Assembly (NCBI RefSeq): GCF_900187185.1
Contig: NZ_LT906465.1
Location: 62,001-126,000, forward strand
From: Chryseobacterium taklimakanense
GTDB taxonomy: Bacteria; Bacteroidota; Bacteroidia; Flavobacteriales; Weeksellaceae
DNA: 64,000 bases
Direction of reading: 5' to 3'
The notes under the pieces are model-generated. The model had not been told where the DNA came from, ran no database searches, and saw only the letters and a list, made by a program, of their open reading frames with translations. The number at the start of each line of letters is the position of its first letter. Position 1 is the stretch's first letter. The translations under genes and the position numbers were made by a program. Of the stretch, positions 1-64,000 are shown piece by piece.

Positions 1-177
1 TACATCGCGCCAATTCGTGAAAGATGAACTTCCGATCAGCAAAATAGCATCTTTCGGAGGTGGGTTCAGGCTGTCCTGTTTTTTAAATTCCTGGATGTCA
101 TTCCAGAAATCCGGTTTCTGCTGAGCAAACAGGCCCGAGAATATCAATATTGAAAAGAAGAACAGTAATTTTTTCAC
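1..177 (-). CDS. GDSL/SGNH-type esterase, N-terminal fragment
   Basis: Only the first 59 codons lie in the window; the gene runs off the left edge. The start is a GTG at 177-175; an in-frame TGA a few codons upstream excludes a longer product. A lysine pair and a hydrophobic stretch ending in FAQQ form a signal peptide typical of Bacteroidota, so the product is exported. The segment ILLIGSSSFTNW matches the first block (the nucleophile-serine region) of SGNH hydrolases. Substrate cannot be told from this fragment. It reads in the same direction as the following dehydrogenase but is separated by ~70 bp. Confidence 0.6.
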   Translation of the reverse strand, partial: MKKLLFFFSILIFSGLFAQQKPDFWNDIQEFKKQDSLNPPPKDAILLIGSSSFTNWRDV

Positions 178-250
178 AGTTAAAGATCAAATTTTGAATT
201 AAAAATAAAATCCGTTCCAGCTCGCGAAATGGATTTTTATTTACACACTT

Positions 251-1414
251 TTAATAACTCATTTCCACGATTTTGTAGGCATCCTGTGGCGTGAGCTTTC
301 GGTATTCGCCTTGCCCAAGCCAGTTTCTGTCGGTAAATGCCTGCTCAACTTTTTTCGCGGTATCTTTATAATCGTCGGTATATTCCGAAAGTTTGGTTTT
401 AATGCCTAAACTTTGGAAGAATTCTTCCATTTTCTGGATGCCTTTTTCGGCTTTTTCTTCCAGAGTGCCTTCAGTGATATTCCACACGCGTTCAGCATAT
501 TGCGCCAGTTTTTCTTTTTTGGAATTAAAATTATAACGGTAGTGGGACGGCGCGATGATAGCCAGCGTCCTTGCGTGGTCAATTCCGTACTGTGCCGTTA
601 GTTCGTGTCCCATTCCATGAACAGCCCAATCGGTCGGAACGCCTTTGGCAATCAGTCCGTTAAGTGCCATTGTGCAGCACCACATAAAGTTGGCAGCAGC
701 ATCATAATCAAATTCTTCATTCATAACTTTTGGAGCGACTTCCTGCAAGGTTTGTAAAATGCTTTCAGAAAATCTGTCCTGTAAAGTCGCTGCAGTTTTA
801 TAAGTCATATACTGTTCCAGCACATGGGTGTAGGCGTCCGCAATCCCGTTTGCAATCTGGTTTTTCGGGATGGAGCGCACCACTTCCGGATCTAAAACTG
901 AAACCACCGGAAAAAGCCCGGGTCCGCCGCTGGAAAGTTTTTCGCCGGTTCCTCGTCTTGAGATGACGTAGCCCGAATTCATTTCAGAGCCGGTTGCCGG
1001 CAAAGTAAGTACGGTTGCAAAAGGCATTCCCTGGCCTTCGAAAGTTCTTACAGGTTTTCTCAGGATATCCCACGGTTCGCCATCGTAGTTGGCTGCGGCT
1101 GACAAAAATTTGGTCCCGTCGATTACCGAACCGCCACCTACTGCAAGTAAATAATTGATATTCTTTTCTTTAATTATTTTTAAAGCCTCCATCAGAACTT
1201 CATATTCCGGATTGGCAGGGATACCGCCGAATTCTTCGATTTTATGGCCTTTCAGGGCATCTTTTACCTGATCGTAAACACCGTTTTTCATAATACTTCC
1301 GCCGCCGTATAGCATCAGGATATTGGCATCCTGTGGAATTTCTTTTGCAAGTTTTGCAATTTCACCTTTACCGAAAAGGATTTTGGTAGGATTTTTCAAT
1401 TCAAAATTGAGCAT
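251..1414 (-). CDS. yqhD: Iron-containing alcohol dehydrogenase, YqhD/BDH type
   Basis: This 387-residue protein is full length for the YqhD/butanol dehydrogenase branch of the iron-containing alcohol dehydrogenases, which reduce aldehydes with NADPH in the cytoplasm. The nucleotide-binding GGGS motif is at residues 93-96. The metal ligands are visible as D193 and H197 in IADAYTH and as H266 and H280 in AVHGMGHELTAQYGIDH, the same spacing as in the E. coli enzyme. It stands alone, divergent from the PEP carboxylase gene across a 114-bp spacer. Physiological role (aldehyde detoxification or fermentation side reaction) is inferred from the family, and the exact substrate is unknown. Confidence 0.9.
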   Translation of the reverse strand: MLNFELKNPTKILFGKGEIAKLAKEIPQDANILMLYGGGSIMKNGVYDQVKDALKGHKIEEFGGIPANPEYEVLMEALKIIKEKNINYLLAVGGGSVIDGTKFLSAAANYDGEPWDILRKPVRTFEGQGMPFATVLTLPATGSEMNSGYVISRRGTGEKLSSGGPGLFPVVSVLDPEVVRSIPKNQIANGIADAYTHVLEQYMTYKTAATLQDRFSESILQTLQEVAPKVMNEEFDYDAAANFMWCCTMALNGLIAKGVPTDWAVHGMGHELTAQYGIDHARTLAIIAPSHYRYNFNSKKEKLAQYAERVWNITEGTLEEKAEKGIQKMEEFFQSLGIKTKLSEYTDDYKDTAKKVEQAFTDRNWLGQGEYRKLTPQDAYKIVEMSY

Positions 1415-1516
1415 AACTTTAATTTTTATCCAAATTTAAGGAATATTAAAGCGTTTAAACGGTTTGGGATTATAAATATTTCCTAAAATTAACTTAGATA
1501 AATGTTTAAAATCGCA

Positions 1517-1524
1517 TAAATTTG
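1517..1524 (+). promoter_or_regulatory. Bacteroidota -7 promoter box before ppc
   Basis: TAAATTTG fits the Bacteroidota sigma-ABfr -7 consensus TAnnTTTG. It ends only 4 nt before the ppc ATG at 1529, which would place the transcription start at or next to the start codon and suggests a leaderless or near-leaderless mRNA. The -33 region (around TTAG at 1495-1498) is weak. Confidence 0.4.
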
Positions 1525-1528
1525 TTAG

Positions 1529-4072
1529 ATGCTAAACGAACAGTTAAAAGAAAAATTCCGGCAGGTAGTAGAGAATAAATTCCAGATTTATAACTCCCTT
1601 TTCATGAGCCTGCCATACGATAAAATGACCAATATCGGGATGCTGCTCCCATTTTTATACGAAGAAAGCAAAGCCGGTTACGAAGCCGGGAAAGATCCGC
1701 TGCAGATTGTGGAAGAATTCTTTACCAAACATACCGAACTGCGGACCGAGGAGCAGAAACTTGAACTTTTGTTTAAGATCATCCAGTACATCGAGAGACA
1801 GGTTGTGCTTTTTGACAGTATCGAGGATGCCGCTTTCTCAAAGCTGCATTCCGAAAGCGATGCCGGGACGGTGATGCAGCTCCACGAACGCAGTGTTCAG
1901 GAAAACAAGCTGGACGAAATTCGTGCAAAGATGAAGGATTTTGCGGTAAGAGTGGTTTTCACTGCGCACCCGACTCAGTTTTATCCTAATGCTGTTCAGG
2001 GGATTCTGCACGATCTGCGCGGCGCAATTATGGAAGATTCCGTCACTGAAATCGATACGCTTCTGCAGCAGTTAGGCAAAACGCCTTTCGTAAACAAGGA
2101 AAAGCCAACGCCATTGGACGAAGCCAGGAGCATCATTTATTATTTGCGCTATGTTTATTACGATACCATCGGCGAACTTTATAAGAAACTCAAAAACCGC
2201 TTCGGGACCAAAGATTATGTTCCAAATCCCAATATTGTGCAGCTTGGCTTCTGGCCCGGTGGCGACCGCGACGGAAATCCTTTTGTGACGGCTGATATTA
2301 CGCTGAAAGTTGCAGAAGAGCTTCGGGGAAATATTCTTAAATGTTATTACGGACATCTCAAGAACCTGCGGAGAAGATTGAGTTTCCGGGGCATTACAGA
2401 AATTTTGGAAGAGCTGAGCCAGCAGCTTTACCACAGTATTTTTCATTCAGAAGAACTGATTTCTGCGGAGGAAATTCTTTCGAAAATCAATGCGGCTGAA
2501 AAAATTCTTGATGAGTATCACAATGGTCTGTTCAGGGAACTTCTGGATGATTTCCGCGACCGGGTGAAAATTTTCGGGACGCATTTCGCCACTTTGGATA
2601 TTCGCCAGGACAGCCGGGTTCACCAGCAGGTTGTTGACAGCATCATTTCAAAAAAATCAGATTTAAATGTTGAAAATTTAAGTTCTGAAGACAAACTGAA
2701 ATGGCTTCTGGAAACCGATATTGTTCTTGATCCTGCAGAATTTGAGAGCATTACCAAAGAAACACTGCAAAGCGTTATCAATGTAAAAGAAATCCAGAAA
2801 AAAAATGGGGAGCGCGGCATGCACAGGTACATCATTTCAAACTCGGATGAGATCAAGGATGTGCTGTATGTTTACGCCTTCTTCAAACTTTGCGGCTACA
2901 AAGTCGAAGATATCAATATAGACATTGTTCCGCTTTTTGAAACCATCGAAGGACTCGGGAATGCTCAGGACGTGATGCGGCAGCTTTATGAACTTCCACT
3001 TTATAAAAAACATATCGAAAAACGCGGAAATTATCAGACGATCATGCTCGGCTTTTCCGACGGAACCAAAGATGGCGGCTACCTGAAAGCAAACTGGGAA
3101 ATCTACGAAACCAAGGAACACCTCACCAAAATCTCTGAGGAATATGGCATTAAAGTGATTTTCTTTGACGGCAGGGGCGGGCCACCGGCAAGAGGCGGCG
3201 GCAAAACTCACGATTTTTACGCATCGCAGGGGAAAACCATTGCCAATCATAAGATTGAAATCACAATTCAGGGGCAGACGATTACCAGCGTTTTCGGAAA
3301 CAAAGACCAGGCGAAATATAATTTTGAGCAGCTCCTGACGGCCGGACTTGAAAATGATGTATTTAAAAATTCAGCGAAAGACCTGGCCGAAAATGAACGC
3401 CGGCTTTTGCAGGAACTCGCAGAAATCAGTTTTAAAAAATATTCTGATCTGAAAAGTCATCCGATGTTTGTGCCATACCTTCAGGAAATGAGCACCCTGC
3501 AGTATTACGGCAGAACCAATATCGGAAGTCGGCCAACCAAACGTGGCAGCGGAAATGAGCTGAAATTTGAGGATTTGCGGGCCATACCTTTCGTAGGCTC
3601 GTGGGCGCAGCTTAAACAGAATGTTCCGGGATTTTTTGGTTTTGGCTTTGCTTTGAATGAAATGAAAAAATCAGGAAGGTTTGACGAAGTGAAAGCCCTT
3701 TACAAAGGTTCCGACTTCTTCCGGACTTTGGTTTTGAATTCGATGATGAGTATGAATAAATCGTATTTCCCGCTGACATCTTACATGAAAAACAACAGGA
3801 AGTTTGGCGGTTTCTGGAATATTCTGAATGATGAATATGAACTTTCAAAGAAAATGATGCTGGAACTTACCGGTTTTGAAATGCTGCAACAGGAAGAACC
3901 TTTATCTAGGAAATCTGTAAAAATCAGGGAAAAAATCGTGCTGCCGTTATTAAGTATTCAGCAGTATGCCCTGATGAAAATTCAAAAAGGAGAGGGCAAC
4001 ACAGAAGCCTACGAAAAACTGGTGACGCGCTCGCTGTTTGGAAATATTAATGCCAGCCGCAATTCTGCTTAA
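1529..4072 (+). CDS. ppc: Phosphoenolpyruvate carboxylase
   Basis: The protein (847 aa) carboxylates phosphoenolpyruvate with bicarbonate to oxaloacetate, replenishing the TCA cycle. The catalytic histidine block VVFTAHPTQ (H147) and the GGDRDGNP motif (about residues 245-252) are both present. The mobile-loop motif near residue 546 reads FDGRGGPPARGGG, where the textbook enzymes have FHGRGG; I recall the D form from other Bacteroidota but cannot verify it. The C-terminus is also atypical: it ends in NASRNSA, not the usual RNTG. Length is slightly below the 880-930 aa of proteobacterial enzymes. It is transcribed alone, with 69 bp to the next gene. Confidence 0.93.
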   Translation: MLNEQLKEKFRQVVENKFQIYNSLFMSLPYDKMTNIGMLLPFLYEESKAGYEAGKDPLQIVEEFFTKHTELRTEEQKLELLFKIIQYIERQVVLFDSIEDAAFSKLHSESDAGTVMQLHERSVQENKLDEIRAKMKDFAVRVVFTAHPTQFYPNAVQGILHDLRGAIMEDSVTEIDTLLQQLGKTPFVNKEKPTPLDEARSIIYYLRYVYYDTIGELYKKLKNRFGTKDYVPNPNIVQLGFWPGGDRDGNPFVTADITLKVAEELRGNILKCYYGHLKNLRRRLSFRGITEILEELSQQLYHSIFHSEELISAEEILSKINAAEKILDEYHNGLFRELLDDFRDRVKIFGTHFATLDIRQDSRVHQQVVDSIISKKSDLNVENLSSEDKLKWLLETDIVLDPAEFESITKETLQSVINVKEIQKKNGERGMHRYIISNSDEIKDVLYVYAFFKLCGYKVEDINIDIVPLFETIEGLGNAQDVMRQLYELPLYKKHIEKRGNYQTIMLGFSDGTKDGGYLKANWEIYETKEHLTKISEEYGIKVIFFDGRGGPPARGGGKTHDFYASQGKTIANHKIEITIQGQTITSVFGNKDQAKYNFEQLLTAGLENDVFKNSAKDLAENERRLLQELAEISFKKYSDLKSHPMFVPYLQEMSTLQYYGRTNIGSRPTKRGSGNELKFEDLRAIPFVGSWAQLKQNVPGFFGFGFALNEMKKSGRFDEVKALYKGSDFFRTLVLNSMMSMNKSYFPLTSYMKNNRKFGGFWNILNDEYELSKKMMLELTGFEMLQQEEPLSRKSVKIREKIVLPLLSIQQYALMKIQKGEGNTEAYEKLVTRSLFGNINASRNSA

Positions 4073-4141
4073 AATGGGATAAAAGCAGGTTTTAATTTCA
4101 GAACCAACAAAAAAATCAGTATTTTTACGAAAAGATTTTTT

Positions 4142-5266
4142 ATGCGAAAAATTCAGATGGTTGACCTTCAGAGTCAATACTACAAAATAAAACCGGAGGT
4201 GGATAATGCAGTTCTGAATGTGATGGATTCCGCCGCTTTCATCAACGGACCGGAGGTAAAACTTTTTCAGAAAGAACTTGAGGATTATTTGGATGTAAAA
4301 CACGTGATTCCTTGTGCCAACGGAACCGATGCACTTCAGATTGCACTGATGGCGCTCGATTTGAAAGAGGGCGATGAAGTGATTACGGCTGATTTTACTT
4401 TTGCTGCAACGGTTGAAGTGATACATTTACTGAAGCTAAAAGCCGTTTTGGTGGATGTGGATTACGACACTTTCACGATCGATATAGATAAACTAAAAGC
4501 GGCAATAACGGATAAAACCAAGGCAATTATTCCGGTACACCTTTTCGGACAGTGCGCCAATATGGAAGAGGTGATGAAAATTGCTAAGGCTCACAATCTT
4601 TTTGTGATTGAAGACAATGCACAGGCCATCGGCGCAGATTTCACTTTTTCTGACGGAAATGTAAAAAAATCCGGAACGATGGGAACCATGGGAACGACTT
4701 CTTTTTTTCCTTCTAAAAATTTAGGCTGTTATGGCGACGGTGGTGCGATTTTCACAAATGATGATGCACTGGCACATAAACTTCGCGGAATCGTAAACCA
4801 CGGTATGTATGAAAGGTACTACCACGACGAGGTTGGAGTGAATTCCCGTTTAGACAGCATCCAGGCGACGGTTTTAAGAAAGAAACTTCCGCTTTTGGAT
4901 TCTTACAACGAAGCCAGAAGGAAAGCTGCTGATTACTACGACGAGGCATTTGCAGGGCATCCCGATATCCTGACTCCGGCACGTGCTGAAAATTCAGGAC
5001 ACGTATTCCATCAGTACACCCTGAGGATTTTAAACGGAAAAAGGAATGAGCTTCAGCAGTTTTTAGCTGAAAAGGAAATTCCGGCGATGATTTATTATCC
5101 GGTGGCGCTGCGCAAGCAAAAAGCCTATTATCAGGAAAGTAATGATGCAGATTTTTTAAATACGGACAAACTATTAGACCAGGTCATTTCTCTGCCCATG
5201 CACACCGAACTGGATGACGAGCAGCTGAAATACATCACCGATGCCGTGCTGGAATTTATGAAATAA
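4142..5266 (+). CDS. DegT/DnrJ/EryC1/StrS-family sugar aminotransferase
   Basis: This 374-residue PLP enzyme belongs to the family that transfers an amino group from glutamate to a nucleotide-linked keto-sugar. The PLP-binding lysine is K192 in SFFPSKNLGCYGDGGA, and the cofactor-ring aspartate is D158 in VIEDNAQAIGA. Length is normal for the family. It is followed 56 bp later by galE, so a joint role in making an amino sugar for surface polysaccharide is plausible but inferred. The precise sugar (for example a WecE- or WbpE-like substrate) cannot be decided from sequence alone. Confidence 0.88.
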   Translation: MRKIQMVDLQSQYYKIKPEVDNAVLNVMDSAAFINGPEVKLFQKELEDYLDVKHVIPCANGTDALQIALMALDLKEGDEVITADFTFAATVEVIHLLKLKAVLVDVDYDTFTIDIDKLKAAITDKTKAIIPVHLFGQCANMEEVMKIAKAHNLFVIEDNAQAIGADFTFSDGNVKKSGTMGTMGTTSFFPSKNLGCYGDGGAIFTNDDALAHKLRGIVNHGMYERYYHDEVGVNSRLDSIQATVLRKKLPLLDSYNEARRKAADYYDEAFAGHPDILTPARAENSGHVFHQYTLRILNGKRNELQQFLAEKEIPAMIYYPVALRKQKAYYQESNDADFLNTDKLLDQVISLPMHTELDDEQLKYITDAVLEFMK

Positions 5267-5322
5267 GGAGCGTCTTTTCTCAGTCACAGCTTTCTGAAAC
5301 CCTAAACCTGAAACAAAACCAT

Positions 5323-6339
5323 ATGACCATACTTGTAACCGGCGGCCTGGGATATATCGGCTCGCATACTGTGGTAGAACTTCTTAATGAAGGATTTGAT
5401 GTAGTAATCGTGGACGATCTGTCAAATTCTGAAAAATTTATTTTAAACAATATCGAGGAAGTGGCAGGCAGGAAGCCTGTCTTTTATCCTTTCGATTTAA
5501 AAAGAAGAGATTTGCTGAAGCAGCTTTTGGATGCCCACCAGATCGATGGATGTATTAATTTCGCCGCATTCAAAGCGGTGGGAGAAAGCCAGGAGAAGCC
5601 TGTAGATTATTACGAAAACAACCTTTTTTCGCTGATCAATCTTTTGCAGGAATTTAAGGAAAGAAACATCTCAAATTTCATATTCAGCTCCTCCTGCACC
5701 GTTTACGGGCAGGCCGATGAAATGCCGATCGATGAAAATACACCGCTGAAAACCCCGGAATCATCTTACGGTAAAACCAAGCAGATGGGCGAGGAAATTC
5801 TGATGGATTTTGCAAAGGCACATCACAAAAAGATATCGCTTTTAAGATATTTTAACCCAATCGGAGCGCACCCTTCAGCGAAACTGGGCGAACTGCCAAT
5901 CGGAATTCCGAACAACCTGATTCCTTACGTAACGCAAACTGCTGCCGGCATCCGTGAGAAACTTTCGGTTTGGGGTGATGATTATCCTACGCCGGACGGT
6001 ACGGCGATCCGTGATTATATTTATGTTGTTGATTTGGCAAAGGCTCACGTGGCAGCCCTTAAAAAACTGATGTCTGAGACTTCTGACACTGTAATCGATA
6101 TTTATAATTTGGGTACCGGGAAAGGTTCCTCAGTTTTGGAAGTGGTGAATGCTTTTGAAGCTGCCAATAATGTGAAAGTGCCTTATCAGATCTGCGACCG
6201 CAGGGCGGGAGACATCACTGTCGCGTACGCGAATGCAGATAAAGCTGAAAGGGAACTGGGCTGGAAAGCAGACACATCTCTTGAAGAAGCTTTGAGAACG
6301 ACCTGGAACTGGCAGAAATATCTGGAAAGCAGAAATTAA
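5323..6339 (+). CDS. galE: UDP-glucose 4-epimerase
   Basis: The protein (338 aa, the usual length) interconverts UDP-glucose and UDP-galactose in the cytoplasm using tightly bound NAD. The N-terminal Rossmann motif GGLGYIG is at residues 7-13. The catalytic residues S124, Y149 and K153 (SSC and SYGKTKQ) fall at exactly the E. coli GalE positions. It lies 56 bp after the DegT aminotransferase and ends at a bidirectional terminator, so the pair may be one transcription unit supplying nucleotide sugars. Confidence 0.93.
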   Translation: MTILVTGGLGYIGSHTVVELLNEGFDVVIVDDLSNSEKFILNNIEEVAGRKPVFYPFDLKRRDLLKQLLDAHQIDGCINFAAFKAVGESQEKPVDYYENNLFSLINLLQEFKERNISNFIFSSSCTVYGQADEMPIDENTPLKTPESSYGKTKQMGEEILMDFAKAHHKKISLLRYFNPIGAHPSAKLGELPIGIPNNLIPYVTQTAAGIREKLSVWGDDYPTPDGTAIRDYIYVVDLAKAHVAALKKLMSETSDTVIDIYNLGTGKGSSVLEVVNAFEAANNVKVPYQICDRRAGDITVAYANADKAERELGWKADTSLEEALRTTWNWQKYLESRN

Positions 6340-6359
6340 TTCTTAAAAATTCATAAAAA

Positions 6360-6383
6360 AATCCCGAAGCGAAGTTCGGGATT
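6360..6383. terminator. Bidirectional terminator between galE and the receptor gene
   Basis: The stem AATCCCGAA / TTCGGGATT has a GCGAAG loop, an A-run on the left and T-rich sequence on the right. It serves the convergent genes on both sides. Confidence 0.8.
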
Positions 6384-6391
6384 CTTGTTCA

Positions 6392-8956
6392 TTACATTGG
6401 TGGCATATCATCGTCGCCGCCTGCGTTACTGTTGATGTCTTTTTTACGTCTCGGTGCTTCCACTTTTTCACCCTGCCTGAACCTGTAGGTGAATGACAGT
6501 GCAAACTGTCTTGGCATCCATTTCATATAACTTTCGCTGGTTAGATCCTCATTGAATGTTTTTACAGTACGGTTTCTCGTGTTGAACACATCCTGAATGT
6601 TGAATGTGAATGTCCCGTTACCGTTCCAGATGGTTTTGGATGCGCCAAGGTTCATACCGTACATCGGTTTTTGCTCTGTGGTCGCAGTTTTTTCACCGCC
6701 TCTGTACTGTCCCTGTAACTGGACGCTGAAAGTCTTGTCAATTCTGAAAGTCGTGTTCAGCCTTGCTCTGGTGGAGAAACCGTCGCCGGCGAAATCTCTG
6801 GTGCGTACAACTGTATTTCCGTCCCTGTCTAAAGCATCGTATTGCGCTGTACCTTCAGATTTATAGCCGTAAAGGTCAAGTCCACCCATCAGTTTCAACC
6901 ACGAAACCGGATCATAACTGAAATTGAAATCCAAACCGTAGCGGTCTTCAGTTCCCAGGTTGATAGGTTTTGTGTAAACCACATTTTCTCTTTCATCTTT
7001 TCTGTAACTCAACATTTTGGTATCGTCGGTACTGTGACGGTAATAAAGCGTCGGGTTGATGGTCAGTTTTCTTTTCTGGATGCTGTAACCCACTTCGTAA
7101 GAATCTACATATGAAGGATCCAGGTCGATGTTTCCTTCAAAAACACTTCTCGGATTGCTGTATCTCGCGTATGGGACCATGAAGAAAGATCTTGGCCTGT
7201 CAATTCTTTTTGAAAAATTTAAAAGCAACTGATTGTCTTTACCTAAATCATAGCTTAAATAAACGCTCGGGAAGATGTTGTTGTATTTCTTGTCCTTTAG
7301 GATTTTATCACCTTGCAGGTTCGCATAATCAATGTTGATCACGGAATATTCATTCCTCAGTCCAAGCTGGTAACCGAAGTTTCCGATTTTACTCTTGAAC
7401 TGTGCGTAAGCCGCGTTGAAAGTCTCCTTGTAATCCGTGGTATTTGTGAAAAGCGGCAGCTGCGTCAGGGTCATATTGTCCTGATCCTGTCTGTTGACAT
7501 CGTTTTCGTAATTGTTACGGTTGATATCGAGCCTGTAGCCCGCTTCAAGCTTTGATTTTTCGCCGATGGGCAATTCATAATCTGCTTTACCCACGATACT
7601 TCTGTTCAGCGAATTCTGAGCAAGCAAATCTTTGAAAGACAAATCATTTACCAGCGCATTTTCATCTTCATAAACAAAATCGCGTACTCCGCTGATGTAT
7701 TCTCTTGCAACCGAATTGCTGTTCGATTTGTTTCTTTGAAGGCTTAAGGAAAGTGCAATGTTCTGGCCTTTGTCATCAAATTTATGATCCAGACCAAAAT
7801 CACCCTGCAGGGCCAGGTTTCTGCCATATCCGTCATCAAGCCTTTCTGAAAATTCATTTCTGCTGAGGAAAAATTCTTCTCTGAAGGTGTTTCCGTTGCT
7901 TTCTGAATTAAAGCCTCTGATGGTTCCCGATGCATTCACCGAAGTTCTGTCGCTGAAATCGTAAACAAAACCTGTAGTTGCGTTGTAGTTTTTGCCGTTG
8001 TTTTCGCTGGTACTTTCCTGGTGGCTTTCTTTCGGTACATCAGCATTCGGGAAATTATACCAGGTATCACTGTTGTTTTCACCTTTGCTTTCGCGGTATC
8101 CGCCGCCGCCGTTCAGGAACCAGGTCAGGTTGTTCCGTCTCCAGCTAAGGTTGGTATTCAAACTTGTGGTAGGCAGATAACCCAAAGATCCGGTTACGCT
8201 TCCGTTGAAACCTACCCTTTTATTTTTCTTTAATATGATATTTAAAATTCCGGCGGTTCCTGAAGCTTCAAATTTTGATGAAGGGTTGGAAATCACCTCG
8301 ATCTTTTCAATCTGGTCCGCTGGAATGGACTGTAAAGCATTCGCACCGTCATCAATGCCAAGCAAAGCTGAAGGTTTTCCATTAATTAAAAATCTCACGT
8401 TAGAGCTACCCCTCATCGATACTGTGCCGTCCGTATCTACAGAAACAGACGGAACGTTGGCAAGCACATCCTGCAAGCTTCCGCCTTTACTGATGAGGTC
8501 TGTGGATGGGTCGTAGGTTTTTTTATCAAGTTCTACTCTGTACGGTTTTGGAGCTGCAGCCGTAATCGTTACACCTTCAATATTTTTGGTCGGAGTAACT
8601 GTGCCTGGATTTTCCGCTTCGATAGAAATGCTTCCAACGCTGCCGCCACCGATCATTTTTGTAGAAGTGATTTTCCTGAAGCCGATAGCTTCCACCGTTA
8701 CATCATAATTTCCGGGAACAAGCTGCAGTGTGTAATTTCCCTTTTCATCGGCAAGCACCGCATCGCTGAAAATCTTGTTGGTTTTGCTGCTGAAAGTTAC
8801 CGACGCATAAGGCACCGGATTGTTCTGTTTGTCTACGATGTTACCGGTTACATTCACTTTCTGCTGTGCATACGCAAATGCTGCGGCCGAAAGTACGAAG
8901 GTTAATCCCAGAGTTTTTTTGGTAAGAATGTTAATAATTTCCGTTCGGGTCGTCAT
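6392..8956 (-). CDS. TonB-dependent receptor-like outer-membrane beta-barrel protein
   Basis: This is an 854-residue outer-membrane protein. A signal peptide ends near AYAQQ (residue ~31). A carboxypeptidase-regulatory-like Ig domain follows at about 33-115 (VNVTGNIVDKQNNPVPYASVTF), then a plug-like domain around 140-240 with SVSVDTDGTVSMRGSSNVRFLINGK, then a long alternating beta-barrel ending in LSFTYRFRQG. The last ~25 residues are a charged KK/DD tail. This is the OMP_b-brl_3 type, common in Bacteroidota and usually without a SusD partner; none is present here. The transported ligand is unknown. The upstream spacer is 167 bp, and the gene is probably monocistronic. Confidence 0.9.
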   Translation of the reverse strand: MTTRTEIINILTKKTLGLTFVLSAAAFAYAQQKVNVTGNIVDKQNNPVPYASVTFSSKTNKIFSDAVLADEKGNYTLQLVPGNYDVTVEAIGFRKITSTKMIGGGSVGSISIEAENPGTVTPTKNIEGVTITAAAPKPYRVELDKKTYDPSTDLISKGGSLQDVLANVPSVSVDTDGTVSMRGSSNVRFLINGKPSALLGIDDGANALQSIPADQIEKIEVISNPSSKFEASGTAGILNIILKKNKRVGFNGSVTGSLGYLPTTSLNTNLSWRRNNLTWFLNGGGGYRESKGENNSDTWYNFPNADVPKESHQESTSENNGKNYNATTGFVYDFSDRTSVNASGTIRGFNSESNGNTFREEFFLSRNEFSERLDDGYGRNLALQGDFGLDHKFDDKGQNIALSLSLQRNKSNSNSVAREYISGVRDFVYEDENALVNDLSFKDLLAQNSLNRSIVGKADYELPIGEKSKLEAGYRLDINRNNYENDVNRQDQDNMTLTQLPLFTNTTDYKETFNAAYAQFKSKIGNFGYQLGLRNEYSVINIDYANLQGDKILKDKKYNNIFPSVYLSYDLGKDNQLLLNFSKRIDRPRSFFMVPYARYSNPRSVFEGNIDLDPSYVDSYEVGYSIQKRKLTINPTLYYRHSTDDTKMLSYRKDERENVVYTKPINLGTEDRYGLDFNFSYDPVSWLKLMGGLDLYGYKSEGTAQYDALDRDGNTVVRTRDFAGDGFSTRARLNTTFRIDKTFSVQLQGQYRGGEKTATTEQKPMYGMNLGASKTIWNGNGTFTFNIQDVFNTRNRTVKTFNEDLTSESYMKWMPRQFALSFTYRFRQGEKVEAPRRKKDINSNAGGDDDMPPM

Positions 8957-9123
8957 CGATAAAAAATTTATTCGCAGAACTCCATAGCAATCCTGCGGGT
9001 TTCACATGGTTTAATTATTTAGAATATTTCGGGAATACGATCAGGATTTCAAAATCCTTTTAAATAATTAGACGCAGCAAAATCTGTTTTGTTAAAAATA
9101 AGTGTCTTAAAAAGTGTTAAAGT

Positions 9124-10152
9124 TTACTTTGTGATGTTTTTCGAGTTCAGCCAGGCCTGGTAATCTTTGGCATTTTTGGCGTGTTCTGCGTCGCTGGCTG
9201 TGAACCTGTGAAAGCCGAATTTGTCAGGATCAGCCGCCATGAAAATGTAATTGTTTTTTTCAGGATTCAGTACCGCATCCACGGAATTTTTGTCAACAAT
9301 GCATATTGGCCCCGGAGGAATTCCTGCATTTGCATAAGTGTTGTAAGGGGATGGGTGAGTAAGATGCTTGTATAAAACCCGGCGGATATCCTGAGTAAAG
9401 CCTGTGTCTTTATTGATCGCATAAATTACCGTAGGATCGCTCTGCAGCTTCATACCCTTGTGAAACCGGTTCAGGTAAAGCCCGGCGATGGTTTTCTGCT
9501 CGTCCGGCTTGCCGCCCGATTCTTTGTAAACGATTGAGGCCAAAGCGTAAACCTGGTTTTCGGTAAGGCCCGATTGCTGAAGTTTCTGTTTGCGCTCCGC
9601 AGTCCAGAAACCGTTGTACTGGTCTTCAAATTTTTTGAAGAATTCGTTTGGCTTTACCGTCCAGAAAAAGTTATAGGTATCGATGAAGAAGTATTTTTTA
9701 AGGTCTTCCGCATTGTTAAGTCCTTTTTGCTGAGCGATTTTATCAAATTCTTTAATGAATGAAAGGGAATCCAGCTCGGTTTTCCTGGCCACTCTGCCCA
9801 TCATTTGGTAAACATCGCCAAAATCTCCAATCCTGAACGTGAGGTCGGTCTGGTTACCGTTTTTGATCATGTCAACAAGTTCCGTATTGCTTTTCCCGGA
9901 AACAACCTTGTACCGTCCCGGATGGTTGAAGCGGTCCATATTGCGGTTTGCCGCCACATCTTTGAAGGCCTCAAAATTCTTCACATACGGACGGATGCTG
10001 TCGAGGATTTGCTCATATCCTGCGCCGGTCGGCACAAAGAAATAACCTTCCTTCGCGACATTGTTGGCTTTGTATTTTTTATAATAACTGAAACCGAAAA
10101 AGGCTCCGATTAAAAACAAAACAATTGCTCCGACTGCTGTTATTTTTTTCAT
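9124..10152 (-). CDS. mltG: Endolytic murein transglycosylase MltG
   Basis: The 342-residue protein has a single N-terminal membrane anchor (residues ~5-24) and the YceG-like catalytic domain. MltG cleaves nascent glycan strands in the periplasm and so sets their length. The catalytic glutamate is E211 in ASIVYKESGG, followed by IAGLYLNRFHKGMKLQSDPT, the family signature. Its start lies 12 bp after the dapF stop, so the two peptidoglycan genes form an operon read on the minus strand. Confidence 0.92.
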   Translation of the reverse strand: MKKITAVGAIVLFLIGAFFGFSYYKKYKANNVAKEGYFFVPTGAGYEQILDSIRPYVKNFEAFKDVAANRNMDRFNHPGRYKVVSGKSNTELVDMIKNGNQTDLTFRIGDFGDVYQMMGRVARKTELDSLSFIKEFDKIAQQKGLNNAEDLKKYFFIDTYNFFWTVKPNEFFKKFEDQYNGFWTAERKQKLQQSGLTENQVYALASIVYKESGGKPDEQKTIAGLYLNRFHKGMKLQSDPTVIYAINKDTGFTQDIRRVLYKHLTHPSPYNTYANAGIPPGPICIVDKNSVDAVLNPEKNNYIFMAADPDKFGFHRFTASDAEHAKNAKDYQAWLNSKNITK

Positions 10153-10164
10153 AAAATATGTTTC

Positions 10165-10977
10165 TTAGATATTAATTTTCCCTTTGAAAACCTGTCTTGC
10201 CGGGCCTTCGAGCCAGATGTTCTTAAAATTTTCACCGTCTTTTTCTGCATAAACTTTCAGGTTGCCGCCTAAAACTTTGATGTTCACCGAATCCGAATCC
10301 TGATTTTGAAGATAAGTTAAGGCCGCAGCAGTAACGCCGGTTCCGCAGCTGTAGGTCTCATCTTCTACGCCACGTTCGTAGGTGCGTACGAAAAGTTCCC
10401 CGTCATTCATTTTTTCAACAAAATTCACGTTGATTCCCTCCCGTCTGTAAGTTTCAGAATTCCTGATTTCGGAGCCTCTTTGGTAAACTTCAAAATCTTC
10501 CAAATCCTCAACATATTTCACGTAGTGGGGTGAACCGGTGTTCATTACTGAAGCGTCCCCGTCTTTGGTTATGTTTTTTACATCAATCATTTTCAGCTTT
10601 ACAATCCCGTTGCTGACTTCCGCTTCGTGCAAACCGTCAATAGCGTTGAAGGTGCATTTTTCCTCAAAAACATCCAAAAAATGTGCAAAAGCTACGATAC
10701 ACCTGCCGCCGTTACCACACATAGTGCTTTCGTTACCGTCAGAATTGTAATAAACCATTTTGAAATCTGCGGATTTAGAACGCTCTCCCTGTAGAAGTGA
10801 TGAATCTTCAGAATCATTCTCAAGCAGTATCAGGCCGTCGCCGCCAATTCCGAACCGCCTGTCGCAAAGACTTTTGATCAGTTCAGCATCTTTGCGGAAG
10901 TTCAGGTCGCGGTTATCGATCATCACAAAATCGTTTCCGGTACCCTCGTATTTATAAAAATCTAGAATATTTCGCAT
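10165..10977 (-). CDS. dapF: Diaminopimelate epimerase
   Basis: The 270-residue enzyme converts LL- to meso-diaminopimelate, for lysine and peptidoglycan synthesis. Both active-site cysteines are visible: C87 in MCGNGGRC and C211 in YSCGTGVTAAA. The N-terminal motif EGTGNDFVMID is also typical. It is the first gene of the dapF-mltG pair. The 210-bp spacer upstream holds the divergent promoters for dapF and for the 11188 gene. Confidence 0.95.
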   Translation of the reverse strand: MRNILDFYKYEGTGNDFVMIDNRDLNFRKDAELIKSLCDRRFGIGGDGLILLENDSEDSSLLQGERSKSADFKMVYYNSDGNESTMCGNGGRCIVAFAHFLDVFEEKCTFNAIDGLHEAEVSNGIVKLKMIDVKNITKDGDASVMNTGSPHYVKYVEDLEDFEVYQRGSEIRNSETYRREGINVNFVEKMNDGELFVRTYERGVEDETYSCGTGVTAAALTYLQNQDSDSVNIKVLGGNLKVYAEKDGENFKNIWLEGPARQVFKGKINI

Positions 10978-11187
10978 GCAAATTCCGGTAACTCTTATAA
11001 CCGGCGAACAAAGATAAGAAAATGCCGAAGACTGTTCTTTGATAGTAACTTGTCTGAATTTTATTTGTTGGTTATTGATCTGATATTCATTATATAAAAT
11101 ATTCCTTAAATGATGTATCTTATTGCTACGGTAAAGTACTTAACATTGTATCAGTATAAAATCACTTAATCACAAAATATTATTATT

Positions 11188-11661
11188 ATGGAAGATAATC
11201 GCAACCAAAACGGTGGGAACAATTCCCAAAGCGACAACGGTCAAACCTTTGCAAACAACCAAGGCAAGCAGAATAACGGCGGCGAACCACAAAAAGACGG
11301 CGGCGGCCAGCAGAACAACGACAGAAGCGGCTCTGGAACCGACGGCGAAAACAACCACCAAAACCAGCAGAAGCAGCAAAATGATAATTCAGGCAGCCAT
11401 TATGAAAGCTCCGGCGCAGAAAGCCCAAACAGAGGTGACCGCTCGGGCTCTGATTCCAACGAAAACAGCAGACGCGGAAATCCCTCGAACGAAACCGAGA
11501 ATGACCGGATGAATGAAAGCCAGCCACAAACCAACCGCGGCACGGACAGCGGAGACTATACCGATGAAAACCGAAGCAGCAACGATGGCGGCTGGAGTGG
11601 AGGAAACGGTGGTAATGGCAACGGTGGGAACGACAACAACGGAAACCAAGGATCGAACTGA
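11188..11661 (+). CDS. Low-complexity, intrinsically disordered Asn/Gly/Gln/Ser-rich protein
   Basis: The 157-residue product consists almost entirely of N, G, Q, S, D, E, K and R. It has no hydrophobic core, no signal peptide and no cysteine. The C-terminal third is G/N-rich (GGWSGGNGGNGNGG). The + strand frame is preferred because it starts with ATG after an A/T-rich promoter-like leader and ends just before a terminator. The other open frames over the same DNA translate to equally repetitive but less plausible sequences. Function is unknown; hydrophilic disordered proteins of this kind are sometimes linked to desiccation or stress, which is only a guess here. Confidence 0.6.
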   Translation: MEDNRNQNGGNNSQSDNGQTFANNQGKQNNGGEPQKDGGGQQNNDRSGSGTDGENNHQNQQKQQNDNSGSHYESSGAESPNRGDRSGSDSNENSRRGNPSNETENDRMNESQPQTNRGTDSGDYTDENRSSNDGGWSGGNGGNGNGGNDNNGNQGSN

Positions 11662-11696
11662 TAAAACATTTCGATTTTTGGAGTTTTCCCCAAAAG

Positions 11697-11732
11697 AAAA
11701 GCGGTTTTCAAATTTTTGATTACCGCTTTTTT
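11697..11732. terminator. Bidirectional terminator between the disordered protein gene and pnuC
   Basis: The arms AAAAGCGGT (11697-11705) and ACCGCTTTT (11722-11730) are followed by a T-run, with A-rich sequence on the other side. Confidence 0.8.
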
Positions 11733-11735
11733 ATT

Positions 11736-12398
11736 TTATGCAGCTTTTAGGCTCTTCCGCCATTGCAGAAATCCGATGACCGCCATAACCGTGAAAACCA
11801 AATACTGAATCGAGGTAATTCCCAGGCCTTTATAAATCATCATTGGCACACAGATCAAATCGCCAACGATCCAGAACAGCCAGTTTTCGATTTTGCGTTT
11901 CGCCATCAGCCACATACCAACCAGGAAAACCGCTGTCGTAAAAACATCAAGCCAGTTGGCCCAGTCCAAATGATAAAGTCCCATATCCACACCTTTCATC
12001 GAGAATTTATTGTCAATAAAAGGTTTGTAATAATAAATCAGCGTTACCAGGCCTAAACTTAGAATGAACAGTATCGCAGCAAAAATCCATTGTTTTTTTG
12101 TAGCCCAGGAAACCTCTACGTGGATGTGGTCTTGCGAACTTTTAGACCAAAGAATCCATCCGTAAATGCTCATTACGGTATAGTAAAAATTTATCATCAT
12201 ATCGCCCAAAAGCCCGAATACAAAGAGGATATAAACATAAATGACCGTAGAGACGATGCCGGTCGGGTAGACCCAGATATTTTTTTTGATCGAGAAGTAA
12301 ACACTCAGAAGCCCGAAGATGGTGCCCAAAGCTTCAAGAATGATCTGCCACATTTCGTAGCTTTCATAAGGCTTAAGAAAAAGGTCGTAGAGATTCAT
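11736..12398 (-). CDS. pnuC: Nicotinamide riboside transporter PnuC
   Basis: The 220-residue membrane protein has about seven hydrophobic segments and the PnuC pattern: an early GLLSVYFSIKKNIWVYPTGI segment and the conserved YGWILW motif. PnuC imports nicotinamide riboside for NAD salvage by facilitated diffusion coupled to a kinase. No NadR-like kinase or thiamine riboswitch is seen nearby; the 5' region (12399-12630) shows no TPP-type structure. It is convergent with the disordered-protein gene. Confidence 0.88.
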   Translation of the reverse strand: MNLYDLFLKPYESYEMWQIILEALGTIFGLLSVYFSIKKNIWVYPTGIVSTVIYVYILFVFGLLGDMMINFYYTVMSIYGWILWSKSSQDHIHVEVSWATKKQWIFAAILFILSLGLVTLIYYYKPFIDNKFSMKGVDMGLYHLDWANWLDVFTTAVFLVGMWLMAKRKIENWLFWIVGDLICVPMMIYKGLGITSIQYLVFTVMAVIGFLQWRKSLKAA

Positions 12399-12662
12399 TT
12401 GCCAAAGATAGTAAAAGAGCGGATGAGTGGTTAAGTGCTGTTCACTAAATTCATTTCAGACTTGGAACGCTCTTTCTGCCTGAACCGCTAACTGCAATTC
12501 TTCTAAATAGTCCAGCCTAAAATTCTTATAGAACTAAATTGTTCGAAAAATACATTTTGAGGTGAGAGCCTGAATAATGTTAGGATTTTTCAAAAATTAT
12601 CTTTTAAAAAATATTAACATTTCCAAAAAAGTTATATTTTCGTGAAAATTAAAAAATATACT

Positions 12663-14321
12663 ATGTCAAATTTATGGAGAACAAAACCGCTCGGCCAACT
12701 TTTAGCAGAGGCGGACGAGTCGGAAAAGGGGCTGAAAAAAACACTTTCGGCAGGAGCATTGGTGGCGTTGGGAATCGGGGCCATTATCGGAGCCGGCTTA
12801 TTTTCAATTACCGGGATGGCGGCAGCCAACCACGCCGGACCGGGGATCATGATTTCTTTTGTTATTGCAGCCATCGGCTGTGCTTTTGCCGGGCTATGCT
12901 ATGCTGAATTTGCCTCTATGATACCGGTTGCGGGAAGTGCCTATACCTATTCTTATGCCACGATGGGCGAATTTATCGCGTGGATTATTGGCTGGGACCT
13001 TGTTTTGGAATATGCTGTGGGTGCCGCTACAGTAGCTTCCAGTTGGAGCGGTTATCTGGGGAAACTTTTAGCCAATTTTGGCATGGCTCTTCCCGAAAAT
13101 CTTATGACCACTCCTTTTGATGGGGGACTGATTAATTTACCTGCTGTTTTCATTGTAAGCATCATGTCTCTGGTACTCATCAAAGGAACCAGTGAATCTG
13201 CTTGGGTAAATAATGCTATTGTGGTAATGAAAGTCGCCATTGTGCTCATTTTCATTTTTGTGGGTTTAAAATACATAAGGCCTGAAAATTTAACCCCACT
13301 GGTTCCGGAAAATACCGGCAAGTTCGGTGAATTCGGCTGGAGCGGTATCATTCGGGCGGCCGCCATTGTATTCTTTGCCTATATTGGGTTTGATGCGGTT
13401 TCTACGGCTGCACAGGAGACAAAAAATCCGAAAAAGGCAATGCCAATCGGGATCATGGGCTCACTCCTGATCTGTACTGTCCTATATATTGTTTTTGCGT
13501 ATGTCATGGTAGGGGTGGTGCATTATTCCAAGTTTACATCAGGAAGTGCGGGCGACCACCTGGCGCCTGTTGCCATTGCCATAGAAAATATGGGCGATAT
13601 TGTGAACGGAAAAGTGATTCCGGCATATCCATGGCTCAATACCACCATTATTATTGCAATTCTTCTGGGTTATGCTTCTGTAATTCTGGTGATGCTGATG
13701 GGGCAGAGCCGTGTTTTTTACTCCATGAGTAAGGACGGCCTTCTTCCAAAAGTCTTTTCCGAAGTTCATCAGCGTTTCCGTACACCATTTAAGTCCAACA
13801 TTTTCTTCATGATTCTGGTAAGTGCATTTGCAGCGTTTATTCCGGGAAGAGTAGTTGGAGAAATGACTTCCATCGGAACGCTGTTTGCTTTCATCCTGGT
13901 TTGCGTAGGAGTTTTGGTGATGAGAAAAACTCAGCCTGATGCTCCCAGAGCTTTCAAAACGCCACTGGTTCCTTTAATCCCTGTACTGGGTATTTTGGTA
14001 TGTTTCGGTATGATGGCTTTCCTTCCGTTTGATACATGGATCCGTCTTGTGGCCTGGATGATGCTCGGTCTTGATATTTACCTGTTCCGGGGAATTAAAA
14101 ATTCATTCCTTGGAAAGCAGAACGGTACCACAGATGACCCGAAAAACTACAGAATTACCGCTATTTCCGGTTTCGGACTTACCCTCTTACTGGTGGTCTT
14201 AACCTATCTGCACCACAGCAATGTAGATGTGAATGATGAAGGTCTGCTGTATTTCTCTCTGTTCATGATTGTTTTCCATACATTCTATTATGGATACTAT
14301 CTGCTGAAAGGAAAAAAATAG
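12663..14321 (+). CDS. APC-family amino acid permease (cationic amino acid transporter type)
   Basis: The product is a 552-residue polytopic inner-membrane transporter with about 12-14 hydrophobic segments. The first carries the APC motif GIGAIIGAGLFSITG; QETKNPKKAMPIGI in the middle and MGQSRVFYSMSKDGLLP later are typical of the YhdG/CAT subfamily. The ATG at 12663 is preferred over an upstream in-frame GTG (12642), because a TATATTTT promoter-like box (12633-12640) overlaps the region where that GTG's leader would be. Substrate (amino acid/proton symport) is inferred from the family. A terminator follows directly. Confidence 0.88.
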   Translation: MSNLWRTKPLGQLLAEADESEKGLKKTLSAGALVALGIGAIIGAGLFSITGMAAANHAGPGIMISFVIAAIGCAFAGLCYAEFASMIPVAGSAYTYSYATMGEFIAWIIGWDLVLEYAVGAATVASSWSGYLGKLLANFGMALPENLMTTPFDGGLINLPAVFIVSIMSLVLIKGTSESAWVNNAIVVMKVAIVLIFIFVGLKYIRPENLTPLVPENTGKFGEFGWSGIIRAAAIVFFAYIGFDAVSTAAQETKNPKKAMPIGIMGSLLICTVLYIVFAYVMVGVVHYSKFTSGSAGDHLAPVAIAIENMGDIVNGKVIPAYPWLNTTIIIAILLGYASVILVMLMGQSRVFYSMSKDGLLPKVFSEVHQRFRTPFKSNIFFMILVSAFAAFIPGRVVGEMTSIGTLFAFILVCVGVLVMRKTQPDAPRAFKTPLVPLIPVLGILVCFGMMAFLPFDTWIRLVAWMMLGLDIYLFRGIKNSFLGKQNGTTDDPKNYRITAISGFGLTLLLVVLTYLHHSNVDVNDEGLLYFSLFMIVFHTFYYGYYLLKGKK

Positions 14322-14342
14322 AAAGTAAAATAATCTGTGACT

Positions 14343-14370
14343 GCCCGGCTTTATGTCGGGCTTTTTTTTA
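14343..14370 (+). terminator. Rho-independent terminator after the permease
   Basis: GCCCGGC and GTCGGGC form a 7-bp stem (one G-U pair), followed by eight T. Confidence 0.8.
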
Positions 14371-14392
14371 TTTTTGAATTTCAATTAGAAAC

Positions 14393-15412
14393 ATGAAACA
14401 CCTAATTTCTTTACTGATATTTTTATCTGCGACTTCTTCTTTGTTTGCACAGAAACTGAAGATGGAAACCCTGTTCCAGGATAAAATAAGCATCCGCGCC
14501 ATCGAAATATGGAATAACAGAGTATATTATACAGGTACCGAATCCAAATTCGGTTACGTTTCACTAAAAGATTCTGCGGACAGAAAGCAAATCCGGCTGT
14601 CCGGAGATAAACTGCAGTTCAGGACACTTGCACAGGACAGGAATACCTTCTATACCATCAGCATCGAGAGCCCTGCGCAATTTTTCAGAATTGACAAAAA
14701 ATCTCTGGAAAACAGAATCATTTACACAGATACAGAGAAAAATGCATTTTACGATGCGCTGATCTACAGTAACGGGATGTTTTACACCTTCAGTGATCCC
14801 AATCCGGACCTCAAACTGAAATTTGCAGAATTCAACTACTGGAATGAAAATTTTGTGTCAAAATTTTATACGGAACCGCAGTTAAAAGAAGGTGAGGCCG
14901 CATTTGCCGCCAGCAATACCAATATTGCCGCCAGTAACCGCTATCTTTGGATTGCCACAGGAGGAAAAAGTTCCCGCATACTGCGCCTTGACCGCAAGAA
15001 CAGAAATTTTGAAATTTTTGAAACCCCTTTTATTCACGGAACGGTTTCACAGGGGATATATTCCATTGATTTTCATAAGGATAAATTCGGAATTGCAGCA
15101 GGAGGCGATTATACCCAACAGGAAGCTAATTTCAACAACATTGCCACTACAGATAACGCCGGACAAACATGGCAAATTCAGGCGAGCGGTAAGAATGCCG
15201 GATACACCACCTGCGTAAAAATCCGCCCCGGCTCAAAAGGAAAAGAAATTATTGCCGTGGGCGACCGGCATATATCTTACTCAAATGATTTCGGGAAAAC
15301 ATGGAAAGTGATTTCAGAGGAAAAGGGATTCTATGTTGCGGAGTGGTTAAACAGAAAAACGGTCGTACTCGCCGGGAAAGACCGCATAGTAATGGCAAAT
15401 TTTGTATTTTGA
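14393..15412 (+). CDS. Exported BNR/YCF48-like beta-propeller protein
   Basis: The 339-residue protein has a cleavable signal peptide ending at LFAQK. The rest is beta-rich with repeated propeller motifs such as ATTDNAGQTWQIQASG and YSNDFGKTWKVIS, the Asp-box/BNR pattern (S/T-x-D-x-G-x-T-W). Bacteroidota homologues are often labelled oxidoreductase or photosystem-stability-factor-like without evidence. It is likely periplasmic, with unknown ligand. It sits just after the permease terminator and is the last gene of the ordinary core region. Confidence 0.75.
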   Translation: MKHLISLLIFLSATSSLFAQKLKMETLFQDKISIRAIEIWNNRVYYTGTESKFGYVSLKDSADRKQIRLSGDKLQFRTLAQDRNTFYTISIESPAQFFRIDKKSLENRIIYTDTEKNAFYDALIYSNGMFYTFSDPNPDLKLKFAEFNYWNENFVSKFYTEPQLKEGEAAFAASNTNIAASNRYLWIATGGKSSRILRLDRKNRNFEIFETPFIHGTVSQGIYSIDFHKDKFGIAAGGDYTQQEANFNNIATTDNAGQTWQIQASGKNAGYTTCVKIRPGSKGKEIIAVGDRHISYSNDFGKTWKVISEEKGFYVAEWLNRKTVVLAGKDRIVMANFVF

Positions 15413-15520
15413 TCTATCAAAAATTAGTTAAAACTGCCAAGCTGTAAGCCGTTGTGCGCAATTTGACAAAATTTCGTTTTAAATAGAAAATTAAATTTAA
15501 TTTTGATAAAAAGATTTAAA

Positions 15521-15763
15521 ATGAATACAGATTTACAAATACAAAATAAAAAACTTGAATTAATTCAATGGTTATCAACTATTGAAGACTTGCATATTCT
15601 TGATAAAATTTCGGATATGATTTCTTGCGAGCGAAAAAAAGATTGGTGGGACGACATTTCTGAGGCTGAAAAAAGATCAATTGAAAAGGGAATTGCACAA
15701 GCGGATGCAGGAAAATTGAATCCACATTCTAAAGCAAGAAAAATTTATGGAAAAAGAATATGA
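15521..15763 (+). CDS. Type II antitoxin (addiction-module component)
   Basis: The 80-residue protein starts at the ATG at 15521; an upstream in-frame start at 15503 is less likely. It contains the Bacteroidota antitoxin pattern DWWDDISEAEKRSIEKG followed by a basic tail that would wrap the toxin. Its stop overlaps the next start (15747) by 17 bp, the usual antitoxin-toxin arrangement. The partner toxin is frameshifted, so this antitoxin may be an orphan. Confidence 0.7.
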   Translation: MNTDLQIQNKKLELIQWLSTIEDLHILDKISDMISCERKKDWWDDISEAEKRSIEKGIAQADAGKLNPHSKARKIYGKRI

Positions 15764-16045
15764 AATCATTTGGACGGATCTTGCGTTAGAAGAACTTGCT
15801 GAAACTTTTGAATATCTTGAAGAAAATTTACCGAAAAGGAAGTTGACAATTTAGGAGATGAAATCGAGCGAATTCTTGCGATAATTTCTGTAAATCCACA
15901 AATATTTCCAATTTCAAGTAGAAAGAAAATTAGAAAGGCTGTGATATTAAAATTTAATACAATGTATTATAGAATTACCGGAAATCATATACAAATACTT
16001 TCTTTTTTCTCGAACCGCAAAGATCCGGAAGGCGAAAAAATATAA
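15747..16045 (+). pseudogene. RelE/ParE-family toxin, frameshifted
   Basis: Translation from ATG 15747 gives MEKEYEIIWTDLALEELAET... and stops at a TAG (15852-15854). The continuation is intact in another frame, from TEKEVDNLGDEIERILAI (about 15835) to NRKDPEGEKI and a stop at 16043-16045. The pieces join into one normal ~98-residue ParE/RelE-type toxin if one A is restored near AATTTACCG (15828-15836). Loss of this toxin while keeping the antitoxin is a common decay path. A sequencing error at this spot is the alternative. Confidence 0.75.
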
Positions 16046-16447
16046 AAAAACTACAGATAACAGCTAAGTTCTCGTTTCGTGCGAAGCGCCAACAGTGAAA
16101 AACCTGTTGAGCGGAAACTTCGGGAGTTTTTTCAGCATTATGGGTTTATCGGCGAAGGATTTTAGAGATTTACAGGGGATTTCTGGAAGAACCTCTTTTT
16201 TGGGCGGTTCACCCGTTTTTAGCTTAATTTTACAAAGTTACAGTTAGGTGGTTGTTAAAGCTGCCGAAGCTGTAGTTCAGCGGATCTTTAAGTTATTAAT
16301 TTCTTTAAAAAAATACAAAAATCTATAATAAATCTGTTATTTCTCCAATATATTTTTGGTTTTAAATTGAATGTATACTGTGGAAGAAGTGCTGTAAGCA
16401 GGGAAGAACAGTCGTTTAAAAAAATCTATAAAGTAATAGTCCGGCAA
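16046..16447. other. Non-coding spacer, 402 bp
   Basis: No convincing gene on either strand. Several GTTG/CAAC-rich patches (for example GCGCCAAC at 16088-16095) look like recombination debris, but I could not pair them into a full attC site. An A/T-rich stretch at 16300-16360 probably holds the promoter of the acetyltransferase. Confidence 0.4.
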
Positions 16448-16918
16448 ATGAGTAAAAAAAACGTGGTTGAAATCATAGAATTTTCAGAAGAGTTATCTGA
16501 ACCAATTAAGACACTGAATTACGAGTGGCTTGAAAAATATTTTCGTATAGAAGAAGGTGATGTTACATCTCTTTCAGATCCCCAAAAGCATATCATAGAC
16601 AAAGGCGGCCATATTTATTATGCTAAACTCGATGGTGAAATTGTTGGTACAGCCTCACTGTTAAAGAAAAGTGAAACGGCTTACGAATTAGGTAAATTGG
16701 CTGTCAGCGACAAAGCACAGGGACACGGTATTGGGACAATATTGATTGAACATTGCTTAAATATTGCCAAACAAAAACAAATAACGACACTTATTTTATA
16801 CTCAAACACAACGTTGCAATCGGCTATTCATTTATTTAGAAAATACGGGTTTGAGGAAGTTGAACTGGAAAGTGGAGTTTACGAAAGAGCAAATATCAAA
16901 ATGGAGAAACACTTTTAA
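16448..16918 (+). CDS. GNAT-family N-acetyltransferase
   Basis: The 156-residue protein is a complete single GNAT domain. The acetyl-CoA pyrophosphate-binding loop appears as KAQGHGIGTILIEHC, preceded by a beta strand YELGKLAVS. The ATG at 16448 is preferred; the open frame reaches back to a TTG at 16367, but the added residues are not GNAT-like. Acceptor substrate is unknown. Standing between a decayed toxin-antitoxin pair and a recombinase, it is probably accessory DNA. Confidence 0.85.
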   Translation: MSKKNVVEIIEFSEELSEPIKTLNYEWLEKYFRIEEGDVTSLSDPQKHIIDKGGHIYYAKLDGEIVGTASLLKKSETAYELGKLAVSDKAQGHGIGTILIEHCLNIAKQKQITTLILYSNTTLQSAIHLFRKYGFEEVELESGVYERANIKMEKHF

Positions 16919-16948
16919 ACAGGAAAGAACATCCGTTTTAGAAAAAAA

Positions 16949-18019
16949 TTATAAAGAATCCAGCGGACTTTTTATCCTGGACTTTGAAAGGTCTGTCACA
17001 TGCGTGTAGATTTGGGTGGTTTTAATGGAATTATGCCCAAGGAGCTCCTGAATAAAGCGGATATCGGTTCCTGTTTCCATTAAGTGAGTGGCAAAACTGT
17101 GGCGCAATCCGTGAATACCAACTTTCTTGCGAATGCCTACCTTTTCCATCGCCTTCCTAAATACCGCCTGCGCAGACCGTACAGAATATGCCTCGCCTTC
17201 TTTACCCTCGAAAAGGTAAACCTTTGGGCGGTAGGTCAGGTAATATTCCCGCAATTCTGGCAGTAAAGTTTGTGGAAGTACGGCGATGCGGTCTTTTTTA
17301 CCTTTTCCCTGTTCGATGCGCACCAGCATTTCCGCACTGTCGATATCGGAAAGTTTTAACGCTACCACTTCACTCACACGGAGCCCCATGCCGTAACACA
17401 CTTTCAGAATAAGTGAATGTTTGGGATTTTCTGTGGCAGCTATTATTTTCTTGATTTCAGCTTTGCTGAGCATTTTGGGAAGCAGCAGTTTTTTCTTTGG
17501 GCGCGGAATGTCGAAAAACATTTTTTCGCGGTGGAGCACTTGCTCAAAATAAAACTTTACGGCATTCATGCGGCTGTGGATTTCGCTTTCCGAGAGTTTC
17601 AGTTTTTCGTGGCAGTAGAGGAAATAAGATCGCAAACGTTCGGGAGAAAGCTCCTGCACGGGATAACTTTTTAGGATGTAGAGCAACTGTGCAAATTCTA
17701 TGCTGTAAGTGCGTATGGTATTTTGGCTGTACCGTTTCAGCAGGAGATGTTCCCGGAAACGCTGGAACTCCGGCAAATTGACAAGGTGAATTTTGGAGAG
17801 TACTGCCTTGCCAATTATTTTCTCGGGCAGCCCAAAAAGTTTGCGGTAGTGCCTGCTATCAGTAACGTACCATTTTTTTTGTGACGCGGACCACCGTGCT
17901 TTTGTGTGTTCGCGCAGAAAGGAAATGAGCTGCCGGTCTTTTTCAAACTGCACCCAAATGACGTTGGAGCCGTTGTGAGTTCCGGAGGAAAACTGAAATC
18001 TTTTGTCTGAAAAATCCAT
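16949..18019 (-). CDS. XerC/IntI-like tyrosine recombinase
   Basis: The 356-residue recombinase (from the ATG at 18019; a TTG at 18109 would add 30 poorly typical residues) has an N-terminal ~70-residue extension (VQFEKDRQLISFLREHTKARW), a SAM-like core-binding domain, and a C-terminal catalytic domain. All catalytic residues are present: R214 (GMGLRVSEV), H303-x-x-R306 (HGLRHSFATH), H329 (LLGHNS) and nucleophile Y338 (QIYTHV). Length is close to IntI1 (337 aa), but I cannot see the IntI-specific insertion with confidence. It is the only free-standing Xer-like recombinase in the window and a candidate partner for the distant attC array at 55-62 kb. Confidence 0.85.
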   Translation of the reverse strand: MDFSDKRFQFSSGTHNGSNVIWVQFEKDRQLISFLREHTKARWSASQKKWYVTDSRHYRKLFGLPEKIIGKAVLSKIHLVNLPEFQRFREHLLLKRYSQNTIRTYSIEFAQLLYILKSYPVQELSPERLRSYFLYCHEKLKLSESEIHSRMNAVKFYFEQVLHREKMFFDIPRPKKKLLLPKMLSKAEIKKIIAATENPKHSLILKVCYGMGLRVSEVVALKLSDIDSAEMLVRIEQGKGKKDRIAVLPQTLLPELREYYLTYRPKVYLFEGKEGEAYSVRSAQAVFRKAMEKVGIRKKVGIHGLRHSFATHLMETGTDIRFIQELLGHNSIKTTQIYTHVTDLSKSRIKSPLDSL

Positions 18020-18453
18020 ACAACCACTGCGTATTTTGTATATATTAAAAAAAGCTAAAATCAGATGGCGTTGCACGTCGTCCTTACGCCAATAATTTAA
18101 AATACGCAATCCAAATATAGCTATAAAATATTAATATACAAATAGTTAATGAGGATTCAAAAAAAAATTAACATTTTTTGATGTTTGATTCAAAAATATT
18201 CATATATTTGAGTGTTATACGATTTATTCAAATCAATTATTCAAAATGCTCTAAAATGCCTATTAAATGGCAATTTACTGAATTTAACATATTAAAATAA
18301 AGCATAAAAAAGCATAGAAATATGCTATTTGTTGGACTAAATGTTTTACCTTTGTATTAGGTTGCACTACTTTAGTAATCACCCTGTTCATCAGGTTTCA
18401 TTCCATTACACAAAGTTGCACAAAAAACTAGTATTAACCTAGTATTTATCGGT
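18020..18453. other. A/T-rich spacer between two divergent recombinase genes
   Basis: This 434-bp region separates the recombinases and should hold both promoters. An 8-bp direct repeat, CTAGTATT, occurs at 18428-18435 and 18439-18446, just before the integrase start. An attachment site of the element is expected here, but I found no matching copy elsewhere in the window. Confidence 0.4.
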
Positions 18454-19671
18454 ATGGCTTCAGTAAAATTAATTCTTAGACTGCAACAGGCAGATGCAAC
18501 AGGCGCCTGCCCTCTTTATATTCGGGTTATTAAAGACCGAAAATCCAAGTTGATAACAACAGGTCTGAAACTTCTACCTAAAGATTGGGATGAAGCAAAG
18601 CAGAGAATAAAAAAGAGCATGAAAAACAGTGCTCGGTACAATGCTTTTTTAGATCAGAAAATTGCTGATGCTTCTGCGCTAATTGCAGATTCAGAAAGAA
18701 GGTCTAAAAATATTACCGCAAAAAAACTCAAGGAAGCAATTAAGGGAAAAGACAATGTTGAATTTTTTAAGTACTCAAAAGACAAACTAAAAAAACTTCA
18801 GAAAACTTACACTGTGAGTACCTATGATAATTACCTTGCCCAGTTACAGAAGTTTGAAAATTTTGTGAATGATGGTGATTTATGCTTTCATGACATTGAT
18901 ATAGTTCTACTTCAGGATTATATGAATTATATGGCCAATACTTTGAAAAACAATAAAACTACCCAGAAATTGGCTATGATTGTTCTTTCTATAATGTTCA
19001 AGTACGCTCAGGCAGAAGGATTAGTTGAAGATAGTCATTATCCGTTCAAGAATTTGAAATTGGAAGTTGCTCCAAGCAAAAGACAATTCCTTACCGAGGA
19101 TCAGTTTGAAATGGTACGCAAACTAAAAATAAACGGCATTGGTAAAAAGGAACTTTATAGGGATTTATTTGTGTTCTCTGTATCTGCAGGTGGACTTCGT
19201 TTTTCTGATGTAATTACATTGCGTTGGAAAGATTACAATGAGGAAGAAAATACCATAAACAAACAAATCACAAAAACTAAGCGGATCCACAGAATGAAAA
19301 TTGGTGAAACGGCCATTAAGATTATCAAGAAGTATAAAACTGAAAATCCGGAACCGGAAGACCTAATTTTCCCTGCAATTAAACAGACAAATTTCCATTC
19401 CCTTTCAGATATTGAAAAAGACAGAATCATTACCAGCGCAAACAGATTATGCAGCACTCATTTGGATAATATTGGAAAAGAAATAAAACTGCCTTTCAAA
19501 CTCACCTATCACTTAAGCCGACACACTTTTGCGACTATGGCGCTTAATAAGGGAATGCGTATTGAACATGTTTCTAAACTAATGGATCATGCCAAAATTA
19601 GTACTACCCAGATCTATGCAAAGATTATTGATGAAGAATTGGACAAAGCGGTTGACACCTTTGTAATTTAA
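18454..19671 (+). CDS. Site-specific integrase of a Bacteroidota integrative element
   Basis: The 405-residue tyrosine recombinase has the three-domain layout of conjugative-transposon integrases: an arm-type DNA-binding domain (VKLILRLQQADATGACPLYIRVI, residues ~3-60), a SAM-like core-binding domain (~105-205), and a catalytic domain with GGLRFSDV, HLSRHTFATMAL, MDHAKISTTQIYAKI. The R, H-x-x-R, H and Y residues are all there. It marks the left end of the island and is followed by a strong terminator. The next genes (HTH protein, VirE primase) are typical companions. Confidence 0.92.
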   Translation: MASVKLILRLQQADATGACPLYIRVIKDRKSKLITTGLKLLPKDWDEAKQRIKKSMKNSARYNAFLDQKIADASALIADSERRSKNITAKKLKEAIKGKDNVEFFKYSKDKLKKLQKTYTVSTYDNYLAQLQKFENFVNDGDLCFHDIDIVLLQDYMNYMANTLKNNKTTQKLAMIVLSIMFKYAQAEGLVEDSHYPFKNLKLEVAPSKRQFLTEDQFEMVRKLKINGIGKKELYRDLFVFSVSAGGLRFSDVITLRWKDYNEEENTINKQITKTKRIHRMKIGETAIKIIKKYKTENPEPEDLIFPAIKQTNFHSLSDIEKDRIITSANRLCSTHLDNIGKEIKLPFKLTYHLSRHTFATMALNKGMRIEHVSKLMDHAKISTTQIYAKIIDEELDKAVDTFVI

Positions 19672-19683
19672 AATATAGTACCA

Positions 19684-19709
19684 AAATCCCCTGAAAAGGG
19701 ATTTTTTTA
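19684..19709 (+). terminator. Terminator after the integrase
   Basis: AAATCCC and GGGATTT form a stem with a 7-nt loop, followed by a T-run. Confidence 0.8.
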
Positions 19710-19956
19710 TTTACCTCAAATTTTCCTTAAAAAATATTACACTGACTTTCAAAATTTTGCATTAAAAAACTGTCATTGCGGATAACTCACTCTTGATATT
19801 TGCGTTCTGCTTCATTATTTTCGTAGTAGGATGAAAAAGCAAAAAAAATGCGTAAAATTCGAAAAAATGCTGATTGATTTTTGCTAAAAATCTACACAAT
19901 GAGTAATAATTGTAATTTATTTTTAAAATATAACTTCATAACTATTTTTTCAAATT

Positions 19957-20850
19957 ATGGACACCCATCTTCTGAAGGAAACTGCACCTTTCGTGCAATT
20001 CTCGTCCGTAAAAGTTACGGATGACTTTAACCCGTTATTCGATATTGAAAAAATACCCAAACAGTCTTTAGAAGATTACTGCCAGCAACTGCTGAAACTT
20101 TCATTTTCAATTCCACATTCCGAAATTCCTGCCTTTATTTGCCACCACTGTAACCTGGTGAAAGAACCTTTACTATGGCTTAACAAATTTGAGAAACTGT
20201 TGACGGTGAATGATGAACTTTTTTCCGGTACAAGAAAGCAAAGCCGGCTGATGAAATTTTATGCCTGCATCGAAACCAAAAGAAACAAAATTCTGGAAGA
20301 AGCAGAAAAAACGGAAAAGAAAAAACCTGCAAAAAAATACATCAACGCCGAAAGCGAAGAACGTTATTTCTCATTCCATGAACTCAAAACAGAATTGGCA
20401 AAACTCAGTACAGATGCCGAAAGAATTATGCTACTCACCAAAGAAAAATTTGAATACCAGCAGTCCTGCATCGAAACGATAAACATCAATACCCTTGCTT
20501 ATGATGAACAGTGCGAAAAGGAAATACAGCAGATTTACGCCATGAGAAAACTGCAGGAAGAAATGGGAAAAATGTTTTCGCCATCCACTCCCGAAACTTC
20601 TGCAAAAGAAAAAATCAATTTGCATGGTCCGATTAATATTATTACCAATGCTTTCAAACAGATGATGACCTCTGTAAAACCAAACGGTAAACCTTATATC
20701 CAAAAACGAATTAAGGATATTGCTGAATTCATTTCAGAGAATTTTGCTGATGAAAACGGAAATCCGCTGTCAAAAGAAACCTTGCAAACCTATCTTTCAC
20801 CAGGAAGAAATGACAAGGATCCGAATTCCGACATGCAAATCAACTTTTAG
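19957..20850 (+). CDS. Hypothetical mobile-element protein
   Basis: I do not recognise this 297-residue protein. It has a cysteine/histidine patch (FICHHCN, residues ~61-67), a charged central helix rich in K/E (~110-135, 180-215), and a C-terminal segment with DIAEFISENFADENGNPLS followed by KETLQTYLSPGR, which reads like a small DNA-binding helix pair. It has no signal peptide or membrane segment. Its position between integrase and excisionase-like gene suggests a regulatory or replication-accessory role, but that is context only. Its stop codon lies inside a TTAGTCCGAT repeat. Confidence 0.7.
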   Translation: MDTHLLKETAPFVQFSSVKVTDDFNPLFDIEKIPKQSLEDYCQQLLKLSFSIPHSEIPAFICHHCNLVKEPLLWLNKFEKLLTVNDELFSGTRKQSRLMKFYACIETKRNKILEEAEKTEKKKPAKKYINAESEERYFSFHELKTELAKLSTDAERIMLLTKEKFEYQQSCIETININTLAYDEQCEKEIQQIYAMRKLQEEMGKMFSPSTPETSAKEKINLHGPINIITNAFKQMMTSVKPNGKPYIQKRIKDIAEFISENFADENGNPLSKETLQTYLSPGRNDKDPNSDMQINF

Positions 20851-20911
20851 TCCGATTTTTAAACAATAGTTTAATTTTTCAAATACTTAAAGTCCAGTTA
20901 GTTACAAAGAA

Positions 20912-20931
20912 TTTAGTCCGATCGGACTAAA
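20912..20931. repeat. Perfect 20-bp palindrome with extra half-sites
   Basis: TTTAGTCCGATCGGACTAAA reads the same on both strands. The half-site TTAGTCCGAT occurs again at 20847-20856, over the stop codon of the upstream gene, and its complement ATCGGACT recurs at 20940-20947. The arrangement looks like an operator, placed just upstream of a helix-turn-helix gene. Confidence 0.7.
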
Positions 20932-20952
20932 TCGAACTAATCGGACTTTTTT
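20915..20952 (+). terminator. Terminator-like hairpin overlapping the palindrome
   Basis: AGTCCGAT (20915-20922) can pair with ATCGGACT (20940-20947), followed by a T-run. This alternative fold would end transcription from the upstream gene and competes with the perfect palindrome. Confidence 0.55.
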
Positions 20953-20995
20953 CTTTTTTAAACCTTTGCTCCATAATCTTAAAACAAAAATTTTT

Positions 20996-21277
20996 ATGGA
21001 AGCAATCATTTTATCCAAAGACCAGTTCGAACAGTTAATCGCTAAAATCGACGACATCAACGAAAGACTCCAGAGTACCAACCCGCGCAAAACAGAAACC
21101 TATCTGAACAACAAACAGTTCATGGAAATGATGGATGTTTCTCTGCGCACCGCACAAACCTGGAGAGACGAAGGAAGAATTACCTTTTCACAGGTCGGTA
21201 ACAAAATCTACTACAAACTTTCTGATGTAGAGAAATTCATGCAGGACTACCGAAATTCCGCATTTGCCAAGCGTTAA
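20996..21277 (+). CDS. Helix-turn-helix (excisionase-like) protein
   Basis: The 93-residue protein begins at the ATG at 20996 (MEAIILSKDQFEQL); an upstream in-frame start lacks a good context. After a short coiled segment it has a MerR/Xis-type winged helix: TYLNNKQFMEMMDVSLRTAQTWRDEGRITFSQVGNKIYYKLSDVEKFM. Such proteins act as excisionases or regulators in Bacteroidota elements. The palindrome just upstream is a natural candidate binding site (inference). A strong terminator follows. Confidence 0.8.
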   Translation: MEAIILSKDQFEQLIAKIDDINERLQSTNPRKTETYLNNKQFMEMMDVSLRTAQTWRDEGRITFSQVGNKIYYKLSDVEKFMQDYRNSAFAKR

Positions 21278-21302
21278 GCAAAAGACGCCCTCTGACAAAT
21301 TC

Positions 21303-21335
21303 AAAAAAGCCCATGCTTACGCTTTGGGCTTTTTT
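21303..21335 (+). terminator. Terminator after the HTH gene
   Basis: AAAAAAGCCCA and TGGGCTTTTTT form an 11-bp stem around an 11-nt loop. Confidence 0.85.
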
Positions 21336-21371
21336 AAAATCTCAAATCTCAAACTTTAAATTTCAAATTCT

Positions 21372-23519
21372 ATGAAATCTTCACTATTTAAAAACTTCAA
21401 CGAAGTCACAGAAAACAAAGACATCCTCAAAATCCTGGAAGAAATCAAAAACGGTACTTACAGAAACCAAATTACCTACCTCAGAAAATCCCTTGCCGAG
21501 GACAAAAAAGAAGCCGCAGAAAGAGCCAAAAAATCCCTTCCGGCATTCACACCTTCTGCAACATTCAAAGGCGGAAGAAAAATGGAATTTCTCACCAATT
21601 ACAACGCATTGGTAGTATTAGACATTGATAAGATTACTCCTGAAAAACTCGCTGAATGCAAATCAATACTGAATTCCAATGAATATGTTTTTGCTTACTT
21701 CGTCAGTCCTTCAGGAAACGGTCTGAAAATTTTTGTACAAGTAGATTCCGGCAAAGATGAACACAAAGACGCTTTTCTGGTCCTTCAAAAATATTTTGAA
21801 GAATTGCTGCAGGTAGAAATTGACAAATCCGGTAAAGATGTATCAAGACTTTGCTTTTGTTCCTTCGATCCTGAATTATACGTGAACGAAATTTCCGAAG
21901 TATTTTTCGTGATTGAAAGCCGAGAAGTCTGTCATTCCGAGCAGAGCGAAGGAATCTCAAAACATTCAAATAATCCGCAAGTGGATTATAATGTTTTGTA
22001 CGAAGACGCAGTCCGTTTCACCGAAAAGAAAATCCAGTTTACCGAAGGTAACCGCAATAATTTTGTGTTTCAACTCGCCAACAATCTCAACAGAAAAGGC
22101 GTTCCTGAATCCTTTGCATTGGGCTACATTCTGGCTGATTTCAATTACGACCAGTCCGAAGTGATGAACGCTGTCAAAAGCGCGTATTCCAACACCGGCG
22201 ACTTCAATACAGACACCTTCCAACCAAAACAAAAATCAAACAAATCCGAGAAATCCACGACCGTAAAAAAATCTTCTGAACCAGACGAAAACGAAGAGGA
22301 ATTACCCCCATTAATCGACCGCTTAGAAAACTTCCTGAACAACCGCTACAAATTCCGCCACAACGAAGTATTGGGAAAACTGGAATACAAAAGAATAAAC
22401 GGCAAAGCCTGGAAACCAATAACTGATTTCAAAGAAAACTCAATCCTCCGCGAAATCCAAAAGGCAAAAGTAAAATGCAGCATCAATTCCTTACGGAATC
22501 TCCTGCATTCAGACTTCTGCGAAATGTATGATCCATTCAAAGATTACTTTGATAACCTTACAGAATACGACGAAAGCAAAGACTATATTGAAGAACTTGC
22601 CTTAACCATTACCACTACAAAACCCGACCTTTGGAAAGTATGTTTCAAAAAATGGTTCGTGGCAATGGTTGCCTGCGTCCTGAATGAAAAACAAATCAAT
22701 CAGACCGTAATAGTATTTTCCGGCAAACAGGGCTTAGGAAAAACAACCTGGATTGAAAAACTAATGCCCACAGAACTGAAGCAGTATATCTTTTCCGGGA
22801 CCATCAACCCCAACAACAAAGACACCCTAATTCATTTAGCAGAATGTATGTTAATCAACCTGGACGAATTGGAAAACCTGAACAGAACTGAAATTGGCTC
22901 GCTGAAAGAAATCATAACAAAAACCCACATCAGAATGAGAAAAGCCTACGGACATAATAATGAAAATATGCCGCGCCGCGCGTCTTTTGCAGGCAGTGTA
23001 AACACTGCGCAATTCCTGAACGACACAACCGGCTCACGCCGTTTCCTATGTTTTGAAGTGGAACACATAGAATACACCCACGAAATTGACATCAATAAAG
23101 TCTATTCACAGGCATTAAAACTCCACAAGGAAGGTTTCCGCCATTGGTTCAATCAGGAAGAAATCAAAGATATAAACATCAATAATGAACAATATCAAAT
23201 CAAAAGCCCGGAAGAAGAACTGTTGTTATCCTGGTTTAAAGTTGCCGACAGAGAAACAGCCAATGCTTATCTTTCCACCACGCAGATTGCAGTAAAACTG
23301 GCTGAAAAAACCAAACTGAATATTTCAGATGCTGCAATAAACAAACTCGGCAAAGCACTTAAAAAACACAGTTTCTTAAGATTAAAAAGACAGGGCGTTT
23401 ATGTTTACGCCCTTTATGAAAAAACATTTGATGAAGTGGAAGCAGAAAACGGTTTGGTCTCAGATGATTCCTTACCAAAAGAAAATCCAGTTCAAAGTCA
23501 GTTCAGGTTTCAAAATTAA
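21372..23519 (+). CDS. VirE/VapE-type primase-helicase (BT4734-like N-terminus)
   Basis: The 715-residue protein has a BT4734/VirE N-terminal primase-like domain (residues ~1-180, with YNALVVLDIDKITPEKL and FVSPSGNGLKIF), a linker, and a C-terminal virulence-associated-E SF3-like ATPase domain. Walker A is FSGKQGLGKTTW (about residue 455) and Walker B-like LINLDELENL follows. These proteins replicate or process the element's own DNA and are common in integrative elements and phage satellites. A short repeat-derived insert (CHSEQSEGISKH) sits at residues ~187-198, between domains. Confidence 0.88.
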   Translation: MKSSLFKNFNEVTENKDILKILEEIKNGTYRNQITYLRKSLAEDKKEAAERAKKSLPAFTPSATFKGGRKMEFLTNYNALVVLDIDKITPEKLAECKSILNSNEYVFAYFVSPSGNGLKIFVQVDSGKDEHKDAFLVLQKYFEELLQVEIDKSGKDVSRLCFCSFDPELYVNEISEVFFVIESREVCHSEQSEGISKHSNNPQVDYNVLYEDAVRFTEKKIQFTEGNRNNFVFQLANNLNRKGVPESFALGYILADFNYDQSEVMNAVKSAYSNTGDFNTDTFQPKQKSNKSEKSTTVKKSSEPDENEEELPPLIDRLENFLNNRYKFRHNEVLGKLEYKRINGKAWKPITDFKENSILREIQKAKVKCSINSLRNLLHSDFCEMYDPFKDYFDNLTEYDESKDYIEELALTITTTKPDLWKVCFKKWFVAMVACVLNEKQINQTVIVFSGKQGLGKTTWIEKLMPTELKQYIFSGTINPNNKDTLIHLAECMLINLDELENLNRTEIGSLKEIITKTHIRMRKAYGHNNENMPRRASFAGSVNTAQFLNDTTGSRRFLCFEVEHIEYTHEIDINKVYSQALKLHKEGFRHWFNQEEIKDININNEQYQIKSPEEELLLSWFKVADRETANAYLSTTQIAVKLAEKTKLNISDAAINKLGKALKKHSFLRLKRQGVYVYALYEKTFDEVEAENGLVSDDSLPKENPVQSQFRFQN
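21931..21957. repeat. REP-like palindromic unit inside a coding region
   Basis: The 27-bp segment starts GTCATTCCGAGC and ends GCGAAGGAATCT. I recognise this type of sequence as a common intergenic repeat of Flavobacteriia. Its ATTCC/GGAAT ends can pair. Here it is read in frame within the primase gene, adding about 9-12 residues to the inter-domain linker. Confidence 0.55.
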
Positions 23520-23826
23520 AAAGGGTGCGAAAAGCACTCTTTTTCTTTTGTTTTAGGGGGTGGGTAAGGTAAGCGTTTTTTTACAAAAGACTTTTTTTAT
23601 TTTTTCTTTAAAAATTTTCTACTCACTCTAAAGAATTTCTAAGCAAACCAGACGAAGCGGTTCACTCTTTTTCATTCTAATCATCGTATAAAATAGTTTT
23701 TTTTCAAAACAAAATTTTTATTTTTTCTTTATTAAAATCTTACTTACCCTACCTACCCACTTCCACAATTCACAAAAATTCTCTAATTTGCACAATTAAC
23801 TAAAAATTAATAATCGCTTTCATTTA
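23520..23826. other. A/T-rich spacer before the defence operon
   Basis: The 307-bp region has no gene. It contains GGGGGTGGGTAAGGTAAG (23556-23573) and the roughly complementary CTTACCCTACCTACCCAC (23742-23759), which could pair across ~170 bp. The promoter of the SNF2-led operon must lie here. Confidence 0.45.
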
Positions 23827-26724
23827 ATGAACTTTACGCCTTACCACGCTAAATTTTTATCTTACGAATTAACAAGACAACTTCCGGCTAATAGTTTAGG
23901 GAAGTTTACCGCATCCTTACAGGACGCACAGGTAGATTTAAACCCACATCAGGTTGATGCTGCACTGTTTGCTTTTCAGTCGCCATTATCGCAGGGGGCA
24001 ATCTTGGCAGATGAAGTAGGACTCGGAAAAACAATTGAAGCGGGTATTATTTTGTCACAACAATGGGCGGAAAGAAAAAGAAGATTACTCATTATTACAC
24101 CTGCCAATTTGCGTAAGCAATGGAACCAGGAACTTGCGGATAAGTTTTTTTTACCGTCAATAATTTTAGAATCCAAATCTTTTAATTACGAAATCAGGAA
24201 AGGAAATCTTAATCCTTTCAGCCGCCACGATGAAATCGTTATTTGTTCATATCCTTTCGCCAAAACTAAAGCACCATACATTGAACAAACCAAATGGGAC
24301 TTAATTATAATCGATGAAGCACACCGTTTACGGAATGTCTATAAACCTTCCAACAAGATAAGTAACGCAATTAAAGATGCAACCCGTAATTATAAGAAAG
24401 TTTTACTCACCGCTACGCCTTTACAAAATTCTATTCTTGAATTATATGGACTGGTTAGCATAATCGACGACTATGTTTTCGGAGATATTAAAAGTTTTAA
24501 ATCACAATACAGCAGAAACCTTGAAGAAGAAGATTATCTGGAATTAAGGAACAGAATTCAGCCTGTTATTCACAGAACACTTCGCAGACAGGTTTTGGAG
24601 TATATCAACTATACAGACAGAATCGCCATTGTAGAAGAATTTATCCCTACTGACGAAGAAACCGAGTTGTATGTTGGTGTTTCTCTTTACCTGCAGAGAG
24701 ATAAACTGTATGCCTTGCCGAACAGCCAAAGACAGTTAATGACTTTGATTCTGCGAAAATTGCTCGCTTCATCCTCTTATGCTATTTATGGCACTTTAGA
24801 TACATTAGTTAAGAAACTGGAAGCCATTTTAAAAAAACAGGAAGGAACCGACTTGCTTGATGAACTTGATGAAGATTATGAAACCGCAGATGAAGTGGCA
24901 GACGAATGGTTTGAAGAAGATGAATCAGAGGAAGATGAATTGTTTTACTCTGAAGAAGATTTAGAAAATATTAAGGCAGAAATTGAAGACCTCAAGAAGT
25001 TCAGGTCTTTAGCATATACCATAAGGAAAAACTCAAAAGCCGAACATCTTTTTGTGGCTTTGGAAAAAGGTTTTGCAGAACTTGCAAGATTAGGAGCCAA
25101 TAAAAAGGCATTAATCTTTACGGAAAGTCGAAGAACGCAGGAATATTTATATAATACCTTGGAAGCACGCGGATATAAAGATAAAGTGATGCTTTTTAAC
25201 GGGATGAATAACGACCGTAAATCCAAAGAAATTTACAAAAACTGGCTTAAAGAAAATAAAGGAACTGATAAAATTACGGGCTCGGTAACCGCAGATAAAA
25301 GAGCAGCATTGGTAGATTATTTCAAAAATGAAGCAACAATTATGATTGCTACTGAAGCCGCAGCCGAAGGTATTAACCTGCAGTTTTGCTCTTTGATTGT
25401 GAATTATGATCTGCCTTGGAACCCGCAGAGAATTGAACAGAGAATTGGACGCTGCCACAGATATGGCCAGAAGCACGATGTAGTTGTTATCAACTTCCTT
25501 AACAAAAAAAATGCAGCGGATGTAAGGGTTTACGAATTACTTGACGAAAAATTCCAACTGTTTAACGGTGTTTTTGGGGCAAGTGATGAAGTGTTGGGTG
25601 CAATTGGCAACGGTGTTGATTTTGAAAAGAGAATTGCACAGATTTATCAGGACTGCAGATCACCCGAGGAAATACAGTCCGCTTTTGATTCTTTACGGGA
25701 TGAATTGAAACCTGAAATTGATGAACGGATGAAGTCCGTGAAATCAACATTATTGGAAAATTTTGATGATGAAGTGCGCGAAAAATTAAGAACCAATCAG
25801 GACGAAACGCTTCGGTTCCTGTCCCGATTTGAAGACAATCTCTGGAAGGTGACACAGTTTTTCCTCAAAGATTTTGCAAATTTCAATTCAGATTACAGTT
25901 TTAGTTTAAACCGCAATCCGTTTCCTGGAGAAGAAATTCATTCCGGACCGTATATGATTTTGAAAAGTTCCGAGGGCAAAAAGAAGTCTTCAATTGAGGT
26001 TCCGGATGATACAAATATCTATCGTGTTGGGCACAAATTAGCACAGCGGATTCTGGACACCTGCAAACAGAACACAACAGAAGAAAAAGAAATAATTTTC
26101 GATTATACTGCATCACAAAACAAAATTGCATACTTAGAAAAGTTTATTGGGCAAACCGGTGTGATGCAGGTCAGCAGTCTTTCGATTCATTCATTCGATC
26201 AGGAGGATTATCTGTTGGTTGCCTGTTATACCGAGGAGGGCGAAGTGTTGGATTCTGAAATGGCAGCACGCTTATTCTCACTTCAGGGTTCTGAAGGAAA
26301 TTTTGTTGCAATAGATGAGGAATATAAGAAGACGCTTTCTGAAATCATTTTTGCTGAAAAACAAAAAATCATCAGTGAAAATGCAGAACGCAACAGGGAT
26401 TTCTTTGATACAGAAATGGATAAACTGGATCAGTGGGCAGATGATATGAAAATCAGTCTGGAGAAAGAAATTAAAGATCTGGATGCCGAAATCCGACTGA
26501 AAAAATCTGAAGCCAAAAAAATTCTTAACCTAGAAAACAAAGTTGCAGCACAACGCGAAATAAAGGATTTAGAAAAGAAAAGAAATGAAAAAAGACAAGT
26601 CCTGTTTTCAGCCCAAGATGAAATAGACGAGCGTAAGGATAATTTATTGAATGACATTGAATCCCGCTTAAATCAAAAAATTGAAGAAAAAGAATTGTTT
26701 ACCATTAATTGGAAGTTGATATAA
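23827..26724 (+). CDS. SNF2/RapA-like DEAD-box helicase, defence-associated
   Basis: The 965-residue protein has a complete SNF2-type motor. Walker A is ILADEVGLGKTIEAG (residues ~59-73), the DEAH box is IIIDEAHRLRN (~159), motif III is LLTATPLQNS, and the helicase C-terminal domain has EGINLQFCSLIVNYDLPWNP and RIGRCHRYGQKH (~515-555). An acidic insert lies at ~340-390, and the last ~150 residues are coiled coil. SNF2 proteins move along double-stranded DNA. Leading an operon with Mod/Res genes suggests target surveillance or remodelling for the restriction machinery (inference). Its stop overlaps the next start in TAATG. Confidence 0.88.
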   Translation: MNFTPYHAKFLSYELTRQLPANSLGKFTASLQDAQVDLNPHQVDAALFAFQSPLSQGAILADEVGLGKTIEAGIILSQQWAERKRRLLIITPANLRKQWNQELADKFFLPSIILESKSFNYEIRKGNLNPFSRHDEIVICSYPFAKTKAPYIEQTKWDLIIIDEAHRLRNVYKPSNKISNAIKDATRNYKKVLLTATPLQNSILELYGLVSIIDDYVFGDIKSFKSQYSRNLEEEDYLELRNRIQPVIHRTLRRQVLEYINYTDRIAIVEEFIPTDEETELYVGVSLYLQRDKLYALPNSQRQLMTLILRKLLASSSYAIYGTLDTLVKKLEAILKKQEGTDLLDELDEDYETADEVADEWFEEDESEEDELFYSEEDLENIKAEIEDLKKFRSLAYTIRKNSKAEHLFVALEKGFAELARLGANKKALIFTESRRTQEYLYNTLEARGYKDKVMLFNGMNNDRKSKEIYKNWLKENKGTDKITGSVTADKRAALVDYFKNEATIMIATEAAAEGINLQFCSLIVNYDLPWNPQRIEQRIGRCHRYGQKHDVVVINFLNKKNAADVRVYELLDEKFQLFNGVFGASDEVLGAIGNGVDFEKRIAQIYQDCRSPEEIQSAFDSLRDELKPEIDERMKSVKSTLLENFDDEVREKLRTNQDETLRFLSRFEDNLWKVTQFFLKDFANFNSDYSFSLNRNPFPGEEIHSGPYMILKSSEGKKKSSIEVPDDTNIYRVGHKLAQRILDTCKQNTTEEKEIIFDYTASQNKIAYLEKFIGQTGVMQVSSLSIHSFDQEDYLLVACYTEEGEVLDSEMAARLFSLQGSEGNFVAIDEEYKKTLSEIIFAEKQKIISENAERNRDFFDTEMDKLDQWADDMKISLEKEIKDLDAEIRLKKSEAKKILNLENKVAAQREIKDLEKKRNEKRQVLFSAQDEIDERKDNLLNDIESRLNQKIEEKELFTINWKLI

Positions 26725-28376
26725 TGATGAGTAATGAGGAACTAAAAAAAATGGTAGATGAACTGCGTTCTTATTCCAAAGAAACTACTTGGATTGAGTT
26801 TAAACGCAATGATGCTACCGATAATCAACGGTTGGGAAGATATATTTCCGGCTTGTCCAATGCAGCCAGATTATCCAATGAACCTTTTGGCTATTTGGTT
26901 TTTGGCGTCGAAGATGATACTTGGGATGTTGTGGGAACCACTTATAATTACTTAAAGAGAAAAGAAAAAGGAAGTGATTTAGATTTTTACATTCGTAAAG
27001 GACTTACACCGTCTATATATTTTGAAGTGTTCCCGTGTGATTACAACGGAGATAAATTAATTATTTTCAAAATTCCTGCTTGCTCTTCTGTCCCAACAGA
27101 GTTTGAGAATGTGGCTTATATCAGGATAGATTCCCACCTTACAGAACTTAAAAAGTTTCCTGAACATCTTAAAAGAATCCTAAATAGCGACCGAGACTGG
27201 TCCGCTGAAATTGTTGAGAAAGCAACAATAAATGACCTGGATGCTGATGCAATAGCCAAAGCCAAAGAACTGTATAAAGAAAAAAATAAAAATAAATCTT
27301 TTTATAAAGATATAGATGGTTGGTCGGATGCAACTTTTTTAGACAGAGTTAAAGTTACCGCGCAGGGAAAAATTACCAATACAGCGCTAATTTTATTAGG
27401 CAAATACGAATCCGCGCATTTTCTTTCACCACATATTGCACAAATTACCTGGAAACTCGATACTGAAGAAAGAGCGTACGAACATTTCGGGATGCCTTTG
27501 TTTCTTGAAGTCAATAATATTTTGGCGAAAATCAGAAATGTGCAGTATAAATTTTTTCCAGACAATCAGTTAATATCGGTTGAAGTGGTGAAGTATGATA
27601 ATGAAGTGATTCTGGAAGCCCTTAACAACTGTATTGCGCATCAGGATTATTTCCGCAATTCCAGAATTGTTGTAACCGAAAAAATAAACAAACTGATTTT
27701 TGAGAGTGCAGGCGGCTTTTTTGAAGGCAATGCTGAAGATTACTTTACTGGTGAAAAAACACCTAAAAAGTATAGAAATACTTGGCTTAAGGATGCTATG
27801 GTAAACCTTAATATGATTGATTCTATGGGATATGGTATTTTTAAAATGCTTAAAAGCCAGAAAGAAAGATATTTTCCACTGCCTGATTATTCCAAATCAA
27901 CTTCAGATGAAGTTATATTAGAAATTTATGGTCATTCATTGGATGAAAATTATTCAAAACTGCTGATTGAAAACAAAGATGACCTGCATTTAACCGAAGT
28001 GGTATTGCTTGATAAGGTGCAGAAAAAACAGGAAATTACAGATCCTGCTGCTAAATTGTTACGGAACAAGGGGCTTATTGAAGGAAGAAAACCAAACTAT
28101 CATATTTCTTCTTCTGTAGCATCGGTTACTGGAAAAGAAAAGGAATATTTGCAGGCAAAGGGCATTGAAGATGAATATTGCAGAAAGATAATGAAAGATT
28201 ATATGTTGAAGTTTAACGGGGGTGAAAGATCAGACTTTGAAAATTTGCTTAAAGATAAATTACCTGATGTGCTTAATGAAAAACAAAAGAAAGATAAAGT
28301 AAAAAATCTATTGCAGGCAATGAAGAGAAACGATGAAATTTATCTTGATGGCAAAACCTGGCGTCTAAAACCGTGA
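26724..28376 (+). CDS. AlbA_2 (Schlafen-like) DNA-binding protein with HATPase-type domain
   Basis: The ATG at 26724 overlaps the helicase stop by one base (TAATG), indicating translational coupling. The 550-residue protein has an AlbA_2 domain at ~15-140 (TTWIEFKRNDA, AYIRIDSHLTELK), a HATPase_c_4/RecG-C-type region around residues 280-400 (EVILEALNNCIAHQDYF, SMGYGIFKML), and a C-terminal winged-helix region. Such proteins are often annotated as ATP-binding transcriptional regulators and recur in anti-phage loci. It could regulate the operon or sense DNA; the sequence does not decide. Confidence 0.8.
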   Translation: MMSNEELKKMVDELRSYSKETTWIEFKRNDATDNQRLGRYISGLSNAARLSNEPFGYLVFGVEDDTWDVVGTTYNYLKRKEKGSDLDFYIRKGLTPSIYFEVFPCDYNGDKLIIFKIPACSSVPTEFENVAYIRIDSHLTELKKFPEHLKRILNSDRDWSAEIVEKATINDLDADAIAKAKELYKEKNKNKSFYKDIDGWSDATFLDRVKVTAQGKITNTALILLGKYESAHFLSPHIAQITWKLDTEERAYEHFGMPLFLEVNNILAKIRNVQYKFFPDNQLISVEVVKYDNEVILEALNNCIAHQDYFRNSRIVVTEKINKLIFESAGGFFEGNAEDYFTGEKTPKKYRNTWLKDAMVNLNMIDSMGYGIFKMLKSQKERYFPLPDYSKSTSDEVILEIYGHSLDENYSKLLIENKDDLHLTEVVLLDKVQKKQEITDPAAKLLRNKGLIEGRKPNYHISSSVASVTGKEKEYLQAKGIEDEYCRKIMKDYMLKFNGGERSDFENLLKDKLPDVLNEKQKKDKVKNLLQAMKRNDEIYLDGKTWRLKP

Positions 28377-28381
28377 AAAAT

Positions 28382-28473
28382 TTAGACACGTTAGACGTCT
28401 TTTTAGACATCCGTTTCACAAAAAAGCCTGTTTTATCGGTCTTTTTATTCAAAAAAATTAGACATCTTTAGAC
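28382..28473. repeat. Five TTAGAC repeats in an intergenic region
   Basis: TTAGAC occurs at 28382, 28391, 28403, 28458 and 28468. Several copies extend to TTTAGACATC, and a sixth degenerate TTAGTC follows. The 177-bp gap is the largest break inside the operon between 23.8 and 42.7 kb, so these repeats may be regulator sites or an internal promoter region. Confidence 0.55.
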
Positions 28474-28553
28474 ATCTTTTAGTCGCTTGAGAGATCATAA
28501 ACCAACAAAAAAATACTTCAAACTGCCTAAATTGAAATTATTAAAAAACCACT

Positions 28554-29303
28554 ATGAAAGAAGTTTACCTCGCATATTTTGATTTTATGGGCTTCAAACA
28601 GTTTATACTCAATAATGAAGATGAAATATTGATGAGAAGAATGGGCCATATTTTTAGAGATATTGAAATTTGTATTGCAAGAGGAAATTATCATCCGCCT
28701 CGTGGAGGGGTTATCTATGCAGATACTTCCAAATCAAAATTGAATACACTCAATATTTCAGATACCATTTTATTCTGGACAAATGATTTATCGGAAGAAT
28801 CGTTGGCTGAACTCATTGAAGTGGCTTATGAATTCAATTGGAAAGAGATTGGCTATAATTTTCCGCTTCGTGGAGCAGTTGTAAAAGGTAATGTGAGATT
28901 TGTTTCAGGTAGAAATGATAATCCGGAAGGAGGTTCTTATACAGTCCAGTGTCTTTATGGAAAAGGGTTGGTGTATGCACACGACATTGCAGAAAGTCAG
29001 GATTGGGCAGGAACCATAATTGATGAATCTGTGCTTGGTGATCTGGAAAAATTTGAAGAAGGTAAATCGCTTATTCAAAAGTATATGCTAGATTATGAGG
29101 TGCCGTTAAAAAAGAACGAACCACGTCCTTCCAAAGTATTTAAATTAAAGCAAGGATCACTAAATGAGGAATCTTTAAAAAATACCTTAAATATGGTAGA
29201 TTACGTTTTTGCATTGGATAATAAAGGTATTGACCACGAAGACGTTCAGCGCAAAATTAAAAACACCAAACAATTTATAATTGATACAAAAGATATTTTA
29301 TAA
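28554..29303 (+). CDS. Possible divergent class III nucleotidyl-cyclase-like protein
   Basis: No family is certain for this 249-residue protein, but the order of motifs resembles the class III cyclase fold. YFDFMGFKQF (residues ~8-17) sits where cyclases have the metal-binding D-x-x-G-F. ISDTILFW (~68-75) carries a second aspartate, LRGAVVKGNV (~104-113) parallels the GI-H-x-G strand, and YGKGLVYAHDIAESQDWAG (~136-154) parallels the WG-x-x-VN-x-A-x-R-x-E helix. Adenine-selecting residues of classical cyclases are not conserved. If real, it could make a signalling nucleotide, as in Pycsar; no dedicated effector is obvious. No signal peptide or membrane segment. Confidence 0.45.
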   Translation: MKEVYLAYFDFMGFKQFILNNEDEILMRRMGHIFRDIEICIARGNYHPPRGGVIYADTSKSKLNTLNISDTILFWTNDLSEESLAELIEVAYEFNWKEIGYNFPLRGAVVKGNVRFVSGRNDNPEGGSYTVQCLYGKGLVYAHDIAESQDWAGTIIDESVLGDLEKFEEGKSLIQKYMLDYEVPLKKNEPRPSKVFKLKQGSLNEESLKNTLNMVDYVFALDNKGIDHEDVQRKIKNTKQFIIDTKDIL

Positions 29304-29338
29304 AACGCAAACAACCAATAACCATTAACCACCAACCA

Positions 29339-29364
29339 AGTACATTGTACTTTTTACATTGTAC
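29339..29364. promoter_or_regulatory. Repeated dyad TACATTGTAC upstream of the methyltransferase
   Basis: AGTACATTGTACT (29339-29351) is a perfect dyad around a central T. TACATTGTAC is repeated at 29355-29364, 14 bp after the first copy. It lies 20 bp before the mod start, where an operator would be expected. The binding protein is unknown. Confidence 0.5.
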
Positions 29365-29383
29365 ATTTTTACAATAAAAAAAT

Positions 29384-31012
29384 ATGGCCAACAAAAACCT
29401 TCAGAAACTCGAACTCACCTGGATTGGCAAAGGTGAAGAACCAAAACTGGAACCACGCATACTCATAGAAAACCCCGAATATTCCTATGGCGATCCCGAT
29501 ACCGGAAATATGCTCATACACGGCGACAACCTGCTCGCGCTGAAAGCTCTGGAGCAGGACTACGCAGGAAAAATAAAGTGCATCTACATCGATCCGCCGT
29601 ATAACACGGGACAAGCATTTGAATATTATGATGATGGTATAGAGCATTCAATTTGGCTAAACCTTATGTATTTAAGATTAAAGATATTATATAAACTTTT
29701 AAAAAAAGATGGAGTTATTTTTATTAATCTTGATGAAAATGAACAGGCTTATTGCAAATTAATTTGCGATGAAATTTTTGGAAGGGAAAATTATATAGGT
29801 GATCTAATTTGGCAAAAAAGAAAAGGAGGTGGTAATGATTCAAGATTTTTTGCAATTGACCACGATTATGTTTTAGTTTATGCTAAGTTTAAGAGCAAAG
29901 AGATTCATAGTAAATGGAAAGTTTCTCAATCAGAAGAATATTTGAAAAGATATAAAGAAAAGGATGAAAATGGCAGATTTTATTGGGATACTTTAGCGAG
30001 AGATGGGCTACAAAATCCTATACCTATTGAAATTGACTGTCCTGATGGAACAATTCTGAGAATGAATTCTCAAAAATCTAAAGACACTATACTAACAGGA
30101 TTAGAAAATGGAACTGTAAGATTATCGCAAGGAAGAAACGGTTGGTCTTTGCATCATAAGGTTTATATGCCTTCGGGACAGGTTTTAAGATCAATATTGA
30201 CAGATGTTGGCACTAATAAAACAGCAGGAGATGAAATAAAATCAATTTTTGGAAATGCAAAATCTTTTGATTATCCAAAACCAGAAGGTCTAATTAGTAA
30301 AATTCTAGAGTTGACCACAGTTGAAGGTGACATCGTCCTAGATTCCTTCCTCGGTTCTGGCACAACTGCCGCAGTCGCTCACAAAATGGGCAGAAAATAT
30401 ATTGGCGTAGAATTGGGCGAACACGCCAAAACTCATTGTTATCCGCGTCTTAAAGCCGTAGTAGATGGCGAACAGGGCGGCATTTCCAAAGCCGTAAACT
30501 GGCAAGGTGGCGGCGGTTTCAAATTCTACACCCTTGCGCCAAGTCTGCTGCAAAAAGATAAATTTGATAACTGGGTTATTTCTGAAAACTACAATGCCGA
30601 TATGCTCGCTGCAGCAATGGCAAAACAGGAGGGCTTCAAATATCAGCCCGATGATACCAAATTCTGGAAACAGGGCCGCTCTTCCGAGCAGGATTTCATC
30701 TATACCACTACGCAGTTCCTCACCGCAGAATCCCTGGAAAGCATTCACGATGATATGCTGCCCGGAGAATCGTTGCTGATCTGCTGCAAGGCATTTCAGA
30801 AAGAATGTAAAAATCGCTTCCCAAACATTTCTGTAAAAAAAATACCGCAGATGTTGCTGAACCGATGCGAGTTTGGCAAAGACGATTACAGTTTCAATAT
30901 CGTAAATCTTCCCACCGAAGAAACCGCTGAAGAAACCGAAGAGCCTGAAATAACCATTCAGGAACTCAACGACCAATCCAACACCGATACGCAAACCACC
31001 TTATTTGATTAA
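29384..31012 (+). CDS. mod: Type III-like site-specific DNA methyltransferase (Mod)
   Basis: The 542-residue N6-adenine/N4-cytosine methyltransferase has motif IV DPPY at residues 70-73 (YIDPPYNTGQAF) and the SAM-binding motif DSFLGSGTT at ~318-326. This IV-before-I order is the beta class used by type III Mod subunits. The region between the motifs (~80-310) is the target-recognition domain. It is visibly more A/T-rich than the flanking catalytic parts, suggesting exchange of specificity. The C-terminus is acidic (EETAEETEEPE) and probably contacts Res. A divergent leader rich in ACCAACC motifs precedes it, as for res. Confidence 0.9.
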   Translation: MANKNLQKLELTWIGKGEEPKLEPRILIENPEYSYGDPDTGNMLIHGDNLLALKALEQDYAGKIKCIYIDPPYNTGQAFEYYDDGIEHSIWLNLMYLRLKILYKLLKKDGVIFINLDENEQAYCKLICDEIFGRENYIGDLIWQKRKGGGNDSRFFAIDHDYVLVYAKFKSKEIHSKWKVSQSEEYLKRYKEKDENGRFYWDTLARDGLQNPIPIEIDCPDGTILRMNSQKSKDTILTGLENGTVRLSQGRNGWSLHHKVYMPSGQVLRSILTDVGTNKTAGDEIKSIFGNAKSFDYPKPEGLISKILELTTVEGDIVLDSFLGSGTTAAVAHKMGRKYIGVELGEHAKTHCYPRLKAVVDGEQGGISKAVNWQGGGGFKFYTLAPSLLQKDKFDNWVISENYNADMLAAAMAKQEGFKYQPDDTKFWKQGRSSEQDFIYTTTQFLTAESLESIHDDMLPGESLLICCKAFQKECKNRFPNISVKKIPQMLLNRCEFGKDDYSFNIVNLPTEETAEETEEPEITIQELNDQSNTDTQTTLFD

Positions 31013-31060
31013 TCAAAATTCCCTTGGAAGCAAAAATTTTCTAAAATTTAGGAATTTATT

Positions 31061-31089
31061 CCCCTCTTTCAGAGGGGTGCCCGAAGGGC
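31061..31089. repeat. Tandem hairpin REP-like element between mod and res
   Basis: CCCCTCTTTCAGAGGGG (31061-31077) folds into a 7-bp stem. It is followed directly by GCCCGAAGGGC (31079-31089), a second small hairpin. I recognise this CCCCTC...GGGGTG pattern as a recurrent intergenic repeat of Flavobacteriia. It may modulate mRNA stability between mod and res. Confidence 0.6.
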
Positions 31090-31137
31090 GGGGTGTAAAA
31101 AATAAACCATCAACCATCAACCAATAACCACCAACCA

Positions 31138-33834
31138 ATGGACAATACAGCCAATTACATCAAACAGCGCCTTTCCCTGCGCAAACCTTTACAGGATTCC
31201 CTGGATGTAGTCGCACAGTTAGCCGATAAACTCACCCTGAAAAAACAACCCGAAAACCCGGAAGAAGCCACCGCTTTCCTAAAGGAGGAACTCGCAAAAG
31301 TGCAGGAGCATTATCCGTTTGTCAAAAACTTTCAGCGCGATTTTCCTTCACTGGCATTTTCCATTGCTACGGGTGTTGGCAAAACAAGATTAATGGGTGC
31401 CTGTATTGCTTATCTCGCTATAAACAAAGGCATTAAGAATTTCTTTGTATTAGCGCCCAACCTTACCATTTACGAAAAACTCATTAAAGATTTCGGTGAT
31501 CCGGGTTATGCAAAATATGTGTTCAATGGCATTTCGGAGTTTGTGCACAACCGTCCGGTCATCATTACCGGCGACAACTACAATCAGCAGGGAAATCTGT
31601 TTGATGAAAACGAAATCCGCATCAATATTTTCAATATCTCAAAATTCAATTCAGATAATAAGGGAACAAAAAAAGGCGGCGTCGCTTTAGCACCGAAAAT
31701 CAAACGGCTTTCAGAATATTTGGGACAATCGTATTGGGATTATCTTACCGGTATTAACGACTTGGTGATTTTAATGGACGAAGCGCACCGCTACCACGCT
31801 GATGCTTCCAAAAATGCCATTAACGAACTGAAACCCGTTCTTGGCTTGGAACTTACCGCCACACCAACAGACGAAAAAGGAAATGTTTTTCAGAATATCG
31901 TTTACGAATACAATCTCGCGCAGGCATTGGCAGATGGCGAGTTTGTGAAAAATCCTGCCATAGCAAAAAGGAAAAACTTTGTAAAAGGCAGTCTTTCCGA
32001 TGCAGATGTGGACCGCATTAAACTGGAAGATGCCGTTTCTGTGCATCGCCAAACCAAAAACGAACTCGACTTATATTCCCGCAACAACGAAGTAAAACAG
32101 GTTAAACCGTTTATTCTTGTAGTTTGTAAAAATATAGAGCACGCCGAAGAAACCTATGATTATATCAATTCATCAGAGTTTTACGAAGGCGAATACATTG
32201 GCAAAGTAATCGCCATACACAGCGTAACACGCAAGGATGAAGAAATTGAAAGTCTTTTTGTATCACTCGAAAATCCTGAAAATCAGGTTGAAATTGTCAT
32301 CCACGTCAATATGTTGAAAGAAGGTTGGGATGTTTCTAATCTCTATACGATCGTTCCTTTAAGGGCGGCAAATGCTAAAATATTAATTGAGCAAACCATT
32401 GGTCGGGGTTTGCGCTTGCCTTATGACGGTAAAAGAACCGGAGTGGAATCTGTGGACAAACTCACCGTTATTGCTCACGATAATTTTGATGCCGTTATTG
32501 AAGAAGCCAACGATCCGAAATCTATCCTGAATAAATTCACTTTCATTGAACTGGATGAAGGACAGTTGCAGCCAAAAACAGAAGTCATTACTTCGGTTTC
32601 TACCGTAGATAAAACCGTTCAGGAAGAACAAAAAAAAGTAGAAGCCATTACCAATCCGGTAGAAAAACAAAAAGCGCAGACGGTGGTAGATGCCAAGAAA
32701 GCCATTCTCACCGTGTTGCCATCATTCAATAAATCTTCCCTCGTAAAGAAAGTGGATGACCTTACAAAAGAAGAAGTAAAAAAAGAAGTCATTCAGAAAA
32801 TTGAAGAAAACCTGAATAAAGGACAGTTAAATATGTTTTCAGAACAGATTGTGGCAGAAGCAAGAGCACAATATGAAAGCATTATTAATTCTTATAAAGA
32901 AAATATCATTGAAATTCCAAGAATGGTATTGGCTCGCGGCGAAGTAGAGGCATACTTTTCAGACTTCGATTTAGTAACCGATGATTTCAATTACCGCGCA
33001 CTTGATCAGCAGATTATCAGAATGAATTTACAGGACAGAAAAGTGGAAGAAATTGGGGTTGAGGACAGCGGTATTAAATCCAATCCGGTAAAACTCATCA
33101 TCAGCGAACTCCTCAATTATCCGGAAATAGATTATGATTCAAATGCTGACCTGCTTTATAAATTGGCACAGCAGGCAGTGGACGCTTTGGAAAACAACCT
33201 GGATGACAAAAGCAAACTGAGTCTTACCGTAAGGCAGTTCAAACCGGCCATTGCTGAAAAAATATACCATCAGATGCGCGCCAATTTTACGGTTACCACG
33301 CCCGAGTTTGTAGAGCCGGATGTATTGCCGTTCACCAAGATTGAACCGCATAACTATACTGCCCTTACAGAATCGGGCTACAGAGATTACAGAGATACCA
33401 TTTCGCCGGTTTCATTAGTTCCGAGATATGTTTACCGCGGTTTTGAAAAAGCCTGTCATTTTGAATATAAATTTGATTCGGGCACAGAAAAAGACTTTGC
33501 CTTCATTCTGGAAAGTGATTCCAAAGTTGTTAAATGGCTTCGACCTGCACCAAGTCAGTTCAGAATCTATTGGAGCAATACGGGCAAACGCTATGAACCG
33601 GATTTCATTGTAGAAACCGATGATGCAATCTATATGGTAGAACCAAAAGAATCAGGCAAAATGACCGATCCTGATGTTTTGGCGAAAAAAGAGGCCGCCT
33701 TGGAATTTTGTAAATACGCCTCAAAATACAACGCCGAAAATGGTGGCAAACCTTGGAAATACGCACTGATTCCGCACAATGCAATTACAACCACCACCGG
33801 TTTTGAATATTTAATGGCGCAGTATGCGGATTAA
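31138..33834 (+). CDS. res: Type III-like restriction subunit Res (helicase-nuclease)
   Basis: The 898-residue protein pairs with Mod. Walker A is IATGVGKTRLMG (residues ~76-87), the DEAH-type motif is LMDEAHRYHAD (~208), and GLELTATPTDEKG is motif III. The second helicase domain has EGWDVSNLYTIVPLRAA and QTIGRGLRLPYDG. A PD-(D/E)xK nuclease lies near the C-terminus: YEPDFIVETDDAIYMVEPKES (~820-840), with PD and E-x-K correctly spaced. It would cut DNA after ATP-driven communication between sites. The start ATG follows a CCA-rich leader like the one before mod. Confidence 0.9.
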   Translation: MDNTANYIKQRLSLRKPLQDSLDVVAQLADKLTLKKQPENPEEATAFLKEELAKVQEHYPFVKNFQRDFPSLAFSIATGVGKTRLMGACIAYLAINKGIKNFFVLAPNLTIYEKLIKDFGDPGYAKYVFNGISEFVHNRPVIITGDNYNQQGNLFDENEIRINIFNISKFNSDNKGTKKGGVALAPKIKRLSEYLGQSYWDYLTGINDLVILMDEAHRYHADASKNAINELKPVLGLELTATPTDEKGNVFQNIVYEYNLAQALADGEFVKNPAIAKRKNFVKGSLSDADVDRIKLEDAVSVHRQTKNELDLYSRNNEVKQVKPFILVVCKNIEHAEETYDYINSSEFYEGEYIGKVIAIHSVTRKDEEIESLFVSLENPENQVEIVIHVNMLKEGWDVSNLYTIVPLRAANAKILIEQTIGRGLRLPYDGKRTGVESVDKLTVIAHDNFDAVIEEANDPKSILNKFTFIELDEGQLQPKTEVITSVSTVDKTVQEEQKKVEAITNPVEKQKAQTVVDAKKAILTVLPSFNKSSLVKKVDDLTKEEVKKEVIQKIEENLNKGQLNMFSEQIVAEARAQYESIINSYKENIIEIPRMVLARGEVEAYFSDFDLVTDDFNYRALDQQIIRMNLQDRKVEEIGVEDSGIKSNPVKLIISELLNYPEIDYDSNADLLYKLAQQAVDALENNLDDKSKLSLTVRQFKPAIAEKIYHQMRANFTVTTPEFVEPDVLPFTKIEPHNYTALTESGYRDYRDTISPVSLVPRYVYRGFEKACHFEYKFDSGTEKDFAFILESDSKVVKWLRPAPSQFRIYWSNTGKRYEPDFIVETDDAIYMVEPKESGKMTDPDVLAKKEAALEFCKYASKYNAENGGKPWKYALIPHNAITTTTGFEYLMAQYAD

Positions 33835-33857
33835 ACAGATAAAAAAATTACGCTATA

Positions 33858-36545
33858 ATGAAAGAATCTATTTTCGATATTGCAAAGGCAATTGACAGGC
33901 ACCGCCAGTTAGAATTCGCCTCAGAAACCCTCAATAATGCCGTGGGAAGATGCAAGGTGCTTTATGATGGTACTGAGCAGCAGTTTTGGCTAATCAACAG
34001 TGAAGGCAATGTGAAAACCAGTAAAGATTGGTTTGGAAATCCTATAGCGAACACCGCTTTTGTTGATGCAAAACCGTACTCTAAAGATGGCTTTACCGTC
34101 CCGAAACATTCGTATCTGGCTAGTATCCTAATACAGAACAATGAAGGATCCCACGCTTACCGGTCTCCAAATGGTGAAAAAATTATTGAAATTTTCAATC
34201 GTGCTACTTATGATCCTAGTCCTAGTGCGGTAGCTGAAAATATAAAGATCAATATTGCGTCTGATTCAAGAAAATATGCCTATCAGCTGATTTCGGAAAT
34301 TCTTGAGCTGAAAAAATCTTTAGAAAAAGATGAAAAAGCGATAGAGGAGGCAAAAAATAAGGAAAATCAGGAAGCGGTAGATAAATTAATTTTAGAACTG
34401 GACTTAAAAAGAAAACAATTTGATGAAAAATTGGCTTCAGCCAAGAACTTTATTCGTACTCATGCCGAATTAAGATACCAACCAATTCTGGATCCCGTGC
34501 AGGACAAAGTGAAAAGTTCCAAAATTTTTAATGGTAATCTCATCATAAACGGCGGTCCCGGTACAGGAAAAACAACTTCCCTTATTCAGCGGATAAAATT
34601 CTTAACGTCGCAGACTATAGAGGAGTTTACAAATATTAGCTCTGCACAAAGACAGGTGCTTTTTGATCAGAAAAAAAGCTGGATTTTCTTTACACCAAAT
34701 GAGCTTCTTAAGCTTTTTCTTAACAACAGTATGGTTAAGGAGGAGTTGCTTGCAAATGATGATACTGTAAGGGTTTGGCAGGATTATAAACCATACCTGT
34801 TTTTAGAATTTAAATTGTCAGATTCCGTAAAGAAAAAGCCTTTTTTATTTTATAAAAGGGACCAAGATATCACGATGCTGCCAGAGGACGCAGCAAAACT
34901 TCAGGAGTTAATATCAAAATTTGAAAAATACTTCATAAGTCTGCAGAAACAAAAACTTGATAAGATTAAAAATCTTGATATTTCTCTGTTTTCTTGGAAA
35001 GATGTTGGCAACACTATAAAAAGAGATTCTGTCGGCAATGCAGATATAGATATACCAGGGTTTATGCTGTTATTTCTTAACCTGCAGGAAAAGTATCAGG
35101 ATTTATCAAAATCTGTTGCAGATGATTTCAATAAGATGATACAGAGAGCAGCTGCAATAGTACTGACTGAGGTGAAGAAAGATACTGCTCGTTATCAGGA
35201 ATTGGTAAAAATGATTGCTAGTGAAAATCTTACTGAAACCGATAATGAACAGGACGAAGACGAGGATATTGATAGAGAAAATTTTGAGGAAACCGTTGAA
35301 GAAAATCCTGCAGATACCGATTTGAAGTTAATTGCCGTCATTAAATCTTTGGTGCGAAAGAATGCACTTAAGAAATTTGACAATATCACTAAGTTAACTG
35401 GAAGAGATAAAAAATATCTCGAAAAAATACCGGAATCCCAGGAAGTGGTAAATGGAGACAAAATTGGTGAGATTGCATTTTTCAGAAAATATTTTGAGAG
35501 GCTAACCAAAGGGATAATGGTAAATATCTATCAGGAAATTCCTTCCGCCTACAAAAAATTTAGAAGATCGGAAATCGCATCACAATCTGTTTTGTGGAAT
35601 TTTTCGCTGCTCGAAAAACTTGTTAAAGAAAACAATATCAGGCTCCATGTTGATGAACAGGCATTTATAATCATGTTCATTAATAAATTGAATAATTTGT
35701 TGGCAAAAAACCATAGATTATTATACAACAATACTAATCATCCTTTTGTTGAAACTTTTCGTCAATATTGTAAGGCGGTGATAGGTATAGATGAGGCAAC
35801 CGATTTTCGCCTGATAGATTTACTTTGTATGTCGTCATTCAACAATCCTGATTTTAATTCTGTCACGCTCTCTGGTGATATGATGCAAAAATTGACAAAA
35901 GATGGTCTGAAATCATGGGACGACTACAGAAAATTTTTTAAGGACACAGAAATTTATGACCTTGAAATTTCCTATCGCCAAAGTCAAACTTTACTTGCGT
36001 TGGCACAGATAATTTATAAAGGGGTAAATAAGCAGGAAGCAGTATATAAATCATTCATTTCACCGTCAGATATGGAACCTGTACCGCTTTTGTTGATTTC
36101 AGATGATGAGGACGAAAAATTGCAGTGGATTGTAAATCGTATTTTAGAAATACGCGCAGCCTATAGTTTCATACCATCTATTGCGATTTTTGTCCCTTTA
36201 GAACAAGATGTGGAGCGATGCGCTAAAAAACTGGGAGATTTTGATGAGCTTTCTGATGTTGGTATTAATGTGAAAGCCTGTAAAGATGGTGAGGTATTAG
36301 GAAATAAAGATACTGTGAGGGTTTTTTCCATTGATAAAATCAAGGGGTTGGAGTTCGAAGCCGCATTTTTTCACAATGTGGATAATATTTTAAGATCCGA
36401 TGTTTCGGATGAAATGTTTCTCAAATTTATGTATGTTGGCCTCTCAAGAGCTTCATTTTATTTAGCGATGACACTTAATGATAACCTACCTGAGAAAGTA
36501 TCAGCAATTCAGGACTATTTTAAAACTGAGCAAAATTGGAAATAA
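33858..36545 (+). CDS. UvrD-like superfamily 1 helicase
   Basis: This 895-residue protein has all the main SF1 helicase motifs spread over a long chain. Walker A is INGGPGTGKTTSLIQRI (~residues 229-245), Walker B is AVIGIDEATDF (~640), motif III is LSGDMMQKLTKDGL, motif IV is ISYRQSQTLL, motif V is FSIDKIKGLEFEAAF, and motif VI is MYVGLSRASFYLAMTL. A coiled-coil region (~150-200) precedes the motor and an acidic linker lies at ~455-480. No nuclease domain is obvious. It begins 23 bp after res and overlaps the next gene by 10 bp, so it is part of the same operon. Confidence 0.85.
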   Translation: MKESIFDIAKAIDRHRQLEFASETLNNAVGRCKVLYDGTEQQFWLINSEGNVKTSKDWFGNPIANTAFVDAKPYSKDGFTVPKHSYLASILIQNNEGSHAYRSPNGEKIIEIFNRATYDPSPSAVAENIKINIASDSRKYAYQLISEILELKKSLEKDEKAIEEAKNKENQEAVDKLILELDLKRKQFDEKLASAKNFIRTHAELRYQPILDPVQDKVKSSKIFNGNLIINGGPGTGKTTSLIQRIKFLTSQTIEEFTNISSAQRQVLFDQKKSWIFFTPNELLKLFLNNSMVKEELLANDDTVRVWQDYKPYLFLEFKLSDSVKKKPFLFYKRDQDITMLPEDAAKLQELISKFEKYFISLQKQKLDKIKNLDISLFSWKDVGNTIKRDSVGNADIDIPGFMLLFLNLQEKYQDLSKSVADDFNKMIQRAAAIVLTEVKKDTARYQELVKMIASENLTETDNEQDEDEDIDRENFEETVEENPADTDLKLIAVIKSLVRKNALKKFDNITKLTGRDKKYLEKIPESQEVVNGDKIGEIAFFRKYFERLTKGIMVNIYQEIPSAYKKFRRSEIASQSVLWNFSLLEKLVKENNIRLHVDEQAFIIMFINKLNNLLAKNHRLLYNNTNHPFVETFRQYCKAVIGIDEATDFRLIDLLCMSSFNNPDFNSVTLSGDMMQKLTKDGLKSWDDYRKFFKDTEIYDLEISYRQSQTLLALAQIIYKGVNKQEAVYKSFISPSDMEPVPLLLISDDEDEKLQWIVNRILEIRAAYSFIPSIAIFVPLEQDVERCAKKLGDFDELSDVGINVKACKDGEVLGNKDTVRVFSIDKIKGLEFEAAFFHNVDNILRSDVSDEMFLKFMYVGLSRASFYLAMTLNDNLPEKVSAIQDYFKTEQNWK

Positions 36546-37804
36546 CACAACCGAACATATCGGATAAATATCAGGTTTACTCCCCAACCTCAGTAATAGG
36601 CATTTTCAACAATGCCCTGAAACTTCCTGCCACGGTAAATTTAATTTACCTGAAAGGCAGATATTCCTACGGCGGTGGCAAGGCGTATGTAAACTACTAT
36701 TACGACTTTTTATTTTCCGAAAGTGACAATGTATCTATCGGTGTGAAAATGCCTGGCTTGCTCCGTTCTCAGATTGTAAATAATGAAATTTACACCTTGC
36801 GCGGATATATAGAAAAAAGATTACGCAACTCAAGCATTGACCTTGTTTTTGTCGTAGACGAAATCATTGCCCAGGAGGAAAAAACCATCTCTGAAGACGA
36901 TCTGAAAAGATATGACCTCATTCAGAAAAAGTTAGAAAAAGATTCTGTGGACCTCCAAACCTTAATCCGCGAAAAAATACTTTCCGGTCAAAAGATCAGG
37001 ATTGCCAATATTTATGGCCATAATGCTATTGTGCAGAGAGATTTTTCAGAAGGCTTGGATGTATCTTCTACTGAATTTGAAATCACAGATTTCACCTGCA
37101 ACATTACTTCCACAACCTCCATCATTAGCCAATTGAACAATGTTTCCTCAGGTGATTTTGATATTATTGCTTTAGTCCGTGGTGGTGGCGACCGCCAAAG
37201 TTTCGAAGTGTTCAACGATTTGGCACTGGCAGAAAAATTTATTGATTTGCCCGCACTCACGGTTACCGCTCTGGGACACACGGTAGATGAAACCCTGTTA
37301 GACAAACTTTCAGACCGCCGTTTTCACTTACCACACGATTACGGAGCAAGTCTGCATGTCATAGTAAATAAACTCGTAGAAGAAAAATCAAACTCCCGTG
37401 CTCTTCTCATCGAAGAAGTCAAAAAAGATGTCACCAAACAATTTGAAGAACAGGTAAAAACACTGTCAGAACAGCTTGGGAATAAAAACAAAGAATTCGA
37501 AAAACTCCAGGAAGATTCGGCAAAACAAATTTCAAAACAGACTGAAACTGTTCATAAACAAATGAAAATGCAGGCTGAAGAAATGGAAAAATATAAATCA
37601 GAAATAGCGTCCTTGCATGAAAAAAATATTAAAGAAGCAGTCAGATCTGAAACCGCCTCTTTATCAGCAAAATTAGATATAATTTCTCTTGAAAACTCTT
37701 CTTTGAAAGAAGATATTCGCTCAAGAAAAAAAACAAATATCTGGCTTTATCTGATTTTGATAATTTTGGGTCTGGTTGTGGGGATTTTATTAAGTAAATT
37801 ATAA
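36536..37804 (+). CDS. Membrane-anchored exonuclease VII large-subunit-like protein
   Basis: The product is 422 residues. It has an OB-fold-like N-terminus (TVNLIYLKGRYSYGGGKAYV, ~35-54) and an XseA-like catalytic core with LVRGGGDRQSFEVFND (~209-224) and TALGHTVDETLLDKLSDR (~240-257), matching the RGGGS...FND and GHExDxT motifs of exonuclease VII except E to T. A long coiled coil follows (~300-385), ending in one transmembrane helix (NIWLYLILIILGLVVGIL). The start must be TTG 36536: an in-frame TGA lies at 36527-36529 and no ATG follows until far inside the OB fold. It overlaps the helicase gene by 10 bp. Housekeeping XseA is soluble and needs XseB; no xseB is nearby. Confidence 0.8.
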   Translation: MEITQPNISDKYQVYSPTSVIGIFNNALKLPATVNLIYLKGRYSYGGGKAYVNYYYDFLFSESDNVSIGVKMPGLLRSQIVNNEIYTLRGYIEKRLRNSSIDLVFVVDEIIAQEEKTISEDDLKRYDLIQKKLEKDSVDLQTLIREKILSGQKIRIANIYGHNAIVQRDFSEGLDVSSTEFEITDFTCNITSTTSIISQLNNVSSGDFDIIALVRGGGDRQSFEVFNDLALAEKFIDLPALTVTALGHTVDETLLDKLSDRRFHLPHDYGASLHVIVNKLVEEKSNSRALLIEEVKKDVTKQFEEQVKTLSEQLGNKNKEFEKLQEDSAKQISKQTETVHKQMKMQAEEMEKYKSEIASLHEKNIKEAVRSETASLSAKLDIISLENSSLKEDIRSRKKTNIWLYLILIILGLVVGILLSKL

Positions 37805-37808
37805 AGGA

Positions 37809-40007
37809 ATGGCAATTTTTTATCCTGAAATAGAAAAAATTTTGCAAGGCAAAGTAAAACCTGAGCCGGGTGAACTTCATTTGCTTTATTTTCTTCGTGA
37901 TAATTTGGATGATTCGTATGATGTCTTCTTTAATCCTTATATGAACGGAGACAGACCGGATGTTGTTGTGATGAAAAAAGGTCAGGGTATGTTAATAATC
38001 GAAGTTAAGGATTATGTTCTAAAACATTATGATATTGACCACAAAACTAAGAACTGGAAAGTAAAAAGTTCAACAGGGAACGCAGTAATCAAATCACCTA
38101 TTACTCAGGTTCTAAAGTATAAGAATAACTTATTTGATCTGCATATAGAGAATCTGTTAGAACAAAAGATATCCGATATTAGAAATGCAAACATGATTTC
38201 TTGTGCTTTATATTTTCACAATGCCACACAGTCCGATCTTGAAGATTTTATTGTAAATCAATTTTCTTCGGATAAAAATTATAGTAAATTCCTTACTTTC
38301 AATATTTTGCTATTCGGCAGAGATGGGCTGACAAAAGATAATTTTAATAGTGCATTGCGTCGCCGTCATTTAGGAAAAGGTCAAATGACTTCTTACTTTC
38401 CAGATGAACTTTATGAGAGAATTAAAAGATTCCTAAATCCACCATTACATCAGAAGACTGATGGAATTGTCCCAATGTATAATCAGGAACAGCAAAGGTT
38501 GATTTATGACCAGGATAGAAAAGAAATTAGGGTAAAAGGGGTTGTAGGTTCAGGAAAAACCACAGTTTTGGCAGGACGCGCTGTAGAATTACATAAAAGA
38601 ACAAATGGAGATGTGCTTATCCTTTCCTTCAACGTTACGCTAAAGAATTATTTGAAAGACAAAATTAGTGAGGTTCGTGAGGAATTTCCGTGGGGAGCGT
38701 TTACAATTTTGAATTATCATGTTTTCATTAATGATGTATTGAATGGCGTAGGTGTGGATGTAGCAGTTCCTGAAAATTTTGACTCTTATTCAGCAGAACA
38801 AATTGAGAATTATTTTGAGCAGAATTACTACTCAAATATCGCATTATTTGAGCAATATAAAGACCAATTTAGAAAGTTCGACGCAATCTTAATTGATGAA
38901 ATTCAGGACTATAAATCAACGTGGATGAATATTATTAAAGATTATTTTTTATCTGCAAACGGCTACTATATGGTTTTTGGTGACGAGAAGCAAAATATCT
39001 ATGGCAATGAAGTGGTGAACAAGAGTATGTCGGTCAACATTATTGGTCGTCCCTCAGAACTGAAAACATCTTATCGGTCAAGAACAAAAATTAAAGAGTT
39101 GGCTTTAAATTTTCAGCGCGAATTCCTTGCAGAAAAATATGAAACAGATGAACACGTATCTTTTAAAGCGAGCAACAGTGATGGTGGCTTATTTTCAGAA
39201 AAAGATGATCTGTCAGGAACATTAAGTTACATGTTTTTGCCGTCGGCAAACAGTATTCCGAGTTTATATACAATTATTCATGAAAACAGTATTAACAAAG
39301 GTATTCATCCAAATGATATTACGGTTTTAGGAACTCAAATAAGGCTTTTAAAAGATTTCGATGCTCACTATCGTTACCGTTCAGGCGAAAAAACGAATAC
39401 AATGTTTGAAACATCCGAAATGCTTTTAACATCCGGAATGAATTCTGAGCAAGTACCGATAAAAACAATGCGAACACACTGTATTCGCAAGGGGCTTGAA
39501 TTGATAAAACTATATAATGAATACAATCTCACTCGTGGTTTTCGGGAATTGGCTTCGCTGCTGATTTGTAAAAATCTTGCAGATGAATCTCCTGAATTTT
39601 TTAATGCGAGATATCAGCACCTGTGCAGAAATAGTAAAATTACTTCAGAAATTTTTGACAACTACTATGCTCAAAATCAAACAGCATTATCTTCCTTCAT
39701 TGCAAAGTATGTAAAGAATGCAGCACCCTCTCTCATGAAGTTAATTCGTGATAATAAAAAAATTCATTTTTGGATGAACAGTGGTACAATCAAGATTTCA
39801 ACAATTCACAGTTTTAAAGGTTGGGAAGCGGATCTTGTCTACCTGATTATTGAAAATGTTCCTGAACACATGGAAAGTACTTTTAATGAATTGATATATA
39901 CAGGAATAACAAGAGCAAAACAGAACCTGATCATCCTTAATTATGGTAATGAAAGCTTTCATAATAAAATAACACCCTTAATAGATCAAGTCAACAACTC
40001 AAATTAA
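37809..40007 (+). CDS. NERD nuclease-UvrD-like helicase fusion
   Basis: The 732-residue protein joins an N-terminal NERD (nuclease-related) domain to an SF1 helicase. The nuclease residues are D51 (GDRPDVVVM) and E65-x-K67 (MLIIEVKDY), a PD-(D/E)xK arrangement. Walker A is VKGVVGSGKTTVLAG (~243-257), Walker B is ILIDEIQDYKSTW (~360), then VFGDEKQNIYG, and the late motifs ISTIHSFKGWEADLVYLI and LIYTGITRAKQNLII. It follows the XseA-like gene by 4 bp. DNA end processing or nicking with unwinding of invading DNA is a reasonable inference. Confidence 0.87.
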   Translation: MAIFYPEIEKILQGKVKPEPGELHLLYFLRDNLDDSYDVFFNPYMNGDRPDVVVMKKGQGMLIIEVKDYVLKHYDIDHKTKNWKVKSSTGNAVIKSPITQVLKYKNNLFDLHIENLLEQKISDIRNANMISCALYFHNATQSDLEDFIVNQFSSDKNYSKFLTFNILLFGRDGLTKDNFNSALRRRHLGKGQMTSYFPDELYERIKRFLNPPLHQKTDGIVPMYNQEQQRLIYDQDRKEIRVKGVVGSGKTTVLAGRAVELHKRTNGDVLILSFNVTLKNYLKDKISEVREEFPWGAFTILNYHVFINDVLNGVGVDVAVPENFDSYSAEQIENYFEQNYYSNIALFEQYKDQFRKFDAILIDEIQDYKSTWMNIIKDYFLSANGYYMVFGDEKQNIYGNEVVNKSMSVNIIGRPSELKTSYRSRTKIKELALNFQREFLAEKYETDEHVSFKASNSDGGLFSEKDDLSGTLSYMFLPSANSIPSLYTIIHENSINKGIHPNDITVLGTQIRLLKDFDAHYRYRSGEKTNTMFETSEMLLTSGMNSEQVPIKTMRTHCIRKGLELIKLYNEYNLTRGFRELASLLICKNLADESPEFFNARYQHLCRNSKITSEIFDNYYAQNQTALSSFIAKYVKNAAPSLMKLIRDNKKIHFWMNSGTIKISTIHSFKGWEADLVYLIIENVPEHMESTFNELIYTGITRAKQNLIILNYGNESFHNKITPLIDQVNNSN

Positions 40008-40022
40008 AATACAGCAAGTACA

Positions 40023-41741
40023 ATGAAAATATCTCTCAAAAATTTCCGCATATTCAAAGAAACAACAAACTTTAACATTCGCCCGATTACAGTTCTTACA
40101 GGACCAAATAACGCAGGAAAAAGTGCATTGGCAAAATTATTCATGCTGTTGAAAAATAATGTTAACAATTTGGATTTTTCAAAAGGCGATCATAGGATTA
40201 ACTCGTTTGAAAATGCCGTTAATTACGATTCTAACGACAAATATTTTGTGGTTGGCACGGAATTTAAAATTCCCTTTTTTGTAAATACAGAGTTGCGCAT
40301 TGGTTATGCTGATAACAAAATATTTCAATATAAAATCTTGTATCAAGATCGTCCATTATTGTTAGTTGATAATCAAGTGTATGATAAAAAAATTTACTAT
40401 CAAAACATCGTCGATATTTTTCTCAAAGGAATATCTCTAATACCAATAGGTTTGTCAGATAAAACTAATGTGACTTATACTCCTTTAAATCAATTTCCAT
40501 TTGATTTCTCAAAATATCCTGAAATAACTTTTGATAATTATAAAGAAATTGAAAATGTAACTTATCCCGAGCTTATTAAAAAAACAGTTTTAAACATTGA
40601 TTTTGAAAACAAAAAAACTTCATATCGAGAGGTGAAATCTCAGGAAAACCTTTTGTCAGCCAATGCTTTATGTAATGAGATTGAAAGATTGATTTTGGAA
40701 GAAACCCCATACGCTTTATTTGATGTTTATCTTGATATGGAAAAATTTACCGCCAAATATTACGATAAGATTCTTAGTTTACAAGGTGAAGAAATTAATG
40801 TTAACGATCCCTTCAAAACAGAAAAAGAAAATCTCTTGTCCGCACTTGAAAACATTCGTTGGAAAATTGAAAAGTATTTCAAAGAAGAGTTTCCAGAAAT
40901 GAATATAGAGATAATTCCATCTCGTTCCTACAAACTAATATTTTCGGAGAAATACATAAATTGGATGCAGGACTTTGAAGAAAATGGCAACACATTTTGT
41001 AATGAATTACTTGCTGTGCTCAGAAAATTTGATAACAAATTAAAACAAGTAGAATTTATTACAATAGATCGCGGTCTTCAATTTAAATCAATTGATAATC
41101 CAAATTATCAGATCTTAATTGATTATAGTAATCTAGACAAGAAGACTCCTAAAATTTTCGAGACTAAGCCGCAATTCAAAAGTGGTACTTTCATTGAAAA
41201 AGCTATGAAAATTTTAGGCTTTCCTTCAGAAGTTATCATTCAGCAGGTGCAGTTACTAAATGGAATAGGTATAGCTGATTTACTAATAAAAAATAAAGAA
41301 AAGCAGCAGAGTTTATTAGAATTGGGCTACGGTTTTTCCATGTTGTTGCCTATTTTAATGCGAATTGAGTTGGGCGGTTCACCAATTTTCATCGAGGAAC
41401 CTGAAGCAAATCTCCACCCAAATTATCAGTCACTGCTCGCAGATATTTTTGTACTCGCTACTGAAATGTTCCCGGATCAAGAAATTGTTTTGGAAACGCA
41501 TAGCGAATACCTAATCCGTAAACTTCAGTTACTTACTGCGCAAGGAAAAATATCTACGGACAAATCCATGATTTACTACTTTAATGATGATAAAAGTGTT
41601 GCTCCGGAAAATCCAAAGGTTATTGAGATTGAAATCAACCATAATGGTAGTCTTACTGAAGATTTCGGACCCGGCTTTTATGATGAAGCGGTAAGGCTAC
41701 AGTTCAATTTATCAAATATTAACCGTGAACAGATGAATTGA
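40023..41741 (+). CDS. AAA family ATPase, OLD/DUF3696-like
   Basis: The 572-residue SMC/ABC-type ATPase has Walker A GPNNAGKSA at residues 27-35, a long insert, an ABC-signature-like segment SLLELGYGFSMLLPIL (~435), Walker B PIFIEEPEANLHP (~455-467) and the D-loop/H-loop ETHSEYLIRKLQ. No TOPRIM nuclease domain is visible at the C-terminus, which fits the DUF3696 group rather than OLD nucleases. It starts 15 bp after the NERD-helicase gene and its stop touches the following gene, so the ATPase and the next protein probably form a pair. Confidence 0.85.
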   Translation: MKISLKNFRIFKETTNFNIRPITVLTGPNNAGKSALAKLFMLLKNNVNNLDFSKGDHRINSFENAVNYDSNDKYFVVGTEFKIPFFVNTELRIGYADNKIFQYKILYQDRPLLLVDNQVYDKKIYYQNIVDIFLKGISLIPIGLSDKTNVTYTPLNQFPFDFSKYPEITFDNYKEIENVTYPELIKKTVLNIDFENKKTSYREVKSQENLLSANALCNEIERLILEETPYALFDVYLDMEKFTAKYYDKILSLQGEEINVNDPFKTEKENLLSALENIRWKIEKYFKEEFPEMNIEIIPSRSYKLIFSEKYINWMQDFEENGNTFCNELLAVLRKFDNKLKQVEFITIDRGLQFKSIDNPNYQILIDYSNLDKKTPKIFETKPQFKSGTFIEKAMKILGFPSEVIIQQVQLLNGIGIADLLIKNKEKQQSLLELGYGFSMLLPILMRIELGGSPIFIEEPEANLHPNYQSLLADIFVLATEMFPDQEIVLETHSEYLIRKLQLLTAQGKISTDKSMIYYFNDDKSVAPENPKVIEIEINHNGSLTEDFGPGFYDEAVRLQFNLSNINREQMN

Positions 41742-41743
41742 TC

Positions 41744-42691
41744 ATGAAAGTATTTTTTAGTAAAGAATTTCTAAGCGCTTTCTTATCTAAGCCTTCATAT
41801 ATTTCAGTTGCAGATCAGTTTTTAGATTCGCTGCTAAATAGTTATAGCGAAATAGAAATTATTCAGGAAGGCACAAATACAACAGAAGAATTTTCCAAAT
41901 CTGAATTGCGTTTACGCTACGGAATAAGTGGGGATTCCCGTAAATTTATTCTTTCTGAAAATATAGAAAAAGATTTAGCATGTACTCCTGAAAACCAACT
42001 ATCATTATTTTTTACTGCAGAAACAATTGATAAATCGCTACTTAAAATGGCTAATATTATTGTTTTTACTATTTCTGATTATGAAGAAAAAATCATTCAG
42101 TTTAAAAGAGATTTGTCTTTTGGATTTATTTTGAATAGCCAAAAAGATTGGGATAAACTAAAAATTGCTAATTCCTCATTAGTAAAAAACCATTTGGAAA
42201 AACTAACAGTTTTAGATCCATACATATTTGCGGATTACTATAAATCAGGAAAAGTGGAAAATCTTGAAAGACCATTTCTTTTTATAATCAATAAAATTGC
42301 AGAGGAAGAATCACTACGAAATCTTGAAGTTTTTACAATTACAGAGGAATTTGACAACAATCGCCGATCCAATATATCTTATGCTAGAGATATTCGTGCA
42401 ATTATTGATTTTCTTGATGAAATTCTACCTGCTGAATCATCATTTAAAGTAATAGATAACGGTAAAGTAAATCGTAGCAGTAAATTTGATTTTCACGACC
42501 GAAATATTTTTTCCAATTTATTTATTCTTAAAGTTGGAATAGGTTTTACCGAAAAATATAATGACTATACAAATTCGGAAGTGGAATGTTATTCAATTTT
42601 CGATAAATGGGGACATGATTTAATCCGGCATAGGAAAAGGATGGTTTCAAAATACCTGCAGACTATGAGGCCTCAAATTTATAGCCGATAA
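41744..42691 (+). CDS. Hypothetical partner of the AAA ATPase
   Basis: The start is ATG 41744, 2 bp after the ATPase stop; a TTG at 41738 would give a 4-bp overlap. I do not recognise the 315-residue product as a named family. It is charged, without signal peptide or membrane helix. A C-terminal block KFDFHDRNIFSNLFILKVGIGF resembles HDR-containing strands of small defence nucleases, but this is too weak for a call. Tight coupling to the ATPase gene suggests it is the effector or sensor of a two-gene module. It is the last gene of the uninterrupted operon. Confidence 0.65.
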   Translation: MKVFFSKEFLSAFLSKPSYISVADQFLDSLLNSYSEIEIIQEGTNTTEEFSKSELRLRYGISGDSRKFILSENIEKDLACTPENQLSLFFTAETIDKSLLKMANIIVFTISDYEEKIIQFKRDLSFGFILNSQKDWDKLKIANSSLVKNHLEKLTVLDPYIFADYYKSGKVENLERPFLFIINKIAEEESLRNLEVFTITEEFDNNRRSNISYARDIRAIIDFLDEILPAESSFKVIDNGKVNRSSKFDFHDRNIFSNLFILKVGIGFTEKYNDYTNSEVECYSIFDKWGHDLIRHRKRMVSKYLQTMRPQIYSR

Positions 42692-42908
42692 GTGAAATCA
42701 ATCGTGTTGCAGATGAGTTAATACAAAACTATAAAGGTTTACTTATTGCAAAGTGTCCTGCGGATTAGAGGATGTTAAATATTTTTTTGAATTGATGTGT
42801 TTGATATATAAATGTGAAAGTTATGAGCCTTCCAATGAAGAAAAAGAGCAGTATTACAGAAAGTATGACGGCCAAAAACCATCTAATTTTTGGTGGTCAA
42901 AATATTAA
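42692..42908 (+). pseudogene. Remnant of a small gene, frameshifted and start-less
   Basis: One frame reads INRVADELIQNYKGLLIAK to CPAD-stop (ending ~42769). The +1 frame continues with LEDVKYFFELMCLIYK and SYEPSNEEKEQYYRKYDGQK to NFWWSKY and a stop at 42906-42908. Together they look like one ~70-residue protein broken by a frameshift, with no start codon. Family unknown. Confidence 0.35.
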
Positions 42909-42949
42909 AATACTAAAAATCAAAACCATATACTAAATATTTTAAATAA

Positions 42950-43270
42950 ATGGGCACTATTATGAAAGCAAAATGCAAATGTGGTTACCAATCCAAAGAC
43001 CTGTTTTACGGCGCAGGAATGATGGACTTTATGAAAGTAGCAATGGTACCGGCAATTAAAAATGGAAGTTCCCAGATCGAAATGATTAACATAAAGCAGA
43101 GAAGCAAATTTCCCCACCATATTTTTTATACGGATAGTGAATTATCGGAGAAGAGGGGCACTAAAAGAACTATTGACCATTTTAATTTGAAATTACAGCC
43201 AGAAAATAACTTTTGTCCTGCTTGTAAGAACAACAGTTTAGAGTTTCTTGCTGTTGGCTGTTTTGATTAA
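42950..43270 (+). CDS. Small zinc-ribbon-like protein
   Basis: The 106-residue product (or 102 from the internal ATG at 42962) begins with KAKCKCGYQSKDLFYG and ends with NNFCPACKNNSLEFLAVG. The C-x-C and C-x-x-C pairs could bind one zinc ion in a rubredoxin-like ribbon. The segment between is polar. No function is known to me. It is the first gene after the apparent end of the large operon and reads in the same direction. Confidence 0.65.
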   Translation: MGTIMKAKCKCGYQSKDLFYGAGMMDFMKVAMVPAIKNGSSQIEMINIKQRSKFPHHIFYTDSELSEKRGTKRTIDHFNLKLQPENNFCPACKNNSLEFLAVGCFD

Positions 43271-43317
43271 CAGTTAATCATAATCAAATTACATTTAATT
43301 AAATAAGGTATTGCACT

Positions 43318-44250
43318 TTGAACAAAAAACAGTTAATAATAGAATCATTCAGAACACTTAACGCAGATATGCTGGAGGTGCTGCTGAATGATGGCCAAAA
43401 TTACAGCGATGTTTCAAAAGAATTGTTTATTGAAAGATATAAAGAGTTTTTTGAAAATATAAAAGAATATCCTGAAACCGAACTGGGCTTCAAAGTTTAC
43501 CCCGGTGAATGCACTAACTGTTACAAAGGCAGAAAAGGTGTTTCATTTGTCAATCCTGATGGCGAGTGCTGCCTGAGTTTGATTTTTGAAGAAAATGAAG
43601 ATGATTACAGTGATATTTGCTCCTGCTCCTCATTCAAAACGGAAGGCATAGAAGTAGTGAATACCTGGATTGCACCGTATTTTTATACCGATGAAAAATA
43701 TGATTGGAAACCCACATACAAGAACTATCAGGAAATGTCTGAATGCGATAAAGGAGTTAAAGAAATTAAAGAGGAAATAGCAAATGAAGGTATTCTGTCT
43801 GCATCTTTTTACCAGCTTTGGCTACGCAAATATGAAAAATTTGACACCATTGAAAATATTTTTACAGATAAATATTACAAATATTATGAAGAAGTAAGAA
43901 AGTTTGTTTCAGCCGTAAAATACGTACGTGATTTTTTTGAAAAGGAAAAAGTTGCAAAAGAATTATTTCTGAACTTTTCTGCATTTAATGTTGTAACCGC
44001 TGATAAAATAATTCCGTGGCTACATGAATGCAAAGAAATCTTTCCCTACGGCTTCTATGAATTTGATTATGAATGCAATTTTTTACAGGGCTATTTTGTA
44101 AACAGAAATTTGAAATTCAAACTAAGTGAACTGTATTACACCCATTCAGTGCATCATCTGATGAATAACTATTGGGATTTAATTTTGCCTGAAGAAGACT
44201 CAACAAATGAAGATTTTGAATATGAAGATGATGAAACATTGCCCTTCTAA
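43318..44250 (+). CDS. Hypothetical cysteine-containing protein
   Basis: The 310-residue product starts at a TTG (43318), with AAATAAGG about 10 bp upstream as a possible ribosome site; no in-frame ATG gives the full N-terminus. It has a cysteine cluster (PGECTNCYKGRKGVSF, then GECCLSLIF and DICSCSSF, residues ~61-105) that may bind metal. The remainder is Tyr/Phe/Glu-rich and the tail acidic. I do not recognise the family. It lies between the Zn-ribbon gene and the DUF262 pair and may belong to the same island. Confidence 0.6.
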   Translation: MNKKQLIIESFRTLNADMLEVLLNDGQNYSDVSKELFIERYKEFFENIKEYPETELGFKVYPGECTNCYKGRKGVSFVNPDGECCLSLIFEENEDDYSDICSCSSFKTEGIEVVNTWIAPYFYTDEKYDWKPTYKNYQEMSECDKGVKEIKEEIANEGILSASFYQLWLRKYEKFDTIENIFTDKYYKYYEEVRKFVSAVKYVRDFFEKEKVAKELFLNFSAFNVVTADKIIPWLHECKEIFPYGFYEFDYECNFLQGYFVNRNLKFKLSELYYTHSVHHLMNNYWDLILPEEDSTNEDFEYEDDETLPF

Positions 44251-44351
44251 AATACTGTCTCAAAATAAATCTCGATATTGAAAATGTAATGGCCGTTCTG
44301 TAACAAAAAACTATTTAACTATTATTTTAAACCTGAATAAAACTATTATTA

Positions 44352-46166
44352 ATGAACAACGAAATAGAACTATTAAGTATCAACGATCTTTTAGACCGTC
44401 ACTTTTACATACCGTATTATCAGCGTGGTTACCGTTGGACAGAGCACCACGTTACTGATCTCTTGGAAGACATTTATGCATTCAGCAAATCATCAAATAT
44501 TAATGATAAAGATTTTTACTGCTTGCAGCCAGTTGTTGTGAAGCCAAAAACTTGGACTGAAAATCAGGAAAGTATTGTTGGCTACGAAGTAATTGATGGT
44601 CAGCAACGACTTACAACAATTTATATCATTTTACACTATTTGATGAAAGATTTTCTCAAAGTGGATTCGCTTAAAGAAGACTACGCTAAAGAAATTTATT
44701 CACTTCGTTATGAAACACGCCCTAAAAGTCAGGAATTCCTGAAAGATATTAAAGATGATAAATCAAATATCGATTTTTTCCATATTGCTGAAGCATATAA
44801 AACTGTTCAAAATTGGTTCAGAGATGAAAACAGACAGTTAAACCGCTCGGATAAAGATGATTTTCTAAAGACACTCTTGGGGAGAAAAGAAGATAAAAAG
44901 TCAGTACAGGTCATTTGGTATAGTGTAGAAGAGAGCGTTGATAGCGTCGATTTATTCAACCGACTGAATATGGGAAAAATTCCATTAACAAATGCAGAAT
45001 TGATAAAAGCGATATTTCTTTCATCTTCAAGTTTCAAAGAAGACCTTCCGGACGAAGCAAACAGAAAGAAAATTGTCATTTCTCAGTTTTGGGATATCAT
45101 CGAGCAACAACTGAATGATGAAAATTTTTGGTCATTTGTTACCAATTCTAAAATGGAAAAATATGCAACAAAAATTGAATTGCTTTTTGACATTATTTCT
45201 AAAAAGAGAACAAACGAAATTGATCCTCTTTATACCTTCATTTATTTTGTAAATGAGTCGAAAAAAGAAAACAGCAGTCTTTGGGACTTGTGGTTATCAG
45301 TAGAAAGGTATTATTACACTTTGTTCGAGTGGTACAAGAGTAAAAATTTATACCATAAAACAGGGTTTTTAATAACCAATGGATATGATTTGAAGACTTT
45401 AATTGACCTTTCTGTAAACTCACCGAAATCAACATTTGAGGAAGAAATCAACAGAAGAATTTCTGCAAGTATAGATAGCGATTTTGAAAAACTCTCATAC
45501 AGTACAGCAGGAGATTATAAAAAGATTGAGAAAGTGTTGATGCTTTTTAATATAGAGTCAATTCGGACTAATGAAAAAATAACAGAATTTTATCCATTTA
45601 GGTTTCACAAAAATCAACATTGGAGTTTAGAACACATCCACGCGCAAAATTCTGAATCTTTAGACCGAAATAAGAAAGAGCAGTGGCAAAAATGGCTAAG
45701 TTATCACACAAAATTGATGGAAGACGTTATTACAGAAACTTCAGATGCAGCAGAACAAATAGAAATGCAAAAGTTACTTGATGAAGTGAAACTCTTTAAC
45801 GACGATAAACTGACTTATGAAGTATTTGAAGGACTAGCAAAGAAGATTATAGAAAAGTTTTCTGAAAAGAATGAACAGCAGATTAATGATCCCCACAATA
45901 TTGCTAATCTTGCACTGTTAGGCCATAATGAAAATGCCGCACTCAACAATTCTGTTTTTGAAGTAAAAAGAAGAGCAATTATCTCAATGGATAAAGAAGG
46001 TGCATATATTCCAGTATGTACTAAAAGAGTTTTTCTAAAATATTATAATGACACAAATTCTTCACAACAATACTATTTTTGGGGGCACAGCGATCGTGAA
46101 TCTTATGTTGAAGAAATAAAAAAAGTTCTTGCTCCTTACATAAAAAATCAATCTGTTTTAAACTAA
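44352..46166 (+). CDS. DUF262/DUF1524 (GmrSD-type) protein
   Basis: The 604-residue protein has the DUF262 N-terminal domain of GmrS/BrxU-type modification-dependent restriction enzymes: YIPYYQRGYRWTEHHV (~17-32) and the ParB-like nucleotide-binding motif VIDGQQRLTT (~80-90). The C-terminal DUF1524-like region has WSLEHIHAQNSE (~424-435) followed by PHNIANLALLGHNENAALNNSVF and a KRR, the degenerate HNH pattern of GmrD. It probably restricts modified phage DNA. The next gene, 6 bp downstream, encodes a second DUF262 protein, so the pair likely works together. Confidence 0.85.
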   Translation: MNNEIELLSINDLLDRHFYIPYYQRGYRWTEHHVTDLLEDIYAFSKSSNINDKDFYCLQPVVVKPKTWTENQESIVGYEVIDGQQRLTTIYIILHYLMKDFLKVDSLKEDYAKEIYSLRYETRPKSQEFLKDIKDDKSNIDFFHIAEAYKTVQNWFRDENRQLNRSDKDDFLKTLLGRKEDKKSVQVIWYSVEESVDSVDLFNRLNMGKIPLTNAELIKAIFLSSSSFKEDLPDEANRKKIVISQFWDIIEQQLNDENFWSFVTNSKMEKYATKIELLFDIISKKRTNEIDPLYTFIYFVNESKKENSSLWDLWLSVERYYYTLFEWYKSKNLYHKTGFLITNGYDLKTLIDLSVNSPKSTFEEEINRRISASIDSDFEKLSYSTAGDYKKIEKVLMLFNIESIRTNEKITEFYPFRFHKNQHWSLEHIHAQNSESLDRNKKEQWQKWLSYHTKLMEDVITETSDAAEQIEMQKLLDEVKLFNDDKLTYEVFEGLAKKIIEKFSEKNEQQINDPHNIANLALLGHNENAALNNSVFEVKRRAIISMDKEGAYIPVCTKRVFLKYYNDTNSSQQYYFWGHSDRESYVEEIKKVLAPYIKNQSVLN

Positions 46167-46172
46167 TATTTT

Positions 46173-48371
46173 ATGACCATCAGTTTTTATAATTTAATAA
46201 AAGAATTCAAAATAGTTATTCCTATCATCCAGCGTGATTATGCACAGGGAAGGGAAACAGGAAAAGTTCCTGCCATTAGAAACAGATTTATTGATTCAAT
46301 CAAAAAGACTTTGCTTTCCGATAATGATAAAATGGAACTTGATTTTATTTACGGATATACCAAGATTTATGAAAATGAAGAAAAGGTATTGACAAAGCAT
46401 TTTATTCCTTTAGATGGACAGCAGCGTCTTACAACACTTTTTTTGTTGCATTGGTTTCTTGCATCCAGAGAAGAACGCTTAGAAGAATTAAGACCGGTTC
46501 TGCAAAAATTCAGTTATGAAACACGCCACAGTTCAAATGTTTTCTGTAAAAAATTAGTTGATTTTAATCCGGGTAAAGGTTTTTCAGACATCAAGAAACT
46601 CATTGTAGATCAGCCTTGGTTTTTTACAGCGTGGCATAATGATCCCACTATATCATCGATGCTTACGGTTCTTCAGGCATTAGAAGAGAAGTTTTACGAT
46701 ACGCATTTATCATTAGATTTTTTGATTAGCGAAAATCCTAAAATTGTGTTTCACCTTTTACCTATGGAGAAATTAGGACTACCGGATGATCTTTATATCA
46801 AGATGAATTCAAGAGGAAAAGAACTTACCGAGTTTGAATATTTTAAGTCTCAGTTCACTGAAGTAATTCCGCCAGAATTTGTAAGTAAATTTAAAAATGA
46901 TGTAGATCAAAAATGGTCCGATCTTTTTTGGGATATGCATAAAGATTTACAGGAACCTGACCTTGCAAAACTTGCAGACCGGGCATTTTTAAGGTTTTAT
47001 AATTACATTTCTGATATTTTACTTCTTAAAAACAATATTGAACGGACCGATATTAAGGATCAGTTGCTAAATGATAACCTTTATAAAAATCCCGAAAATG
47101 TTAGATTCTTATTTGATGCATTAGATGCTCTCTGCAATCCTGATATTTATTTTTCTGATTTGTTTTATCTACAGGAAGCGGATTTCAGTCAGGAAAAAGT
47201 AAGGTTGTTTTTCGATAAACCGGAGATTGACTTACTTCGAAAATGTGCCGCGGTTTATAACCCACAGGAACATACAAACCCTTTCTCTTTAGGGGAACAG
47301 TTGATGCTGTACGCATACTTACAGCACATAGTTTATGGTACAGAAGATTTTAATAAGAGATTGAGAATACTGCGAAATCTAATTGCGAATTCTGAAGATA
47401 CAGTCCGTATTGATAATTTAGGGTATTTAGTTTCAGATGCAGATTTGCTAATAAAAACAGGAATAATAAATCCGGATTCTAAATTTAATACCCGTCAGAT
47501 TGCCGAAGAAAATCTGAAAAGCGAAGTCTTAATTCAAAAACCGCATTTAAAGGAAGTAATGCACAAAACAGAAGATCATAGACTTCTGCGAGGCGCACTT
47601 TCTGTTTTTGACTTTGATGATAGATTTGAATTTTATGCAGATAATTTCAGAAAATTATTTTCAGATGGAGTTGATTATAAAACTTTGAGTCACGCATTAC
47701 TCATAACTGCCGATTATTCGCAACTTTACAGTTGGAGATGGAGAGTTGGAACGCGTAACGAATCAAGTTGGAGGGAACTACTCACACCAAGCAACAGAAG
47801 ACAGCATTTTGATAAAATCAAAAATTCAGTTCACCTTTTGATTGACCGTTTGTCAGCGAATCCGGCTACGGATATAGCAGATATAGTAGTTAATTATAAA
47901 ATGCAGTATGAAAATGAAATATCAAAACCTAAGGATTGGATATATTATTACATTGTTTATGATATGTTTGATATCAATTTGGAAGGGTTTTTATATTGGT
48001 CCGAAGATCACTTTCATTTGAAATATGATGTAATGAGAAAAACATCTTTAGGTGGCTCTCATTGGAGTCCGTATTTATATGTACTTCAGCAGCGTTTCAA
48101 TACGAAAGTAACACTTGGGATTTATGGTGAGCCTTTAATCCTAACGAAGAAGAATATTTCGGTTCGATTAAGAGCAAATAATGACGGATACTATATAGAA
48201 GAAAATTTTAGCGCAAAAACAGCAGAATATTTAGATTCCCTGATTGCTCACAAAATATTAGATGAAAACTATTGCTTAAAAATTAATAAATTTTCTGAAA
48301 ATGAAGATTTGGATGACCGGATTATTGAAGGGGAAAAATTCATCAAAACATTTTTTGAAGGAATTGCATAA
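46173..48371 (+). CDS. Second DUF262-family protein
   Basis: The 732-residue protein also begins with a DUF262 domain: IPIIQRDYAQGRETG (~16-30) and PLDGQQRLTTLFLLHW (~79-95), plus the MNSRGKELTEFEYFKS segment typical of the family. I see no HNH motif in its long C-terminal half, which ends with a predicted beta-rich region. It starts 6 bp after the first DUF262 gene and ends at a terminator. Two tandem DUF262 proteins, one with and one without HNH, are a recurrent arrangement; a recognition/cleavage split is inferred. Confidence 0.83.
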   Translation: MTISFYNLIKEFKIVIPIIQRDYAQGRETGKVPAIRNRFIDSIKKTLLSDNDKMELDFIYGYTKIYENEEKVLTKHFIPLDGQQRLTTLFLLHWFLASREERLEELRPVLQKFSYETRHSSNVFCKKLVDFNPGKGFSDIKKLIVDQPWFFTAWHNDPTISSMLTVLQALEEKFYDTHLSLDFLISENPKIVFHLLPMEKLGLPDDLYIKMNSRGKELTEFEYFKSQFTEVIPPEFVSKFKNDVDQKWSDLFWDMHKDLQEPDLAKLADRAFLRFYNYISDILLLKNNIERTDIKDQLLNDNLYKNPENVRFLFDALDALCNPDIYFSDLFYLQEADFSQEKVRLFFDKPEIDLLRKCAAVYNPQEHTNPFSLGEQLMLYAYLQHIVYGTEDFNKRLRILRNLIANSEDTVRIDNLGYLVSDADLLIKTGIINPDSKFNTRQIAEENLKSEVLIQKPHLKEVMHKTEDHRLLRGALSVFDFDDRFEFYADNFRKLFSDGVDYKTLSHALLITADYSQLYSWRWRVGTRNESSWRELLTPSNRRQHFDKIKNSVHLLIDRLSANPATDIADIVVNYKMQYENEISKPKDWIYYYIVYDMFDINLEGFLYWSEDHFHLKYDVMRKTSLGGSHWSPYLYVLQQRFNTKVTLGIYGEPLILTKKNISVRLRANNDGYYIEENFSAKTAEYLDSLIAHKILDENYCLKINKFSENEDLDDRIIEGEKFIKTFFEGIA

Positions 48372-48376
48372 AATTG

Positions 48377-48414
48377 AAAGCAGGAGTCAAAATTTAATGA
48401 GTCCTGCTTTTATT
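48377..48414 (+). terminator. Terminator closing the defence island
   Basis: AAAGCAGGA (48377-48385) pairs with TCCTGCTTT (48402-48410), followed by T-rich sequence. Confidence 0.75.
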
Positions 48415-48555
48415 TTATTTTAGTTTAACAGATGTTGAAATCTCAACTATTTTTCCAATTTTATTCGCTAAATCAGTCTTCATTTCCTCATCATTAAAGA
48501 GGTCATAGAGATTATCAAAAAAAAGTACCAATATAAAAATAATTGGGTATTCCAT
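48415..48555 (-). CDS. Very small ORF, 46 residues, doubtful
   Basis: Reads MEYPIIFILVLFFDNLYDLF and continues to a charged tail (KIGKIVEISTSVKLK). The composition is protein-like (hydrophobic start, acidic middle), but length and lack of family make it uncertain; it may be a gene fragment. The surrounding 407-bp gap (48372-48778) otherwise holds only the terminator and unremarkable A/T-rich DNA. Confidence 0.25.
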   Translation of the reverse strand: MEYPIIFILVLFFDNLYDLFNDEEMKTDLANKIGKIVEISTSVKLK

Positions 48556-48778
48556 GATGAAAGAATATAGACCCAGATAGATATTGAGAAGATTTTATTT
48601 GAAGGTATACTGTAATAATTATTGCATAATGGGAACGTAAAATCAAAATTTTTCTGACCTAAAAAATATCCAGGTCGTCATTTCTCAACCCTGCTCGTTG
48701 CTTCACAACGCTTGGGATTGCTCATTCCTTTGCTGTATATTTTGCCAACCCCACCCAATAATATTAGTTTTATAAAAT

Positions 48779-49054
48779 ATGAATAAGTTAGAACGAATAC
48801 CAACAGGAATACAGGATATAAATGAAAGAATGATTTTTGTTGATGATATCGTAAAGGTTACTTACGGCGATGCACCAAACAATTTTTCAGAAAATGAAAA
48901 AGTGATTTATGAAAATGGAAAATTCTATCTTGATCACCAGGACGGAACTTCCTCTTTTGATTCACCCCATTATTCTTTAGAAGTAATTGGTAACATTCAC
49001 GATAACCCCGAACTTTTTAATAACGGGAGAAGAATTTCCTTTTGGGGAGATTAA
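48779..49054 (+). CDS. YopX-like protein
   Basis: The 91-residue protein has the pattern of YopX-family proteins from phages and plasmids: FVDDIVKVTYGD near residue 20, VIYENGKFYLDH in the middle, and the characteristic C-terminal LEVIGNIHDNPELF. The function of YopX proteins is unknown; they fold as a small beta barrel. It lies alone after a 408-bp spacer and marks the transition into mosaic mobile DNA. Confidence 0.65.
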   Translation: MNKLERIPTGIQDINERMIFVDDIVKVTYGDAPNNFSENEKVIYENGKFYLDHQDGTSSFDSPHYSLEVIGNIHDNPELFNNGRRISFWGD

Positions 49055-49517
49055 TTACCTCTTTTGCTTTTAGAAATACGCGACACCGTCTCGTAATTTT
49101 AGAATTAAATACAAACTGTCAGTACTAAAATCTCCGCTCTACCACAGCAAGTTACATAATCGAAATTATACGCGCGGCAGCCGCAAACGGGGACTTCCTC
49201 CATAATGTCGGTGTGCCAAACCGCTGAAAAGCCAAATGCTATACACCGCCAAAATTCCGTCAGAAAGCCAAAGGCGCCTATAATTTGAGATTATGTAAAA
49301 TGCTTTCCGTGCAACGGGCACAGCCCTTTTGCTCCAACGCCTTCCAGCCGCCAGTGCAGTCATAATTTACACGGTCAGTCCTCCGATTGAAAACCTTCAT
49401 ATCCCCTCCACCCCAAAATAGGATGCAGAAAAATGGTGCAGAGAGTTTCGGGATTTGCCAAGTTCCTTCACTCAAAACACGGTCAAGCCGTGTTTTCAGT
49501 TTCGTCACCGCGCACAG
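49055..49517. other. Non-coding, G/C-richer mobile-type DNA left of the IS
   Basis: No gene with convincing protein character is visible. A minus-strand frame (49166-49363) translates to ALAAGRRWSKRAVPVARKAF, a phrase I have seen repeatedly in Flavobacteriia intergenic DNA, probably repeat-derived. Base composition is higher in G/C than the defence island. The IS3 element interrupts this stretch. Confidence 0.4.
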
Positions 49518-49533
49518 TGTAAGCTCCCCATTT

Positions 49534-50416
49534 TCAGTACACTTCAAAAGTAGAATTTTTTCTTGATTTTTTACTGCTGTTGTTGTCGGATGTAGAAAAG
49601 TGGGCAGGAAAAGTGCTTGCCTTAGCCTGGGATTGCTGTCCATTTTTCCACATCACCGGCGATAGACCACCCAATGAGTCATGGGGGCGTTCGTAATTGT
49701 AATCTCTTACCCATTCCTGGGTAACACTTCTTACTTCATCCAAACTTTCAAAAATATATGCATCCAGGATCTGATTCCTGTAGGTTTTGTTGAAGCGTTC
49801 AATGTAGGCATTCTGTGTAGGTTTCCCCGGTTGGATATAAGCAAAGTTGATCTCATTTACCCTGCTCCAAACTTCAGCAATATTTGCTATAAACTCCGGT
49901 CCATTATCCATGCGTATTTTCTCGGGCTTGCCGTAGCGGTTCACCAGATGGTTCAGTATCCAGATTACCCGCGAACTTTTCAAACTGTAATCAGCCTCAA
50001 TGTGAAGAATTTCCCTGTTGTAATCATCAATCACATTAAAACTGCGGAACTTTCTGCCACTGGCAAGTACGTCACTCATAAAATCTATACTCCACGTGTG
50101 AGTAAATGTCTCCGGAACCTCCAGGGGCGATTTTACTCTGGCAGGGAGCCGTTTCTTTACCTTGCGCCGCAAAGGAAGTTTCATTTCCTTATAAATCCTG
50201 TGTAGCCGCTTATGATTGATTTTTTTTGCCACGGTTGCGCAGCCGGTAATAGTACTTCCAGAAACCTTCTCTCGGATGGCTCTGTGTAAGTTGTTCAAGC
50301 TCCATCATCACCGTAGAATCATCTTTCAGTGAGCGGTAATGAAAACTGCTTCTGCTTAATTTAAGTACACGTAAAGCCTTGCCGGAATCCTTCGGACGGA
50401 GCTCATGGATCTCCAT
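49534..50416 (-). pseudogene. IS3-family transposase OrfB, frameshifted in an A8 tract
   Basis: The N-terminal part (MEIHELRPKDSGKALRVLKL to [17 protein letters not shown], 50416-50210) and the C-terminal rve integrase domain ([20 protein letters not shown] onward, to 49534) are in different frames. They join at a run of eight A on the coding strand (T-run at 50218-50226); removing one A restores a normal OrfB. The DDE core is intact: [16 protein letters not shown] and [16 protein letters not shown]. It could be a dead copy, a slippage-expressed copy or a homopolymer sequencing error. Confidence 0.75.
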
Positions 50417-50442
50417 GACAATCTCCCGTTTCCGACAAGGCT

Positions 50443-50709
50443 TTAGAGCTTTTTTTCGATAATGTATTTTGCAACGTCAAGTTCCATCGCGAGGTTTGCG
50501 TACATCCGCTTGAGCCGGGCATTTTCTTCTTCCAGCTCTTTCACCCGTTTGAGTTCACTGGCTTCCATGCCATTGTACTTCTGGCGCCACTTATATAAAG
50601 TTGCTGTACTGATGCCATTTTCCCTTGCCAATTCCTCGGCACTGCGGCCGCCGGCAAACTCCTTTAAAACACCTGCAATCTTTGCAGGACTGAATGTGCT
50701 CTTTTTCAT
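50443..50709 (-). CDS. IS3-family OrfA (HTH protein)
   Basis: The 88-residue protein has the transposase HTH domain KIAGVLKEFAGGRSAEELAR and NGISTATLYKWRQKY, followed by a leucine-zipper-like ELKRVKELEEENARLKRM used for oligomerisation. It binds the IS ends. It precedes OrfB by ~27 bp, as usual in the IS407 group. Confidence 0.9.
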   Translation of the reverse strand: MKKSTFSPAKIAGVLKEFAGGRSAEELARENGISTATLYKWRQKYNGMEASELKRVKELEEENARLKRMYANLAMELDVAKYIIEKKL

Positions 50710-50778
50710 TGTCTTAATAACGATTTAAAGTTAATTATTTTATACTTTTAAACCGTACTGTTTTCGGGGGAGCTTACA

Positions 50779-51340
50779 ACAGCAGTATTCCAGGCAGAAG
50801 AAAATGCTTTACGCATTTCGCGAATTCCAAAGCAAAAATAAACCAGCCCATTCGCAAAATTGCTTTTTCCATTCCCATATTTTCAGCACACACCACAAAC
50901 ACTTTAGTTTCATAGGCTAAGAGTTGTAGTGTGTTTGTGGCGCGTGCTGAAAACGCCACCGAAAAGCATTTTCTTTCTGCCCTCCATACCGCTGTCTTTC
51001 CAGCCGCTTTTTCAGGCAGTCCTTTGTTTGACATTTATCGCTAATTGACTGTTTCGGCAAACACCATTTTTCTGCGAGTCTGTTTCCCCGGTTTGCCACC
51101 ACTCGTCCAAGTTCCTCCGGTATATAGCCGCCTTTCCCTTCTGGGAATTTTTGAACCCATTCATTCCAGGCGTCTATACACCTCCGTCACCGCGCACAGT
51201 CATATGCCGTTGCTGCGAGCCCTCGCACCGTCATATCACTGTTTTTTCCATTGCTTCCCATCGCCTTGAAAGTGAAAGCAAATAGAAAATCAGTTTTGAA
51301 TAGAAAATTTTTTTGGTGCCTCAATCGGAGATTCAGCCAC
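50779..51340. other. Non-coding mosaic DNA right of the IS
   Basis: No supported gene. It includes a strong stem-loop (50880-50953) and a second copy of CGTCACCGCGCACAG (51185-51199), identical to the 15 bp at 49503-49517 next to the IS. Confidence 0.4.
50880..50953. repeat. 23-bp inverted repeat with 28-nt loop
   Basis: Left arm 50880-50902 and right arm 50931-50953 match at 21 of 23 positions (core CCACAAACAC / GTGTTTGTGG, outer TTTTCAGCAC / GTGCTGAAAA). There is no T-run after it, so it is not a simple terminator. Confidence 0.7.
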
Positions 51341-51531
51341 AAGAAAAAATAAAAAAAAAGAAAGTAAAGTTGTATGGTCAGGAAAATGCGCTGACAATAT
51401 CAAGCCGCAAGCGGTTTTTTGCAAAAACTATCTCCGTGAAATAAAATACGGCAATACTTTTTGCAAAAAAATATTGCATCGCATTTTCCTTCCACACAGT
51501 TGGAGCACTTTCTTTTTTTCTTTTTTTTCTT
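51341..51531. repeat. Long imperfect inverted repeat enclosing three hairpins
   Basis: Left arm 51341-51390 and right arm 51480-51531 pair over most of their length: 11 bp perfect (AGGAAAATGCG / CGCATTTTCCT) and a 25-nt A/G-rich versus C/T-rich part with ~23 matches. Inside are hairpins CCGC/GCGG (51405-51414), CCGT/ACGG (51434-51451) and GCAATA/TATTGC (51451-51477). It may be a structured RNA, a replication or transfer origin, or a MITE-like element. Confidence 0.6.
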
Positions 51532-51573
51532 TTAGAAATTTTTCAGCGGAGCATAACTTTTAAAACCCGAGTT

Positions 51574-51999
51574 ATGCAAAATTTCAAAGTACGCACCTAC
51601 GATGTGCAACAGTCTGCGCCTGAAATGGCAATTTTCATCCTGAACCGCGGCAGAAATGCAGGAAAACCACTGCAGGAGCCTTGCCCGAACTGCTTTATCA
51701 TCTATTGCAGCAGTCCCGAACAGATGGAAACGGTCTACTGGACCTTTTACGCCCTCTGGAAACACGGATTTTTTCATCCGCACCTTTGCGGAAGCGTCAT
51801 CGAGATGCTTCGCCTCTGTGACCTCAAAATCCTGATGCGGAATTTCATCCAGCCTGCCATGGAAAAATCCATCCAAAACCCAGAAATGACGCTAAAAATC
51901 AAAGCCACATGGGAACTGGAGAAGAAAATCCAACAGCAGGCGGCAGCAGTCCAGGAACTCCGGAACTCATTAGTCCGCCGTTATTATTTAACAATGTAA
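51574..51999 (+). CDS. Conserved-looking hypothetical protein of mobile DNA
   Basis: The 141-residue product begins MQNFKVRTYDVQQSAPEMAI. It contains KPLQEPCPNCFIIYCSSPEQ, with three cysteines, and FYALWKHGFFHPHLCGSVIE, and ends in a helix rich in K, Q and A. It has no signal peptide. I believe similar proteins occur on Chryseobacterium-type mobile elements (possibly DUF6943), but cannot confirm. It is followed by a strong terminator and preceded by the structured region. Confidence 0.65.
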   Translation: MQNFKVRTYDVQQSAPEMAIFILNRGRNAGKPLQEPCPNCFIIYCSSPEQMETVYWTFYALWKHGFFHPHLCGSVIEMLRLCDLKILMRNFIQPAMEKSIQNPEMTLKIKATWELEKKIQQQAAAVQELRNSLVRRYYLTM

Positions 52000-52005
52000 A
52001 TTTTA

Positions 52006-52029
52006 AAACTTCCTTCGGGAAGTTTTTTT
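52006..52029 (+). terminator. Terminator with TTCG tetraloop
   Basis: AAACTTCC-TTCG-GGAAGTTT followed by T's; a textbook intrinsic terminator for the 51574 gene. Confidence 0.9.
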
Positions 52030-52091
52030 ATTGCCTGACTTACAGAAAAAAATCCCGCTGACCAGCCGCCGGATGCCAACCCAAACTAACC

Positions 52092-52203
52092 GCATAACGG
52101 GCTCTTTCCCCGACTGAATCCGAGCATTCCGCCCTGTGTGGAGTGCTGAATCTGACTGCATAACGGGCTCTTTCCCTGACTGGACCTAAGCATTCCGCCC
52201 CGT
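52092..52203. repeat. Two direct repeats with 66-bp period
   Basis: GCATAACGGGCTCTTTCCC starts at 52092 and again at 52158, and both copies continue with a diverged GACTG..AAGCATTCCGCCC (52092-52137 and 52158-52203). It lies in a 322-bp non-coding stretch (52000-52321). No gene is visible there. Confidence 0.75.
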
Positions 52204-52321
52204 ATTGAATCCTGATTTTTTGTATGCACCTGGATTCACATTCATTTCACCCTCGTAAGCAGGATAAAGCATACATATTTCGCCCTTTTAAACGAAGCGA
52301 TGCAGAACAATGTAAGCAAAT

Positions 52322-52346
52322 GAAAAAGCCTGTCTTTTGAACAGGC
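52322..52346 (-). terminator. Terminator of the minus-strand phage-like cluster
   Basis: On the minus strand GCCTGT and ACAGGC (52328-52333, 52341-52346) form a stem followed by a T-run. Confidence 0.8.
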
Positions 52347-52373
52347 CTGAATAATTTTCGTTGAAGATAAGCG

Positions 52374-52664
52374 CTATTTTTCTGTGCTTCCAGCGGAATT
52401 TTCGGCGGTATTCCCACCGGATTTTCGGGATCTGTCGCCGTATTCTTCCGCGCTTACTGCCGTCTGGCTCACCGCGCCAATGATAGAACCGCCCAAAAGC
52501 AAATACCCTCCAAGAGTGACTATTCCCGCAGGAAGCGAAACCGGAGCGGTAGCAATAACACCACCGACAGCCGACAAAGCCAGTCCGATATTGCGGACGA
52601 TTCTGAACCATTTTGGCGTTGGTTCCTGGATTCTGCTGATAAGGTTAAGATTTCTCTGTTTCAT
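52374..52664 (-). CDS. Small phage-associated membrane protein
   Basis: The 96-residue protein has PTPKWFRIVRNIGLALSAVG followed by two hydrophobic segments (~24-45 and 48-68, GIVTLGGYLLLGGSIIGAVS) and a polar, Ser/Asn/Gly-rich tail. Proteins of this kind accompany holin/endolysin genes in Bacteroidota prophages (recalled, not checked). It overlaps the next upstream gene by 20 bp, so the two are co-translated. Confidence 0.65.
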   Translation of the reverse strand: MKQRNLNLISRIQEPTPKWFRIVRNIGLALSAVGGVIATAPVSLPAGIVTLGGYLLLGGSIIGAVSQTAVSAEEYGDRSRKSGGNTAENSAGSTEK

Positions 52665-52923
52665 GATCCTGATTTTTAAATTGGTTTAACTCTAATTTTG
52701 ATACACGGTGTTCCAGATAATCGACTTTCTGATTCAGAAGATCGTAACTGTTTTTGAATTCTGTTTTGATAAGCAAAGCCATTGTCTTGACTTCCGTAAT
52801 ATCTTTTTCCATGCTTTTAAAATCGCTGTGCAACTGTCGGATAAAATAGGCGACAATCGCCAGAAGAACGGAAGAAACCGAGCCAAACAAAACATTGAGT
52901 GTGATTTCTGTTTGCATTGTCAT
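52645..52923 (-). CDS. Holin-like protein with coiled coil
   Basis: The 92-residue product has one N-terminal transmembrane helix (LNVLFGSVSSVLLAIVAYFI) and a long coiled coil (DFKSMEKDITEVKTMALLIK to VDYLEHRVSKLELNQF). This is the layout of haemolysin XhlA-like phage proteins. It overlaps the downstream small membrane-protein gene and ends 6 bp below the DUF5675 gene. Confidence 0.65.
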   Translation of the reverse strand: MTMQTEITLNVLFGSVSSVLLAIVAYFIRQLHSDFKSMEKDITEVKTMALLIKTEFKNSYDLLNQKVDYLEHRVSKLELNQFKNQDHETEKS

Positions 52924-52929
52924 TGGATT

Positions 52930-53382
52930 TTAAAATTGGAAAATATTCTTAATTTCAATCTGATTATCCCTTCCGGTAGCGGCTTCATACAGTTTTTTGT
53001 AAACCTGTTTGTAAGCATCCACGGACTGTAGGACCTGAAAATCACCGTCTTTTTTGATGTAGGACAGTCCGACAAGCGGACATCCTGCCGTATGTTCAAT
53101 AGTATTTCCAACATGAATGTAAACCGAGCTGAATGTTGGAAGATCTGCAATCTCTATCATTCCTTTGTGGATCGGTCCGTATTTTGGGAAATACGTTTTG
53201 TTCATTCCACCCCAGGTATTCAAACGAAGTTTAAAAATTCCTTCCGGAATGGCGGTCTGCTTCATGATTTTCTTTTCCCGGATTTTATCTTCCAGGAGAA
53301 AGCACTGGAAAATACCGTCAATGTATAAATGCGAGAGTGTAGAATTTTTGCCTTCTGCAACTCTTATGATTTTTGTTTTCAT
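52930..53382 (-). CDS. DUF5675-family protein (phage-associated)
   Basis: The 150-residue protein starts at ATG 53382 (MKTKIIRVAEGKNSTLSHLY); the open frame continues upstream but through terminator sequence. It has the DUF5675 motifs FLLEDKIREKKI, AIPEGIFKLRLN and SVYIHVGNTIEHTAGCPLVG, with a conserved H and C that suggest an L,D-transpeptidase-like or hydrolase active site. It is often found with phage lysis genes. It forms an operon with the two small membrane-protein genes. Confidence 0.75.
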   Translation of the reverse strand: MKTKIIRVAEGKNSTLSHLYIDGIFQCFLLEDKIREKKIMKQTAIPEGIFKLRLNTWGGMNKTYFPKYGPIHKGMIEIADLPTFSSVYIHVGNTIEHTAGCPLVGLSYIKKDGDFQVLQSVDAYKQVYKKLYEAATGRDNQIEIKNIFQF

Positions 53383-53417
53383 AACGCAATAAGTTTTTGT
53401 GAAATAGTAAAGTGAAA

Positions 53418-53445
53418 CAAAAAAGGCTTCCCTATTTGGGAAGCC
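53418..53445 (-). terminator. Terminator between the 267-aa gene and DUF5675
   Basis: GGCTTCCC and GGGAAGCC form a stem (53425-53445), with a T-run on the minus strand. Confidence 0.85.
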
Positions 53446-53461
53446 CTTTGAAGAATTTTTC

Positions 53462-54265
53462 CTAAAAAACTTCCTCGATTTTGAGACAGTTTCCACTCGC
53501 GAACGGATAGTGGTTTCCGTTGACTTCCTGGAAAAACTCAATTCCGATACACTGAACCACCGAAACTTTATTGTCCAAAACAGGAGCACCCGGAAGTGTT
53601 GCTGTAATGGTATCACCTGCATAAGGAACATTCAACGGAATGTACGGCGAATAAGCGATGTTGGTCAGCTCATTGTTCACCATGTCATCAGGTTCGTATG
53701 TTCCTGTGGTCGGATTGTAAGAAAAATCAGAAAGAACCGAAATCGCGTTAATCAGTCTGAAATGAGTTGCACCTGAAGGAGCAGTAATCAGATCAGCAGG
53801 ATTAAAAGCTGCAACGATAAAATCTGAAGAAGTTCTTCCTGCATCCGGCTCGATGTCGTAAGGAGCATTAAAAATACCGGAGATAGAAAGGTTTTTGTTG
53901 AATTCGAATCCAAGCAGATAATTCCTCTGAGTGGACACTTCAACTTTTCGGTAACCTCTGGCCTCGGTTCCGTCCTCCAGATTGATTTTTTTCATGATAG
54001 AAGTTAAACGACCGGTTACCTGTGGATCCGTAAATTTTCCCATAAGAGCGGAGAGAGCCGTTCTTAACGATTTACCTACCTTGGCGCAACCGCCAAATTC
54101 GTTCATATTTTCGCGTGTTCTTTCGAACTCCGGTGCAGAGTGCACCTGCTGCGCAGTTGGACCGCCGACCATACCGGCGAAAAATCCTTCCTGACCTTTG
54201 ATTTTAAAATGCCTAACGTCACCGATTGTTCCGACGTATTTCATAAGGCCTTTTTGTCTTGCCAT
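53462..54265 (-). CDS. Hypothetical protein of the phage-like cluster
   Basis: The 267-residue protein begins MARQKGLMKYVGTIGDVRHF. Its first ~100 residues are basic (GKSLRTALSALMGKFTD), the remainder beta-rich with few charges and Gly/Pro/Thr turns (APYIPL-like strands, GDTITATLPGAPVLDNKVSV). It reads like a small virion or carrier-type structural protein. I recall similar proteins beside DUF5675 genes in Flavobacteriia, but no function is known to me. Its own terminator separates it from the downstream genes. Confidence 0.65.
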   Translation of the reverse strand: MARQKGLMKYVGTIGDVRHFKIKGQEGFFAGMVGGPTAQQVHSAPEFERTRENMNEFGGCAKVGKSLRTALSALMGKFTDPQVTGRLTSIMKKINLEDGTEARGYRKVEVSTQRNYLLGFEFNKNLSISGIFNAPYDIEPDAGRTSSDFIVAAFNPADLITAPSGATHFRLINAISVLSDFSYNPTTGTYEPDDMVNNELTNIAYSPYIPLNVPYAGDTITATLPGAPVLDNKVSVVQCIGIEFFQEVNGNHYPFASGNCLKIEEVF

Positions 54266-54373
54266 TGTTTTAAGTTTTAGAAATTAAAAAAGAGAGAAAA
54301 ACACTGTTGTCTAGACAGATACAAATATGAATGATTATCTTTATAAAAACAATATACAAAAAACTGTAAATCA

Positions 54374-54931
54374 ATGAAATACAATGCAACCAGTGCAAGC
54401 CTTAACGAAATGGAAGGCAGCACAACAGGAAATCCGTCCGCAAAATATTTTCAGATTAAAAACATCCATGTCCAACCATTTTGGATTGTGGAAGAAGTTT
54501 TGGACGGTGACAGTTTAAAAGTGAAACAGGAATTCACAAAAGAAAGCAAGGAAATAAGACTTTACGGATTGGATGCACCGGAAGTTCATTTATCAAGAAA
54601 GATGCGCGAGGATGAAGCGAAAAGCGGTATTCCTGCCTCTTTACTGCTTCAATATGGAATGATGAGTTTGGATTTTGTGCTGCAGGTAGCACCACCGGGA
54701 ACAAGGGTAACGCTGCTCACAGAAAAAAACAATCAGTTAGATTTTTGGATGCGTGAGTTGGCTTATGTGATCCTGCCGAACGGCGACTGCCTGAATGAAC
54801 TGCTTCTGCAGAATGGTTGGGCAAAGGCAAGTCATAACTATTACTGCACTCGTTTGCCTTATTTTCAGGAAATTAGTAGATTAGCACAAATTAATAAACA
54901 AGGTATCTACCAATATATCAGTATTTTCTGA
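54374..54931 (+). CDS. Thermonuclease (SNase-like) family protein
   Basis: The 185-residue protein is a staphylococcal-nuclease-like domain: VLDGDSLKV (calcium-site aspartate), EIRLYGLDAPEVH (catalytic R and E), MRELAYVILPNG (second arginine) and LNELLLQNGWAKAS. No signal peptide is visible, unlike most secreted SNases, so it may act in the cytoplasm. It lies just left of the cassette array and reads towards it. Confidence 0.82.
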   Translation: MKYNATSASLNEMEGSTTGNPSAKYFQIKNIHVQPFWIVEEVLDGDSLKVKQEFTKESKEIRLYGLDAPEVHLSRKMREDEAKSGIPASLLLQYGMMSLDFVLQVAPPGTRVTLLTEKNNQLDFWMRELAYVILPNGDCLNELLLQNGWAKASHNYYCTRLPYFQEISRLAQINKQGIYQYISIF

Positions 54932-54939
54932 AATGTTAA

Positions 54940-55029
54940 ACTTATGTTGAACCAATTAGAGAGAGTAAGTTATGAACCCCTTTATTTAAGGGCAAAGACA
55001 TATAAATTACAGATATTTGAGTGTTAGCG
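54940..55029 (+). other. Possible attI-like site / left boundary of the cassette array
   Basis: The first cassette begins at GTTAGCGGAA (55023-55032), whose complement TTCCGCTAAC is the left end of attC1 at 55755-55764. Upstream sequence does not resemble the six attC repeats, so this position should be the attI equivalent. A small hairpin (CCCTT-TATTT-AAGGG, 54979-54993) lies 30 bp to the left. No integrase gene is adjacent. Confidence 0.5.
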
Positions 55030-55049
55030 GAAATTTTAAAAACAAACAT

Positions 55050-55547
55050 ATGCAAATACTAATTGACGAACTAAAACTGGCTTTAAAACACAGACTTTTC
55101 TATTCAGCATTAAACAACTCATTAATTATTCCAGACATATGCTCTGCATTAACATCTGAAAATGGTCAAACAAATGGAACAAAGTATAAGGAGTGGTTTG
55201 ACAGATATTGTGCACAAAAATATAATGGTTTCGTGAGTGGTGAAGACATTTACAAAATTAGATGTGCGTTATTACATCAGGGAAAATTAAATCACGATTA
55301 TCCTAATTTTGAAAAAATATTATTTCAAATTCCAAATGAAAATAATATTATTTTACATAATAACAAGATCAATAATTCTTTAAATTTAAGTTTGGAAAAT
55401 TTCGTTAATGATGTAGTTAGTGGTTATGAAAAATGGTGGGAGGAACACAATAATGATCAAATAGTTTTGAAAAATTTGGAAAACTCTATAAATTATTATC
55501 CAAACGGAATGGCACCTTTTATAGTGGGAATTCCATTAATCTGCTAA
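55050..55547 (+). CDS. HEPN-like cassette protein
   Basis: The 165-residue protein starts at ATG 55050; a TTG at 55017 is outside the cassette boundary. It is helical and contains R71-CALL-H76 in IYKIRCALLHQGK, the R-x4-H signature of HEPN-domain RNases. HEPN proteins are frequent toxins and anti-phage effectors. The family is otherwise not recognised. A small gene on the other strand converges with it inside the same cassette. Confidence 0.55.
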   Translation: MQILIDELKLALKHRLFYSALNNSLIIPDICSALTSENGQTNGTKYKEWFDRYCAQKYNGFVSGEDIYKIRCALLHQGKLNHDYPNFEKILFQIPNENNIILHNNKINNSLNLSLENFVNDVVSGYEKWWEEHNNDQIVLKNLENSINYYPNGMAPFIVGIPLIC

Positions 55548-55724
55548 ATCAATATCAACTTTATTGAAAATATCATCATATTCGTAAGATGTTTCATTAG
55601 ATAACTTTTTTAACAATTTTTGTCTATCTTTTCTTATAATTATTTTTATAAGTGTAATGACTTCTTGCATTTCCTTTTCTGACCTAATATCCAAGATTTT
55701 GAAAAGTTTTTGTATAGTGTTCAT
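55536..55724 (-). CDS. Small hypothetical protein in cassette 1
   Basis: The 62-residue product (MNTIQKLFKILDIRSEKEMQ, then basic RKDRQKLLKKL and an acidic end) overlaps the HEPN-like gene by 12 bp at the 3' end, on the opposite strand. It lies wholly inside the cassette. It could be a partner (for example an antitoxin) of the HEPN-like protein, although that usually requires the same strand. Confidence 0.45.
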   Translation of the reverse strand: MNTIQKLFKILDIRSEKEMQEVITLIKIIIRKDRQKLLKKLSNETSYEYDDIFNKVDIDLAD

Positions 55725-55757
55725 TTCGAATATTAAAATGTAAAGTTAAAAAACTTC

Positions 55758-55950
55758 CGCTAACATAGTATTTGCAAAAGGCGGGGTTGAATCTATAAAA
55801 CCACTACCCGATGCATTTAGTCGCAACTTGCTTTTCATATTACTTTTTTTTGTAATTTGGTAATCTGAAAAAGCAATTTGCTTCGTTCGGTCGAAATTGA
55901 ACTTGCAGTTAAATTTAGCCCGCCCTTCGCAAATACTTTTTCCGTTGGCG
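55758..55950 (+). repeat. attC-like site 1
   Basis: Left box CGCTAAC, right box GTTGGCG. Inner arms AGTATTTGC and GCAAATACT pair, then GGCGGG / CCCGCC, then an apical stem from GCTTTTCA / TGAAAAAGC. Length 193 bp. Confidence 0.82.
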
Positions 55951-55973
55951 GTAATACTATCGCCGGTTCAATA

Positions 55974-57163
55974 ATCTAACGCAACAAATGTTAAAGAAAT
56001 TAACTTATTTATTTTACGTTTGTCGCTATGAAAAATTACAGAAGATTAACCTTTGCCGAGAGGGTGAAAATTGAAGAATTCAGGAATCTTAAATACTCCG
56101 TCTCGCAAATTGCCAAAAAATTAAACAGAGCCAAATCCACCATCGCAAGAGAACTCAAAACCAACCGCTATGCACACTGTTCCTACAAGGCAGACCACGC
56201 CAACAGAAAAGCATTCTGCAGGTCGATGTACAGAAAGGACGGAAAAACAAAAATATCCTCCAATCCAAAACTTAAGGAATTCATCCACCAAAAGCTCGCC
56301 CTGCGCTGGTCGCCAGACCAAATATCCGTTACTTTGAAAAGACTTTACCCCAATGACAAAGCCATGAATATCTCCCACGAAGCCATTTATCTCTACATCT
56401 ATGTACACTGTAAAAGTGAACTTAAAAAGGAACTTATTGCCCAGCTCCGGCAGGAAAGAAAATCCAGAGGAAACTTTAAAACAAGGGCCGTCCTGGAACC
56501 CAAAATTAAGGACCGTGTCTCCATCGACGAAAGACCCGAAGAAGTCCTTGGAAGGGAAATCCCCGGACATTGGGAAGGCGACCTTATCATCGGGAAAGAC
56601 CACAAGTCATGCATCGGGACACTCGTCGAAAGATCCACGAGAACCATCATTATCGTTCCCCTAAAAAACAAGAACGCAGCCACGGTGAGAAAAGCTTTCG
56701 AAAAGGAACTCCTGAAAATTCCCAAAACCATGCGTAAAACACTTACCTACGACAATGGGACAGAAATGAGCGAACATAAACTCTTCACCAAAAACACCAA
56801 GATACAGGTCTATTTTACCCATCCCTACTCGCCCTGGGAAAGACCTACCAATGAAAACTCAAACGGCTTAGTGCGGGACTACTTCCCCAAAGGAACGGAC
56901 TTCAATAAAATAACCAACAAAAAAATTAAACAGGTCCAAAACGAACTCAATGAGAGACCCAGAAAAGTTTTGGACTACCAAACCCCAAAAGATGTCTTTA
57001 ACCAGTTCATCCTAAATCAATTAAAATGAAAAACAACGCTGTTGTCGAAGAAAATAAAATGTGGGGAACTTTTTGCCCAAAAAGGCTGAAAAAGTTATCC
57101 ATATTTTATTTAAGATATCAAAACTTTATCATAATTTTACCCAATCTAACCGTTGCGTTAGAT
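55974..57163 (+). mobile_element. IS30-family insertion inside cassette 2
   Basis: Terminal inverted repeats are ATCTAACGCAAC (55974-55985) and GTTGCGTTAGAT (57152-57163), enclosing a complete IS30 transposase. Total ~1190 bp. No clear target duplication is visible. It lies between the cassette start and the Crp-family gene, so it interrupts the leader of cassette 2. Confidence 0.75.
56028..57029 (+). CDS. IS30-family transposase
   Basis: The 333-residue protein has the IS30 N-terminal HTH (RLTFAERVKIEEFRNLKYSV, IAKKLNRAKSTIARELKTN), and the catalytic triad in GHWEGDLIIGK (D), LTYDNGTEM (D) and SPWERPTNENSNGLVRDYFP (E). It looks intact and full length. Confidence 0.93.
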   Translation: MKNYRRLTFAERVKIEEFRNLKYSVSQIAKKLNRAKSTIARELKTNRYAHCSYKADHANRKAFCRSMYRKDGKTKISSNPKLKEFIHQKLALRWSPDQISVTLKRLYPNDKAMNISHEAIYLYIYVHCKSELKKELIAQLRQERKSRGNFKTRAVLEPKIKDRVSIDERPEEVLGREIPGHWEGDLIIGKDHKSCIGTLVERSTRTIIIVPLKNKNAATVRKAFEKELLKIPKTMRKTLTYDNGTEMSEHKLFTKNTKIQVYFTHPYSPWERPTNENSNGLVRDYFPKGTDFNKITNKKIKQVQNELNERPRKVLDYQTPKDVFNQFILNQLK

Positions 57164-57197
57164 GTTTGAATCCACCTATAAAATATGTTTTACTAAA

Positions 57198-57782
57198 ATG
57201 ACAGAAGAACATTTCTTAAATAAAGTTTTCGCATCCAGCGGCATAACGAAAGACGAATTGAAAGAAATAATACCTCGCTACAAACAAGTGACTTTCCAAA
57301 AAGGCGACTACTTACTAAAAGAAGGGCAGGTAGAGAAATTCTATTGGTTTATAGAAAGTGGTTTTATTCGTTCTTATATTATAGACACTGAAGGAAACGA
57401 TATCACTTTCAATCTCTACGGCTCGGGAGATGTCGTAATCGATTACCCATCTATGTTTTTCTTTGCACCGACAAGAGAAAACATTCAGGCTCTTACAGAC
57501 TTAGTTTGTTGGGAGATTACTTTTAATAACTTTCAAGAATTGTTCAATACTATCTTGAACTTTAGGGAGCAACAACGTGGTCTTTTGGTGGGAAGTTATT
57601 TTGCACTAAAGGAACATAGTATCTCTTTAATAGCCGACCAGGCAAAGAACCGCTATTTAAAACTTCTAAAAGAAAAACCACACATCGTGCAGAATGTGTC
57701 ATTAAAGCATATTGCTACTTTTTTGGGCATTACGGACACTTCATTGAGTAGGATTAGAAAAGAAATTGCAAACAATCCCTAA
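57198..57782 (+). CDS. Crp/Fnr-family transcriptional regulator
   Basis: The 194-residue protein (ATG 57198; the upstream ATG 57162 lies in the IS30 end) has a cyclic-nucleotide-binding-type beta barrel (QKGDYLLKEGQVEKFYWFIE, residues ~35-55) and a C-terminal Crp HTH (VSLKHIATFLGITDTSLSRIRKEI). No conserved R-x-x-A cAMP-binding pair is seen, as in most Bacteroidota members, so the ligand is unknown. It heads the YCII and SRPBCC genes in the same cassette and may regulate them. Confidence 0.85.
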   Translation: MTEEHFLNKVFASSGITKDELKEIIPRYKQVTFQKGDYLLKEGQVEKFYWFIESGFIRSYIIDTEGNDITFNLYGSGDVVIDYPSMFFFAPTRENIQALTDLVCWEITFNNFQELFNTILNFREQQRGLLVGSYFALKEHSISLIADQAKNRYLKLLKEKPHIVQNVSLKHIATFLGITDTSLSRIRKEIANNP

Positions 57783-57858
57783 ATCTTGTCATATGACAAG
57801 ATTTATTTTTATTGATTGGCTGAAATTTACACCAACATTAAATTTAAAACTTAAAAGT

Positions 57859-58212
57859 ATGACCGAGTTAAAAGAATTTATGTTGCTGTTCAGATATGAG
57901 CCGAGCAACGAAGAGCCAACCCAAGGGCAACTACAAGAAATGCACAAACACTGGGGAGAATTTATTGGTGGGATTGCTATGCAAGGAAAATTAGTAAACA
58001 CTCACCAATTAGGTTTTGAAGGAAAAAAGATTTATGCCAATCAAAACACAGAGGACGGGGTTCATATAGCCGATGGACAAACCATAGGTGGTAATATGGT
58101 TTTAAAAGCCGAATCAATGGAATCTGCGGCAGAACTTGCAAAAAAATGCCCAATACTTTTTATGGGTGGCACAGTGGAAGTAAGAGACATATTACCAATG
58201 AATCAATTATAA
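57859..58212 (+). CDS. YCII-related (DGPF-type) protein
   Basis: The 117-residue protein starts at ATG 57859 (MTELKEFMLLFRYEP). It has the YCII-like ferredoxin-fold pattern: MLLFRYEPSNEEPTQGQLQE, MHKHWGEFIGGIA, DGQTIGGNMVLKAESMESAA and a C-terminal GGTVEVRDIL. Such proteins are small putative enzymes or binding proteins often next to regulators. It follows the Crp gene by 76 bp. Confidence 0.75.
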   Translation: MTELKEFMLLFRYEPSNEEPTQGQLQEMHKHWGEFIGGIAMQGKLVNTHQLGFEGKKIYANQNTEDGVHIADGQTIGGNMVLKAESMESAAELAKKCPILFMGGTVEVRDILPMNQL

Positions 58213-58222
58213 ACTTTTTAAA

Positions 58223-58765
58223 ATGAACAAGAAAATGATATTCGCAATAATTGGAATCGCTCTTGCAGCGTTCATCGGATTCGGTTTATATAAAGCCAGT
58301 GTTTTGAAATCAATTCAAATTGTCAAAACAGTTAAAATTAATTCAACGAAACAGGAAACTTTTGATATGGTAAAATACTTGAGCAACTTTCCGAAATGGT
58401 CGCCATTTTTGGCACAAGACCCGACGCAGAAGTATGAAGTTAGAGGAACAGACGGGGCGATTGGTGCTCAATACCATTGGGAGGGTAATAAAGGTAAAGA
58501 CTTGGGGTATCAAGAAATCGTAAAAATTGAAGAGCCAAATTTTATAAGAATGAAGTGTGATATTCAAAAGCCATTCGTTGCAAAACCTACATTTGACTAT
58601 TACTTTACTGAAACATCAAACGGTATAGAAGTTAAACAAGATTTTAAATTGGAATCAGGTTTGGTTGACGCATTTTTTATGTGGCTGTTTGGTGCAAAAG
58701 CAGAAATGGAAAAGAGCAATCAGCAAGGTTTAGACTTATTAAAAATTGCAGTAGAAAAAAAATAA
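58223..58765 (+). CDS. SRPBCC/polyketide-cyclase-like membrane-anchored protein
   Basis: The 180-residue protein has one N-terminal transmembrane helix (MIFAIIGIALAAFIGFGLYK) and an SRPBCC (START-like) ligand-binding domain: VKINSTKQETFDMVKYLSNF, PKWSPF, the YHWEGNKGKDLGYQEIV strand pair and a C-terminal helix. It probably binds a hydrophobic molecule in the periplasm. It lies 10 bp after the YCII gene, in the same cassette. Confidence 0.78.
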   Translation: MNKKMIFAIIGIALAAFIGFGLYKASVLKSIQIVKTVKINSTKQETFDMVKYLSNFPKWSPFLAQDPTQKYEVRGTDGAIGAQYHWEGNKGKDLGYQEIVKIEEPNFIRMKCDIQKPFVAKPTFDYYFTETSNGIEVKQDFKLESGLVDAFFMWLFGAKAEMEKSNQQGLDLLKIAVEKK

Positions 58766-58875
58766 GAAAAAACATTTTCAAGTTTAACTCTTTTACTTTG
58801 AGTGTTAGAAATGACACAAAAAGTAAAGGAGTTTATCTTTTCAATCCAGAAATAAAGTTGTTAAATAAGTACTAC

Positions 58876-59068
58876 CGCCAACATAGTATTTGCAAAAGGC
58901 GGGGTTGAATATATAATAGAAGAGCCGTTACATTCAGCTGCGCCTGCTTTTCCACTCCACATTTTTTTAGTAATTTAGTTCCGTGGAAAAAGCATTCGCT
59001 CCGTTCGGTCGAAATTGAACTTTCAGTTAAATTTAGCCCGCCCTTCGCAAATACTTTTTCCGTTATAC
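58876..59068 (+). repeat. attC-like site 2 (divergent apex)
   Basis: Left box CGCCAAC, right box GTTATAC. The outer arms match the other sites, but the apex differs: CTTTTCCACTCCAC on the left and GTGGAAAAAG on the right, still complementary. Length 193 bp. Confidence 0.82.
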
Positions 59069-59091
59069 GACACTGTAACCAAAATTCACAT

Positions 59092-59751
59092 ATGAAATAT
59101 TTAGTTTTTTCTTTTCTATTATTTATATCTTGCTCAATTTCAAAAACAAATTTAAATAAACTCAAATCTGACCTGGCCGAAATATACAATTCTGACCAAG
59201 AACTTAGACAATTAATAGATGGGAATACCACAAAAGATAAAAAGAGCGAAATAAAGAAAAAGTACGGACTTGAGAACACAGCAGAGAAACAATTATGGAA
59301 TAAGATTTCTAAAAATGACAGTCTAAACTTAATAAAAATTGAAGGAATTATTAAAGAGTATGGATATCCAGGAAAATCTCTAGTTGGGACACCTTTAAAT
59401 TCAACAGTTTTTTTGGTTGTTCAGCATTCAGAATTACCAATTATTGAAAAATATTTTCCAATTATAAAAGAAGCAGGAAAAAAGGGGGAACTTTCAATGA
59501 CAAGTGTTGCAATGATGGAAGATAGAATGTTAATGTATCAGGGTAAAAAACAAATTTATGGAACTCAAGTTTCTGGAAAGAAAATTATTGATTCAGAGAC
59601 TCAAAAAGAAAGTTGGGAATATTTTGTTTGGCCAATTGAAGATTCCGAAAATGTAAATAAAAGACGAAAGCAAATTGGTTTTGAAGAATCTATTGAAGAA
59701 TATGCTAACAATTTCGGAATAAAATACACAAAAAGAGAACTTGAAAAATAA
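59092..59751 (+). CDS. DUF6624-type lipoprotein
   Basis: The 219-residue protein has a lipoprotein signal (SFLLFISCSISK; cysteine at residue 14). The body has the phrases VVQHSELPIIEKYFPIIKEA and MMEDRMLMYQGKKQIYGTQV that I associate with DUF6624. No function is known. It fills the whole third cassette and reads towards attC3. Confidence 0.75.
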   Translation: MKYLVFSFLLFISCSISKTNLNKLKSDLAEIYNSDQELRQLIDGNTTKDKKSEIKKKYGLENTAEKQLWNKISKNDSLNLIKIEGIIKEYGYPGKSLVGTPLNSTVFLVVQHSELPIIEKYFPIIKEAGKKGELSMTSVAMMEDRMLMYQGKKQIYGTQVSGKKIIDSETQKESWEYFVWPIEDSENVNKRRKQIGFEESIEEYANNFGIKYTKRELEK

Positions 59752-59758
59752 CAGCGTC

Positions 59759-59951
59759 GTATAACATAGTATTTGCAAAAGGCGGGGTTGAATAGTTAAT
59801 AGAAAAACCCGATGAATTTAGTCGCAACTTGCTTTTCATATTGTATTTTTTTGTAATTTAACAATCTGAAAAAGCAATTTGCTTCGTTCGGTCGAAATTG
59901 AACTTGCAGTTAAATTTAGCCCGCCCTTCGCAAATACTTTTTCCGTTATGT
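59759..59951 (+). repeat. attC-like site 3
   Basis: Left box GTATAAC (extended GTCGTATAAC, complement of the start of cassette 3), right box GTTATGT. Inner stems as in site 1. Length 193 bp. Confidence 0.82.
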
Positions 59952-60020
59952 GCAAGTAGTTCAAAAAACTGCACAAAAATTAAATTGTAAAAAAAGAAAC
60001 ACGAATTAAAAATATTAAAT

Positions 60021-60317
60021 ATGTACTTACTTCAAGGAAAACTAACCGCTAAAGATGGAAAGCGTGACGAACTTGCCGAAATTTTAAAAGATGCGTCTAA
60101 ATTAATTTCAAACGCTGAGGGCTCAAAATTTTATATTGTGGGAAAATGTGAGGAAGATAAGAATGATGTTTATGTAACTGAATTATGGAATACAAAAGAA
60201 GACCACGATAATTCATTAAACTATCCAGGTGTAAGAGAATTAATAATGAAGGCTATGCCAATTTTGGATGGACAACCTGAAAAGGGTAAAGAAATTGAAG
60301 TATTAAACGAAATGTAA
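60021..60317 (+). CDS. ABM-domain (antibiotic biosynthesis monooxygenase-like) protein, copy 1
   Basis: The 98-residue protein is a single ABM ferredoxin-like domain: YLLQGKLTAKDGKRDELAEI, SKFYIVGKCEEDKNDVYVTE, LWNTKEDHDNSLN. These small dimers act as monooxygenases or detoxifying proteins for quinones. It occupies cassette 4. An identical protein is encoded by cassette 6. Confidence 0.85.
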   Translation: MYLLQGKLTAKDGKRDELAEILKDASKLISNAEGSKFYIVGKCEEDKNDVYVTELWNTKEDHDNSLNYPGVRELIMKAMPILDGQPEKGKEIEVLNEM

Positions 60318-60328
60318 ACTCTACCTGC

Positions 60329-60529
60329 ACATAACATTGTATTTGCGAAAGGCGGGTTGAATCGCCAATAGAAAGACTTTTTGCATTTAGTCGCAACTTG
60401 CTTTTCATATTACTTTTTTTGTAATTTGGTAATCTGAAAAAGCAATTTGCTTCGTTCGGTCGAAATTGAACTTTCAGTTAAATTTAGCCCGCCCTTCGCA
60501 AATACTTTTTCCGTTGTGCGACATTTTAC
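60329..60529 (+). repeat. attC-like site 4
   Basis: Left box ACATAAC (extended TGCACATAAC), right box GTTGTGC. It has a G change in the arm (GTATTTGCG) that restores pairing with CGCAAATAC on the other side. Length 201 bp. Confidence 0.82.
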
Positions 60530-60575
60530 CAAAATCGCGTAACAAATTGAATATCAAATAATATTTTATAGAACT

Positions 60576-61103
60576 ATGAAAAAAATCTTTATCCCTTTTG
60601 CAATTTTATTTGCAACCTTGACTTTTGCTCAAACTCAAACTGAATCACAGACACAAAATATTGAGCAAACAACTACTTCAAAAACAATTCTTCCGGAAGG
60701 AACTCTTGTTAAAGCAGCTCTAAAAAATGAAATTCGTGGTGGAAAAATGCAAGTTGGAAACCAAATTGAGTTTATTTTGAATCAACCTTTAGTAATTGCT
60801 GACCAAGTTGTTGTTCCTCAAGGTGCGAAAATTTTAGGCTCGGTAACTGAAGCAAGAGCAAGTGGAGTTTTAGGAAGAAAAGGAAAATTAGCATTTGACA
60901 TCGAATATCTTTATTTGGATAATGGACAAGTTGTGAAATTAACAGGACAAAGCGCTAAAAATCTAAAAAGTTCTGCAGCAGTTGCTGTTGCTAGTGCAGT
61001 TGTTTTGACACCGCTTGGACTTTTAATTCCAGGAAAAGGTGCAAAATTTGAAGCAGGAACAGTTTTTGACGCATACGTTGCTAAAGACACTGAATTGCGC
61101 TAA
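60576..61103 (+). CDS. Exported hypothetical cassette protein
   Basis: The 175-residue protein has a cleavable signal peptide (IFIPFAILFATLTFAQTQ), a Gln/Thr-rich linker, and a beta-rich domain (GTLVKAALKNEIRGGKMQVG, VPQGAKILGSVTEARASGVLG) followed by an Ala/Val hydrophobic helix (SSAAVAVASAVVLTPLGLLI). It resembles the C-terminal beta domain of TraB/TrbI-like proteins only loosely. Function unknown. It is the sole gene of cassette 5. Confidence 0.7.
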   Translation: MKKIFIPFAILFATLTFAQTQTESQTQNIEQTTTSKTILPEGTLVKAALKNEIRGGKMQVGNQIEFILNQPLVIADQVVVPQGAKILGSVTEARASGVLGRKGKLAFDIEYLYLDNGQVVKLTGQSAKNLKSSAAVAVASAVVLTPLGLLIPGKGAKFEAGTVFDAYVAKDTELR

Positions 61104-61112
61104 AAAAACGTC

Positions 61113-61304
61113 GCACAACATAGTATTTGCAAAAGGCGGGATTGAATCGTTAATAGAAAACCCGATGCATTTAGTCGCAACTTGCTTTTCATATTACTTT
61201 TTTTTGTAATTTGGTAATCTGAAAAAGCAATTTGCTTCGTTCGGTCGAAATTGAACTTTCAGTTAAATTTAGCCCGCCCTTCGCAAATACTTTTTCCGTT
61301 ATGT
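61113..61304 (+). repeat. attC-like site 5
   Basis: Left box GCACAAC (extended GTCGCACAAC, complement of GTTGTGCGAC at the start of cassette 5), right box GTTATGT. Length 192 bp. Confidence 0.82.
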
Positions 61305-61373
61305 GCAAGTAGTTCAAAAAACTGCACAAAAATTAAATTGTAAAAAAAGAAACACGAATTAAAAATATTAAAT

Positions 61374-61670
61374 ATGTACTTACTTCAAGGAAAACTAACC
61401 GCTAAAGATGGAAAGCGTGACGAACTTGCCGAAATTCTAAAAGATGCGTCTAAATTAATTTCAAACGCTGAGGGCTCAAAATTTTATATTGTGGGAAAAT
61501 GTGAGGAAGATAAGAATGATGTTTATGTAACTGAATTATGGAATACAAAAGAAGACCACGATAATTCATTAAACTATCCAGGTGTAAGAGAATTAATAAT
61601 GAAGGCTATGCCAATTTTGGATGGACAACCTGAAAAGGGTAAAGAAATTGAAGTGTTAAACGAAATGTAA
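61374..61670 (+). CDS. ABM-domain protein, copy 2 (cassette duplicate)
   Basis: The protein is identical to that at 60021 over all 98 residues; the genes differ at only two silent positions that I can see (a T/C at ~61438 and an A/G near the 3' end). The ~70-bp leader is also the same. This is a recent cassette duplication. Confidence 0.87.
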   Translation: MYLLQGKLTAKDGKRDELAEILKDASKLISNAEGSKFYIVGKCEEDKNDVYVTELWNTKEDHDNSLNYPGVRELIMKAMPILDGQPEKGKEIEVLNEM

Positions 61671-61681
61671 ACTCTACCTGC

Positions 61682-61876
61682 ACATAACAGTGTATTGGCA
61701 AAAGACGGGGTGAATATTGTCTTTGAGCATGCAGTTAGCAATAGTCGCAAAAATGCTTTTCATATTTCTTTTTTACGTAATTTAGAAATCTGAAAAAGCA
61801 TTTTGCTCAGGTTCGGTTTTCCTTTGAAATTGTCTGCAAAGTAGCCCGTCCTTCGCAAATACTTTTTCCGTTATAT
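61682..61876 (+). repeat. attC-like site 6 (diverged)
   Basis: Left box ACATAAC, right box GTTATAT. Outer arms GTATTGGC / GCAAATAC are imperfect and the interior is clearly diverged, but AAAGACGGGG / CCCGTC and GCTTTTCATATTT / AAATCTGAAAAAGC still pair. Length 195 bp. Confidence 0.75.
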
Positions 61877-62150
61877 GCTATGCTATGAAAAATCTGTAAT
61901 CAAAACAAATAGCGGAGATTTTCAGAAAATTTTTACATTCCCAACGCAAAATTTATTCTTTTTTCCAGCCGCTTTTTGCCAATGCGTATTAGCACATCCC
62001 GCATTTGCCAACACCAATCCTGCAACTACAGTGCGGGAAGAGCTAATTTTTCCACCACCCCATCACAATCGTAGTTTTACGACATTTTTCAAAAAATATA
62101 TTGTTTTCTAAAACTAATTTGTAATTTAGAACTCATAAAAAACATAAAAG

Positions 62151-62633
62151 ATGTCCAGTTCAGAACATGATAGCAAACACTTCATCATCCAAAAAGGAAA
62201 AGCAATGTGTGATAAAGGAACTAAGTTTCCTAATTTCAAAGTAAGCAGTCACCAAAAACATTATTGGAATGATGAAGAAGGACAAGCTGATTATTTGGCT
62301 GTTACAGAAGATGACATCCTGTTTAATCCTCCTGCTGTTCCTTTTGGAAATTGTTCTGTAAAAAATGGAAACCCTTGTGCATTTGCTCCTTCTGGAAAAT
62401 GGACAAAAACTTATGATAAAGTAAAAGTAATGGGAAAAAGTTGTCTCACAGAAATTTCTGAGTTAATGTGTGCAACAGGAGGAAAAATAACCGTAATGCA
62501 ACACGGACAAACTTCTGAGTTATCCAAGCAAAACATAAAAAATGCAGACCCGAGAGAAATGCATGTCTATAATCCGATTGTGAATTTTGAGGAGTTTCAA
62601 GACAGTTTTAACGATGATGATGAATACGAATAA
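62151..62633 (+). CDS. DUF4280 PAAR-like protein
   Basis: The 160-residue protein starts KHFIIQKGKAMCDKGTKFP and contains VPFGNCSVKNGNPCAFAP and GKSCLTEISELMCATGGKIT, the cysteine- and glycine-rich pattern of DUF4280, a PAAR-like spike domain of Bacteroidota type VI secretion. It would cap the secretion spike and carry the effector encoded next. It precedes the GH19-like gene by 12 bp. Confidence 0.85.
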   Translation: MSSSEHDSKHFIIQKGKAMCDKGTKFPNFKVSSHQKHYWNDEEGQADYLAVTEDDILFNPPAVPFGNCSVKNGNPCAFAPSGKWTKTYDKVKVMGKSCLTEISELMCATGGKITVMQHGQTSELSKQNIKNADPREMHVYNPIVNFEEFQDSFNDDDEYE

Positions 62634-62645
62634 AAACACAAAACG

Positions 62646-64000
62646 ATGGCTAAAGGAGTAAAATCAATAACAGGAAATGCATCACCAGAAGTTGGTGAAA
62701 AGAATTTCTATGAAGTTTCTTCATTTTATCAGGGAACAGTGATAAAAAATGAAAACGAAATAAAATGGAAATTATATACCCAACAAAGCTCAGGAAATTG
62801 GAGGGAATTAAGAGGACCTCAAAAAACAGGAAAAAAAGTTCCCTTTTCTTTTCCCGAGAAATGGTTGGGTAAAAAACTTTTAATAGAAGCTTTTGTTTAT
62901 AATCCTGAAATTAAATCTCCGCCTGGATTAATAGTTACACCGAAAACTGCAAAAATCCCGAGAATAAACAAAGTAGAACTTTTTTATGTGGACGATAAAA
63001 AAGGAAGTGTTTTCAGTTTTATGGAAAAACTGAGAGCAAGAGCTTATTGCGTAAATATGTTTTTAAAAGAATTAACTTTTACTCTTTGGGAGGATGATGT
63101 GAAAGGAGGAGGACACAATACGAGCAATAAACCTATAGACACTCTAAAAGCCAGAGTAGATAAAAACGGAGTTGCAGTTGTGGAATTTCCACTATCAAAA
63201 GCGATAATAAAAAAAGCGATGGAGGGAGAAGTGGATGTAAAACAGTTAGAGTTTTATGTAACTGTTGAATATTACAAAAACAAGAAACATGCAACGAAAA
63301 ATGTGGATGTAGATAATCCCAATCCTAAAGTACCCATTAATCCACCGAAGAAAACAGAACCAAAACAACCTCCGATAGCCAAAGGCTCACCTGCTGAAAG
63401 CAAGCCTAAATCCAAGAAAGAAGAAAAAGGAATCTTGGATAAGATTGAGGAAAAATGGGACGAACTTTGGGACTGGTGGGAAACCCCAGGAACCATAAAA
63501 AAAGAACAACAACCTACTGTACAAAAACCAGAAGGTAGAAGTGTAAGTATTGTACAAGAACCACCTGAAAAGAAAGAGGAGAAAGAAAAATGTTTCTGCA
63601 ATCGAGATTTTGAAGAAAAAGATGTTAGAAAACTTGTAAAATTATTAAAAGGAACTGAAACAATTTGGGAAGGACAAGCTCTAAAAGGAGGAAAAAGAGC
63701 AGAGTGTAATATTAGTGATAAAAGTTTTGGGACATTAACAAAAGAATTGAATAATGCAATTAAGAAATACAAAATAAATACTTGTGCTCAGAAAATGCAT
63801 TTTTTAGCGCAAGTTTGTGAAGAAACAGGAACTTTTGCTTTATCAGAAGAAACAAAAAGTAAATACGCTTCCAGCACAAGCGTTTATAAAGGTAGAGGGT
63901 TATTGCAATTAACTGGAGTTAAGAAAGAAGGAGAAGATTCTTATGATAGTCCAGGTCCATATAAAGATTACGCTGATTATAAAGGTGACCAACGTATTGT
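62646..64000 (+). CDS. GH19-like effector protein, 3' end outside the window
   Basis: The gene is open to the right edge (451 codons visible). The N-terminal ~200 residues are beta-rich carrier-like (KNFYEVSSFYQGTVIK); a Pro/Lys/Glu-rich linker follows (~225-310). From ~315 a lysozyme-like GH19 domain begins, with KMHFLAQVCEETGTFAL (catalytic glutamate region) and YKGRGLLQLTG. With the PAAR-like gene before it, this looks like a peptidoglycan-degrading type VI effector. An immunity gene would be expected downstream, outside this window. Confidence 0.75.
   Translation, partial: MAKGVKSITGNASPEVGEKNFYEVSSFYQGTVIKNENEIKWKLYTQQSSGNWRELRGPQKTGKKVPFSFPEKWLGKKLLIEAFVYNPEIKSPPGLIVTPKTAKIPRINKVELFYVDDKKGSVFSFMEKLRARAYCVNMFLKELTFTLWEDDVKGGGHNTSNKPIDTLKARVDKNGVAVVEFPLSKAIIKKAMEGEVDVKQLEFYVTVEYYKNKKHATKNVDVDNPNPKVPINPPKKTEPKQPPIAKGSPAESKPKSKKEEKGILDKIEEKWDELWDWWETPGTIKKEQQPTVQKPEGRSVSIVQEPPEKKEEKEKCFCNRDFEEKDVRKLVKLLKGTETIWEGQALKGGKRAECNISDKSFGTLTKELNNAIKKYKINTCAQKMHFLAQVCEETGTFALSEETKSKYASSTSVYKGRGLLQLTGVKKEGEDSYDSPGPYKDYADYKGDQRI

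Follow-up and report, generated by a model that had tools for sequence, protein, structure and literature searches.

Exonuclease VII, with its XseA and numerous XseB subunits, is usually regarded as soluble and as devoted to housekeeping repair, and the present locus raises the question of what an XseA-like protein does when it ends in a membrane helix, has no XseB beside it and lies among defence genes. The window (the whole 64,000-nucleotide stretch of Chryseobacterium taklimakanense DNA that was analysed) contains an ORF for such a protein, named here Xse (positions 36536–37804, + strand, 422 aa, TTG start). Its translation contains the RGGG, FND and GHTVDET motifs, from which an earlier note on this DNA had proposed a membrane-anchored exonuclease VII-like subunit, and the observation is confirmed.

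Xse passes the Pfam family Exonuc_VII_L (PF02601; E value of 2.7e-19, 70.3 bits against a cut-off of 35.9), and it fails the NCBIfam xseA model TIGR00237, with 72.2 bits far under the equivalog cut-off of 180. Structure prediction against XseA, a check suggested at the outset, reveals an XseA fold: the best PDB match of the AlphaFold model (mean pLDDT of 81.9, pTM of 0.47; residues 393–401 below 50) is E. coli ExoVII 8txr_A (Foldseek E value of 2.2e-14), with a VIA Z value of 17.5 (rmsd 12.1, 347 aligned) and a profile match to 8txr of 1.6e-11. The architecture starts with an OB-fold-like domain at about residues 12–113 (36569–36874, +; AlphaFold strands at 34–113 and VIA OB-fold matches over residues 2–115), which is followed by the exonuclease VII catalytic core at about residues 120–265 (36893–37330, +), delimited by Pfam, the alignment, the AlphaFold model and VIA. 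Xse thus resembles E. coli XseA in its OB fold, its core, its active-site positions R205, 238 and D241, and the long helix that follows the core.

The XseA active site, which we take to be formed by D155, R205, H238 and D241 as a full set of four, can be located in Xse at D169 (37040–37042), R215 (37178–37180), H248 (37277–37279) and D251 (37286–37288), all on the + strand. The family-invariant R, H and D align residue by residue with 8txr R205, position 238 and D241, position 238 being mutated to A in this entry, whose title reads ExoVII(H238A). Among the relatives, H248 is H in 66/66 rows, the GH[TK] motif having been partly required by the scan pattern used to collect them, D169 is D in all 63 rows with a letter there, and D251 is D in 60/66 rows, with N in three and E in three members outside the main clade. 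Because it is invariant in all sets, we infer that D169 equates to E. coli XseA D155, a residue named as catalytic in PMC11077951. By sequence comparison, the active-site positions are kept. The change of GHE to GHT, which the earlier note had taken for a catalytic one, does not amount to the loss of a catalytic residue, because E occupies this position in only 21/30 canonical XseA rows and is therefore not invariant there either.

Beyond the core, the AlphaFold model shows a long single helix, predicted as a coiled-coil rod (residues 266–396; 37331–37723, +), and, together with hydropathy, a C-terminal hydrophobic and presumably transmembrane helix (residues 403–421; 37742–37798, +), which bears out the rod and anchor proposed earlier. 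A C-terminal membrane helix is predicted from alignment and hydropathy in 63/66 relatives' rows against 0/30 canonical ones. Lysine and arginine residues number 162 in the 12 positions before this helix and 24 after it in the relatives' rows, as would be expected for a protein with its N terminus in the cytoplasm. Rod length among the relatives shifts in 29-residue steps. Short members, namely an XseB-less relative of 305 aa with almost no rod (L034) and L149, have little or no rod, which means that not every member can depend on one.

As the earlier note claimed, Xse is without XseB: a profile search of its own genome (G000) found no XseB (PF02609), and no XseB-like ORF lies within 700 bp of Xse. 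An XseB-like ORF within 700 bp is likewise found for 0/66 relatives, against 21/30 canonical rows (nine without), a count in which L045–L047, L147 and L148, like some haloarchaeal rows, figure partly by construction, since the XseB profile was rebuilt with the XseB sequences next to L045–L047 as seeds after a five-seed first version had missed them. A search for a normal xseA/xseB pair elsewhere in the genome yielded neither a second PF02601 match nor a PF02609 match. The earlier note held that Xse being the only XseA in its genome would count against it; Xse is indeed the sole PF02601 match found, and the point loses its weight because XseB is present in only 3/80 genomes of the bacterial family, which is mostly devoid of canonical exonuclease VII. 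Anchored copies occur in 7/80 family genomes, none of which has XseB; XseB is found in one of 11 further genomes with anchored copies, with a canonical XseA beside it there. In the tree, Xse sits inside a clade in which 33/33 rows are anchored, with a support of 100/99, apart from canonical XseA. The XseB-less anchored proteins belong to a separate branch of the XseA family, borne on plasmids, conjugative elements and genomic islands. Unlike canonical XseA, Xse has no XseB found, carries a C-terminal transmembrane helix, scores 72.2 of 180 with TIGR00237 and groups in that separate clade.

These data bear directly on whether Xse is simply a housekeeping XseA altered by drift in a lineage without XseB. 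Its being the only PF02601 match found in a genome where XseB was not found is what such drift would leave; the separate clade, the patchy presence in 7/80 genomes, the several copies per species, some on plasmids, and the consistent anchor (63/66 against 0/30) all speak against it, and we reject this explanation as highly improbable. The view of Xse as an accessory gene is borne out.

The surroundings of Xse form a defence island: Xse is flanked by a type III RM/SNF2/UvrD module on one side and by a NERD-UvrD helicase on the other. On the + strand, the module comprises a SNF2-family helicase related to DrmD (23827–26724; PADLOC DrmD, 2.8e-210), a type III DNA methyltransferase, Mod (29384–31012; PF01555, 9e-48; PADLOC MTase_III, 6e-171), the type III restriction subunit Res (31138–33834; PF04851, 1.6e-22; PADLOC REase_III, 9.2e-166) and a UvrD-like ATPase identified by Pfam (33858–36545), whose ORF overlaps the Xse start by 10 nt. 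On the other side, and 4 nt past the Xse stop, starts the ORF of a protein with a nuclease-related NERD domain and a UvrD helicase (37809–40007, +; Pfam NERD and UvrD; PADLOC C3a187 NERD+UvrD, 2.2e-59), followed on the same strand by an AAA_15 ATPase (40023–41741; PF13175, 4.7e-20), the uncharacterised g310 (43318–44250) and two GmrSD/DUF262 proteins (44352–46166 and 46173–48371; PF03235). The island differs from DISARM in that its SNF2 gene falls under the DrmD equivalog cut-off (DISARM_DrmD_b of NCBIfam, 699 against 950 bits), and in a scan of 10 island proteins DrmD was the only Drm model to come out as a best match. Beside the island are two tyrosine integrases (16949–18109, −; 18454–19671, +) and a VapE/primase-like protein (21372–23519, +). 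A search of the window for tRNA genes gave none, and the stretches compared for a long direct repeat flanking the island share none, the longest exact match being 14 bases. A Raoultella plasmid, p3045-3 (L141), has a cluster of SNF2, UvrD, type III-like methyltransferase, DEAD helicase and DUF262 genes, the same kinds as in the rest of the window island; unlike the window, it has no annotated Xse, contains a DUF4391 gene and follows another gene order. The UvrD-like ATPase goes with this RM/SNF2 module and not with Xse. Its plasmid relatives (10 records, three inspected) either stand by themselves or accompany SNF2, methylase or DUF262 genes, and the annotation shows no Xse there. We reject the ATPase as a constant companion of Xse, since among 346 genomes of the order it was found in its own only.

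Such a setting raises the possibility that Xse acts as a dedicated effector against phages, in a system of two or three genes with NERD-UvrD and g310, by which phage DNA would be destroyed at the membrane or the infected cell killed. Consistent with this, the genes are tightly spaced and may be co-transcribed, the neighbours include type III RM, SNF2, AAA and GmrSD genes, and one other locus (L058) keeps the same gene order, with NERD-UvrD 3′ of Xse, a 40% identical g310 homologue after it and a methylase gene adjoining; over-expression of XseA without enough XseB is also reported to be toxic in E. coli, as PMC11077951 states from earlier work. The three genes are, however, shared by the window and L058 only among the loci compared, the L058 copies are broken, and neither partner occurs in any other compared Xse locus. 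Xse is moreover absent from the four other NERD-UvrD loci that were inspected (0/4; for three of them the annotation within 6 kb was checked, for the fourth tblastn was used), unlike in the window, which leaves NERD-UvrD unsupported as an obligate partner. We therefore regard such an effector system as doubtful. A role of Xse in phage defence is only partly supported: of the earlier proposal that DNA is degraded at the membrane where phage DNA enters, the anchor and the defence-island position stand, while a recurrent defence partner is missing.

The settings of the relatives suggest two further roles. In DNA-damage tolerance, a membrane-bound ExoVII would partner error-prone repair, and 15/53 related Bacteroidota loci do adjoin translesion-repair genes (ImuB, DnaE-type polymerase, S24 peptidase, AlkB-like); on a Bacteroides plasmid (L033), a Y-family polymerase and an S24 peptidase are encoded no more than about 8 kb from Xse, and in L040 polymerase, ImuB-like and ligase D-like genes adjoin it. 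Those 15 loci are nevertheless closely related and may go back to a single inherited arrangement, and the window copy lacks neighbours of this kind. Xse is preceded by a promoter-like element of its own in 25/31 loci and is often separated from the repair genes by at least 0.3 kb, and in the upstream regions inspected visually neither an SOS operator nor a shared one was noticed, so that this role seems unlikely to us. The same grade of improbability attaches to a conjugation-related enzyme that trims ssDNA or polices it at the mating channel, aiding its own element or excluding others. A case in point is provided by the independently anchored haloarchaeal plasmid XseA (L113–L136, L150–L152), which share with Xse the XseA core, the C-terminal membrane helix (23/23) and a mobile setting, and which start a conserved co-directional run with a TrbL/VirB6 family protein in 17/22 loci and an annotated VirB4 in L152. 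They differ from Xse in heading a T4SS-like cluster, in keeping XseB (22/23, some rows counting partly by construction) and in falling on the canonical side of the tree, which makes them an analogy and not the same family. Conjugative-element genes (DUF3945/DUF4099 and topoisomerase) also occur near Xse in 12 Bacteroidota loci, and an Allomeiothermus plasmid copy is preceded, at a distance of at least 5 kb, by two genes for conjugative DNA transfer; against this, no transfer genes were found among the window-island proteins scanned, a subset of the window ORFs. With regard to the rod replacing XseB, as had been suggested, we note that anchored XseA with XseB exist in haloarchaea and XseB-less, near-rodless relatives exist elsewhere.

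The reading we consider somewhat probable is that Xse is a self-sufficient, membrane-tethered ssDNA exonuclease VII carried as mobile accessory cargo, its natural substrate being only a proposal. The N-terminal OB fold would bind single-stranded DNA and the XseA-type core would cut it, while the long rod would probably form a homo-oligomeric coiled coil and stand in for the XseA/XseB stalk, and the C-terminal helix would keep the enzyme at the cytoplasmic face of the inner membrane. In C. taklimakanense, Xse would be one cistron of the defence island, where the UvrD-like and NERD-UvrD helicases could supply single strands, possibly of foreign DNA. Since this branch is found on plasmids, conjugative elements and islands, the anchored clade probably trims ssDNA at the membrane and does not serve routine repair. 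Against this reading, the repair-gene neighbours in 15/53 loci suit a repair role no less than a defensive one, other loci have UvrD-like and NERD-UvrD genes but no Xse, and some members have N or E for D251 (outside the main clade) or, as in L034 and L149, little or no rod.

An anchored, mobile XseA clade without linked XseB would show exonuclease VII recruited into mobile-DNA conflicts; it would constitute a natural test of the purpose of XseB and a single-gene handle on the cellular site of attack on phage or plasmid ssDNA. More tentatively, it is conceivable both that membrane anchoring of ExoVII arose at least twice on bacterial and archaeal mobile elements, giving a new class of ssDNA gatekeepers at membrane crossing (conjugation, DNA uptake, phage entry or processing), and that the Bacteroidota rod is a ruler setting the distance between cutting head and membrane in 29-residue (about 4 nm) steps. 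No membrane-anchored or XseB-less XseA family was found in the limited collection of literature searched. A shared chromosomal position across the family was not seen in the loci compared, several anchored copies being located on plasmids. A single-protein scan found no Xse relatives in viral contigs, and two GenBank phage records match Xse, one over most of its length (L044, an unverified faecal scaffold) and one with a short match. In public annotation, the anchored genes appear as plain 'exodeoxyribonuclease VII large subunit', which hides their difference from canonical XseA.

The XseA-like protein of the window (hereafter Xse) is encoded by a 422-residue ORF with a TTG start (36536–37804, + strand), which shares 10 nt with the 3′ end of a UvrD-like ORF upstream and is followed 4 nt downstream by a NERD-UvrD ORF. 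Its Pfam Exonuc_VII_L match lies above cut-off (E 2.7e-19) and its NCBIfam xseA equivalog score is well under (72.2 bits versus 180). An AlphaFold model computed with 25 relatives as input (mean pLDDT 81.9, pTM 0.47) shows an N-terminal β-rich domain, an α/β core, a single long helix, named here the rod (residues 266–396; 37331–37723), a break and a last helix (residues 403–421). The XseA core that the earlier note had recognized from motifs is borne out by this model, whose top match in the protein data bank is E. coli ExoVII (8txr_A) with both Foldseek (2.2e-14) and VIA-align (Z 17.5, r.m.s.d. 12.1, 347 aligned); the runner-up VIA-align rows match the OB fold only (Z ≤ 11.6). The Xse family profile also finds 8txr_A (1.6e-11) and aligns the family's conserved R, H and D with positions 205, 238 and 241, the second of which is A in this H238A structure. 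The anatomy of Xse is well supported and, since the active-site residues are kept, the protein is likely to act at the membrane as an ssDNA exonuclease.

Public genomes were scanned for relatives, and the best 80 of at least 105 were taken, giving 78 loci: 53 Bacteroidota (L059–L111) and 25 weaker, almost all haloarchaeal. Combined with plasmid, phage-record and other genome loci, they gave 66 anchored rows including the window (64 distinct, L056/L090 and L057/L098 each being one contig), 23 haloarchaeal rows and 30 rows of canonical XseA. Loci L054, L055, L094, L097, L112 and L119 were left out before counting for want of a suitable ORF, and L058 was not entered, its genes being broken. A C-terminal hydrophobic helix, on which locus finding did not depend, is present in 63 of 66 anchored, 23/23 haloarchaeal and 0/30 canonical rows; the three anchored-set rows lacking it (L033, L099 and L100) are all short ORFs. 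Counted over 12 positions on each side, basic residues total 162 before this helix and 24 after it, which suggests a cytoplasmic enzyme head. The position of D169 is D in all 63 aligned rows of the anchored set, that of H248 is H in 66/66 and that of D251 is D in 60/66; RGGG was required by the ORF filter and GH[TK] stood in one scan pattern, so the counts of these motifs are partly by construction. None of the 66 anchored rows has an XseB-like ORF within 700 bp, against 22 of 23 haloarchaeal and 21 of 30 canonical rows that do.

The absence of XseB, also proposed in the earlier note, extends to the whole source genome (a single 2.76-Mb contig, 99.97% complete), where a PF02609 (XseB) search found nothing and no ordinary xseA/xseB pair was found elsewhere. 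Although Xse is the sole PF02601 match there, its identity as a housekeeping XseA was rejected. Among 80 genomes of the same bacterial family, PF02601 matches occur in 12 and PF02609 in three (G449, G457 and G466), in each of which an XseA with a strong match, at roughly 200 bits or above, adjoins XseB. Window-like copies occur in seven (G000, the source genome, and G331, G095, G210, G452, G427 and G398), with XseB in 0/7; G438 and G441 have only weak PF02601 matches, under cut-off. In a tree of 72 core sequences, a branch with support 100/99 separates 33 anchored rows, in which those closest to Xse are from Chryseobacterium, from 39 canonical and haloarchaeal rows, and the nine haloarchaeal rows of the latter form one group (99/90) placed among the canonical ones. 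Given these split positions, the membrane anchor would have been gained twice, or gained once and then lost. Placement of the long branches L034, L035 and L150 is unsure, with a program warning of possible false joining of L035.

Rod length was measured from the GHT[VA]D motif to the C terminus in the 45 rows with this motif. Distances cluster at 176–178 (10 rows), 205–207 (16 rows) and 234–235 (15 rows), with one of 350, such that 42/45 rows equal 29n+2 or up to two residues more; the off-step values are 172 (two rows, one contig) and 125 (a truncated ORF). This 29-residue quantization spans L059–L099 and the window rod (37331–37723). Length classes changed at least seven times on a tree of 37 rows, from which eight truncated or redundant rows were excluded and whose 36 inner branches include 17 unresolved ones. 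The longest member, L081, carries a 174-bp (58-residue) tandem repeat inside its rod. Steps of this kind follow from unequal exchange between repeats, and the register kept across length changes suggests that the periodicity itself matters.

Haloarchaeal XseA likewise ends in a membrane helix; downstream of it come XseB and membrane proteins, which include a TrbL/VirB6 relative in 17/22 loci. These conserved, co-directional, XseA-headed clusters occur in L113–L136, L151 (19861–21098) and L152 (9850–22817), the last also with VirB4 and a primase; plasmid L151 holds the first part, VirB4 not being annotated within the stretch read. The cluster is T4SS-like and archaeal, with a predicted membrane-bound exonuclease VII. 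The anchored XseB-less clade, the anchoring seen a second time in haloarchaeal transfer clusters and the rod's 29-residue steps make Xse a novel form of a known enzyme.

ImuB, DnaE-type polymerase, S24 peptidase and AlkB-like genes lie near Xse in 15/53 Bacteroidota loci. A conserved ImuB–DnaE/S24–AlkB(–DJ-1) cassette adjoins anchored xseA in Chryseobacterium-type genomes (L065, L066, L069, L070, L073, L075, L077, L079, L082, L085–L089 and L095). Conjugative-element genes are also found nearby (DUF3945/DUF4099 in 12/65 loci, topoisomerase in 8/65). The family overall points to mobile-element cargo, whose uses may differ by host. PDDEXK_4 nuclease genes directly adjoin anchored xseA in a human-gut scaffold (L044, 4749–6005) and a Bacteroides ovatus plasmid (L033, 12692–13945), a possible second partner family. 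The promoter-like element TAnnTTTG, read as a Bacteroidota promoter, precedes Xse in 25/31 loci (about two expected from simple shuffles), and Xse would mostly be under its own putative promoter. The window copy is probably transcribed from upstream, because the 136 bases before its start contain no TAnnTTTG.

The window copy lies in a co-directional island (23827–48371), ahead of which stand two integrases and a VapE-like primase. A DrmD-related SNF2 helicase comes first, then a Schlafen/AlbA protein and one unknown; consecutive type III Mod, Res, UvrD-like ATPase, Xse and NERD-UvrD genes follow, and downstream an AAA_15 ATPase, three unknowns and two GmrSD-like proteins. From the place of this Xse in the island a phage-defence role, as the earlier note had envisaged, is possible. 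The island's SNF2, type III Mod/Res, UvrD-like and GmrSD-pair genes, possibly a multi-gene RM-linked defence system, resemble a cluster on Raoultella plasmid p3045-3 (L141), where SNF2, DUF4391, a UvrD relative, a methyltransferase, a DEAD helicase and two DUF262 genes adjoin, with no Xse annotated. Because that plasmid groups genes of the same kinds with no annotated Xse, the UvrD-like gene probably belongs to a SNF2/methyltransferase/DUF262 module. In L058, from the same bacterial family, Xse, NERD-UvrD (62%, tblastn) and a relative (40%) of the uncharacterized window gene at 43318–44250 are consecutive, Xse and NERD-UvrD both being broken; neither NERD-UvrD nor the latter gene was found in the other compared Xse loci. 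Between an N6-methylase-like gene with a HATPase-like end and the broken Xse of L058 lies a gene for a 403-residue protein (6599–7810) with no Pfam or PADLOC match. NERD-UvrD is rare in the phylum sample, occurring in 2/395 genomes at 1e-60.
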